Source of the DNA: a candidate division Zixibacteria bacterium RBG_16_53_22 | Lineage (GTDB): Bacteria; Zixibacteria; MSB-5A5; UBA10806 | Direction of reading: 5' to 3' | Assembly: GCA_001775395.1 (NCBI GenBank) | Contig: MEWP01000140.1 | Coordinates: forward strand, 1,208-42,112 | Length of the DNA stretch: 40,905 bases | In this document: in pieces, positions 1 through 40,905 of the stretch | How the letters are laid out: every line of letters starts with the position of its first letter | Numbering within the stretch: position 1 is the first letter of the stretch | Program-made: the position numbers and the translations under genes | The notes under the pieces: model-generated | Database searches by the model: none | The model's input: the letters and a program-made list of their open reading frames with translations, nothing else | What the model was told of the DNA's origin: nothing

Positions 1-508
1 CGCTCGAATGCGGCCACTCCTCTGCGCTGATGACAAGTCCTCTGCGCACCGGATTAAAGTGAATATATTCCAGTTTCTTTTGAATTTCATCTGGAAAATT
101 CATTGGAAAAACTCGTGGTTTTTCCTTCCAGAATCTAAACTCGGATTTACCGGCGGTTTTTCTATAGAAAGCGAAAAGCTCAATATTGTTGTTTTGAATA
201 AAATCGCATAACTGCTTATTACTAGATTCGAGTATTTTTCTTGCTTGCCCCGATATGGATCGCCTTAAGCTATGCAAAAAACGTAAAACCCTTTCGCCCG
301 ATTGGGAAGTAATTAGAATGTGAAAATGTTCGGGCATTATGACATAACCCAGGGTACTAATTGCAATCAATTTTGATAAACGATTGTATTCCTTATAAAA
401 TATCTGGATAATAGATGGATAAATGAGAACCGGCTGCCATTGGTGAACGGTACCTGTAATATGATGAATGTGATAATCCAAATAGTAGTTTTTCCAATCC
501 CTGGTCAT
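1..508 (-). CDS. REP-associated tyrosine transposase (Y1/HUH), cut by left window edge
   Basis: An open minus-strand frame runs from ATG at 508 to the window edge without a stop, giving about 169 visible residues. It matches the Y1_Tnp (IS200-like, RAYT) family: an HUH motif in MPEHFHIL at residues 58-65 (H61, H63), and the family's C-terminal signature YIHFNPVRRGLV at 148-159, followed by EEWPHSS. Tyr148 is a candidate nucleophile. RAYTs are single-strand DNA nucleases that act on REP hairpins. Little of the C terminus can be missing, since family members are often 150-240 aa. The stretch is visibly more AT-rich than its neighbours, which suggests acquisition. A perfect palindrome lies 13 bp upstream of the start (521-562). 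The family call is firm; whether the gene is active cannot be told from here. Confidence 0.85.
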   Translation of the reverse strand, partial: MTRDWKNYYLDYHIHHITGTVHQWQPVLIYPSIIQIFYKEYNRLSKLIAISTLGYVIMPEHFHILITSQSGERVLRFLHSLRRSISGQARKILESSNKQLCDFIQNNNIELFAFYRKTAGKSEFRFWKEKPRVFPMNFPDEIQKKLEYIHFNPVRRGLVISAEEWPHSS

Positions 509-520
509 TGTTCAAACCTT

Positions 521-562
521 TGCCTCAGGATGTCGCTGAAAAGACGCTTCCATCCTGAGGCA
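521..562. repeat. 12-bp perfect inverted repeat upstream of the RAYT gene
   Basis: TGCCTCAGGATG (521-532) and its exact reverse complement (551-562) flank an 18-nt loop. The hairpin lies between the stop of the TPR gene (570) and the start of the RAYT gene (508). No T-run follows on the minus strand, so it is not a standard intrinsic terminator. Its position fits a REP-like substrate or element end for the adjacent RAYT, but no second copy was seen in the window. Confidence 0.6.
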
Positions 563-569
563 TACAAGA

Positions 570-1328
570 TTAATTCCCCTGTTTCTTCTGCTCTATCATC
601 ACCAGCGTATCACGCACCTTATCGGCCCATTGGCCGTTCGGCTCTTTTTCCAGGTAACGGTTGAACCAGGCCTCGGCCTGGATGTAGTCCCCGCTCACGT
701 AGTAGAGGGTGCCGAGCATGTAGATCGCCTCCGGCATGCTGCCTACCCGGATAGCATCGAGGAATTTTGCCTCTGCCTCGGCCGTATCGCCTTGAATAAA
801 CGCCAGCAGTCCCAGGCCGTAATAGGCGCGAGGATATGTCGGGTCGACCGCAATCGCCTGCCCGTAATATTTCCTGGCGTTGACAAAATCACCGCGCAGG
901 TAATAGATCGTCGCGATGTTGTTGTAAGTCCGCGGATAGAGGAAATCGACCTCGGCGCCGCGCTCGTACCAGTTCAGGGCCTTGTCATAATTATTCTGCA
1001 CGAAATAGATATTGCCGATCGACTGGTAGGCATCGACATCCCTGGCATTGTACACAATCGCGCCCTCGTAGTAATCGATCGCCTTGACGTCGTCGCCGAT
1101 TTGCTGATAACAGACCGCGATCTCATGATAGGCCTGTGCGAAATTGACTCTGGCCTTTATCGCTTTCTTATAAAGCGGGATTGCCTTTTGGGGCCGGTTT
1201 TGCTGAAGATATTCGTGAGCAAGTGTATAATAAGACAGGGATTTATCTTCATCCGATTTTCCGGGGCCCCCGCAGGCAAGCCCGAACGCAACAATCGCGA
1301 CCAATGTCAGGCTTGTGATTTTCTTCAT
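570..1328 (-). CDS. TPR-repeat lipoprotein
   Basis: From ATG at 1328 the protein begins with MKK, a hydrophobic stretch and a lipobox ending FGLAC, so it is a probable lipoprotein of about 252 aa. The rest is about five or six tetratricopeptide repeats, recognisable by patterns such as AYHEIAVCYQQIGD, AYQSIGNIYFVQNNYDKAL and AYYGLGLLAFIQGD. TPR arrays are protein-binding scaffolds; the partner is unknown. In-frame upstream starts exist (ATG 1340, TTG 1355) but 1328 gives the cleanest signal peptide, with GGTGG 5 nt upstream. The gene follows the DinB-like gene on the same strand after 110 bp containing a candidate promoter, so it may be transcribed alone or as the operon tail. No specific function can be named. 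Confidence 0.85.
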   Translation of the reverse strand: MKKITSLTLVAIVAFGLACGGPGKSDEDKSLSYYTLAHEYLQQNRPQKAIPLYKKAIKARVNFAQAYHEIAVCYQQIGDDVKAIDYYEGAIVYNARDVDAYQSIGNIYFVQNNYDKALNWYERGAEVDFLYPRTYNNIATIYYLRGDFVNARKYYGQAIAVDPTYPRAYYGLGLLAFIQGDTAEAEAKFLDAIRVGSMPEAIYMLGTLYYVSGDYIQAEAWFNRYLEKEPNGQWADKVRDTLVMIEQKKQGN

Positions 1329-1366
1329 TTGCGCCACCATAAAAAAAGCCGACAAATCAATGCAAA

Positions 1367-1394
1367 AATATACGATATTTTATATCCAATGCAA
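1367..1394 (-). promoter_or_regulatory. Candidate sigma70-like promoter for the TPR lipoprotein gene
   Basis: On the minus strand TTGCAT (1394-1389) is followed after 16 bp by TATATT (1372-1367), then TTTGC. It sits in the 110-bp gap before the gene, placing a start site near 1360 and a leader of about 30 nt. Confidence 0.4.
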
Positions 1395-1438
1395 CCGAAT
1401 TTGTGCCGGAAAAAGCGCTGTCGATTCCTTTTCCCGGC

Positions 1439-1891
1439 TCAAACCTGGGGAGGATTGATGCCGTTCATCCTGAGGTAGGTTATAACCTGCCCGCGGTGAT
1501 GCGAGTCATGTTCAAAAAGATGCAGGATTATCCAATAACCGCTGACCTGCTCTCCTTTGAATTCATACATCCTGGTCAGGTCCGCCGATATCAGATATCG
1601 CTCCATTCGCTCAAATGACGCCACGATGTCGTTGTCGAGCTTGGTCTTATCGTCGCTCGGGCGCTCTATTGATGGTATCCACTGGCCGCCATCCTTGAAG
1701 CTGTTAGTCAGCCACCAGTCCAGCGGCGATGAAAAATGGACATAAAGTTGCCCCAGCGTGCGCATCCCATCCCTGGGCGCCCAGCCCAGCAGTTCGTCCG
1801 GTGTCACTCTCAGACATTCGCGGATTGACTCCCGCAGGGCCCGCCATTGTAGCAGGACTGTGTCGAGCGAGATGCCTTGCAGGTTTTTCAT
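1439..1891 (-). CDS. DinB/DUF664 family putative metal-dependent protein
   Basis: A 150-aa helical protein with the DinB-like metal-site pattern: H52 in LYVHFSS and the HLFEHDSHHRGQ segment at residues 124-135 (H124, H128, H131, H132). DinB-fold proteins are four-helix bundles that hold a divalent metal; characterised relatives are thiol-dependent S-transferases, but most, including this one, have no known substrate. Length is typical. AGGAGAGAG directly precedes the ATG, and only 7 bp separate it from the upstream secreted-protein gene, so it is probably cotranscribed. Its role among secreted proteins and methylmalonyl-CoA enzymes is unclear. Confidence 0.82.
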   Translation of the reverse strand: MKNLQGISLDTVLLQWRALRESIRECLRVTPDELLGWAPRDGMRTLGQLYVHFSSPLDWWLTNSFKDGGQWIPSIERPSDDKTKLDNDIVASFERMERYLISADLTRMYEFKGEQVSGYWIILHLFEHDSHHRGQVITYLRMNGINPPQV

Positions 1892-1898
1892 CTCTCTC

Positions 1899-3974
1899 CT
1901 ATCTCAGAAGTATCATTTTCCCTAATGTGCCGTCTTTCCCGTCGATCTTGAGCCTGCAAAAGTATACCCCGGAAGAAACGCTCTGCCCAGCGTTGCTGCT
2001 GCCATTCCACGAGACGGAGTGGATGCCTGCATTGGCACGCCTATTATAAAGATCAGCCACGAGCTTTCCCGTGATATCAAACACTGTCACCTCTGCATGC
2101 CCCGTCCGCACGAGAGAAAATGAAATCCTCGTTTCGGCGTTGAATGGGTTGGGGTAATTAATAATCGTCGAAACGAAAACCGGCCGCGATTCCTCGGAAT
2201 AGATTCCCACAACCGATTGATTCTCGACAAAAGTGAAGGCCCCATCATTATTAACAATTATGTCGTAATCGCCATCACCGTCCAGATCGGCCACATCAAA
2301 ATAGCTTGCCTGCAAACCCTGCAGATCGGAAAGCACCTGCGGGGCATGCGCAAACGTCGGCTGGCCGACAACACCGATATTCAAATAGGCTCCCAATGTG
2401 TTGCCCACCTTAAGAATAAAATCGGGTAGCCCGTTGCCATCCATATCACATGCGTTGGCGTACGACGCCGACAGATTGAGGCCTGATATCAACTGCGGCC
2501 CGAGAGCCCAGGAAGGATCGGTTGCTGTGCCCGTATTCTCAAATGCAGTCAGTGTTTGCGTATTCAAATCCAATACCACCAGGTCGAGAAAACCGTCCTG
2601 ATCCAAATCGACAAGCTCGGGATGCTGGTATTCGCCAAGCGCATTGATTTCGGCGAATATGGAATCGTCTTGACGAAAAACGGAATCGGGTCGATTAATC
2701 TGCGTTGTGACATATTCGCCAATCCCCCAGGCGACATCAGGCCAGGTATCTCCGTTGATATCACCGCACGATAGCCCGGTTTCCAGAACTGGAAGGAGAT
2801 AATCCCTAAGCCAACTGGCTGAAATAAATTGCGGCTGTTCAAAGGTACCCACATTGTCAAATGCCGCCCAGGCCATAAAATATCTGGGACTGGGCAACAT
2901 CACATAAGTGTAAAGCGAAATAAAATCGAAATCACCATCAAAGTCACGATCAAGGAACGCGAAATCACGACTCCAATTTATGAAGAATGGCCCCATGTTC
3001 AGGTCGCCCTGGCCGCTGAAGAGGGGAGATGCCGGGTTTCCGTTATTGCTGTAATACGATATCAACGGGAATGATCCTCCACTTATCAGATCGAAATCGT
3101 CGTCGCCATCAATATCGCCGCCGGTGATCGCGGTATTAAAGAATCCAGATCCGGGAAGTAAGATGAAATCACTATAGTATGGAAATTGGGGAGTCTGGTT
3201 CGTTCCCTGGTTGATGAAAATGTTAATCATGTCCGGGCCGTCGCATACGATTCCCGCCATAATCATATCCAATGCTCCGTCGGACGTCAAATCGGCAACC
3301 TCGAACCCCTCGTACCCGCATGGGCCGACATCGAATCTAAAATGCGCCGACATGGTCGAATCGAATGACCAATCGGGATTACCCTGAGAACCGATATTTC
3401 TGAAAAACAGATACATGGTATCAAGCCAGCACCGCGCCAGCATGTCCAGATCGCCGTCGGAGTCCCAGTCGTCAAACTTCTGATCAGTAACCGAGGGATA
3501 AAGGTCAGAATATATGTCGAAATATCCGAAGACTTCCTGCCACGCCGGGTCGTTGATTGTACCCCGGTTTCTGAAGGCCCTGATCGAGTCCACCGGCATC
3601 CTGTCAAACTTGAAACTGACCACCAGTTCCAATGAGTCATCATCGTCGATATCTTGCAGCGTGGGTACTGCGGCAAAGTCATAATCGAATCCTGCGAAAA
3701 ACGATGTATCGCGCGTCCACTCCGGGTTGCCGGGGAATCCGTTATTTAGATAAAGGCTGATTGTGCCATCGCCCTGCCCGATGATGAGGTCGAAATCCAG
3801 ATCGTCGTCGATATCATATATCTGTGGCGAGCATGGCGGCACTACTTCAATTTGGCTGGGATTGAGCAGGCGATTACTACTGTCCCAGCGCCAGGAATCC
3901 TGGGCCAGGGCAATCGAGGTCGAAACGCAAAAAGCCCCTGTGATTATCAGAGGCTTGATAAGAAACCTTTTCAT
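1899..3974 (-). CDS. Secreted VCBS/FG-GAP repeat protein with T9SS sorting domain
   Basis: A 691-aa protein with a Sec signal peptide (MKRF... to about residue 24, ending IALA), then about ten FG-GAP/VCBS-type repeats marked by Asp-rich calcium-loop motifs (DIDDDLDFD, DWDSDGDLD, DIDGDDDFD, DRDFDGDFD, DINGDTWPD, DLDQDGFLD, DLDGDGDYD). Such repeats form beta-propellers that bind ligands at the cell surface. The last 90 or so residues are a type A T9SS sorting domain: NYPNPFN, then VFDITGKLV, then SGVYFCRLK and a basic-hydrophobic tail. The protein should cross the outer membrane by T9SS and be released or anchored after removal of the domain. AGGAGGAG precedes the ATG and 8 bp separate it from the upstream cargo gene. 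The ligand is unknown. Confidence 0.88.
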   Translation of the reverse strand: MKRFLIKPLIITGAFCVSTSIALAQDSWRWDSSNRLLNPSQIEVVPPCSPQIYDIDDDLDFDLIIGQGDGTISLYLNNGFPGNPEWTRDTSFFAGFDYDFAAVPTLQDIDDDDSLELVVSFKFDRMPVDSIRAFRNRGTINDPAWQEVFGYFDIYSDLYPSVTDQKFDDWDSDGDLDMLARCWLDTMYLFFRNIGSQGNPDWSFDSTMSAHFRFDVGPCGYEGFEVADLTSDGALDMIMAGIVCDGPDMINIFINQGTNQTPQFPYYSDFILLPGSGFFNTAITGGDIDGDDDFDLISGGSFPLISYYSNNGNPASPLFSGQGDLNMGPFFINWSRDFAFLDRDFDGDFDFISLYTYVMLPSPRYFMAWAAFDNVGTFEQPQFISASWLRDYLLPVLETGLSCGDINGDTWPDVAWGIGEYVTTQINRPDSVFRQDDSIFAEINALGEYQHPELVDLDQDGFLDLVVLDLNTQTLTAFENTGTATDPSWALGPQLISGLNLSASYANACDMDGNGLPDFILKVGNTLGAYLNIGVVGQPTFAHAPQVLSDLQGLQASYFDVADLDGDGDYDIIVNNDGAFTFVENQSVVGIYSEESRPVFVSTIINYPNPFNAETRISFSLVRTGHAEVTVFDITGKLVADLYNRRANAGIHSVSWNGSSNAGQSVSSGVYFCRLKIDGKDGTLGKMILLR

Positions 3975-3982
3975 AACTCCTC

Positions 3983-5470
3983 CTATTTCAGGAGTAGCAT
4001 TTTTCTGGCTTCGCCGGCACTTCCATCGATTCTGAGCCTATAAAAGTATACTCCGGACGAGACATTTTGTCCAGAAAAATCTCGGCTATCCCACATTGCG
4101 GTATGCGAACCGGCATTAGAATTGCCCTGTAACAACCGCGCCACTTGGCATCCAGCAATATCGTACACGCTCAATTCGACCTCGGCTGGCGCCGAGAGAG
4201 TGAATGAGATCGCTGTCCGCGAATTGAACGGGTTGGGGTAGTTCTGGGCAAGTTCGAACGCGATGGGCAGGCGTTCGTCGTGCGCGGCGCTGGGAGCAAG
4301 ATAAAGTGAGTCGAATGGAGTCTCAATCGTATCGCGCCCATCGGAAAATCGAAAATAATAGTAATGCATTCCCTCGCCGGGCCATGTCATCAGGTGAAAG
4401 AAGTCGGCTGTGTCGCCATAGGAATGATCGAACGACCCCATGTCGAAAACGCCCCAGTCGAAGAAGATAAGGCGCTGGACAGGCAAATTGCCGTCGAAAT
4501 CGAAATAATTGATGCGGGCGTTGACGGTAACGTTGGGTATGACATCAAAGCCGATATCCGTGAGCGTCGGCGCGGAATTAATATCGACCGCCAGAAACTG
4601 CGTTGCAGGTATAAACAGCGAGGGATATGTATAGTCATTGAAACCCGGTTGGCCGACTTCGGCCGTTATAGTGATACCACCGGCGACAATATATCCTGAT
4701 TCGGGCGGCCAGGCCGGAAAGAGGGGATCGGAGGTTATATCGGAAATGTCGCACGCCATATGCAGGGAGGTGCCCGAAGTTTGCGTACTGATGGCGGCAA
4801 TCCGGCTGAATGATGTATCGGCCAGATCGACTCGATATAACCCTGACGTCATTATAAACGGCACGTTCACATAAAGCATGGCCAGAGCCGATAGTGTCAG
4901 CGTATCGGGATTGTAAATTACGAAACCATAGATGAAATATGTGGTCAGCCCCTCGTTGAGCGGCCATCCCCCACCGGCATTGTTGAGCCGCCCGTAGAGA
5001 CGAGTTTCGGAGTATGTAACCGCCGAGCCTGTCAGATCGAGCCACTGCCCGGCGCTTCCGGGGGTCGTATCGCCAATAGCGTCGCCGGTGAGGGCAGCAT
5101 ATAGGCTGGCGGCCGGTGGAAATTGATTCGCTGCGTTTTTGTACGATTGTGTTGCGATCAGCGTATCGGCCTCGATCCGCCCGTAATATTCCATTGTCCC
5201 CGACGGATTATCGAAATCAATCGTCCCCTCGAATGTTGTGGCATAGCGGGGATCGCCCTCGATATGGCTCAGGGTATTAACGTATTCGCTGCTGCCCGCC
5301 TTAGCCTTGAGGATGACATCATACAAGGGGATACCGAACGGGTCGATGAAATCGAGATTGAACAGGGCCGAATCACCGACCATCAGGGCCGACGATGTCA
5401 CATTTTCGATAGGCGCCGCGAATAAAGTCGAAGTGGTTATCAGAATTACAATGACAGCTATATATTTCAT
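3983..5470 (-). CDS. Secreted protein with T9SS type A sorting domain
   Basis: A 495-aa protein with a short signal peptide (MKYIAVIVILITTSTLFAA). The central 380 or so residues look beta-rich and match no family I recognise. The C terminus is a clear T9SS sorting domain: AQNYPNPFN, VYDIAGCQVARLL, SGVYFYRLRIDG and a basic tail ending KMLLLK. It closely resembles the sorting domain of the next gene, so both should use the same secretion and anchoring route. AAAGGAG overlaps the stop of the upstream epimerase gene and only 10 bp separate the two, so it is read as part of the methylmalonyl-CoA operon. The function of the passenger is unknown. Confidence 0.85.
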   Translation of the reverse strand: MKYIAVIVILITTSTLFAAPIENVTSSALMVGDSALFNLDFIDPFGIPLYDVILKAKAGSSEYVNTLSHIEGDPRYATTFEGTIDFDNPSGTMEYYGRIEADTLIATQSYKNAANQFPPAASLYAALTGDAIGDTTPGSAGQWLDLTGSAVTYSETRLYGRLNNAGGGWPLNEGLTTYFIYGFVIYNPDTLTLSALAMLYVNVPFIMTSGLYRVDLADTSFSRIAAISTQTSGTSLHMACDISDITSDPLFPAWPPESGYIVAGGITITAEVGQPGFNDYTYPSLFIPATQFLAVDINSAPTLTDIGFDVIPNVTVNARINYFDFDGNLPVQRLIFFDWGVFDMGSFDHSYGDTADFFHLMTWPGEGMHYYYFRFSDGRDTIETPFDSLYLAPSAAHDERLPIAFELAQNYPNPFNSRTAISFTLSAPAEVELSVYDIAGCQVARLLQGNSNAGSHTAMWDSRDFSGQNVSSGVYFYRLRIDGSAGEARKMLLLK

Positions 5471-5480
5471 ACAGGCTCCT

Positions 5481-5897
5481 TTAATGCGACTCGGGCTTCT
5501 GCTCTTTGAGCTCTATTAATACCCCTCCGGTAGAATCCGGATGAATGAACGCGATCCTGGCGCCGCCAGCCCCAGCTCTTGGTTTCTGGTCGGCCAACTT
5601 GACTTTTTTCGCGTGCAATTCCTCGAGCGCCTGGTCAATATCCTCTACAAGCACGCAGAGGTGGTGTATGCCAGGCCCGCGCTTCTCCAGGAATTTCGAA
5701 ATCGCCGTTTCCCTTTGGAGCGGCTCGATCAGTTCAACATCGATGTTGCCGAAATCGAGAAACGAAATAGCCACCCTGTTAGCGGAATTGGACTCCGCCG
5801 GGCCACTCTCTATTCCGAAAAGGCGCTTGAAAATCTCACGATGTCCGGATATATCGCCGGTGGCAATCGATATGTGATCGATTCCGAGTATCTTCAC
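5481..5897 (-). CDS. mce: Methylmalonyl-CoA epimerase
   Basis: A 138-aa vicinal-oxygen-chelate protein that interconverts (2S)- and (2R)-methylmalonyl-CoA between propionyl-CoA carboxylase and methylmalonyl-CoA mutase. Family marks are IDHISIAT at the N terminus (metal ligand H8), the central [14 protein letters not shown] (H78/H79), and the C-terminal [15 protein letters not shown] with E129. Length is normal for the family. Its ATG overlaps the stop of the mutase gene by 4 bp (ATGA), indicating translational coupling and supporting the assignment over a generic glyoxalase. Confidence 0.93.
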
Positions 5898-7465
5898 AGT
5901 GTCACGTTCTCCTTATGTTCGCCCCAGACCTCGCGCAGGACCCCGCAGATTTCGCCGATACTGACCATCGCCTCGACACAGCCGAGCACGGCCGGCATGA
6001 TGTTGCGATTCTCACCGGCCGCCTCTCTCAAGGAATTCAGCTGCATCGATATGTCGCCGCGTTCCTGCCGAATGCTCCTCAGGAATTCTATTTGACGCTT
6101 TTCCAGTTTTGGGTCGACCTGCAAAATATTCGACCGCGCATCCTGCCCGGATAGATAGGCATTGACCCCCACTACGATCCGTTCTTTAGACTCGATTTCT
6201 TTCTGATATTCGTATGCTGCCTTTTGGATTTCCTTCTGAAAAAACCCCGTCTCCACAGCCCTTACGGCTCCGCCCATGCGGTCGATCTGCGCGAGATACT
6301 CCTCGGCTCGACCAATTATCTCGGCGGTCAGAGATTCCACAAAATATGAGCCTGCCAGCGGATCAACCGTGTTGGTCACGCCCGATTCGTGGGCCAGTAT
6401 CTGCTGAGTCCGAAGCGCTATCAGGGCGCTTTTCTCGGTCGGCAGGGCCAGAGCCTCGTCCATGGAATTTGTATGAAGCGATTGTGTCCCACCGAGAACT
6501 GCCGCCAGCGCCTGAATAGTCACCCGGGCGATATTATTCTCCGGTTGTTGCGCGGTCAACATCGAGCCGGCCGTCTGCGTGTGAAATCGAAGCATGCAGG
6601 AACGCTCGTCCTTAGCTTTGAAACGCTCGCGCATGATTCTGGCCCACAGGAATCTTGCCGCCCGGAACTTGGCGATCTCCTCGAACAGGTCATTGTGGGC
6701 GTTGAAGAAGAACGAAAGCCGGGGGGCGAACTGGTCGATATCGAGTCCGGCCTGCAGGGCATGCTCGACATAGCAAATACCATTGGACAGCGTAAACGCC
6801 ACTTCCTGGACAGCGGTCGAGCCGGCTTCGCGGATATGATATCCCGAAATCGAAATCGTATTCCATTGGGGCACGCGATCATTGCAAAATGAGAAGACAT
6901 CCGTGATTAATTTTAGCGACGGTTTGGGCGGAAATATGTATGTCCCTCGGGCGATATATTCCTTGAGAATATCATTTTGAATCGTGCCGCGCAATTTATC
7001 TGGCGCCGCATTTTGCTTTTTCGCCACCGCGATATATAACGCCAGAAGTATAAATGCCGTGGCGTTGATTGTCATCGAGGTCGAAACCCGGTCAAGCGGT
7101 AGGCCTTTGAACAAGATTTCCAAATCGGCCAGAGTATCGATCGCCACACCGGTCTTGCCGACCTCGCCTCTGGCCATCGGGTGATCGGAGTCGTACCCGA
7201 TCTGCGTCGGAAGATCGAACGCCACCGATAGCCCGGTCTGCCCCTGAGAGAGAAGATACCGATAGCGGGCGTTGGACTGCTCGGCGGTGCCGTATCCTGC
7301 ATACTGTCGCATGGTCCAGGGCCGGCCGAGATACATATCGGAATATACGCCGCGGGTGAAGGGATATTTGCCCGGCTCACTTTCGGCGTGACGGAGCCTC
7401 TCCGTGTCGGTTTTGCGATAGACCGGTTTTATCGGTATTTCAGATGACGTTTTTCGCTGTTTCAT
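5894..7465 (-). CDS. Methylmalonyl-CoA mutase, catalytic subunit without B12 domain
   Basis: This is the catalytic barrel of adenosylcobalamin-dependent methylmalonyl-CoA mutase (523 aa from ATG 7465), which isomerises (R)-methylmalonyl-CoA and succinyl-CoA. Diagnostic segments are [49 protein letters not shown] and [19 protein letters not shown]. Residues that separate methylmalonyl- from isobutyryl-CoA mutases seem retained: Tyr41 (in TRGVY) and Arg173 (in ARGTYIFPP), with His210 in the GYH motif (alignment from memory to Y89/R207/H244 of the Propionibacterium enzyme). The chain ends near residue 523, before any cobalamin-binding domain, so a separate small B12 subunit must be encoded elsewhere. 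A TTG at 7486 would add seven residues; ATG 7465 with AAGG 9 nt upstream is preferred. First gene of the minus-strand operon. Confidence 0.93.
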
Positions 7466-7869
7466 GTCGATTGACCTTGTTGTCAAATATAATACATGGC
7501 GTCAAAATGAAAATAGAATTCTCCACCCATCCGGGATGACAGTACACGTGGCAGATATGTGTCAGAATGATAATCCAAATAACGTTCCTCCAATTTGCCC
7601 TTCTACTAATCGGGGGGTTACAAAAGAAAATGCATCTTGTACGTTCATTTACTTTCGAGTTTTGCACCTATCGCACAGGTAGATGGTTGGTTAGAGACAA
7701 ATATGAGGCCGCATAATGCGACCTGAAACGGATTTGGCAGGCGTCTAACAACATCGCAGCTCAAACCACAACGTTCCGGACTTTGACTTCTGCACCACCT
7801 AAACAAACGCTTGCAATGAGGCACCGGCTGCTTTAAAATAGCGATGTTTATTATTGAGGCTCAGCGAGA
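7466..7869. other. Divergent intergenic region (404 bp)
   Basis: This separates the minus-strand mutase operon from the plus-strand glycerophosphodiesterase operon. No convincing coding frame is seen. It holds an imperfect hairpin at 7706-7724 (8-bp arms AGGCCGCA/TGCGACCT with one mismatch, 3-nt loop) and the promoter at 7811-7839. No well-spaced sigma70 promoter was found for the mutase side, although a TATTATATTTG stretch lies about 20-30 bp before its start. Confidence 0.6.
7811..7839 (+). promoter_or_regulatory. Candidate sigma70-like promoter for the glycerophosphodiesterase operon
   Basis: TTGCAA (7811-7816), a 17-bp spacer and TAAAAT (7834-7839). Predicted start near 7846, leaving a leader of about 24 nt with GAGG at 7856-7859 before the ATG at 7870. 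Confidence 0.5.
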
Positions 7870-8679
7870 ATGAACAAGACTGACAGATTTTTGATTATCG
7901 GACATCGCGGGGCGGCGGCCTACGCGCACGAAAACACGATCGCCTCGCTGGAGGAGGCCATATCGCGTCATGCCGATATGGTCGAGTTCGACGTTCGCGG
8001 GACCGCCGATGGAATTCTGGTCTTGCATCACGATAGAACGATCAAGACAGAGATAGGCAGACGACCCGTCTCCAAACTTAGTTTTAACCAGTTGCAGGAG
8101 GCCGCCAGGCTAAATGGCTTTGCGGTCGCAAAGTTTGCCGATATCGTCAAACGCTTCGGCCCCACGATACCTGTGAATATCGAAATCAAGGTAAGGGGTT
8201 TTGCGCCCGAGATTGTCTCAATTTTGGAAAAATATCGGCCGGCATATCCGCCGGTAATTTCGTCGTTTTTCCCCTGGGTCCTGGGTCGGGTCAAAACCCT
8301 GAATGGAACCCTCGCGACCGGCCTTATTGTCGGCAGAGAACAGGCCCACAGATTTGGCTTTCTGGGCCGTCCGATGCTCAAGTTGTTGGCGCAGAATATC
8401 GGGATAAGTTCGCTGCACCTGCAGGACTCTATCATCGATTCCCGTAAAGTCAAGAGCGCTCATGATTTGGGCATGAGGCTGTTCGCCTGGACAGTTGACG
8501 ATGAGCAGAGGATGAGGGCCCTTATCGGGTTGGGAGTCGATGGTATCATTACCAACAGGCCCGATCTGCTTTACGGTGTGTGTGTCCAGATGTCGAGCGA
8601 AAAGACCCCCTTAATCCGAAAGGCGCGCGATGAAGAAGGAAAATTCGTCTATGCCGGCAGCAGAGGTGAGTCAACATGA
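7870..8679 (+). CDS. Glycerophosphodiester phosphodiesterase
   Basis: A 269-aa GDPD-family TIM-barrel enzyme that hydrolyses deacylated phospholipids to glycerol-3-phosphate and an alcohol. Catalytic and metal motifs are present in order: GHRGA with H12, HENT at 20-23, EFDVRGTADG with E39 and D41, HHD with H54, and NIEIK near residue 105. No signal peptide is visible, so it is probably cytoplasmic (UgpQ-like rather than periplasmic GlpQ). Its last four bases overlap the start of the VOC gene. The C-terminal 30 or so residues are basic and beyond the usual core. It has its own candidate promoter at 7811-7839. Confidence 0.92.
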   Translation: MNKTDRFLIIGHRGAAAYAHENTIASLEEAISRHADMVEFDVRGTADGILVLHHDRTIKTEIGRRPVSKLSFNQLQEAARLNGFAVAKFADIVKRFGPTIPVNIEIKVRGFAPEIVSILEKYRPAYPPVISSFFPWVLGRVKTLNGTLATGLIVGREQAHRFGFLGRPMLKLLAQNIGISSLHLQDSIIDSRKVKSAHDLGMRLFAWTVDDEQRMRALIGLGVDGIITNRPDLLYGVCVQMSSEKTPLIRKARDEEGKFVYAGSRGEST

Positions 8680-9056
8680 AACTCACACGGGTGATAATTA
8701 AGGCCAAAGATTATCGCAAGAGTTGCGATTTTTATAAAAATTCGCTGGGATTGAAAATGAAATCATCATGGCAGAGGAAGGATAGCTGGGGGGCGATATT
8801 CTCCGCCGGCGCCGGTGATATTGAGATTATTTGGTACCCCTCGGGCGAGGGCCTGGAGACCTGCAATTATATTCCAACTGCCGCAAAATTCGATATTTTC
8901 CTCGAGGCCCACGACGTTGATATCGTCTACAGGCGCCTGAGCGCCTCGGGGGCTGATATAATCGATCAACCCCATGACGCACCCTGGGGATTTCGCATGT
9001 TTTCATTGAGAGACCCCGATAATATCCGAATTGTAATTGCCCAGGCCTTGCAATGA
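8676..9056 (+). CDS. VOC-superfamily (glyoxalase-like) protein
   Basis: A 126-aa protein with the paired beta-alpha-beta-beta-beta modules of the vicinal oxygen chelate fold: an N-terminal segment ending in DFYKNSLGLKM, and a C-terminal WGFRMFSLRDPDNIRIVIAQ segment typical of glyoxalase/bleomycin-resistance-like proteins. The usual N-terminal His ligand is absent (RVIIKAKD instead of xHxxxxVxD), so metal binding is doubtful. The start overlaps the previous stop as ATGA, implying coupled translation. Substrate unknown. Confidence 0.8.
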   Translation: MKLTRVIIKAKDYRKSCDFYKNSLGLKMKSSWQRKDSWGAIFSAGAGDIEIIWYPSGEGLETCNYIPTAAKFDIFLEAHDVDIVYRRLSASGADIIDQPHDAPWGFRMFSLRDPDNIRIVIAQALQ

Positions 9057-9170
9057 CATGGGATGCCACACCCTGCCAATCAGAATCGCGAAAACCCCGG
9101 ACATGCTTTCAGGCGGGAAAAGTAAAATTGATTCGTCCCCTGCCGCCGCCCGGTATCGGATGATTGCCAT

Positions 9171-10052
9171 ATGACATCGGCAAAAGGCGCATTGGTTCTG
9201 CTCTTGGGCGTGTTCTTTGTAAGCTGGGCGGCAATACTTATCAGGCTTGCCCACTCCGAGCCTACCACAATCGCCTTTTTCCGGATGCTTTTCTCGGCCG
9301 CCATGATGTTGCTTGCCGTTCCGTTTTATCGCGGCCGATGGTTTATCGACAGGCGCGATTTGGCAATATCGATACTCTCCGGAACGCTGCTTGGCCTCCA
9401 TTTCTATACCTGGGTGGCCGGGCTCAAAATCACATCAATTTCATCGTCGGTATTTCTTGTGACCACCCAGCCGATTTTTGTCGCCATACTGGGATTTGCC
9501 ATACTCAAGGAGAAGGTCGGTTTTCGCGGCGTGATTGCGATCTCGATGGGCCTGGCCGGCAGTTATCTTGTCGCCAGGGGAGATCTGAATATTGATGCCG
9601 CTCATCTCAAGGGGGATTTCCTGTCGCTGGCCGGGGCGTTTTTTGCAGGCTGTTACCTGTTCCTGGGGAGATTTGTCAGACCTCGAGTTGACCTGGTGCC
9701 TTATGTCGTGACTGTCTATGGCATCTCTGCCGTCGTTATCCTGATTCTTGGGCTTGCTTCCCGGTCGCTGGTTATGCCGGCGCAGAGTGTTGATTACCTT
9801 TACTTTTTCTTGATGGCCCTGGGTCCGACCATCCTTGGGCACAATCTCTACAATTATTCGTTGCGCCACCTGCCGGCCTTCCCCGTCGGCATTTCCATAC
9901 TTGGCGAACCGGTCCTGGCTACCATTTGGGGCATCTTAATATTCGGCGAACAACCTTTGTCATCGACATTGCTCGGCGGCTTGGTTATAATAATGGCGAT
10001 TGTGCTTGTCATGACACAAATGAAATCCGAGTCCGAGGTAGTGGCGCCGTGA
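9171..10052 (+). CDS. EamA/DMT-family inner-membrane transporter
   Basis: A 293-aa highly hydrophobic protein with about ten transmembrane helices in two EamA repeats. The first half carries the WAAILIRLAHSEPTTIAFFR and GLKITSISSSVFLVTTQPIF patterns, the second LPAFPVGISILGEPVLATIW followed by a GGLVIIMAIVL last helix. DMT proteins export or import small metabolites such as amino acids or nucleotide sugars; the substrate cannot be read from sequence. It is separated by 114 bp from the VOC gene and its stop overlaps the tmk start by 4 bp (GTGA). Confidence 0.88.
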   Translation: MTSAKGALVLLLGVFFVSWAAILIRLAHSEPTTIAFFRMLFSAAMMLLAVPFYRGRWFIDRRDLAISILSGTLLGLHFYTWVAGLKITSISSSVFLVTTQPIFVAILGFAILKEKVGFRGVIAISMGLAGSYLVARGDLNIDAAHLKGDFLSLAGAFFAGCYLFLGRFVRPRVDLVPYVVTVYGISAVVILILGLASRSLVMPAQSVDYLYFFLMALGPTILGHNLYNYSLRHLPAFPVGISILGEPVLATIWGILIFGEQPLSSTLLGGLVIIMAIVLVMTQMKSESEVVAP

Positions 10053-10702
10053 AAAGAGGCTTCCTGATAAGTTTCGAGGGGCTTGACAAGGTCGGCAAAT
10101 CGACCCAGGTCGAACTCCTGATGAAGCACCTCAATTCAAAGGGACATGATCCGGTCCTGGTGCGGGAGCCTGGCTCGAGCGCCGCGGGAGAGAGGATCCG
10201 GACGATCCTGGCCGATCCCGAATTAAAAGGCAAGATAGCGCCCCTGTGCGAATTCCTTTTATATTCCGCCAGCCGGGCCCAGCTCGTGGCCGAAACGATT
10301 TCCCCCATGCTTGAAAAAGGCGAAATTGTCATAGCCGACAGATTTTATGACTCATCGACCGCCTACCAGGGATACGGCCGTGGAATAGATCTCGGCATTA
10401 TATCGCATGTCAACGCGTGGGTCACCGGCGGCCTGATCCCGGACCTGACCATATTGCTGTATGTCGAAAAATTCGCTGCCGCCAATAGAAAAGCCAATAA
10501 TCGTTTTGCCCCCAGCCTTTTCGACGATAGGCTCGAACAGGAGTTCCTGGGTTTCAGAAAGAAAGTTCAACAGGGATTCCTGGAAATCGCGACCCGCGAA
10601 AAGGAGCGATTCCTGGTGATCGAGGCCTCTGAGAAAAAAGACCAGATAGCCAGGAAAATCGCCACCAGAGTGGATAGAATGCTCAGAGCGCGAACAAAAT
10701 GA
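10049..10702 (+). CDS. tmk: Thymidylate kinase
   Basis: dTMP kinase, 217 aa from the GTG at 10049, phosphorylating dTMP to dTDP. It has an N-terminal P-loop FEGLDKVGKST (residues 9-19), a REPGSSAAGERIR segment in the position of the family's REPGGTxxGExIR, and the DRFYDSSTAYQG motif at 97-108. Two conserved positions are altered (DKVGKS for the more common DGAGKS, and GSS for GGT), but the fold and length are standard. The GTG overlaps the stop of the transporter gene by 4 bp; the frame is open further upstream inside that gene, but those starts have no support. A short GC-rich hairpin without a T-run follows at 10705-10720. Confidence 0.9.
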   Translation: MKRGFLISFEGLDKVGKSTQVELLMKHLNSKGHDPVLVREPGSSAAGERIRTILADPELKGKIAPLCEFLLYSASRAQLVAETISPMLEKGEIVIADRFYDSSTAYQGYGRGIDLGIISHVNAWVTGGLIPDLTILLYVEKFAAANRKANNRFAPSLFDDRLEQEFLGFRKKVQQGFLEIATREKERFLVIEASEKKDQIARKIATRVDRMLRARTK

Positions 10703-10872
10703 TCGTGGGGTGCGCCCCGCATATCGTCTGCTCTGCTGCCTCGCCCTCATTTCCATCTTGAAACATCCTATTAATGGCCTGACGCTTTAATTCTCAACAG
10801 AAGCGCTGTCGTATCCGATATTAAATCCGGCACCCGGCGAGGCGATTCAGCCTCCGGTTGCCATAAATCACT

Positions 10873-12525
10873 ATGAAAACAGCACTTCTTGGCGCCTTCA
10901 GAATATTGAGCCGGTATGGCTGGACCGCGACACTGATCATTCTTGGCCTCTTCGCGGTCGGTTTCACATGGTCATCCTCCGATGAGCTTTACACGAATAT
11001 CCGGCTTTTCGACAAAGCGGCAATTACTGTCATGTCGAGTTATGTCGAGCAAGTGGACGAAACCGAGCTAATCAAGGCCGGTATCGATGGCATGGTCTCG
11101 AGGCTTGATAATTTCTCCCGCTACCTCAGCGGGCCGGACTACCTGTTTCTCCTGCAGGAAACCGACGGTGAATTCGAGGGGATCGGGGTCTCGCTTGAAT
11201 TCCATCATGACACCCTGATAGTCGAATCCGTCCTCGAGGGGACACCGGCTTCTTATCAGGGTCTTAAGGCCGGAGACCGAATCCTGGCCATCGATGGCAG
11301 CTCCACCAGCGCTATCGAGATGCCTCGTGTAAAGATGCTTCTTCGAGGCCAGAAAGATACCACTGTCAACCTGAAAGTCTTCCGGCCTGTCGGCGGTTTG
11401 CTCGAATTCAATGTTGTCAGAGACGTTGTCAAGGTCAACGCAATTTCCTATTCCGGAATGCTCAATTTCCATACCGGATATGTCCGCCTGGCCCGCTTCT
11501 CCGAGGGGTGCTCTAAAGAAATGCGCGGAGCCTTGACTGTCCTAAAACAGGCTGGTGCCCAATCGTTGATACTTGACCTGCGCGACAATCCCGGTGGGCT
11601 TCTGGCCGAGGCGGCCAAGATCGCGAGCATGTTCCTGCCCGAGAAAGCCGGAATCGTAACCACCCGCGGCCGCGAAGGGACTGCAATCACAACATACGAC
11701 TCCCATGGCGATGACGTTTTTCAGGACGGGGAATTGGTGATTATTGTCAATGGGCAGACAGCCAGCGCCGCCGAAATCCTGGCCGGGGCCATTCAAGACA
11801 ACGACCGCGGCGTCATAGTTGGCTCGCCGACATTCGGCAAAGGTCTTGTTCAGCAAATCCTCCAGTTCACCGAGGAAACCGCTCTGAAACTGACGACCTC
11901 GAAATATTATTTGCCGTCGGGACGCTGCCTGCAGAAGCCTGATTGGTCGACATTCGAGCTTATGGACAACCGCGATAGCGCAAAAGGCGATACCATATTC
12001 ACAACTCTGTCCGGGCGTCCGGTTTTCGGTTCCGGCGGCATCATGCCGGATATCTATGTCGATGAGCCGGAATTGTCGGACTACGTGGATTATCTGAAGA
12101 CTGAATCGTGCTTTTTCGATTTCAGCCTCGATTATGTTCAGCGTCATCGGATAGACAACTCCTTTTCGCTCGATGATTCGACGGTTTCCGAATTCAAGGA
12201 GTTCGTTGCCCGGCGCGGCTCCGACTTCGTCAGCGGGGAGCGCCAGTCGCTTCTGAATCTCGAAGAGAAGCTCGGATCGCCCAATCAAAAAATCACCGGC
12301 GCCCTGAATACTATCGACTCCGAATTAAGCCGAAAAGAAAGCTGGCGATTCGACTCGCACCAGGGCGAGATTCGGCGCGAATTGCACGAGACGATTATCT
12401 ACCAGGCGCTGGGACAGGAAGCTCTTTATCGCTACGCATTGCTGCCTGATCAAGCTGAAATATCGGAGGCGGTAAGGATATTATCGGACGGCGGCCTTTA
12501 TGACCGAATCCTGGCCTCAAACTGA
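10873..12525 (+). CDS. S41-family C-terminal processing serine protease
   Basis: A 550-aa CtpA-like protease. Residues 15-33 form a membrane anchor or uncleaved signal. A PDZ domain spans about 98-175 (FEGIGVSLEF, GLKAGDRILAIDG). The tail-specific protease core follows: ILDLRDNPGGLL (233-244), the catalytic Ser298 in NGQTASAAEI and Lys323 in SPTFGKGLVQQ. The core ends near residue 385; about 165 further residues form a helical, charged extension longer than in simple CtpA proteins. Such enzymes cleave proteins in the periplasm from their C termini. It follows a 170-bp gap with no clear promoter and stands alone. Confidence 0.9.
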   Translation: MKTALLGAFRILSRYGWTATLIILGLFAVGFTWSSSDELYTNIRLFDKAAITVMSSYVEQVDETELIKAGIDGMVSRLDNFSRYLSGPDYLFLLQETDGEFEGIGVSLEFHHDTLIVESVLEGTPASYQGLKAGDRILAIDGSSTSAIEMPRVKMLLRGQKDTTVNLKVFRPVGGLLEFNVVRDVVKVNAISYSGMLNFHTGYVRLARFSEGCSKEMRGALTVLKQAGAQSLILDLRDNPGGLLAEAAKIASMFLPEKAGIVTTRGREGTAITTYDSHGDDVFQDGELVIIVNGQTASAAEILAGAIQDNDRGVIVGSPTFGKGLVQQILQFTEETALKLTTSKYYLPSGRCLQKPDWSTFELMDNRDSAKGDTIFTTLSGRPVFGSGGIMPDIYVDEPELSDYVDYLKTESCFFDFSLDYVQRHRIDNSFSLDDSTVSEFKEFVARRGSDFVSGERQSLLNLEEKLGSPNQKITGALNTIDSELSRKESWRFDSHQGEIRRELHETIIYQALGQEALYRYALLPDQAEISEAVRILSDGGLYDRILASN

Positions 12526-12608
12526 CCTTGCCTTTTATCCTTCCTTTGTTTAGATTCCTGCGTTTTCATTGATCCGAAATCGTCGATTGGAGTGACTGCT
12601 TCGAATTT

Positions 12609-13793
12609 ATGCCATCCGCGTACAGCATATTTATAGATTTCGACGGCACCGTCACGGAAAACGATGTCGGCTATGAGTTGTTCAAACGATTCACCAACTC
12701 CGGCACCGAGCCGTTGGTCGAGAAATACCGAACTGGCGAAATCAATTCATATCAGTGCCTCTCCGGCGAATGCGAAATCTGGAATGCCTGCAAGCCCTCG
12801 CCTGCCGACATAGACCGCTTTCTGGAGGCCCAACCGGTCAGGCGCGGATTCGGCCAATTCGACTATTACCTGCATTCGCTCAATATCAATCCAATTATCC
12901 TCTCGGAAGGATTCGACTTCTATATCGATAAATTCCTCAGCCATCACGGCCTCTCGCATCTGGCCAGGATTACCAACAGGGCAGATTATGAAAACGGCAG
13001 GCTGAACCCGTCATTTCCTTATTTCGGGGCCGGGTGCGGCGTTTGCTCCAACTGCAAGGGGTATCACATTAACAAGTTGAGGCCGCCGAAAATGTGCGCC
13101 ATTTTTATCGGCGATGGTCATTCCGATCGGCACGCGTCACGGGCCGCCGATATCGTATTCGCCCGTTCATACCTCGGGGAAATCATGACAAAATCAGGCG
13201 CCGCATTTGTGCCTTTTGATGATTTCGCCGAGATCATGATGAAGATGGAAAATATGTTCTCCGATGGCATCTTCGCAATTGGCGAACGCCTTGCATTCGT
13301 ATACTTCTCGCCGCGGCATCACGATTCTTTCCGCGAACTCTGGGGGTGCGCCGAGGTCATGAAATTCGTCGGCTATCCTAATGGGCTGGGCTGGAGCAGC
13401 CGGCGATATGATCGGCATTTTGCCGATATGGAATGCCGGACAGACGCCATATTCCTGGCGATTGAAGATAAAGCCGGCTTATTTCTCGGCGAGGCCAAAA
13501 TATCTTTTCCGGATCGCGATGGCTGTTGTCATCATGACCTGAAGCTGTTCCCCCGATTCTGGGACAAATCTGTTGGTTTTGAGGCCTGGAGAATGATTTT
13601 AGAAAGGGCAGGCGCGCGGTGGCCCGACGCTAAGGCTGTGGTAACGCCGTCGATCGATAACGAACGAGCGATCGGCCTGTATCAAAAACTGGGATTCCAA
13701 TTCTCGGGCGACATCGAAACCTGGGAGCCGCCCAAAGAAATCGCCAATGCGATTCCGGTTCAATATAGAAAAATGGTCAGGCATCAGAATTGA
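12609..13793 (+). CDS. HAD-IB phosphatase fused to GNAT acetyltransferase
   Basis: A 394-aa two-domain protein. Residues 1-218 are a HAD-IB phosphatase of the MtnX/phosphoserine-phosphatase-like type: nucleophile motif FIDFDGTVT (D10, D12), ILSEGFDFYID in the motif II region, a three-Cys cluster CGVCSNCKGYH (C143, C146, C149) likely to bind metal, and motif IV IGDGHSDRHA (D169, D173). Residues 222-390 resemble a GNAT N-acetyltransferase, ending in the family's SIDNERAIGLYQKLGF. A fusion of these two enzymes is unusual. The substrate is unknown; a phosphorylated amine or amino sugar handled by both domains would be the simplest idea. GGAG lies rather far (about 17 nt) from the ATG. Confidence 0.8.
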   Translation: MPSAYSIFIDFDGTVTENDVGYELFKRFTNSGTEPLVEKYRTGEINSYQCLSGECEIWNACKPSPADIDRFLEAQPVRRGFGQFDYYLHSLNINPIILSEGFDFYIDKFLSHHGLSHLARITNRADYENGRLNPSFPYFGAGCGVCSNCKGYHINKLRPPKMCAIFIGDGHSDRHASRAADIVFARSYLGEIMTKSGAAFVPFDDFAEIMMKMENMFSDGIFAIGERLAFVYFSPRHHDSFRELWGCAEVMKFVGYPNGLGWSSRRYDRHFADMECRTDAIFLAIEDKAGLFLGEAKISFPDRDGCCHHDLKLFPRFWDKSVGFEAWRMILERAGARWPDAKAVVTPSIDNERAIGLYQKLGFQFSGDIETWEPPKEIANAIPVQYRKMVRHQN

Positions 13794-13795
13794 TA

Positions 13796-13824
13796 TTGCC
13801 ATAATACGGCTTTTTTGATAGAAT
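13796..13824 (+). promoter_or_regulatory. Candidate sigma70-like promoter for the nucleotidyltransferase fusion gene
   Basis: TTGCCA (13796-13801), 17 bp, TAGAAT (13819-13824). Predicted start near 13831 directly before AAAAGGAG (13833-13840) and the ATG at 13852. It begins just after the preceding stop codon, marking the 5' end of the polysaccharide locus. Confidence 0.5.
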
Positions 13825-13851
13825 CGTCTTCGAAAAGGAGATCTGCTAATA

Positions 13852-16350
13852 ATGAAAGCGGTGATAATGGCTGGAGGCTTTGGCACTCTACTTCGCCCCT
13901 TGACAGCCAATGCCCCCAAGCCGATGGTGCCCATGGTCGGAAAGCCGGTTATGGAACATATTGTGGAGCTCTTGAGGAAGCACGGCATTACCGAAATAAT
14001 TTCGATGCTGTATTTCCAATCGGAGCAAATCGAATCTTATTTCGGAACCGGCGAAAAATGGGGCGTCAATATGTCTTATATCAGGGCCGAGGCCGATTTC
14101 GGCACGGCCGGCTCGGTCAAAAACGCCCAGCAATTTCTCGATTCGAGCTTTATCATAATCTCCGGCGACGTTCTAACCGATTTTGATTTGACGGCGGCCA
14201 TAAAATTTCATGAGAACCGCAAGGCCCAGGGCACGATCGTTCTGACCAGAGTCGAGAACCCCCTGGCCTATGGGATTGTCATCACAAGCACGACAGGCAA
14301 AATCACCCGATTCCTGGAAAAACCTGGCTGGGGACAGGTATTTTCGGATACGGTCAACACCGGCATTTACATCCTTGAACCATCGGTGCTGGATCTCATT
14401 CCGCCAAAAACGGAATTCGATTTTTCCAAAGACCTTTATCCCCACATGCTTTCCAGGAAAATGCGGCTTTTCGGCCATATCGCCCCCGGATATTGGCGCG
14501 ATATCGGCAACGTAGAGGAGTATTTCAACGCCCATCAGGACGCTTTCGACGGCAAGGTGAATGTCAACCTCTCCGGCAAAAAAATAGATTATCCCGAGGC
14601 CAGCGTGCTGGTCGGCGAAAATACTTTTGTCTCGCATGGGGCGCAGTTCTCCGGGACGGTCATTATCGGCGATAATGTCAGGATCGGCCCACGGGCCAGG
14701 ATATTTCACAGTTCCATCGGCTCAAATTCGATTGTCGGCCGCGACGTGGAACTCAACCGCGTCATCGCCTGGGAAAACGTCTCCATCGGGCCGAAAGCGA
14801 AAATCAGCGAAGCCATCTTGTGCAAGAACGCGTATGTCGGCGAGGAATCCATTATCGAGGAGGACTGCATCCTCTCCGATAATGCGCGGGTGGGCGAGGG
14901 TTGCTGGATCAAGCGCAATGTCAAGATATGGCCCAACAAAGAGGTCGAATCGGGGGCCACGCTGACCAGCAGCCTCATCTGGGGCGAGCGCTGGGCGCGC
15001 GATCTTTTCTCCGATGCCAAGGTAACCGGAGTTGGAAATACCGAGCTGACTCCTGAATTCGCCGCCAAGCTGGGAGCGGCTTTTGGGGCGATGCTGGGGG
15101 AAAATCGGACTGTCGCCGTTTGCCGGGGAGCCTCCAATATCACCCGCATGCTGAACCGTGCGCTGGTCTGCGGAATCTTGTCCACCGGCGTGAATGTCAA
15201 TGATCTCCAGACGACGCCTGTGCCGGTGCTGAGGCAAGAGCTTCGGCGCGGGCGGCTGGCCGGCGGCGCCTATGTCCGGCTTAATCCCGATGGCAATGAA
15301 GAGGTCGATATCATTTTTTTCGACCACAACGGCTGGGACCTTCCGGCAAGCAAAATCAAGACGCTGGAAAGGCTTTTCTATCGGGAGGATTTCAGGCGGG
15401 CCTCCATAGCCGGCACCGGAACCATCGACTTCCCGGTGCGGGTGTTCGAGAGTTATCGCGAATCGTTTGTCCCGCATATCGAAAAGGGGATTTTGGAAAA
15501 AGCCCAGCCCAGGGTCGTAATCGATTATTCCTACGGCGGCGCATCCGAGATAATGCCCGGCATCCTGGGCGAGCTGGGAATCGATGCCGTATCGCTGAAT
15601 GCGTTCGTAGACCAGAGGAAGCTATACTATTTCACTCAGAACCAGTCGCAGGCCTTAAGGCAGCTCGGCTCGATCGTGAATTCGCTCAACTATGATATGG
15701 GATTTCTCCTCAATCCCGGGGCGGAGAAATTCATGACGGTTGATGAGAACGGCGACATAATCGGAATTCAAAAAATGCTTTTGAAAGTCACCCAGCTTTA
15801 TTGCGAGGTGGCTCATCCCAAGAAAATCGCCGCCCCGGTGACAGCCTCGGCGGGATTGGAGATGATCGCCGACGAATTCGGCGCCAAGATTCTCTGGATA
15901 TCAAGCGATCATCAAGCCATGATGGAGGCCGGCAGCAGAAGCGATATCGATTTCGTAGTTGGCACCAAGGGCGGATTTGTTTTCCCCGGTTTCCAGCTCG
16001 GAGTCGATGCCATGTTTGTGGTGGTCAAGATAATGGAACTGCTGGCCAGGTCGGGCAAAAAATTAAGCCAGGTCACCGGCGATTGGGATCGACTCTACAT
16101 GGCCGAGAAGGATGTTGCCTGCCCGCTCGCCAAACGCGGCCAGGTCATGCGCAGCCTGATGGAACATTCCGAGCGCGCGGCCAGAATAATTGTCGATGGG
16201 GTCCGGGTATCGGAAGACGATGGCTGGGTCCTGGTTCGCCCGGATAGGAAAAAGGCGCAATTTTACATACTGGCAGAGTCATACTCGGAGGAAACCGCCA
16301 AGGATCTGGTTAAGGAATATGTCAAGAATATAAAAAATTGGCAAAAATGA
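13852..16350 (+). CDS. Sugar-1-phosphate nucleotidyltransferase / LbH / phosphomannomutase-like fusion
   Basis: An 832-aa protein of the mannose-1-phosphate guanylyltransferase fusion type. Residues 1-235 are the nucleotidyltransferase: AGGFGTLLRPLT (7-18), PKPMVPMVGKP, GDVLTDFD with D106, and FLEKPGW. Residues about 250-375 are a left-handed beta-helix of hexapeptide repeats. Residues about 385-832 have the phosphohexomutase fold, but its four active-site loops are degenerate: no TASHNP serine loop (YVRLNPD at 474-480), no DGDxDR metal loop (LLNPGAEK at 619-626), an altered sugar loop, and VRPDRKKAQF for the SGTEP phosphate loop. Leu13 also replaces the usual Arg of GTRLRPLT. It probably makes an NDP-sugar (GDP-mannose is typical of the family) with a regulatory mutase domain. 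Own promoter at 13796-13824. Confidence 0.85.
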   Translation: MKAVIMAGGFGTLLRPLTANAPKPMVPMVGKPVMEHIVELLRKHGITEIISMLYFQSEQIESYFGTGEKWGVNMSYIRAEADFGTAGSVKNAQQFLDSSFIIISGDVLTDFDLTAAIKFHENRKAQGTIVLTRVENPLAYGIVITSTTGKITRFLEKPGWGQVFSDTVNTGIYILEPSVLDLIPPKTEFDFSKDLYPHMLSRKMRLFGHIAPGYWRDIGNVEEYFNAHQDAFDGKVNVNLSGKKIDYPEASVLVGENTFVSHGAQFSGTVIIGDNVRIGPRARIFHSSIGSNSIVGRDVELNRVIAWENVSIGPKAKISEAILCKNAYVGEESIIEEDCILSDNARVGEGCWIKRNVKIWPNKEVESGATLTSSLIWGERWARDLFSDAKVTGVGNTELTPEFAAKLGAAFGAMLGENRTVAVCRGASNITRMLNRALVCGILSTGVNVNDLQTTPVPVLRQELRRGRLAGGAYVRLNPDGNEEVDIIFFDHNGWDLPASKIKTLERLFYREDFRRASIAGTGTIDFPVRVFESYRESFVPHIEKGILEKAQPRVVIDYSYGGASEIMPGILGELGIDAVSLNAFVDQRKLYYFTQNQSQALRQLGSIVNSLNYDMGFLLNPGAEKFMTVDENGDIIGIQKMLLKVTQLYCEVAHPKKIAAPVTASAGLEMIADEFGAKILWISSDHQAMMEAGSRSDIDFVVGTKGGFVFPGFQLGVDAMFVVVKIMELLARSGKKLSQVTGDWDRLYMAEKDVACPLAKRGQVMRSLMEHSERAARIIVDGVRVSEDDGWVLVRPDRKKAQFYILAESYSEETAKDLVKEYVKNIKNWQK

Positions 16351-16384
16351 CAGGGCATAGCCTTGATTATTGCGGAGATTTGAC

Positions 16385-16412
16385 TTGACCCGGTGATTGC
16401 AAAAGATATATT
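16385..16412 (+). promoter_or_regulatory. Candidate promoter P1 of the polysaccharide export operon
   Basis: TTGACC (16385-16390), 16 bp, TATATT (16407-16412); predicted start near 16419. The resulting leader of about 100 nt contains an AAGGAG at 16427-16432 with no good start codon just behind it, and the second promoter at 16446-16474. Confidence 0.5.
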
Positions 16413-16445
16413 TATGGGCTGAAAAAAAGGAGTGCCTGGAGCGAT

Positions 16446-16474
16446 TTGATAAATATTTTTTATGATCTTAATAA
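16446..16474 (+). promoter_or_regulatory. Candidate promoter P2 of the polysaccharide export operon
   Basis: TTGATA (16446-16451), 17 bp, TAATAA (16469-16474), with an AT-rich spacer; predicted start near 16481, 39 nt before the export-protein ATG at 16520. Together with P1 it suggests that transcription of the long locus starts here. Confidence 0.5.
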
Positions 16475-16519
16475 CATTAGTGTGGTCGTGAACCATTTTT
16501 GATACAGGTGCTCCTTGCC

Positions 16520-18217
16520 ATGAAATTAGAGAATTACATAAAGCCCAGGGCGATAGCGTTTGCCCCGGTTTTTTATTATACCTTATTGGTATTGTCCTTT
16601 GCCGCGGCTGCCACTTCTGCTCAGAACCTGCCTTATGGCCCGACAATCCAAATGCCCGGAACCAGGCCGCAACCGTCGCTTCCCAGCGTTCCGTCAGCCA
16701 CTAATAAGACTCTATTGGATAAGAAGATCGACCCCGACAGTTATATCCTTGGACCGGGGGATAATTTGTCGGTTTTCATCTGGGGCAGTTTCGAGGGTCA
16801 GTTCCAACTCACAATTACACCCGAGGGAATGTTGCTGGTGCCGGAGATCGGGCCTATCGATATCGCCGGATTGACGCTCAGCGAGGCCGGCGGAAAAATA
16901 TCGGATGAAATCGGCCGCAAATATCGAAATGTCGGCTCCGCCGTATCATTGGTTGATTTGAGAACTTTCAAAGTCTTTGTAGGGGGCGCTGTCGTAAGTC
17001 CCGGCGCCTATCCTGCGACCGCCGTAACCCGGGCGTCCGAGGTTATTACATTGGCCGGCGGGTTTCTCATGGATGATCCGGAGGCAATGCCTGGCAGGCC
17101 GGCCCGCAAAAGGGAAATTTATCAGCCGGAATTCAAAAGAGCCTCGCGACGCAACATCAAAGTTTATCGCCAGAACGGCGATACCCTCCGCGCCGACATT
17201 CTCAGGCTGAATCTGGCCGGCAATCCCCAGTTCGATCCGCTCCTGATGGACGGCGATGAGATATTTGTCCCGGTCGAGGAAGCCACAATCAATCTCTATG
17301 GCATTTTTGGCGCGGTCCGCAACCCGGGCTATTTCGAATATTCGCCCCGCGATTCGCTCCAGGACCTCTTGAGCCTGGCCCACGGCACCACTATGGATGC
17401 CGACTCGCATAAGATCGAAATAGTCCGTTTCAAATCCGATCACAAATCGACCAACAGCATCTTCGTCGATCTGACCTCGGATAGTTGGAATGTTCCGCTT
17501 TTCCCCGACGACCGCGCTTATGTGACCTCTATCCAGGGATATCATCAGAAGGCGCAGGTTGAGCTGGTGGGCGAATTCAAGTATCCCGGCTTCTATGCCA
17601 TCGAGGAAGACTCGACGGCCCTTTCGGAAATTGTCTCTAAGGCCGGCGGGTTCACCCAATTGGCCTCGCTGGAAGAGGCCGAGATGACCAGGGTTTCGGC
17701 GGAGGAGCTGGTCGATCCCGAGTTCGAACGGCTCAAGAAAATGATGGTCGCCGATATGTCGGAGCAGGAATACGAATATTTCAAGATCAAATCCCGTTCC
17801 AAGGTCGGCCGTGTGGCGGTTGATTTCGTTCAGCTTTTCGAGAAGGATGATTTCCGTCAGGACATGCGCCTTAGAGATAACGATGTTGTCACCGTTCCCC
17901 GGAAGCGCCGCGTGGTGAATGTCTCCGGAGAGGTGGCTAACCCGGGATTCCTGACTTATGCCCCCAAAGAGGATTATGCCTACTATATCAGGATGGCGGG
18001 CGGATATTCCGATAGGGCGGGGAAGAGTCGGGTATCGATTATCAAGACCACGGGTGAATGGAAAAAAGCCAAGCGCGGCAAGACTCTCGGCCCCGGCGAT
18101 ACCATTTGGATTCCCGAAAAGAAGAAATATAATTACATTGGTCTTATGAAAGATATCGCCATATTCGCTGGAAACATGGCGACAGTCTATCTCGTAATAC
18201 GGCAGGCGACCAAATGA
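16520..18217 (+). CDS. Wza-type polysaccharide export protein with SLBB domains
   Basis: About 565 aa from ATG 16520 (a TTG at 16499 is in frame but less likely). A signal peptide ends near ATSA-Q; no lipobox Cys is visible, unlike E. coli Wza. The Poly_export domain starts at DSYILGPGDNLSVFIWG and is followed by several SLBB repeats, seen as recurring GAVVSPGAYP, GAVRNPGYFEYSPRDSLQDL, GEFKYPGFY and GEVANPGFLTYAPKEDYAYY segments, with more repeats than Wza. The C terminus has a short hydrophobic helix (IAIFAGNMATVYLVI), as expected for an outer-membrane barrel-forming export channel. Its stop overlaps the Wzz-type gene by 4 bp, the usual channel/copolymerase pairing. Confidence 0.9.
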   Translation: MKLENYIKPRAIAFAPVFYYTLLVLSFAAAATSAQNLPYGPTIQMPGTRPQPSLPSVPSATNKTLLDKKIDPDSYILGPGDNLSVFIWGSFEGQFQLTITPEGMLLVPEIGPIDIAGLTLSEAGGKISDEIGRKYRNVGSAVSLVDLRTFKVFVGGAVVSPGAYPATAVTRASEVITLAGGFLMDDPEAMPGRPARKREIYQPEFKRASRRNIKVYRQNGDTLRADILRLNLAGNPQFDPLLMDGDEIFVPVEEATINLYGIFGAVRNPGYFEYSPRDSLQDLLSLAHGTTMDADSHKIEIVRFKSDHKSTNSIFVDLTSDSWNVPLFPDDRAYVTSIQGYHQKAQVELVGEFKYPGFYAIEEDSTALSEIVSKAGGFTQLASLEEAEMTRVSAEELVDPEFERLKKMMVADMSEQEYEYFKIKSRSKVGRVAVDFVQLFEKDDFRQDMRLRDNDVVTVPRKRRVVNVSGEVANPGFLTYAPKEDYAYYIRMAGGYSDRAGKSRVSIIKTTGEWKKAKRGKTLGPGDTIWIPEKKKYNYIGLMKDIAIFAGNMATVYLVIRQATK

Positions 18218-19473
18218 CGACCCAAAACGAATCAGTCGATTCCGACAAAAACTTTTTCTGGCAGTTTCTCAACGCCATCTTTCGTTGGCGGCGGCTGCTG
18301 ATCGTCAATACTTTCATCGCGGCGGTTCTGACGCTGATCGTGATGCTTTTCATGCCGAATTGGTACACCGCGTCGACATCCATTCTGCCGCCGGAGAAAG
18401 ACGGCGGCACGTTGAGCTTCGCCTCGGGTTTGCTGGCCTCCGGCCTGGGCTCGCTTCTGGGGGGAACGGGCATGACGCTTCCGGGCATGGCCACCCCCTC
18501 GGACCTCTACGCCTCGATAGCCAGGAGCAGATCAGTCTGCAAATCGATTGTCGATAAATTCAATTTAATGGATGTCTTCGGCTCGGAGTACGAGCAGGAG
18601 GCAATCGAGCGCCTGCTTGCCAGGACCAGCATCATGGTCCAGCCGGAGGGAATCATAGTCATCGATTATAGCGATACAAACCGCGAAAGGGCGGCGGCTA
18701 TCGCCAACACCTTTGTCGAGGAACTCAACCGCGTCAACCAGGAAAACCTGGTGTCGAAAGCCCGGGCCGTGCGCGAGTTTGTCGAACAGCGTCTGTCGGA
18801 AACGATACGCGACCTCGCCACGGCCGAGGAGGCCTACAAAAACTTCCAAAAGGTCCATTTCGCCGTGGCGCTCGACGAGCAGGTCAAGGCCGTGATCGAC
18901 GCTATCGCCCAGCTTCGCGGCCAGCTCATGGTCGCCGAAATCGAATTTGGGATCATGAAAAAATCCCTCTCTCCGGATAACCTTCGATACCGGGAGCAGG
19001 AGTACAAGATTCGGGAGATTAGAACTCAATTGAGCAAGCTCGAGGGCGGCCAGGTCGGCGCCGACTCCTCGATCCTCAATCTGCCCATGGGCGAAGCCCC
19101 GGACCTGGCGCTGGAGCTGGCCCGCTTAACGCGCGAGCTTAAAATTCAGGAAACGATATTCGAGCTTCTGACTCAGCAATACGAGCAGGCCAAGATCCAG
19201 GAGCTTCGCGATACCCCCACCATCCAGGTGTTGGATAAGGCGGAAATACCGACTATGAAGAGCCGGCCCAAGAGGGTGACGATAGCCGCCATGGGCGGGG
19301 TCATGAGCTTTTGCCTGACTCTGCTGTTTGTATCGGTTTTGGAATTCGTGCAGCGCGAAAAGGCGGTCAATTCTCCCACATATCAGAAGATACAGGGCAT
19401 AACGCGCATGATAAATGACGATTTTTATTGGGTCAGAAATATTTTCTCCAGGGGTAATAAGAATGCCGGTTAA
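18214..19473 (+). CDS. Wzz/GumC-type polysaccharide copolymerase
   Basis: A 419-aa inner-membrane protein of the chain-length determinant family. TM1 lies at about 23-47 (LLIVNTFIAAVLTLIVML), followed by the Wzz motif YTASTSILPP. The long periplasmic segment includes a coiled coil with RQRL-type features (VREFVEQRLSETIRDLATAE). TM2 is at about 355-377, preceded by the Pro-rich PTMKSRPKR that is typical of GumC/Wzc. There is no C-terminal tyrosine kinase domain, so any kinase would be separate. It should pair with the upstream export protein to set chain length. Its 3' end overlaps the next gene by 11 bp. Confidence 0.9.
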   Translation: MTTQNESVDSDKNFFWQFLNAIFRWRRLLIVNTFIAAVLTLIVMLFMPNWYTASTSILPPEKDGGTLSFASGLLASGLGSLLGGTGMTLPGMATPSDLYASIARSRSVCKSIVDKFNLMDVFGSEYEQEAIERLLARTSIMVQPEGIIVIDYSDTNRERAAAIANTFVEELNRVNQENLVSKARAVREFVEQRLSETIRDLATAEEAYKNFQKVHFAVALDEQVKAVIDAIAQLRGQLMVAEIEFGIMKKSLSPDNLRYREQEYKIREIRTQLSKLEGGQVGADSSILNLPMGEAPDLALELARLTRELKIQETIFELLTQQYEQAKIQELRDTPTIQVLDKAEIPTMKSRPKRVTIAAMGGVMSFCLTLLFVSVLEFVQREKAVNSPTYQKIQGITRMINDDFYWVRNIFSRGNKNAG

Positions 19474-20491
19474 GTTGGGGCAGATAGGGCTCGGCGCCTG
19501 GGGCAAAAATCTCCTGCGAACCTTCCATGGACTTCCGGAAACCTCCGTGATAATTGCCTGCGATTCCGATCAGAAAACTCTGTCCAAGATCTCGCCGGCC
19601 TATCCGGGAGTCGAGTTCACTCTTGATCCGGCGAAAGTCCTCGATAACCGCGCCATTGACGCCGTGGTGATCGCCACCCCGCCCGCCAGCCATTTCGAAT
19701 TGGCCTCCAAAGCGATGGAAAATGGCAAGGATGTATTTGTCGAAAAGCCGATGGTTCTGGGAATCGAGGATGGTCGCAGGCTGCTCGAGATTGCGGATCA
19801 GACAAATAAGATCCTCATGGTCGGCCACATCATGGAATATCACCCGGCCAGCCTGAAAATGAAGGAGTATATCGATTCGGGAAAGCTTGGCAAGATTCAT
19901 TACCTCTATGCCACCAGGGTAAATCTCGGCAAAGTCCGCGATATCGAAAACTCGCTTTGGAGTTTCGCTCCGCATGACGTCTCCTTGATCGTTTTCCTGT
20001 TGGGCAGGATGCCGGTTCGGGTCACCGCCACCGGCGCCGATTACCTTCAGAAGGGAATCGAGGACGTATCGTTCATGACCATGCATTTCGAGGACAAGAC
20101 CATGGCTCATATTCATGTCAGCTGGCTTGATCCTCATAAGGAACGCAAACTGACCGTGGTCGGCTCCAAGATGATGGCGGTGTTTGATGACACCGAAAGC
20201 TCCGAAAAAATCTGGCTCTACGACAGGGGAGTCGACACCAAGATGGATTATAACACCTACGGCGAATATTTAAGCCTTCGCGCCGGCGATATCATCATCC
20301 CCAAGGTCGACTCGACCGAGCCGCTTAAGCTCGAATGTCAACATTTTATCAATAGTGTCAAAACCAGGACTCAGCCTCGTTCTGATGGCCGGGATGGCCT
20401 TCGAATTCTCACGATCCTGAATGCCGCCCAGATATCGATGGAACAGGGGGGAGCCCCGATGGAAATTTTCCCTAACGCTTACAACGTATGA
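19463..20491 (+). CDS. Gfo/Idh/MocA oxidoreductase, WbpB/WlbA-like
   Basis: A 342-aa NAD-dependent dehydrogenase. The N-terminal Rossmann motif is GQIGLGAWGKNLL and the family's EKP motif lies in DVFVEKPMVL. The start is ATG 19463, with AGGGG just upstream; it overlaps the Wzz-type gene by 11 bp. It is followed by an acetyltransferase, a DegT aminotransferase and a UDP-GlcNAc 2-epimerase, the same set as wbpB-wbpD-wbpE-wbpI of Pseudomonas and wlbA-D of Bordetella. There WbpB oxidises the 3-OH of UDP-GlcNAcA to the 3-keto sugar. That role is inferred from context; sequence alone gives only the family. Confidence 0.85.
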   Translation: MPVKLGQIGLGAWGKNLLRTFHGLPETSVIIACDSDQKTLSKISPAYPGVEFTLDPAKVLDNRAIDAVVIATPPASHFELASKAMENGKDVFVEKPMVLGIEDGRRLLEIADQTNKILMVGHIMEYHPASLKMKEYIDSGKLGKIHYLYATRVNLGKVRDIENSLWSFAPHDVSLIVFLLGRMPVRVTATGADYLQKGIEDVSFMTMHFEDKTMAHIHVSWLDPHKERKLTVVGSKMMAVFDDTESSEKIWLYDRGVDTKMDYNTYGEYLSLRAGDIIIPKVDSTEPLKLECQHFINSVKTRTQPRSDGRDGLRILTILNAAQISMEQGGAPMEIFPNAYNV

Positions 20492-20498
20492 GGTCACA

Positions 20499-21248
20499 AT
20501 GGAGTATCACTGTGATAAATCGGCCAGTGTAGGCCCCGGTACTACGATAGGTTACAACGCTTATATCGGCAAAAATGTCGAAATCGGCGGCGGTTGCAGG
20601 ATCGGGATAGGCGCGGTGATTCACGAGGGCACCAGGGTTGGCTCCAATGTCCGTATCGATGACAACACTGTCTTAGGCAAGTATCCCATGAAGGCGGCCA
20701 TCTCCGCGACCACCAAGGACCAGGAGTTGCCTCCGCTGGTCATTTCCGACAACTGCATTCTGGGCACGTCGGTGGTAGTCTATCGCGGCGCCAAAATCGG
20801 TCAGAAAGTGCTGATTGCCGACCTGGCTTCGGTCAGGGAAAATGTCGAAATCGGCAATTTCACCATTGTCGGACGGGGTGTGACAATCGAGAATTTCTGC
20901 AAGATCGGAAATTACTGCAAACTTGAAACCAACGTTTACATTACCGCATATTCCGAGGTCGAGGATCGGGTTTTCGTCGCGCCCTGCGTGGCCACCTCGA
21001 ACGATAACTTTATCGGGCGAACCGAGGAGCGCTTCAAGCACTTCAAGGGCGTCACGATCAAGAAGGGCGGACGAATCGGAGTTGGCGCCGTGATATTGCC
21101 CGGCAAAGTAATCGGCGAGGACGCGCTGATCGCGGCCGGCGCCGTGTTGACCCATGACGCCGAGGCGCGTCAGATTCACGCCGGAGTGCCGGCCAAGAAA
21201 TTCCGGGCCGTGCCAACCGAACAGCTTCTCGAAAATCAGAATTGGTGA
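20499..21248 (+). CDS. Left-handed beta-helix N-acetyltransferase, WbpD/WlbB-like
   Basis: A 249-aa protein built of hexapeptide repeats from residue 7 on (for example VGPGTTIGYNAYIGKNVEIG), with a non-helical insertion around 55-75 and a C-terminal VGAVILPGKVIGEDALIAAG followed by a GVPAKKFR cap, as in sugar O- and N-acetyltransferases. In the Wbp/Wlb pathway the equivalent enzyme N-acetylates the 3-amino group made by the aminotransferase. It is somewhat longer than WbpD (about 190 aa), with extra N-terminal coils. The ATG at 20499 is 7 bp after the dehydrogenase stop; GAGG lies close upstream. Confidence 0.83.
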   Translation: MEYHCDKSASVGPGTTIGYNAYIGKNVEIGGGCRIGIGAVIHEGTRVGSNVRIDDNTVLGKYPMKAAISATTKDQELPPLVISDNCILGTSVVVYRGAKIGQKVLIADLASVRENVEIGNFTIVGRGVTIENFCKIGNYCKLETNVYITAYSEVEDRVFVAPCVATSNDNFIGRTEERFKHFKGVTIKKGGRIGVGAVILPGKVIGEDALIAAGAVLTHDAEARQIHAGVPAKKFRAVPTEQLLENQNW

Positions 21249-21261
21249 AAGGTATCATGAT

Positions 21262-22368
21262 ATGAAGGTCCCTCTTTTGGATTTGAAAAGGCAATATCGA
21301 ACGATCAAACCCGAGATAGACCAGGCCATTCAAAAAGTCCTGGATAACACGATGTTCATAATGGGCCCCGAGGTTAAGGAACTCGAGGAAAAGGTCGCCC
21401 AATATTGCGGCGCCAAACATGGCATCGGAGTGGCGTCAGGTACCGATGCCTTGCTGTTGTCGCTTCGCGCCCTCGGTGTCGGCCCCGGCGATGAGGTTGT
21501 GACCACTACATTTTCTTTCTTCGCAACCGCCGGCGTAATTTCACGTCTGGGCGCAAAGCCGGTATTCGTAGATATCGAGCCTAAGACATTTAATATCGAT
21601 TCCCGGCGCCTGAACGACGCAATCACTCCTAAAACCAAAGCCATTATGCCGGTCCATCTATATGGGCAGATGGCCGATATGGACGAGATCATGGAAATCG
21701 CCGGCAAGCGGGGAGTTCCGGTGGTGGAGGACGCGGCCCAGGCGATCGGCGCCGAATACAAAGGCAAGAGGGCCGGCCAGTTTGGCGCTACCGGTTGCTT
21801 TTCGTTTTTCCCGAGCAAGAATCTCGGGGCCTACGGAGATGGCGGGTTCATTACCACCAGCGATGACAATCTCGCCGGCCTTCTGCGTAAATTGCGGGTC
21901 CACGGCGCCCAACCGAAATATTTCCATTCGATCATAGGGTATAACAGCCGCCTCGATACGCTCCAGGCGGCCATCCTCATCGTGAAGCTGAAATACTTGC
22001 CCGAGTGGCATGAAGCCCGCCGCCTGAAGGCGGACAATTATACCAGATTGCTGAGTGGGATAAATCAGGTCACGACTCCCTTTGTGCATCCGCATAATTA
22101 TCATATATATCATCAATACACCATCCTGGCGGAAAACAGGGACGGCTTAAAGGAACACTTGAAGTCTCGTGAAATAGGTTTTGACACTTATTACCCGCTT
22201 CCTCTGCATATGCAGGAGTGCTATAAAGAGCTGAATTATAAGCCAGGTTCCCTGCCGGTCTCGGAGAAGCTGGCCAGGTTGGCGATTTCCCTGCCGGTAT
22301 TTCCGGAACTTACCGATCAGGAACAGGAATATGTCGCTGGGGCGATCAGGGAGTTTTACAGCAGGTAA
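21262..22368 (+). CDS. DegT/DnrJ/EryC1/StrS sugar aminotransferase, WbpE/WlbC-like
   Basis: A 368-aa PLP-dependent aminotransferase. Markers are MKVPLLDLKRQY at the N terminus, GVASGTDALLLSLRALGVGP at 56-75, VEDAAQAIGA with D157, and the PLP lysine K186 in SFFPSKNLGAYGDGG. It transfers an amino group to a keto-sugar nucleotide; by context, to C3 of the 3-keto-UDP-GlcNAcA made by the upstream dehydrogenase. Longer in-frame starts inside the previous gene were rejected because MKVPLLDL is the family's usual N terminus and GAAAGG precedes ATG 21262. The stop overlaps the next ATG by one base. Confidence 0.9.
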   Translation: MKVPLLDLKRQYRTIKPEIDQAIQKVLDNTMFIMGPEVKELEEKVAQYCGAKHGIGVASGTDALLLSLRALGVGPGDEVVTTTFSFFATAGVISRLGAKPVFVDIEPKTFNIDSRRLNDAITPKTKAIMPVHLYGQMADMDEIMEIAGKRGVPVVEDAAQAIGAEYKGKRAGQFGATGCFSFFPSKNLGAYGDGGFITTSDDNLAGLLRKLRVHGAQPKYFHSIIGYNSRLDTLQAAILIVKLKYLPEWHEARRLKADNYTRLLSGINQVTTPFVHPHNYHIYHQYTILAENRDGLKEHLKSREIGFDTYYPLPLHMQECYKELNYKPGSLPVSEKLARLAISLPVFPELTDQEQEYVAGAIREFYSR

Positions 22369-23417
22369 TGAAAAAAGCGGCGTTGGTAGTAGGAACCAGG
22401 CCTCAGTTTGTTAAAACCGCCCCCTTGACTCTCGAGTTGGGGCGGTTTTTCCAGATGGTCTTGATCCACACGGGCCAGCATTACGATTTCATGATGTCGA
22501 AGAGCTTTTTCGGCGAGCTCGGCATACCCGACCCCGATTACCATTTGGAGGCAGCCAAATCGTTATCTGGAGACGGGATCGGGAAAATGATCGACCGGCT
22601 GGAGTCGATCCTATCGTATGAAAAGCCCGACCTCGTGATCGTGGTTGGAGATACCAATTCCACGCTGGCGGGAGCGCTGGCCGCGGTTCGCCTTCGGCTG
22701 CCGTTGGCCCATGTCGAGGCCGGTGTCCGCGCGTTGGATAAAAAACTCCCCGAACAGATCAATAGGGTCATGACCGATGCCGTGGCCGATTATTTCCTCT
22801 GCCCGACCCCGTCGGCGGTGCAGAATCTCAAGCGTGAGGGTAAATGCGACCATATCTACGATACCGGCGATGTCATTTACGATTGTCTCCGTTCCTTTTT
22901 TGAAAGAATACCCGTGAAGCCGGAAAGCTTCGAATCGTTGCCCAATCGATTCGCGTTAGCAACCATCCATCGGGCCGAGGCGGTCGATAACAAAGAGAAT
23001 CTGAAAAGTGTCCTCATTTCCCTGGAAAGCGCGAATTTGCCGGTTATCTTTCCGGTCCATCCGAGAACCAGGAAGAGGATTGAGGCTTTCGGTCTTTGGG
23101 GGAATATGCCTGGCAATGTTAGATTCACCGATCCGCTGGGATATCTGGATATCTTGTCGCTGATAAAGAGATCGGAATTCGTAGTCACCGACTCCGGCGG
23201 CGTACAGAGGGAGGCTGTTTTTCTTGGCAAACCGGTCCTCGTCGCCAGGCCCGAGACCGAGTGGCGGGAGTTGGAGGAAAATCACTGGCTTAGGGTCGCC
23301 GGGTATTCATTCGATCTGTCTGGTGGTGTCGATACGGAAATCGGAAATCGGGGCGTCCTGGAGCATCTCACCCGGCCGGCTTCAGCCGAGATGGCTCGAA
23401 TATTAGCCGGCCTGTAA
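22368..23417 (+). CDS. UDP-GlcNAc 2-epimerase (non-hydrolysing), WbpI-like
   Basis: A 349-aa WecB/WbpI-family epimerase with the GTRPQFVKTAPL start, HTGQHYD, VVGDTNSTLAGA, HVEAGVRALDKKLPEQINR and TDSGGVQREAVFLGKPVLV. The ETEW that follows resembles WbpI-type enzymes that act on 2,3-diacetamido sugars more than the TERPE of WecB. In the Wbp/Wlb pathway it inverts C2 of UDP-GlcNAc3NAcA to UDP-ManNAc3NAcA. Location directly behind the dehydrogenase, acetyltransferase and aminotransferase supports that role; plain UDP-ManNAc synthesis remains possible. Confidence 0.9.
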   Translation: MKKAALVVGTRPQFVKTAPLTLELGRFFQMVLIHTGQHYDFMMSKSFFGELGIPDPDYHLEAAKSLSGDGIGKMIDRLESILSYEKPDLVIVVGDTNSTLAGALAAVRLRLPLAHVEAGVRALDKKLPEQINRVMTDAVADYFLCPTPSAVQNLKREGKCDHIYDTGDVIYDCLRSFFERIPVKPESFESLPNRFALATIHRAEAVDNKENLKSVLISLESANLPVIFPVHPRTRKRIEAFGLWGNMPGNVRFTDPLGYLDILSLIKRSEFVVTDSGGVQREAVFLGKPVLVARPETEWRELEENHWLRVAGYSFDLSGGVDTEIGNRGVLEHLTRPASAEMARILAGL

Positions 23418-23430
23418 GACGCGTGGCGCA

Positions 23431-24507
23431 ATGTACCATATGAATTCATCAGAGAGACTTCATATCTGTTTATTCGCCGATGCGCGCTCTGTCCATACAC
23501 GCCGTTGGGTCAGGGGATTGCGTGGTCTTGGCCACGATGTTGACCTTATCACCTTGAAGAAGGATCCTGAATTCGATATCGGCGGAATAGACCTGGGCGC
23601 ATCGGGAAAACTGGCATATTTGACCAAAATTCGGGCCTTGCGGCGCGAGGTAAGGAGGCTGGCCCCCGACATTTTCCATGCCCATTACGCCTCGAGCTAC
23701 GGATACCTGGCCAGTTTTGTGAATCACCCAAGAAAGGTGGTGTCCGTCTGGGGAAATGATTTAATCGAGTTTCCCAGGAGAAATCCATTCTTCAGGATGA
23801 TTATCAAACGTTCGTTGGCAAGCGCTCATCATATTACGGCGACAAGCGAGTTCTTGAAGGCCGTCACATCCAATTTCGAAATTGGACCTGTCCCCATCAC
23901 GGTGATCCCGTTTGGTATTGATTTGAATCTGTTCGAATTTTCCGAGCGACATGATGGCGGCACGACCAGGATCGGCATCGCCAAGCATCTTCATCCGATG
24001 TATGGCTTGGATTATCTTATCAAGGCCTTTGAGGAGATATCGCGGGGCCGTTTGGACCTCGAGCTTCTCATCGTCGGCAAGGGGCCGTCGGAGAATGAAT
24101 ATCGAGCCCTTGCAAGGCATTTGGGCCTTGGAAACAAGGTCAAATTCATGGGAGCCTTGCCCCATGAAAAAGTCGCGCAATTCCTCGCGACATTAGATAT
24201 ATTTGCAATGCCGTCCATTTGCGAAGAGGCGTTCGGTGTGGCGGCATTAGAGGCCTCGGCCACGGGATTGCCGGTAGTCGCCACCAGGGTGGGAGGCATA
24301 CCGGAAGTTGTCGTCGATTGTGAGACCGGGTTACTGGTTGAAAGAAAGGATGTCAGCCAATTGGCGCAGGCAATTCTAAAGCTTGTTAATGAACCGGAAT
24401 TGCGCCGCAAGATGGGGCGGGCCGGGCGCAAGTTTGTCGAGGAAAAATACAGGTGGGAGGATAACCTGCGCGCCATGCGCGACCTGTATTATCGAATGAT
24501 GTCATGA
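23431..24507 (+). CDS. Glycosyltransferase family 4
   Basis: A 358-aa GT-B enzyme. The N-terminal half has FADARSVHTRRWVRGLRGLG and HAHYASSYGYLA; the C-terminal nucleotide-binding half has the GT4 E-x7-E motif region CEEAFGVAALEASATGLPVV and ATRVGGIPEVV. It should transfer a sugar from a nucleotide donor with retention at the cytoplasmic membrane. The donor is unknown. ATG 23440 is an alternative start three residues in. It is distinct in sequence from the two GT4 genes behind it. The stop overlaps the next start as ATGA. Confidence 0.9.
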   Translation: MYHMNSSERLHICLFADARSVHTRRWVRGLRGLGHDVDLITLKKDPEFDIGGIDLGASGKLAYLTKIRALRREVRRLAPDIFHAHYASSYGYLASFVNHPRKVVSVWGNDLIEFPRRNPFFRMIIKRSLASAHHITATSEFLKAVTSNFEIGPVPITVIPFGIDLNLFEFSERHDGGTTRIGIAKHLHPMYGLDYLIKAFEEISRGRLDLELLIVGKGPSENEYRALARHLGLGNKVKFMGALPHEKVAQFLATLDIFAMPSICEEAFGVAALEASATGLPVVATRVGGIPEVVVDCETGLLVERKDVSQLAQAILKLVNEPELRRKMGRAGRKFVEEKYRWEDNLRAMRDLYYRMMS

Positions 24508-25718
24508 GAATTCTGATTGTCACCCAATATTTCTATCCTGAACCGGGCGCCGCCACCAACCGGCTCCTCTCATTCGCCAGAGGCCTGGCCAGGAATGGCC
24601 ATGACATCACTGTCCTGTGCGAATTTCCCAGTTACCCATCCGGCGTTCTGGCTCGCCAGTATCGATTCAAGTTATTCAAGATAGAGAGATTCGAGAATTT
24701 CCGGATAGTCCGGGCCTTCATTCTGCCTACCACCAGATTCGGCATCCTGTCGAGACTATTGAATTACGCCAGCTACCTTTTCTCCTCGTTTGTGGTCGGG
24801 CTGTTCCTGAGGCGGCCGCATATCATGATCGCCTCCTCGCCGCCGCCGACGGTCGGGCTGAGCGCCGCCACATTGAGCTTCCTCAAGATGGTCCCGCTAA
24901 TCGGCGATATCCGTGATCTCTGGCCGGAATACGCTATCGCCATCGGAGAGCTGAAGAGCAAAATGGGAATCATAAGCGGACGGCTCACGGAGAGGATTTT
25001 CTACCGGCGCTGTATTGCCTTTATCACCATATCCGAGGGATTGAAAAACTACCTCGAGAAAAAAAACAAAGGCAAAAAAATCTTCATCGTCATGAACGGC
25101 TCCTCCATACCCGATATGCCGTCATATGCCGATCAGCGGGCTAACTGTTTCGCTGGCAATCCGATAAATGTCTGCTATGCCGGAGTCGTGGGCCTGCTAC
25201 AGCCGATTCAGGATATTGTCGATGCCGCGCAGATTACCATGAGGGATGATTCGATCGTCTATACAATCATTGGCGATGGTGTCAAGCGCGAAGCCCTGGA
25301 GAATCAGGTGCTCAGCAGAAACCTTTCCAATATCACATTCACGGGAGCCCTGCCGCTGCCGGAAACGCTCGACTTACTGCTAAAATCTGATGTGGCCGTG
25401 GTGCCTCTCTTGAATATCGAGCATTTCAAGAGCGCGCTGCCCTCGAAATTTTTCGATTACATGGCCCTGGGGCTGCCGATAATTCTCGGTGTCGACGGTG
25501 AAGCGCGCAGCATTCTCGAAAAACACAGCACCGGGATTTATTACCAGCCTGGCTGCCCTCATGACCTGGTCGCCAAGATCAGATGGCTGCAGTCGAATCC
25601 CGACAAGGCCAGAGCCATGGGAATGGCCGGCAGGGAATTGGTATACAAAAGCTACTCCAGATCGGAGTTAGCCGAAAAGATGGAAAAGATAGTTTCCGAA
25701 CTAATTCGAGCCAAGTAG
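24504..25718 (+). CDS. Glycosyltransferase family 4, WbuB-like (copy 1)
   Basis: A 404-aa GT-B enzyme related to WbuB-type transferases (N-acetyl-fucosaminyl and similar). Markers are MRILIVTQYFYPEPGAATNR at the start, GDIRDLWPEYAIAIGELKS, CYAGVVGLLQPIQDIVDAA, IGDGVKREAL and LPSKFFDYMALGLPIILGVD. It is the same length as the next gene and shares all these segments, so the two arose by tandem duplication. Substrate unknown; the related second copy could add the neighbouring residue in the repeat unit. Confidence 0.9.
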   Translation: MRILIVTQYFYPEPGAATNRLLSFARGLARNGHDITVLCEFPSYPSGVLARQYRFKLFKIERFENFRIVRAFILPTTRFGILSRLLNYASYLFSSFVVGLFLRRPHIMIASSPPPTVGLSAATLSFLKMVPLIGDIRDLWPEYAIAIGELKSKMGIISGRLTERIFYRRCIAFITISEGLKNYLEKKNKGKKIFIVMNGSSIPDMPSYADQRANCFAGNPINVCYAGVVGLLQPIQDIVDAAQITMRDDSIVYTIIGDGVKREALENQVLSRNLSNITFTGALPLPETLDLLLKSDVAVVPLLNIEHFKSALPSKFFDYMALGLPIILGVDGEARSILEKHSTGIYYQPGCPHDLVAKIRWLQSNPDKARAMGMAGRELVYKSYSRSELAEKMEKIVSELIRAK

Positions 25719-25727
25719 CGATTTCCG

Positions 25728-26942
25728 ATGCGAATATTGATTATAACGCAGTACTTCCATCCCGAACCTGGGGCGCCGGCGAACCGGCTCCTTTCTTTCG
25801 CCCGGGGTTTCGCCGCCAAAGGGCATCAGGTTACTGTCCTATGCGAGTTTCCCAACTATCCGACCGGCAGATTGGCTAAGGGGGATCGGTTCAGGTTTTG
25901 GCGCAAAGAAAAGCTCGAGAATTTCGAAATAGTCAGATCATTCGTAATACCCACTCGACGGTCGAGCGTCGCGTTGCGCCTTGTCAATTACTGGAGCTTC
26001 ACGCTCTCGTCTTTTCTGGTGGGTCTATTCTTGAAGCGGCCTGACCTAATCCTGGTTTCCTCTCCGCCCCTTTTTGCCGGACCGGCGGCGGTCTGGCTAA
26101 GCTCTCTGAAACGCGCTCCCATCGTTTCGGATATTCGTGATCTATGGCCAGAGGATGCCATAATGATGGGCCAGCTCAAGAGCCGGATAGCGATCCAGGG
26201 GGGACGGGCCACGGCCAAACAACTTTACCGTAAGTCTTCATTTATTATTACTATATCGGAAGGACTTAAAGAAAAACTTGAGACGATGGCCCAGGGCAAA
26301 GAAGTGCATGTCGTTGTTAACGGCTCGTCCGTTCCGGACCTCTGGTCGGGTATGGAGTGCCGTCGTCGATTTCAAGGCGCGCCTATCACGGTCTGCTACG
26401 CCGGCACGCTGGGGTTGGGACAGCCCATAGAGGATATTGTCGAGGTGGCGTCCGCCACAAGGGATGACAAATCAATAAAGTATTTAATTGTCGGCGATGG
26501 TGTCAAGAGGCAGAGCCTGATGGCTTTGGCCGCGGGAAAGGGTCTCGATAATATTAGCTTTGCGGGAGGGGTTTCATTTGAAACATCGATCGAATTATTA
26601 GACGGTTCCGATATCGCCATCGTGTCGCTTATCGGCCGGGAAATATTCCAGAGCGCCATACCATCCAAGTTCTTTGATTGCATGGCATTGGGCTTACCTG
26701 TTATATTGGGTGTCGATGGCGAAGCGAGAGTGATCCTGGAGGAAAGTAATACCGGACTGTACTATCGCTCAGGCGATTGGCGTGACCTATTAGACAAAAT
26801 TGTATTCTTGAAAGGCAATCCCGAGATTGCCAGGAAGCTTGGAGAAAACGGCCGTAAGTTGGTCTGGAGCCGATACAGACGCTCCGACCTGGCGGCCCAA
26901 TTGGAGTCATTGATACAAAATCGCTTTTCTAAGAGGATTTAG
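25728..26942 (+). CDS. Glycosyltransferase family 4, WbuB-like (copy 2)
   Basis: A 404-aa paralogue of the preceding gene, 9 bp downstream. It carries MRILIITQYFHPEPGAPANR, SDIRDLWPEDAIMMGQLKS, CYAGTLGLGQPIEDIVEVAS, VGDGVKRQSLMALA and IPSKFFDCMALGLPVILGVD. The two copies are colinear but clearly diverged throughout, including in the acceptor-side N-terminal half, consistent with different acceptors. A cytoplasmic-face transferase of the surface-glycan repeat unit is likely. Confidence 0.9.
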   Translation: MRILIITQYFHPEPGAPANRLLSFARGFAAKGHQVTVLCEFPNYPTGRLAKGDRFRFWRKEKLENFEIVRSFVIPTRRSSVALRLVNYWSFTLSSFLVGLFLKRPDLILVSSPPLFAGPAAVWLSSLKRAPIVSDIRDLWPEDAIMMGQLKSRIAIQGGRATAKQLYRKSSFIITISEGLKEKLETMAQGKEVHVVVNGSSVPDLWSGMECRRRFQGAPITVCYAGTLGLGQPIEDIVEVASATRDDKSIKYLIVGDGVKRQSLMALAAGKGLDNISFAGGVSFETSIELLDGSDIAIVSLIGREIFQSAIPSKFFDCMALGLPVILGVDGEARVILEESNTGLYYRSGDWRDLLDKIVFLKGNPEIARKLGENGRKLVWSRYRRSDLAAQLESLIQNRFSKRI

Positions 26943-26953
26943 TTCGTTTGCAT

Positions 26954-27787
26954 ATGTCTAATATCATTAATGCATTCACTATCGATTTCGAAGATTGGTA
27001 TCAGGGGCTGGAAATACACAAGGTCGAGACATGGCACAAATTCGAATCGCGTATCGAGCGCAACTGCCTGAAGCTTCTCGAGATTCTCAAGGCCCATGAT
27101 ATCAGAGCGACATTTTTTGTTTTGGGCTACCTGGTGGAAAAACATCCCAAACTGCTAAAGATGATTCACGAGCTGGGGCATGAGATCGGCTCGCACGGAT
27201 ATTCCCACACCCAGGTTTTCCGTTTGACCAGGGAGCAGTTCAACGATGAGATCGCGCGCACGACTGACGCCATATACAAGATTACCTGCAAACAACCGCT
27301 GGGCTTCCGGGCGCCGATTTTCTCAATTGTCAGGGATTCCTACTGGGCGCTCGATGTCCTGGCCGAGAACGGCTATAAGTACGATTCGAGCATCTATCCC
27401 ACTTTCAACTATCGCTACGGGATGATAAAGGCCAATCGTTTCCGCCACGAGATCACCACCGAATCTAACCGCAAGATTATCGAGATACCGGTGGCCACAG
27501 CCAGGTTCCTGCGAGTGAATCTTCCTGTCGGCGGCGGCGCCTATTTCAGGATCTGGCCTTACGCTGTCACAAGATGGGCCTTTCGCAATCTCAACAAGCA
27601 GGGCCGGCCGGGCGTGTTCTATATGCATCCCTGGGAGATCGACCCCGACCAGCCGAAAATCGAATTACCGATGCGATTGTCTCTGACACATTATCACCGG
27701 CTGGGCTCGACCGAAAAGAAACTGCATAAGCTCCTTGACGATTTCAAATTTACTTCGATGTCCGAGGTTCTCGGACTCGATTATTGA
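26954..27787 (+). CDS. Polysaccharide deacetylase of the XrtA-associated type
   Basis: A 277-aa NodB-fold deacetylase. Metal and catalytic residues are visible: D11 and E13-D14 in TIDFEDWYQ, RATFFVLG at 51-58, and H81/H85 in EIGSHGYSH, with GFRAPIFS later and YMHPWEIDPDQP near the C terminus. The NAxTxDxEDwyQ start and HPWEID tail match the subfamily often found with exosortase/EPS loci. It removes N-acetyl groups from glycan intermediates. There is no signal peptide, so it probably acts on the cytoplasmic side, for instance on a lipid-linked precursor. ATG 26954 is preferred over the in-frame TTG 26948. Confidence 0.88.
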   Translation: MSNIINAFTIDFEDWYQGLEIHKVETWHKFESRIERNCLKLLEILKAHDIRATFFVLGYLVEKHPKLLKMIHELGHEIGSHGYSHTQVFRLTREQFNDEIARTTDAIYKITCKQPLGFRAPIFSIVRDSYWALDVLAENGYKYDSSIYPTFNYRYGMIKANRFRHEITTESNRKIIEIPVATARFLRVNLPVGGGAYFRIWPYAVTRWAFRNLNKQGRPGVFYMHPWEIDPDQPKIELPMRLSLTHYHRLGSTEKKLHKLLDDFKFTSMSEVLGLDY

Positions 27788-27794
27788 GGAATGT

Positions 27795-28349
27795 GTGGGA
27801 AAAGAAAAAAGGTCGCCGGCGGTTTTCCTTGATCGCGACGGGGTAATTATCGTGGAAAAGAATTTTCAGGCCGACCCCAATGATATCGAATTCATCCCCG
27901 GATCGGTTGAGGGGCTGTTGAAATTGAATCCGAAATATCTCAAAGTTGTGGTTTCGAACCAGTCCGGTATCGCCAGGGGATATTTCAGCCATGACGAAGC
28001 CGTGGCGGTGAATCAGGCAGTGGATGAAAAACTCAGCCTCTCGGGAATAAGAATAGACGCCTGGTATTTTTGCCCGCATGGGCCGGATGACGGCTGTGAC
28101 TGCAGGAAGCCCCGGCCCGGCCTTATCATGAAAGCCGCGGATGAACTTGATTTGGAGCTGTCCGCAAGCTGGATTATCGGCGATAAATCGTCCGACATAG
28201 GAGCCGGAACTGCGGCCGGGATCAGGACCATCCTTGTTAAAACCGGCTACGCCGGAAAGGAGCCGGGCGCCGATGATTCAAAACCGGATTTCACTGCCGA
28301 TAATCTGTATTGTGCCATAGATATCATTAACAAGGGTGTTGGAATATGA
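27795..28349 (+). CDS. HAD-IIIA phosphatase, GmhB/HisB-N-like
   Basis: About 184 aa from the GTG at 27795, with GAGGA 4 nt upstream overlapping the previous stop; the frame is open further upstream. It has the DxD nucleophile in VFLDRDGVI (D13, D15), VVSNQSGIARGYFS, the zinc site CPHGPDDGCDCRKPRPG, and a IIGDKSSDIGAG motif IV. This layout is typical of D,D-heptose 1,7-bisphosphate 7-phosphatase (GmhB) and of the HisB phosphatase domain. No other heptose or histidine genes are near, so in this locus it may dephosphorylate another sugar phosphate. Its last four bases overlap the SDR gene. Confidence 0.83.
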   Translation: MGKEKRSPAVFLDRDGVIIVEKNFQADPNDIEFIPGSVEGLLKLNPKYLKVVVSNQSGIARGYFSHDEAVAVNQAVDEKLSLSGIRIDAWYFCPHGPDDGCDCRKPRPGLIMKAADELDLELSASWIIGDKSSDIGAGTAAGIRTILVKTGYAGKEPGADDSKPDFTADNLYCAIDIINKGVGI

Positions 28350-29305
28350 AGGTGCTTATCACGGGCGGGGCCGGGTTTATCGGCTCCCATCTGGCCGAGA
28401 AATTGCTCGAGCAGGGCCATCATGTGTTTGCGGTCGACAACCTCTCGACCGGCAAGCTCGAAAATATCGTGCATCTGCGCGGCAATCCCGAGTTTGAATT
28501 TTTCGCCGGCACAATCATGGATGAAATCCTGATGGCGGAGATGATTTCGCAGTGCGAGACGATCTTTCACCTGGCGGCGGCGGTTGGGGTCAGGCTCATT
28601 ATCGACAAGCCGGTCGATACGATCGAGACGAATATCATGGGTAGTGAGATAGTCTTGAAACTGGCCAATCGCAGAAAGCGGAAGGTGATTATCACCTCGA
28701 CATCGGAGGTCTATGGCAAGAATGAGCAGGTGCCGTTCAAGGAATCCGACGATTCGGTGTACGGGCCGACCGTCAAATCGAGGTGGAGCTACGCCTGCTC
28801 CAAGGCTATCGATGAGTTTCTGGCGCTGGCGTATTATCGCGAGAAAAAGCTGCCGGTTGTGATAGTCAGGCTGTTCAATACTATCGGCGCCCGGCAGACA
28901 GGGGAATATGGCATGGTCGTTCCGACTTTTGTCAAGCAGGCCTTAATGGGGCACCCCCTGACGGTATTCGGCGACGGTTCCCAGAGCCGCTGTTTCACCA
29001 ATGTCAGGGACGTGGTCCGGGCAATGGTAAGTTTGGCCGAGAATCCGGAGGCTGTAGGGCAGGTCTATAATATCGGCAGCAGCGAAGTGATAACCATAAA
29101 CGACCTCGCCTGCCGGGTCAAGGAGCTCTGCGGTTCCAAATCGGAAATTCAATATATCCCTTATGACAAAGCATTCGAGGCCGGTTTTGAGGATATGTAC
29201 CAGCGCGTTCCGGATCTTCTCAAGATCCATGACGCGATCGGGTACAAGCCGATGATAAGCCTGGATCAGTCAATTCAGGAGATTATCGAATACTACAAGC
29301 GATGA
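28346..29305 (+). CDS. NAD-dependent nucleotide-sugar epimerase/dehydratase (extended SDR)
   Basis: A 319-aa extended short-chain dehydrogenase. The NAD site is ITGGAGFIGSHLAEKLL (5-21) with Asp31; the active site has T118/S119 in ITSTSEVYG and the YxxxK pair Y149/K153 in WSYACSKAIDEF. VIVRLFNTIGARQTGEYGMV and VFGDGSQSRCFTNVRDVVRA mark the UDP-sugar binding half. It could be a UDP-glucose/glucuronate 4-epimerase, a UDP-glucuronate decarboxylase or a dehydratase; the sequence does not decide. It supplies an NDP-sugar for the surface glycan. It is coupled to both neighbours by 4-bp overlaps. Confidence 0.87.
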   Translation: MKVLITGGAGFIGSHLAEKLLEQGHHVFAVDNLSTGKLENIVHLRGNPEFEFFAGTIMDEILMAEMISQCETIFHLAAAVGVRLIIDKPVDTIETNIMGSEIVLKLANRRKRKVIITSTSEVYGKNEQVPFKESDDSVYGPTVKSRWSYACSKAIDEFLALAYYREKKLPVVIVRLFNTIGARQTGEYGMVVPTFVKQALMGHPLTVFGDGSQSRCFTNVRDVVRAMVSLAENPEAVGQVYNIGSSEVITINDLACRVKELCGSKSEIQYIPYDKAFEAGFEDMYQRVPDLLKIHDAIGYKPMISLDQSIQEIIEYYKR

Positions 29306-31545
29306 GCGCTTATTATATCGGTTCATTCATCGTCCCATTTGTAATGACACTGCTCCTGATTCCCCTGGTGCGGCGAGTGGCGCTCAATATCGGCTTCATC
29401 GACACCCCCTCTGCCAGAAAGATTCACAGCCGCCCCATTCCGCTGGGTGGCGGCATTCCGATTTTCCTGGGATTCATTCTTGTTTTCATATTTTCTTCAT
29501 CTGTTCTCGTGTTCACCGGGATCAAGGGAGCCATGGGAATATTATCCGGATCCGTTTTTATATTTCTGATCGGGATATATGATGACGCTTTCGATATGGG
29601 AGCCCTGCCCAAGATGATTGGGCAGGTCATTGCGGCCATCATCTTTTTATCATTCACCGAGGGGCCGCCGCCGACAGTATCGTACCCCGTTTATCTGGCC
29701 CTGGGGATAGCCTGGATAGTCGGCATACAAAATGCGCTCAATTTCCTGGATAACATGGATGGCCTTTGTGGCGGTGTGGCCATGTCGATTGCGCTGGGCC
29801 TGGGGGCCTTATTCGTCCTGAAAGACATGTCGATTTATGCTATTATCTGTTTTGCCCTGGCCGGCGGCGCCCTGGGATTTCTGCGCTACAATCTTCCGCC
29901 GGCGAGCATATTTCTGGGGGATACCGGCAGCCTCCTATTCGGATTTGCACTCTCCTGTCTGGCCGTGATACACATTGATACCTCCCGCGACATGGCGGCC
30001 GCCCTGGCGCCTTTTATAATTATGGCCTACCCGATTTTCGATATGACCTTCGTGACCATAAGCCGCCTTAACGAGGGGAGAAAGGTTTATATCGGCGGCA
30101 AGGACCACTCCTCGCACAAAATCAATTTCATGGGCTTAACCCGCAAGGCCACGGTCTTTGCAATTTACGCTATCAACCTGCTTCTGGTAATATTCGGAAT
30201 CACGCTTTATTTCATCTCCGGCTCGCCTTATCCGATGCTCCTTGTTGTTGCGCTGGCATTCGCGCTTGCTTTCGTGGGCACCCACCTATATAAGAACCTC
30301 CTCTTTCTCTGGCTGAGAGCGCGGTTTCTGATCGTTGATTTTGTGGCAGTCAATCTATCTTTGCTCCTTTACATCTGGATCAGATACGCGCTGGGACCGG
30401 CCGGCATGATGCCGGCCCTTGCCTTTTCCGACCTGGCCTGGATCAACATATTCTGGATCATGCTGTTTTCGGCCGGCGGCCTCTATGAGCTTCAGCCGGA
30501 GTCCAGGCTTCGAGACCACCTCGGCCTTCTGGCCCGACTGATAATATTTGGGTCGGCCATATTCGCCCTGGCGAATTATAAGCCTGGTTCCGGATTCCAG
30601 GTCTCGCTGCAAGCGCTATTGCTGTTTTCCATAATTCTGTTTTGCGTTAACGGTCTATTGCGCGCAAGCCTCTATCTCTCGACGGGGAGGAAGCTGTCCG
30701 GTGGACATGCCAGGATGGCCGCTATCATCGTGCGGCTTTCGCCGTTACGTGAAACCTTCGCCCTTGAGCCGTTCGATGCAAATTACGAAATCATAGGCTA
30801 TGCCGGAATTCCCGGGTCGTGCGATTTCGAATATCTCGGCGATGTCGATTCTCTGGGACGCATCTTGCACGACCGCAGGGTCGGCCGGGTGATACTTGCC
30901 CTGCCCGATGATTATTTCGAGAATCTGACATCGGTTTTCGGCTCGGCCTTTTTCATGGATACGCGTTTCTTGACAATTAAACCATCGGCGCCCAATTTGA
31001 AAGGCCTGCGCAAATTGCCGACCAGGTTTAAGGGCATTCATTTTATCGCGCCGAGCCATCGACGAATTTTCGTTCGCATAATGAAACGTATCGGGGATTT
31101 CGTCATATCGGTAATCGCGCTGATTTTTTCGCTGCCGTGGATAGCATATAAAATCTTGTATGCGCGGACAAAAAATGTTAAGTTTGCGCAGAATATCAGC
31201 TTTATCGGCTTGGGTGAAAAGGAGAAAGCGGGCCGGTGCCTCATTAAAGGCCGGCACTTCCGATTCCGCAATCCCTGGGGCCTGCTTTCCGTATTGAAGG
31301 GCGATATGAGCCTGGTCGGAACCACGATTTCAACCGGCGCCGAAAGAATCGATGGTTCATGGCGCAAGTTCTGTGTCAAACCCGGACTTTTCGGGCCCGG
31401 GTATGACGGCCACACTACCAGGGAGCAATTCGAATTCGATTTGGAATATCTGGAACGCCCCTCGTTGATATATGAACTGGCCATACTGGTCGCGCAGACA
31501 ACGAGGGTTTCTCGCATAAAGAGTATTGGAAATCAAGATGCTTGA
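29302..31545 (+). CDS. Fused polytopic (WecA-type) and degenerate monotopic (WbaP-type) phosphoglycosyl transferase
   Basis: A 747-aa membrane protein. Residues 1-330 are a WecA/MraY-family transferase with about ten helices and its catalytic motifs: IYDD (D94, D95), NALNFLDNMDGL (144-155), FLGDTGS (204-210) and the His motif KDHSSHK (267-273). It should load a sugar-1-phosphate on undecaprenyl phosphate. Residues about 336-455 add four helices, 465-590 a nucleotide-binding-like domain, and 590-735 a bacterial sugar transferase region as in WbaP (RIMKRIGDFVISVIAL, LLSVLKGDMSLVG, VKPGLFGPG, DLEYLERPSLIYELAIL). The WbaP part lacks the KFRSM/Asp-Glu catalytic stretch and the PRP after SLVG, so it is probably inactive. 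The stop overlaps serS by 8 bp. Confidence 0.85.
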   Translation: MSAYYIGSFIVPFVMTLLLIPLVRRVALNIGFIDTPSARKIHSRPIPLGGGIPIFLGFILVFIFSSSVLVFTGIKGAMGILSGSVFIFLIGIYDDAFDMGALPKMIGQVIAAIIFLSFTEGPPPTVSYPVYLALGIAWIVGIQNALNFLDNMDGLCGGVAMSIALGLGALFVLKDMSIYAIICFALAGGALGFLRYNLPPASIFLGDTGSLLFGFALSCLAVIHIDTSRDMAAALAPFIIMAYPIFDMTFVTISRLNEGRKVYIGGKDHSSHKINFMGLTRKATVFAIYAINLLLVIFGITLYFISGSPYPMLLVVALAFALAFVGTHLYKNLLFLWLRARFLIVDFVAVNLSLLLYIWIRYALGPAGMMPALAFSDLAWINIFWIMLFSAGGLYELQPESRLRDHLGLLARLIIFGSAIFALANYKPGSGFQVSLQALLLFSIILFCVNGLLRASLYLSTGRKLSGGHARMAAIIVRLSPLRETFALEPFDANYEIIGYAGIPGSCDFEYLGDVDSLGRILHDRRVGRVILALPDDYFENLTSVFGSAFFMDTRFLTIKPSAPNLKGLRKLPTRFKGIHFIAPSHRRIFVRIMKRIGDFVISVIALIFSLPWIAYKILYARTKNVKFAQNISFIGLGEKEKAGRCLIKGRHFRFRNPWGLLSVLKGDMSLVGTTISTGAERIDGSWRKFCVKPGLFGPGYDGHTTREQFEFDLEYLERPSLIYELAILVAQTTRVSRIKSIGNQDA

Positions 31546-32812
31546 TCCGAAATTCATCAGACAAAACGTCGATCTTGTCAGGCAGGCAATCGCCAACAAA
31601 GGGGAGAAGGCCGACCCGGGCAGATTCATCGAGGCTGATGACAGGCGTCGGGAAATCATCGGGACCGTCGAGAAACTGAAAGCCGAGCGCAACGCGGCCT
31701 CGAACGAGATCTCGAAGATCAAAAAGGCCGGCGGCGATGCCACCGACATGATCGAGAAGATGCGAACAGTCGGCGACAATATCGCCGCGCTTGACAAGGA
31801 ATTACTGGTTGTCGAGGAAAGCATCAAGGAGATCCTGCTTTGGATACCGAATATTCCGCATCAAACTGTGCCGGTTGGGGCCACCGACGCCGATAATCTG
31901 GAGGTGCGTCGCTGGGGCGACTGCCGGCAATTCGATTTTCAGCCCAGGCCGCATTGGGAGATTGGGGAGATGATCGGCGGGCTGGATATCCGGGGTGGGG
32001 CCAAAGTCAGCGGCTCCGGATTCTATTTTCTGACCGGTCCCGGCGCAAGTCTGGAAAGAGCCCTGATTAACTTCATGCTCGACCTGCATACCTCCCAGCA
32101 CGGCTATACCGAGGTTTTGATCCCTTACCTGGTCGGCAGCGACGCCATGAGGGGTACCGGCCAAATACCGAAGTTGGCCGAGGATATGTATTATCTGGAT
32201 AAGGACGATCTTTACCTTATCCCCACCGCCGAGGTTTCGCTGACCAATATCCACGCGGGAGAGATCCTTCAGCCGGACAAGCTTCCCGTGAAGTTCGTGG
32301 CGTTCTCGCCATGTTTCAGGCGCGAGGCAGGCTCTTACGGCAAGGAGACCCGCGGTATCGTGCGCGTGCATCAATTCCACAAAGTGGAAATGGTCAAGAT
32401 TGTGGAGCCGGAAACCTCATACAATGAGCTCGAGTCGCTGGTGGCCAACGCCGAGACCGTGCTTCAACGCTTGCAACTGCCATATCGGGTAAGGCTCTTA
32501 TGCACCGGCGACCTCTCGTTTGCGGCCGCCAAGTGCTACGACCTCGAGGTTCATGCCCCCGGCATGAATACCTGGCTGGAGGTTTCCTCGTGCTCCAATT
32601 TTGAGGATTTTCAGGCGCGGCGAATGAACCTTCGGTTCCGGCCGGAGAAGGGCGGCAAGACCGCGTTCCCGCACACGCTCAATGGCTCGGGGCTGGCGTT
32701 GCCGCGGACCGTGGCGTCGATTTTGGAAAATTACCAGACTCGCTCGGGCGAGGTGACGGTCCCAGAGGTTCTCAGGCCATATATGGGAGGTATCGAGACC
32801 CTGAAGGGTTAG
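31538..32812 (+). CDS. serS: Seryl-tRNA synthetase
   Basis: A 424-aa class II synthetase. An N-terminal tRNA-binding coiled coil (about 25-105) is followed by the catalytic domain: TAEVSLTN, motif 2 FRREAGSYGKETRGIVRVHQ, FHKVEMV and motif 3 NGSGLALPRTVASILENYQ. Length and order are standard. ATG 31538 (MLDPKFIRQN) is the normal start; a TTG 12 bp upstream is in frame. It overlaps the phosphoglycosyl transferase gene by 8 bp and has no good SD of its own, so its expression may depend on translation from upstream. Confidence 0.97.
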   Translation: MLDPKFIRQNVDLVRQAIANKGEKADPGRFIEADDRRREIIGTVEKLKAERNAASNEISKIKKAGGDATDMIEKMRTVGDNIAALDKELLVVEESIKEILLWIPNIPHQTVPVGATDADNLEVRRWGDCRQFDFQPRPHWEIGEMIGGLDIRGGAKVSGSGFYFLTGPGASLERALINFMLDLHTSQHGYTEVLIPYLVGSDAMRGTGQIPKLAEDMYYLDKDDLYLIPTAEVSLTNIHAGEILQPDKLPVKFVAFSPCFRREAGSYGKETRGIVRVHQFHKVEMVKIVEPETSYNELESLVANAETVLQRLQLPYRVRLLCTGDLSFAAAKCYDLEVHAPGMNTWLEVSSCSNFEDFQARRMNLRFRPEKGGKTAFPHTLNGSGLALPRTVASILENYQTRSGEVTVPEVLRPYMGGIETLKG

Positions 32813-32816
32813 CGTG

Positions 32817-34055
32817 ATGCCGCGCGATCTGACAAAACACAATGTCAATTTACACGTGAGCTATTCGCGATTTTTCCGGTGGTTCCTGGTGTTTGGAGTC
32901 GTGGCTGTTATTGCGCTGTTTGTTTATTTCAATCAGGCGGTTGTGCGCGATATCCGCAAGGACGCCACCAGGCTGAGCCAGATGTATGCCCGGCTTATCG
33001 AGTATGGGGCCAGCGAGGCCTCCGACCCGGAAGTCATAAATTTCATATTCGATAACATTATCACCAAGGTCAATTTCCCGATCATCGTGACCGATCGCAA
33101 TGGGATACCGGCCGCCTGGACCATGGAATACAGCATCAGCGACACAACGACCCGGACCCGTCAGGAACTTTACAGGCTCATCGAGCAGTTCGACAGCCAG
33201 AATCCGCCGATCGAAATCAGGTCCGACACCGCCCTTATCAGCGTGCTTCACTATGGCAATTCGGATCTCATTTGGAAGCTGCGGATTATACCGCTGGTCG
33301 AAATTTCAGTCATAACCGTGTTTCTTTTCGTGGCCTTTATCGGTTTCAGGAATATCAAGAAGTCCGAGCAGCGCTCCATCTGGGTCGGCATGGCCAAAGA
33401 GACGGCCCATCAATTGGGCACGCCCATAACATCGCTGATGGGATGGGTCGAGCTTCTCAAAGTGAGGCATGAGGAAGGCAAGATTGCCCTGTCGTCGGAA
33501 TTTCAGAATGGCAATTTCGGCGATATGACGAGCAAGATGATGGGCGATCTCAGACGGTTGGATCGGATCGCCACCCGTTTCGGGCAGATCGGTTCGGCGC
33601 CGGAGTTATCCGAAAACAACATCAATGAGATTGTCAAGGACGTGATCGAATATTTTCGCATGCGGCTTCCCGCGGGAGGCTTGACCATCACCGCCATCTA
33701 TGGTGTCGTGCCCGATATCAAGATAAATCCCGAGCTCCTGCGCTGGGTGATCGAGAATCTCATGAAAAACTCGATGGAGGCCACGAGTTCGAAAACCGGC
33801 CATATTCAAGTTTCGACCTCTTTTAATCCCGAGCAGAAGCGTATAATTATTGCGGTCGAGGATAACGGCCGAGGCATACCTTATTCGGAGCAGAAACGAG
33901 TCTTTTCGCCCGGGTTCACGACCAAGAAGCGCGGCTGGGGCCTGGGCTTGACGCTGGCGCGCAGAATAGTGGAGGAGTATCATGGAGGCAGGATCAGCCT
34001 GAAGTCATCCGAACCGGACGTTAGGACCGTGTTCGCTGTGGAATTACCGGTGTAA
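32817..34055 (+). CDS. porY: Sensor histidine kinase, PorY-like
   Basis: A 412-aa inner-membrane kinase. TM1 is at about 21-39, a roughly 120-residue sensor segment follows, TM2 is at about 158-177, then the H-box MAKETAHQLGTPITSLMGW with His198, and the ATPase domain with ENLMKNSMEAT (N box), VEDNGRGIP (G1), FSPGFTTKKRGWGLGLTLAR and a final FAVELPV. The AKETAHQLGTP H-box is the form I know from PorY and its Bacteroidota relatives. It directly precedes porX with no intergenic base, supporting a cognate pair that controls T9SS genes. ATG 32817 has AAGGG 8 nt upstream; a GTG three bases earlier is possible. Symbol assigned by similarity and context. Confidence 0.85.
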   Translation: MPRDLTKHNVNLHVSYSRFFRWFLVFGVVAVIALFVYFNQAVVRDIRKDATRLSQMYARLIEYGASEASDPEVINFIFDNIITKVNFPIIVTDRNGIPAAWTMEYSISDTTTRTRQELYRLIEQFDSQNPPIEIRSDTALISVLHYGNSDLIWKLRIIPLVEISVITVFLFVAFIGFRNIKKSEQRSIWVGMAKETAHQLGTPITSLMGWVELLKVRHEEGKIALSSEFQNGNFGDMTSKMMGDLRRLDRIATRFGQIGSAPELSENNINEIVKDVIEYFRMRLPAGGLTITAIYGVVPDIKINPELLRWVIENLMKNSMEATSSKTGHIQVSTSFNPEQKRIIIAVEDNGRGIPYSEQKRVFSPGFTTKKRGWGLGLTLARRIVEEYHGGRISLKSSEPDVRTVFAVELPV

Positions 34056-35618
34056 ATGATGCAAAAAGATGATGCCAAGACAATTCTGTGGGTCGATGAT
34101 GAGATCGATCTTCTTGCGGCCCATATAATTTTCCTCAAGGACAAGGGGTATAACCTGCTCGAGGCTTCCAATGGGGATGACGCCCTCGAGATCGTCTCCA
34201 GGGGAGGTGTCGACCTGGTAATGATCGATGAGATGATGCCGGGCCGCGACGGCCTGGCCACGCTCGAGGGAATCAAGGATATAAACCCGCACCTGCCGGT
34301 TATCATGGTGACCAAGTCGGAGGAAGAGCACCTCATGAACGAGGCCATCGGCAAGAAGATTGACGACTACCTGACCAAGCCGGTCAACTTGAGCCAGGTT
34401 CTTTCGGCTATCAAGAAGATCCTCGAACGTCAGAAATTGACCGAGAACACGCTGACCCGGGAATTCGTCCAGGATTTTTCGCGCATCAACATGCAGCTTT
34501 CCGGGCCGCTCCAGTGGCAGGATTGGATCGATATACATGTCAAGCTGTCGGAGATCGATCTGGAGTTGGAGAAATTCCGCGATGTCGGGCTCAAGCAATC
34601 GCATCAGGACCTGAAGAAAGTGGCCAGCGCGGAGTTTGGCGGATTCGTTATCAAGAATTACAGGCGCTGGCTGCAATCCTCCGATGGCCCGCCGCTTTCG
34701 GTGGGGGTCGTCGAAAAACATGTGGCGCCCATTTTGAGGCAGGGCAAGCAGACATTTTTCATCGTGGTTGACTGCATGCGATTGGATCAGTGGCTCATGA
34801 TCGAGCCGATTCTGGGGGAATATTTCAACATAAAGAAAGATTATTATTATTCGATCCTGCCCACGGCCACGCCGTTCTCGCGCAACAGCATTTTCGCCGG
34901 GGAGTTTCCCGACACCGTGGCCGGTATCTACCCCGATCTCTGGGAGCGTGGCGCCAATGAGGCCAGCCGCAACCGCCACGAAAGGCAGCTTCTGGACCGC
35001 CAACTGGCCAAGCTCGGCCTCAGTTTAAAAAGCGAGCCCAAGTATGTCAAGGTGCTCGATTTCGATGAAGGTCAGAACCTGGCCAAGAAAATACAAAGCT
35101 ATTCCACGGCGCCGCTCGTATCGGTTGTCTACAACTTCGTCGATATTCTTGTGCACGGCCGCTCGGAATCGGAAATTCTGCAGGAGGTGGCCCCCAACGA
35201 GGCCGCCTTCCGTTCCCTGATGCGCTCCTGGTTTGAGCATTCCCATATGTTCGAAATGCTGCGGAAGCTCGCCGAGTGGGATTGCGAGATAGTCATTACC
35301 ACCGATCATGGCTCGGTTATCGGCACTCGCGGGGCGCTGGCCTACGGCAAGAAAGATACGTCGACGAATCTCCGATATAAGTACGGAGACAACCTCAACT
35401 GTGACCCGAAGCAGGCCTGGCTCATAAAGGAGCCGAAAGATCTTCGCCTGCCGACCTGGGGCCTGGCAACGACCTATATAATCGCGTTAGAAGACTACTA
35501 CTTTGTCTATCCCACTAAGTATTCGGAATACCGGCGACAATATTTAAACAGTTTCCAGCATGGCGGCATAAGCCTGGACGAGGTGATCCTGCCGGTAATT
35601 ACACTTAAGCCGAGGTAG
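34056..35618 (+). CDS. porX: PorX-like response regulator with PglZ domain
   Basis: A 520-aa two-domain protein. Residues 1-125 are a CheY-like receiver: acidic pair D14/D15 in LWVDDEIDLL, phospho-acceptor D58 in VMIDEMMPG, T86, and K108 in YLTKPV. A helical linker follows, then from about 225 a PglZ domain of the alkaline phosphatase superfamily: FFIVVDCMRLDQW with D239, the nucleophile region ILPTATPFSRNSIFAGEFP (T272), a VVYNFVDILVHGR segment and ITTDHGSVIG. Length and architecture match PorX of Porphyromonas, where it regulates T9SS with PorY; PorX PglZ domains are reported to hydrolyse nucleotide phosphodiesters. The neighbouring kinase and the T9SS cargo in this window support the call over a phage-defence PglZ. 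Confidence 0.9.
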   Translation: MMQKDDAKTILWVDDEIDLLAAHIIFLKDKGYNLLEASNGDDALEIVSRGGVDLVMIDEMMPGRDGLATLEGIKDINPHLPVIMVTKSEEEHLMNEAIGKKIDDYLTKPVNLSQVLSAIKKILERQKLTENTLTREFVQDFSRINMQLSGPLQWQDWIDIHVKLSEIDLELEKFRDVGLKQSHQDLKKVASAEFGGFVIKNYRRWLQSSDGPPLSVGVVEKHVAPILRQGKQTFFIVVDCMRLDQWLMIEPILGEYFNIKKDYYYSILPTATPFSRNSIFAGEFPDTVAGIYPDLWERGANEASRNRHERQLLDRQLAKLGLSLKSEPKYVKVLDFDEGQNLAKKIQSYSTAPLVSVVYNFVDILVHGRSESEILQEVAPNEAAFRSLMRSWFEHSHMFEMLRKLAEWDCEIVITTDHGSVIGTRGALAYGKKDTSTNLRYKYGDNLNCDPKQAWLIKEPKDLRLPTWGLATTYIIALEDYYFVYPTKYSEYRRQYLNSFQHGGISLDEVILPVITLKPR

Positions 35619-35682
35619 GTCGGCGAGCAATCCCGTCTGATTGTAGTTGTGCTAACTCTGAACGCGCGTTATCATTACATCC

Positions 35683-36126
35683 GTGAAACAGCTGTTATTG
35701 ATCGAATCGGAATCCGATGCGGAAACCGAGGCGATAGCCGTGGAATTATCGTCGATCTTAAGATCCGGTGACGTGGTCGCATTGTATGGCCAGCTTGGCG
35801 CCGGCAAAACTACCTTTGTCAGGGGGCTGGCCCGGGGCCTCGGGTGCCGCCAGACAGTCAAAAGCCCCACGTTCAACCTGATAAACGAATATCCCGGCGA
35901 CATGCCATTGTATCATATCGATTTCTACAGGCTCGAAAGTCATTCGGAAATCGATGACCTTGGATGGACTGACTATCTCGATGGCGATGGCGTGGTTGCT
36001 ATCGAATGGGCCGACAAGCTGGGGAATTCATTGCCGCACAACAGATTCGATGTCTTGATCTCTTTCGGCGGGCCGGAAATCAGGATTGTGGAGGTCATTG
36101 CCGTTGGTGATCCTGGGAATAGATAG
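35683..36126 (+). CDS. tsaE: tRNA threonylcarbamoyladenosine biosynthesis ATPase TsaE
   Basis: A 147-aa P-loop protein with YGQLGAGKTTF (35-45), SPTFNLINEY, LYHIDFYRLE and the VAIEWADKLG segment, all standard for TsaE, which drives the TsaBD complex in t6A37 synthesis on ANN-decoding tRNAs. The start is GTG 35683; no ATG is available in the region. It overlaps tsaB by about 20 bp, the usual tsaE-tsaB-rimI arrangement. A 64-bp gap without a clear promoter separates it from porX. Confidence 0.94.
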   Translation: MKQLLLIESESDAETEAIAVELSSILRSGDVVALYGQLGAGKTTFVRGLARGLGCRQTVKSPTFNLINEYPGDMPLYHIDFYRLESHSEIDDLGWTDYLDGDGVVAIEWADKLGNSLPHNRFDVLISFGGPEIRIVEVIAVGDPGNR

Positions 36127-36772
36127 TTCGGACGATTACCTCTCGGTAGGGCTTTCCTCGGAGGGGAGAATAATATTCTCAAGATCATCCCTACCGCAGG
36201 CACAGGGCAAGACGATGCTGCACACGTTTATATTATCCGTGTTGTCCCAGGCAGGTCATAAAATATCAGATCTGGAGGGTGTAGCGGTCGCCATCGGCCC
36301 CGGGTCATTTACCGGCCTGAGAGTGGGGCTGGCCGCGGCCAAGGGGATCTGCTGGGCGACTAAACTTCCGCTGGCCGGCGTCTCATCCTTGATGGCAATA
36401 GCGCACTGCGCCAATATCGCCGCCAAAGAGGTGGTCGCAGTCAAAGATGCCAGACGCGAGGAGTTCTATTTCGGCGGGTTCACAAGGCTCGATCGGGGAT
36501 ACGGGCAGATTATTCCGGACTCGATCGGCAGCGCTGGCGACATTTTCGCGCTTGCGGATAAAGGGTATGCGCTTATTGGCCCCGGGATCGAGGCGCTGGC
36601 CAAAAACCCGGGCTGCCCGACTATCAGTGACGGCGGGTATGATCGCGAGGGGATTGGGGGAGCTGTCGCCCTGCTTGGTGAGGAGCGCTTGAAGGCTGGG
36701 AAAGTGCTTGATTTAGCCAATTCGATCCCTAATTATATCAGGGTGCCAAGACCGAGGGAATGGAAGCCATAG
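36107..36772 (+). CDS. tsaB: tRNA threonylcarbamoyladenosine biosynthesis protein TsaB
   Basis: About 221 aa, an ASKHA-fold partner of TsaD in t6A synthesis. It begins VILGIDSSDDYLSVGL and contains the family's AIGPGSFTGLRVGLAAAKGI. GTG 36107 puts the ILGID strand at the N terminus as in the family; TTG 36104 is equally possible with GGAGG (36090-36094) at 9 nt. The 3' part, normally the most variable, is slightly short but complete. It lies between tsaE (overlapping) and rimI (3 bp). Confidence 0.92.
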   Translation: MILGIDSSDDYLSVGLSSEGRIIFSRSSLPQAQGKTMLHTFILSVLSQAGHKISDLEGVAVAIGPGSFTGLRVGLAAAKGICWATKLPLAGVSSLMAIAHCANIAAKEVVAVKDARREEFYFGGFTRLDRGYGQIIPDSIGSAGDIFALADKGYALIGPGIEALAKNPGCPTISDGGYDREGIGGAVALLGEERLKAGKVLDLANSIPNYIRVPRPREWKP

Positions 36773-36775
36773 GCG

Positions 36776-37219
36776 ATGCCGGATGTCGTCATTCGAAAAA
36801 TGGCCGAGCGGGATTTGATGGAGATTGTCGCCCTCGAAAAAGAGATATTCGCCGATCCCTGGAGCTACGAGGCATTCAGAACAGATATCCAAAATCCCAT
36901 GGCCTTTCCGCTTGCGGCCGTGATAGGGGAATCGATCGCCGGGTATTCATGCCTTTATATTGTGGCAGGAGAGATGCAGATAGGAAATTTCGCCGTGGCC
37001 CCCGATCACAGAGGACGGGGAATTGCCAAATTACTAATGAACCGGATACTCGAAATAGCCAAAGAGCGAGAATGTGATTTGATTTTTCTCGAGGTCAGGG
37101 AATCCAACCAACCGGCCAGGAGCCTTTATGAATCGTACGAATTTAAGGTAGTCGGACGGCGGGTCGGATATTACCGGAATCCTTATGAAAATGCCATTCT
37201 CATGACCAGGGAGCTTTGA
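36776..37219 (+). CDS. rimI: Ribosomal-protein-alanine N-acetyltransferase RimI
   Basis: A 147-aa GNAT protein with the RimI pattern: EKEIFADPWSYEAF near residue 22, the acetyl-CoA loop VAPDHRGRGIAKLLMNRIL, LEVRESNQPARSLYESYEF and a C-terminal GRRVGYYRNPYENAILMTREL region including the YY-P motif. RimI acetylates the N-terminal Ala of ribosomal protein bS18 and sometimes other proteins. Position behind tsaB is typical. The stop overlaps the accD ATG by one base. Confidence 0.93.
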   Translation: MPDVVIRKMAERDLMEIVALEKEIFADPWSYEAFRTDIQNPMAFPLAAVIGESIAGYSCLYIVAGEMQIGNFAVAPDHRGRGIAKLLMNRILEIAKERECDLIFLEVRESNQPARSLYESYEFKVVGRRVGYYRNPYENAILMTREL

Positions 37220-38079
37220 TGGTTGATTGGTTTAATCGCGCGCGCAAGGGCACGCCCAGCGCCGAAAAACGCGATATACCCGACGGTGTCTGGACAAAGT
37301 GCCAGTCTTGCAACGAAATTCTCACTGTCATGTCGCTCGATAAGAATTTCTGGGTCTGTCCCAAATGCGAATTTCATTTTCGTATCCCCGCCGTTTCCTA
37401 TATCAGCCTGCTTATCGATCCCGATACTTTCGAGGAGTTCGATGCTGACCTGGTCTCGATGGACCCGCTCGAATTCAAGGACCTGAAAAAATATCCCGAG
37501 AGAATTGCTTCTGCTCGCAAGAAGACCGGCCGCAACGACGCCGTAATTTGCGGGATGGGGAAAATCGAGGGTATCGAAATTTCTTTTTGTGTCATGGATT
37601 TCGAATTCATCGGCGGCAGCATGGGAAGCGTGGTTGGAGAGAAGGTGGCCCGCGCCATCGAACGCTCCATAAGCAAGGGAGTTCCCCTGGTCATCGTCTC
37701 CTGCTCGGGGGGAGCGCGCATGATGGAGGGGATACTCTCGCTCATGCAGATGGCCAAGACCTCGACCCTGCTGGCGATGCTGAATAAGCTGAAGATTCCA
37801 TTCATTTCGATTCTTACCAATCCCACCACGGCCGGCGTGATGGCCTCATACGCCTCGCTTGGCGATGTCATCATTGCCGAGCCCAAGGCCCTGCTCGGCT
37901 TTGCCGGGCCGAGGGTCATAGCGCAAACGATCGGTGGCGAGCTTCCGCCGGGATTTCAATCATCGGAGTTTTTCCGCGAGCACGGATTCCTCGACAAGAT
38001 CGTTTCCCGCCCGCAGCTCAAAAAGACGACGACTCAACTTCTGCAATACATGTGGCATCAAAACATCAATCAGACTTAG
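37219..38079 (+). CDS. accD: Acetyl-CoA carboxylase carboxyltransferase subunit beta
   Basis: A 286-aa protein with the N-terminal four-Cys zinc ribbon (C28, C31, C47, C50) and the crotonase-like core: MDFEFIGGSMGSVVGEK, IVSCSGGARMMEGILSLMQM, LTNPTTAGVMASYASLGDV and GFAGPRVIAQTIGGELPPGF. With AccA it transfers CO2 from carboxy-biotin to acetyl-CoA, the first step of fatty acid synthesis. ATG 37219 overlaps the rimI stop and has AGGGAG upstream. AccA, AccB and AccC are not in the window; the accD-folC pair is common in bacteria. Confidence 0.96.
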   Translation: MVDWFNRARKGTPSAEKRDIPDGVWTKCQSCNEILTVMSLDKNFWVCPKCEFHFRIPAVSYISLLIDPDTFEEFDADLVSMDPLEFKDLKKYPERIASARKKTGRNDAVICGMGKIEGIEISFCVMDFEFIGGSMGSVVGEKVARAIERSISKGVPLVIVSCSGGARMMEGILSLMQMAKTSTLLAMLNKLKIPFISILTNPTTAGVMASYASLGDVIIAEPKALLGFAGPRVIAQTIGGELPPGFQSSEFFREHGFLDKIVSRPQLKKTTTQLLQYMWHQNINQT

Positions 38080-38086
38080 GAAATAG

Positions 38087-39355
38087 ATGGAATACAACGA
38101 GGTAATCGACTATATCCTTCAGATGGAGAAGTTCGGCATAAAGCTCGGGCTTTCCAATATCGCTCGCTTACTGTCGCATCTCGGCAACCCCCACAATGGC
38201 TATCCCACGATTCACGTGGCCGGCACCAACGGCAAGGGCTCGACCGTGGCGGTCATGGAGACTATCCTGATAGCGGCAGGGTACAGGGTAGGAGTTTTCA
38301 CCTCGCCCCACCTGGTGGATTTCCGGGAACGGGTAAGGATAAACGGCAAATTCATCGAGAAAAAATATATCACCGATTTTTTCAATGACAACCGGCGCAA
38401 AATCGAAAGCATGCCGATCACCTTCTTCGAGACGGTGACAGCGCTGGCGTTTAATTATTTCAAGGACGAGAAAGTCGACCTGGCCATAATCGAGACCGGC
38501 ATGGGGGGCCGCCTCGATGCCACCAACGTGGTCACGCCCCAGGTTTCGATCATAACCAATGTCGAGACCGAGCATACCAAGTGGCTGGGGTTCAAGGTCC
38601 AGCAGATCGCTTTCGAGAAGGCCGGCATTATCAAGCCGGGAGTCCCGGTGGTGACAGCGGCTCAAAACCACGATGCCCGCCGGGTTATTCGTCAGGTGGC
38701 CGAGCAGAACAAATGCAAGCTGGTATCGATTTTTGATGAGACTCAGTGGATCATAAAGAATATAACCAGGGATAGCTCGGAGCTGGACATTTTCACCCGC
38801 TCGAACAAGTACTATAACCTGCGGCTGGCTCTTCCGGGACGACATCAATTGGAGAACGCCATCTGCGCCCTGATCGGAGTCGAGCTTTTTGAACAGCAGA
38901 CCGGCATGAAGGCAACCTCGACCGCGGTGGCCACCGGATTCCGGAATGTCCGCTGGGACGGCAGGCTTCAGAGGATCAGCAGCTCCCCCGACATCATCCT
39001 CGATGTCGCTCATAATCCGGCCGCCATCTCGCGAATAAGGGAATATTTCAAGGAATTCTACCCCGATCAGAAGGTGATTGCGGTCTTCGGGATATTATCC
39101 GATAAGGACTACCACCAAATGCTCAAAGAGCTCGATCGTGTCGCCGAGGTCATCATTCTTACCCGTCCCATGACCGACCGAGCCGCCGACCCCAACCTCC
39201 TGGCCGAGGATATCGCCAAAATCCATAGCAATTTCCAGGTCATTCCCATAGTCCGCGATGCCTACCAATCCGCCAGGGAACTGGCTCAACCCAACGAGGT
39301 CATCCTTATCACCGGCTCGCATTACACGGTCGCCGAGGTGCTGCAGACCCTGTGA
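38087..39355 (+). CDS. folC: Folylpolyglutamate/dihydrofolate synthase
   Basis: A 422-aa Mur-ligase-family enzyme that adds glutamate to folates (and to dihydropteroate if bifunctional). It has the P-loop HVAGTNGKGSTVAVME (43-58), the FTSPHLVDFRERVRING omega-loop segment, ETGMGGRLDATNV, TNVETEHTKWLG and DVAHNPAAI in the C-terminal domain. The 7-bp gap from accD makes it the last gene of the tsaE-to-folC run. Length and motif order are standard; bifunctionality is not decidable here. Confidence 0.95.
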   Translation: MEYNEVIDYILQMEKFGIKLGLSNIARLLSHLGNPHNGYPTIHVAGTNGKGSTVAVMETILIAAGYRVGVFTSPHLVDFRERVRINGKFIEKKYITDFFNDNRRKIESMPITFFETVTALAFNYFKDEKVDLAIIETGMGGRLDATNVVTPQVSIITNVETEHTKWLGFKVQQIAFEKAGIIKPGVPVVTAAQNHDARRVIRQVAEQNKCKLVSIFDETQWIIKNITRDSSELDIFTRSNKYYNLRLALPGRHQLENAICALIGVELFEQQTGMKATSTAVATGFRNVRWDGRLQRISSSPDIILDVAHNPAAISRIREYFKEFYPDQKVIAVFGILSDKDYHQMLKELDRVAEVIILTRPMTDRAADPNLLAEDIAKIHSNFQVIPIVRDAYQSARELAQPNEVILITGSHYTVAEVLQTL

Positions 39356-39475
39356 GACTTGCCGGCAATTATCCCGGGGAATCATGGCCTTGCCGGGCGT
39401 TGACCTGGTTGTCTAACCCGCCAAAATGCAAATACTTGAAACTTTTCACAGCCTTATGCGTGTTTAAATTAGCAC

Positions 39476-39504
39476 TTGACAAATAAATGCTCTTTTAGTA
39501 GTTT
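39476..39504 (+). promoter_or_regulatory. Candidate promoter of the RRM protein gene
   Basis: Consensus TTGACA (39476-39481), 17 bp, TAGTTT (39499-39504) continuing into ATTTG. Predicted start near 39511, giving an unusually long 5' leader of about 165 nt before the GTG at 39676. The same layout recurs at 40460-40488. Confidence 0.55.
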
Positions 39505-39610
39505 ATTTGTGATCATGTATCTCCGCTCTTTATTTTCCCAGGGTTACTTAATTTTTGAATCCCGTCGAAATGCAAGCAGGAGATAGCAGCGCAATCGTGC
39601 GCAATTAACC

Positions 39611-39658
39611 GTTTATCTTTTATTCGCGTCTTTTTAACAAAACCGTGGGAAGATAAAC
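39611..39658 (+). promoter_or_regulatory. Inverted repeat in the RRM leader, next to the SD
   Basis: GTTTATCTT (39611-39619) pairs exactly with AAGATAAAC (39650-39658) around a 30-nt, T-rich loop. AAGGAG follows at 39663-39668, 7 nt before the GTG start. A stem here could change access to the SD, as in leader-controlled cold-induced RNA-binding genes; this is inference from position. Confidence 0.4.
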
Positions 39659-39675
39659 AAACAAGGAGATCCTAA

Positions 39676-40050
39676 GTGAACATCTACGTCGGCAACCTGT
39701 CGCGTGGGATTGGCGAGGACGAGCTTCGCCAGCAGTTCGAGGCCTTTGGCGCGGTGTCGAAGGTCAGCATCATCAAGGACAACTTCACAGGCGATTCCAG
39801 GGGATTCGGCTTCGTCGAAATGTCCAATGATACCGAGGCCGAGGCGGCCATTGCGGCGCTTAACGGCAAAGAGATGGACGGTCGCGCCCTCAACATCAGC
39901 CAGGCCCGCCCGCGCGGCGAGCGGCCCGCTGGTGGCGGTGGCGGCGGCGGACGTCGTTTTGGCGGCGGCGGCGGTGGCCGTGGTGGTGGCGGCCGTGACC
40001 GTGGTGACAGAGGCGGTTTCGGCGGCGGCGGCGAACGCAAGAGATGGTAA
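39676..40050 (+). CDS. Glycine-rich RRM RNA-binding protein
   Basis: A 124-aa protein with one RNA recognition motif (RNP2 IYVGNL at 3-8, RNP1 RGFGFVEM at 42-49) and a Gly/Arg-rich tail from about residue 82 (GGGGGGGRRFGGGGGGRGGG and similar). Such small bacterial RRM proteins are single-strand RNA binders, often cold-induced and acting like RNA chaperones. The start is GTG with AAGGAG 7 nt upstream; the reading frame and RNP2 fix the choice. It is monocistronic, with its own promoter and long leader. Confidence 0.93.
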   Translation: MNIYVGNLSRGIGEDELRQQFEAFGAVSKVSIIKDNFTGDSRGFGFVEMSNDTEAEAAIAALNGKEMDGRALNISQARPRGERPAGGGGGGGRRFGGGGGGRGGGGRDRGDRGGFGGGGERKRW

Positions 40051-40109
40051 ATCTGAAAATAGTCGGCCCTCGGGTGGATTAAAAATCGGATATACTTCTT
40101 AGCCTAACA

Positions 40110-40136
40110 CAGGGGCGCATGAACAATGCGCCCCTG
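40110..40136. repeat. Palindromic repeat, copy A1
   Basis: An 11-bp perfect stem (40110-40120 and 40126-40136) with loop GAACA and core GGGGCGCAT/ATGCGCCCC. 26 bases (40113-40138) are identical to 40281-40306. It lies 60 bp after the RRM stop but has no T-run, so it is more likely an interspersed element than a terminator. Confidence 0.75.
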
Positions 40137-40182
40137 ATTGATATCAAACGTTCTTTTTATGATTCCGCAAGTTTGTTGCTAT

Positions 40183-40216
40183 ATTGTAGGGGCGTATTGC
40201 AATACGCCCCTACAAT
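40183..40216. repeat. Perfect 34-bp palindrome, type B
   Basis: The 34 bases are exactly self-complementary (17-bp arms, no loop), with core GGGGCGTATT-GC reading the same on both strands. The GGGGCGYAT core is shared with copies A1 and A2, so these appear to be variants of one REP-like or MITE-like family. Confidence 0.8.
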
Positions 40217-40280
40217 GTACACGATTATCATGCCTTGAAATAAACTGAATTCTTAATTATACGCATTCTGCCAACAGCCC

Positions 40281-40301
40281 GGGCGCATGAACAATGCGCC
40301 C
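40281..40301. repeat. Palindromic repeat, copy A2
   Basis: An 8-bp stem GGGCGCAT/ATGCGCCC around the same GAACA loop as A1, in the same orientation. The outer pairs of A1 are lost on the left side (CCC instead of AGG). Confidence 0.7.
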
Positions 40302-40459
40302 CTGATGTATTTCTTGGGAATTCGCCATAGGAAACAAATATCCCAGGGGAGGCGATAGGCCTGCCTGGGAGTATTTATTTTTGCGATAAGGGCTCGATGA
40401 AATGCAACTGTCATTGCTGTTTGCCGCGGGTGGGTTCCGTATATGGAGCCATATTATAG

Positions 40460-40488
40460 TTGACATGGTCGGCCAAATATATTAGTTA
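40460..40488 (+). promoter_or_regulatory. Candidate promoter of the terminal small gene
   Basis: TTGACA (40460-40465), 17 bp, TAGTTA (40483-40488) followed by TTTG. Predicted start near 40495, 20 nt before the ATG at 40515. Confidence 0.45.
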
Positions 40489-40514
40489 TTTGCCAGATCC
40501 GACTTGGAGGAAAG

Positions 40515-40820
40515 ATGGAAGACGCTGAAAAAGGCCATGCTGAGCTTTATCAAAAGATGATGAATCTTGCGGGAGTAACGGGCGGATATCATCGGGATGA
40601 AATTTTCGATGAAGTGAAACGGTCCGACTATCTCTGGTGCCTTCACTGCCAACGCACTTATCGTCGAGGGGAATACCGAGATGTCGAAGGATTTCAAATG
40701 TGCCCCCATGAAAATTGCGACGGCAGCACGGTGTGCGATGGAATCGACTGGGAGGATATCAGGGATGATCATCCTGAGTATCCTGAGAACCCAGAGCGAA
40801 ATACAACATATAATATGTGA
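40515..40820 (+). CDS. Small Cys-rich hypothetical protein
   Basis: A 101-aa acidic protein that I do not recognise. It has a possible zinc site: CLHC at 42-45 and CPHENC at 63-68, about 17 residues apart, with one more Cys at 74. The C terminus is rich in Asp, Glu and Pro. GGAGG (40506-40510) sits 4 nt before the ATG and a promoter is present at 40460-40488, so it is probably a real, singly transcribed gene. No signal peptide or membrane segment. Beyond it, 40821-40905 shows nothing recognisable. Confidence 0.7.
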   Translation: MEDAEKGHAELYQKMMNLAGVTGGYHRDEIFDEVKRSDYLWCLHCQRTYRRGEYRDVEGFQMCPHENCDGSTVCDGIDWEDIRDDHPEYPENPERNTTYNM

Positions 40821-40905
40821 TTTTTGAAGCCGGGTTATAAGTTGTGCCTAAAGGTGCGCGCGGCACATCCTACCGCAAAGGTTTGATAGATATTCCCCGT
40901 CGCTA

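Follow-up and report, generated by a model that had tools for sequence, protein, structure and literature searches.

One branch of the Zixibacteria, an uncultured bacterial phylum, encodes a protein in which two unrelated phosphoglycosyl transferase (PGT) folds are joined in one polypeptide: a polytopic PGT whose active site looks intact, and behind it a large monotopic PGT whose active site has been erased. The gene probably encodes, although we hold this with only moderate confidence, an initiating enzyme of surface polysaccharide synthesis in which the active polytopic half would be tethered to the inactive monotopic half as a platform for docking or control. Two known superfamilies are here combined in an arrangement that is both new and conserved, and that evolves in an unusual way. 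Our literature search, which did not extend to the principal paper on similarity networks of monotopic PGTs, found no description of a polytopic-monotopic PGT fusion.

The window, the whole stretch of DNA analyzed here, comprises 40,905 nt of Zixibacteria bacterium RBG_16_53_22 (GCA_001775395.1, MEWP01000140.1, positions 1,208-42,112, forward strand). The ORF 29302-31545 is a single, uninterrupted frame starting with ATG; its 5' end overlaps the upstream stop codon as ATGA (29302-29305), and its 3' end overlaps serS (ATG at 31538). The following features were assigned.

29302..31545, + strand: fusion gene, polytopic PGT plus pseudo large monotopic PGT, 747 aa
29302..30276, + strand: N-half, residues 1-325, WecA/MraY-type polytopic PGT (Pfam PF00953, conserved residues, model of a relative)
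30292..30705, + strand: C-half, WbaP-type N-terminal transmembrane bundle, residues ~331-468 (WbaP profile, conserved columns, hydropathy, model of a relative)
30706..31080, + strand: C-half, degenerate PF13727-like (CoA_binding_3) nucleotide domain, residues ~469-593 (profile, loop comparison)
31084..31542, + strand: C-half, monotopic-PGT domain, residues 595-747 (Pfam PF02397, motif table)
28346..29305, + strand: NAD-dependent epimerase/dehydratase, a frequent partner upstream of the fusion (~64-74% identity across families)
16499..28349, + strand: polysaccharide cluster, of which the fusion is the last gene
31526..39355, + strand: conserved downstream block SerS - histidine kinase - receiver/PglZ - TsaE - TsaB - RimI - AccD - FolC

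The cluster encodes Wza-like SLBB and Wzz-like proteins, a UDP-sugar oxidoreductase, an acetyltransferase, a DegT aminotransferase, three GT4 glycosyltransferases, WecB and an XrtA-type deacetylase (both above cut-off) and a GmhB-like phosphatase. The fusion was the sole PGT seen in this cluster. Other canonical monotopic PGTs are encoded elsewhere in the window genome, and a separate polytopic PGT that is widespread in the phylum sits at a different locus from the fusion. Several further observations concern the surroundings. Upstream of the cluster, a HAD-type phosphatase is fused to a GNAT acetyltransferase (12609-13793), and an 832 aa protein joins a sugar-1-phosphate nucleotidyltransferase to a phosphomannomutase/phosphoglucomutase (13852-16350). 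Wza- and Wzz-like genes are present in 16499-31545, and no evident Wzx flippase or Wzy polymerase was seen within the window. Two neighbouring, similar WcaI-like GT4 genes at 24504-26942 are an apparent tandem duplication; at this position the locus of genome G001 has one copy, and none is shown in the loci of G002-G004. Two proteins with Por secretion tails are encoded at 1899-5470.

The sequence-only reading of this stretch had placed a WecA/MraY motif set in the N-half, and the motifs are located where it put them: D94 D95, NALNFLDNMDGL at 144-155, FLGDTGS at 204-210 and KDHSSHK at 267-273. Profile searches likewise returned the expected families above their curated cut-offs, Glycos_transf_4 (PF00953) in the N-half (residues 78-223, E=7e-31, 107.8 bits, cut-off 27) and Bac_transf (PF02397) at the C-terminal end (residues 661-735, E=2e-10, 41.1 bits, cut-off 27). 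The core catalytic and Mg residues D94, D95, K104, N144, N147, D150, D153, N197 and D207 are identical in 17/17 complete members, and the window N-half has all of them together with the loop DHSSHK. The cut-off of the WecA equivalog TIGR02380 is not reached (107.5 of 326 bits); an MraY-like fold was obtained for the N-half of a modelled member of family f16, L073 (TM-score 0.65-0.77 to MraY). The N-half looks alive and is a putative UndP-dependent sugar-1-phosphate transferase. The HxxH loop of polytopic PGTs bears on substrate recognition. Since this loop differs between lineages (DHSSHK, DHAWDM, DSSPYR, NNSPRR), activity or specificity of the N-half may differ or be lost in some of them. In an incomplete draft of the same genus (L007, genome G001), the equivalent of D207 is a Ser (DLGSTGS) with a run of N upstream, which points either to a fault in sequencing or to an inactive N-half.

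The best Bac_transf stretch in the window covers only profile positions 94-176 of 179. A profile built from 18 C-halves aligned with the solved WbaP over its entire length, starting at the first membrane helix (E=1e-35), and also matched PglC (E=5e-32), whereas the lone window C-half gave no match in a phmmer search of the PDB. NCBIfam models of exopolysaccharide sugar transferases span residues 345-616, far under their cut-offs, and the cut-off of the subfamily TIGR03025 EPS_sugtrans is not reached (67.1 of 295.6 bits). The model of the window C-half has low confidence (mean pLDDT 57), and a member of f16 was modelled as a stand-in for the window protein (mean pLDDT 77); this one chain matches WbaP (E=1e-12), PglC (TM 0.80 to target) and MraY. 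The earlier claim of two unrelated PGT folds in one polypeptide is thus upheld by Pfam matches in both halves and by the full-length match of the C-half profile to WbaP; a C-half without significant resemblance to the bacterial sugar transferase family, named beforehand as a refutation, is not what the profiles show.

The scaffold of the C-half is well conserved. The transmembrane bundle residues D346, W385 and Y395 are invariant, and the re-entrant-helix signature KRxxD...P is kept in the window (K595, R596, D599, P612), its K, D and P being conserved at 100% among the fusions as well as among stand-alone homologues. GDMSLVG (667-673) and VKPG (692-695) are kept as well, in the WbaP layout that had been described from the sequence. 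In L036 numbering, D45, W92, Y102, K303, D307, P320, G403, G409, G437, Y463 and S468 are found in 100% of fusion C-halves, and K435 and D472 in 95%; D45, W92, Y102, K303, D307 and P320 served as markers of the membrane bundle and the re-entrant helix.

The catalytic positions give the opposite result. At the sites that read K[F/L]R[S/T]M, DELP and GPRP in 18 stand-alone homologues from the phylum, the window shows RCLIKG, RFRNPWGL and GTTI, which confirms that the KFR/Asp-Glu stretch and the PRP motif are missing from the monotopic part. An Asp-Glu dyad is present in 0/20 fusion C-halves and, as DELP, in 18/18 stand-alone large monotopic PGTs of the phylum. We also considered that the protein might be bifunctional, with sugar-phosphate transferred by both halves and Glu standing in for Asp as the nucleophile of the monotopic half. 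Families f5, f10, f14 and f16 do carry a Glu where the Asp would be, and KFR[VI]S or KFKVS is kept by members of f5, f10 and f16. However, in these families K, R, L, M or Y takes the place of the adjacent Glu, the entire catalytic segment is deleted in f1 (the family of the window) and f2, and the residues at the DPRxT, Gln, Asn and PRP arginine positions have for the most part disappeared. Catalysis by monotopic PGTs needs the Asp-Glu dyad and Mg (PMC10519829), and we regard a second activity as very improbable. The C-half is, as far as motifs and profiles can tell, a whole WbaP-type enzyme whose active site was erased selectively while the scaffold was retained.

PF13727 matches 13/18 C-halves and gives no match at E<=1 in the window C-half; despite this, the alignment of the family profile with WbaP spans the accessory domain. 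The Gly-rich loop is gone in f1 (IVRLSPLRE in the window) and its sister f2 (IYIKDKKAD style), while loops such as GTGEDA are retained in f14 and partly in f16 and f10. The C-half could be imagined as a feedback regulator, a UMP/UDP nucleotide sensor inhibiting the polytopic half in the manner of the PF13727 domain of WbaP. A polytopic PGT that uses a UDP-sugar also releases UMP, and both the retained loops and the 13 PF13727 matches fit such a sensor. In WbaP, the accessory domain is stabilised by UMP/UDP/UTP, and the full-length enzyme is inhibited by UMP with an IC50 of ~4 uM (PMC10942596). Against it stand the lost loop in f1 and f2 and the missing PF13727 match in the window, and nucleotide sensing alone leaves the retention of the whole re-entrant PGT domain unexplained; we judge it unlikely as the role of the C-half. 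Nucleotide feedback is plausible in the families that keep the loop (f14, partly f16 and f10) and less so in that of the window. The sequence-only reading had made the monotopic half a non-catalytic module of the active half, serving in regulation, sugar binding or partner docking. That reading is upheld in part: canonical catalysis is lost yet the half is conserved, and the polytopic residues are intact. Sugar binding is the weakest guess for the window, with signature and loop both gone in its family.

A profile search covering 133 Zixibacteria genomes of one class detected full-length fusions in 20 genomes and three more that are cut by contig ends (G033, G036, G132). The carriers belong to families f1, f2, f5, f10, f14 and f16 and include the single-contig genomes G003 and G004. 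In 18/19 relative loci inspected, serS lies 3' of the fusion (L074 is the exception), followed, where the contig continues, by histidine kinase - receiver/PglZ - tsaE - tsaB - rimI - accD - folC; the 5' side mostly shows an NAD-dependent epimerase together with a polysaccharide cluster of variable content. The fusion is also carried by named records of independent projects, which are Candidatus Zixiibacteriota. A contig scan with the linker/bundle/accessory alignment returned 10 named loci, all from Zixibacteria, which, resting on one peptide pattern, is weak evidence for absence elsewhere; with the window protein alone as query the scan gave no match. No record of the plasmid collection covers 80% of the query, the best matches shown being separate polytopic PGTs. 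Since the window genome is a draft (3.86 Mb, 169 contigs), an assembly or frameshift error might in principle have joined two genes. The search of related genomes that had been suggested as a check refutes such an artefact: the same fusion with the same neighbours occurs in ~23 genomes from independent projects, two of them on single contigs, and the probability of an error is negligible.

In families without the fusion, the slot 5' of serS holds a PglF-type dehydratase (CoA_binding_3 + Polysacc_synt_2) of ~780-845 aa (L111:9082-11424, L113:9423-11825, L115:4682-7048, L116:9255-11789, L117:9204-11543), the long N-terminal part of which resembles a doubled membrane bundle. The slot region of f18 encodes a 626-aa protein with membrane bundle, CBS-domain region and NAD epimerase (L118:3441-5318) beside a small canonical monotopic PGT (L118:2866-3459). 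On the other side of serS, the histidine kinase and the receiver + PglZ protein (window 32814-35618) adjoin the gene and are kept across the families sampled, in what we take to be a PorY/PorX-like layout as in regulators of type IX secretion. The receiver/PglZ block is present next to serS in genomes without the fusion too, and a functional tie between the fusion and the receiver/PglZ protein is pure speculation.

Beyond the sequence-only reading, the comparison revealed that the fusion is a conserved family of single origin, the halves of which have been swapped. Measured against sampled stand-alone relatives from the phylum, the fusions form one group in the C-half tree (support 100/100) and in the N-half tree (100/99), which is most simply explained by a single fusion event. 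When the tree is built from flanking genes (SerS, receiver/PglZ, AccD), every carrier falls within a clade of 18 (support 95/97), to which f4 and f13 belong as well; the genomes sampled from these two families lack the fusion. Carriers as a single clade are rejected on the flanking-gene sequences (p=0.0001), so that one gain and two losses or replacements are the simplest history.

In the close trio L016-L018, dN/dS is 0.29-0.33 for the C-half and 0.09-0.18 for the N-half, showing purifying selection on both halves in this one trio, with the C-half less constrained; the C-half is also the faster-evolving half in several pairs. These data bear on the idea that the C-half is a passive relic of an accidental fusion, decaying without function. 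Decay would fit the faster evolution in many pairs and the disappearance of both the active site and the KFR..DE segment, but the frame is open in six families, omega is ~0.3 in the trio, the scaffold residues are invariant and the C-half is still attached after exchanges of the N-half. We consider decay improbable.

These exchanges are seen in two pairs. G003 and G004 belong to one genus, and their proteins along the locus are 72-91% identical, with 90% for the epimerase, 46% for the N-half, 69% for the C-half and 88% for SerS. Where the gene begins, identity at the DNA level drops from 85% to 52%; it recovers ~1.1-1.2 kb into the gene, just past the junction. Between G054 and LJVD (f16), identity is 53% in the N-half, 77% in the C-half and 89% in SerS, with a step near residue 300-315. 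The N-half tree rejects the groupings G003+G004 (p-AU 0.0001) and G054+LJVD (p-AU 0.016), the C-half tree rejects the groupings favoured by the N-half (AU p 0.004 and 0.0008), and a flanking-gene tree (SerS+PglZ+AccD) sides with the C-half at both nodes. Because the trees of the halves conflict and the C-half tracks the flanking genes, the live half has undergone at least two replacements, with the dead half remaining bound to the locus. The class of the HxxH loop differs in both exchanged pairs (DHSSHR vs DHAWDM; NNSPRR vs DHSTHR), which would fit a switch to another donor sugar. Replacement of the live half beside a dead half that stays with the locus suggests that the C-half is a fixed docking or control platform, and lends indirect support to the partner docking proposed earlier. 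The exchange could also reflect the way in which polysaccharide loci diversify in general, breakpoints falling within the gene for reasons of homology only.

The full motif set of the N-half is common to the polytopic PGTs (WecA, TagO, WbpL, MraY; PF00953), but the members referred to stop after the polytopic domain and the fusion adds 400 residues. The locus resembles what we take to be WbpL-type initiation of HexNAc-primed O antigen, likewise with a polytopic PGT in a cluster that has diacetamido-sugar-like genes, an NAD epimerase lying immediately upstream of it; this is a lead only, and WbpL, unlike the fusion, is without a monotopic domain. As in the large monotopic PGTs (WbaP, WcaJ, EpsZ; PF13727 + PF02397), the C-half profile spans bundle, accessory and PGT domains; the C-half differs from them in having no Asp-Glu dyad, KFR or PRP, in sitting behind a polytopic PGT and, in the window, in an unrecognisable accessory-domain signature. 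The large monotopic PGT WbaP is a dimer with a regulatory accessory domain (PMC10942596), and EpsZ of Myxococcus is activated by direct binding of the response regulator EpsW (PMC12802240). EpsZ-EpsW indicates that the body of a monotopic PGT can be a docking and allosteric surface, although EpsZ is itself the active enzyme, whereas in the fusion the monotopic part is inactive and the polytopic half joined to it is the enzyme. On the basis of the WbaP dimer with its UMP-sensing accessory domain and of EpsZ switched by a response regulator, we propose the dead half as the part that provides the live half with oligomerisation and docking or control.

In the platform model, the N-half would transfer sugar-1-phosphate from a UDP-sugar to undecaprenyl phosphate and so start the polysaccharide of the cluster. 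The C-half, consisting of helix bundle, cytosolic domain and re-entrant-helix PGT domain, would have been kept after loss of its active site as a membrane-anchored platform, offering an oligomer or docking surface through which the enzyme could be held at, or switched by, the downstream glycosyltransferase or export machinery. The platform, bound to the locus, would carry the partner contacts and the live half would be replaceable by recombination, so that a swap may change the priming sugar without the assembly line being rebuilt. We infer the platform role of the C-half as well as its exact role as chassis. That a dead enzyme of one PGT superfamily acts as a fixed chassis for a swappable cartridge from an unrelated one, the first sugar of a surface polysaccharide being changed by swapping half a gene, is a tentative proposal, to which we give slightly less than even chances.

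The purpose of the large non-catalytic parts of monotopic PGTs is the wider issue here: the fusion isolates that function and makes it testable. With their swapped live half and locus-bound dead half, these proteins are natural chimaeras that could separate the choice of sugar from docking to the pathway.
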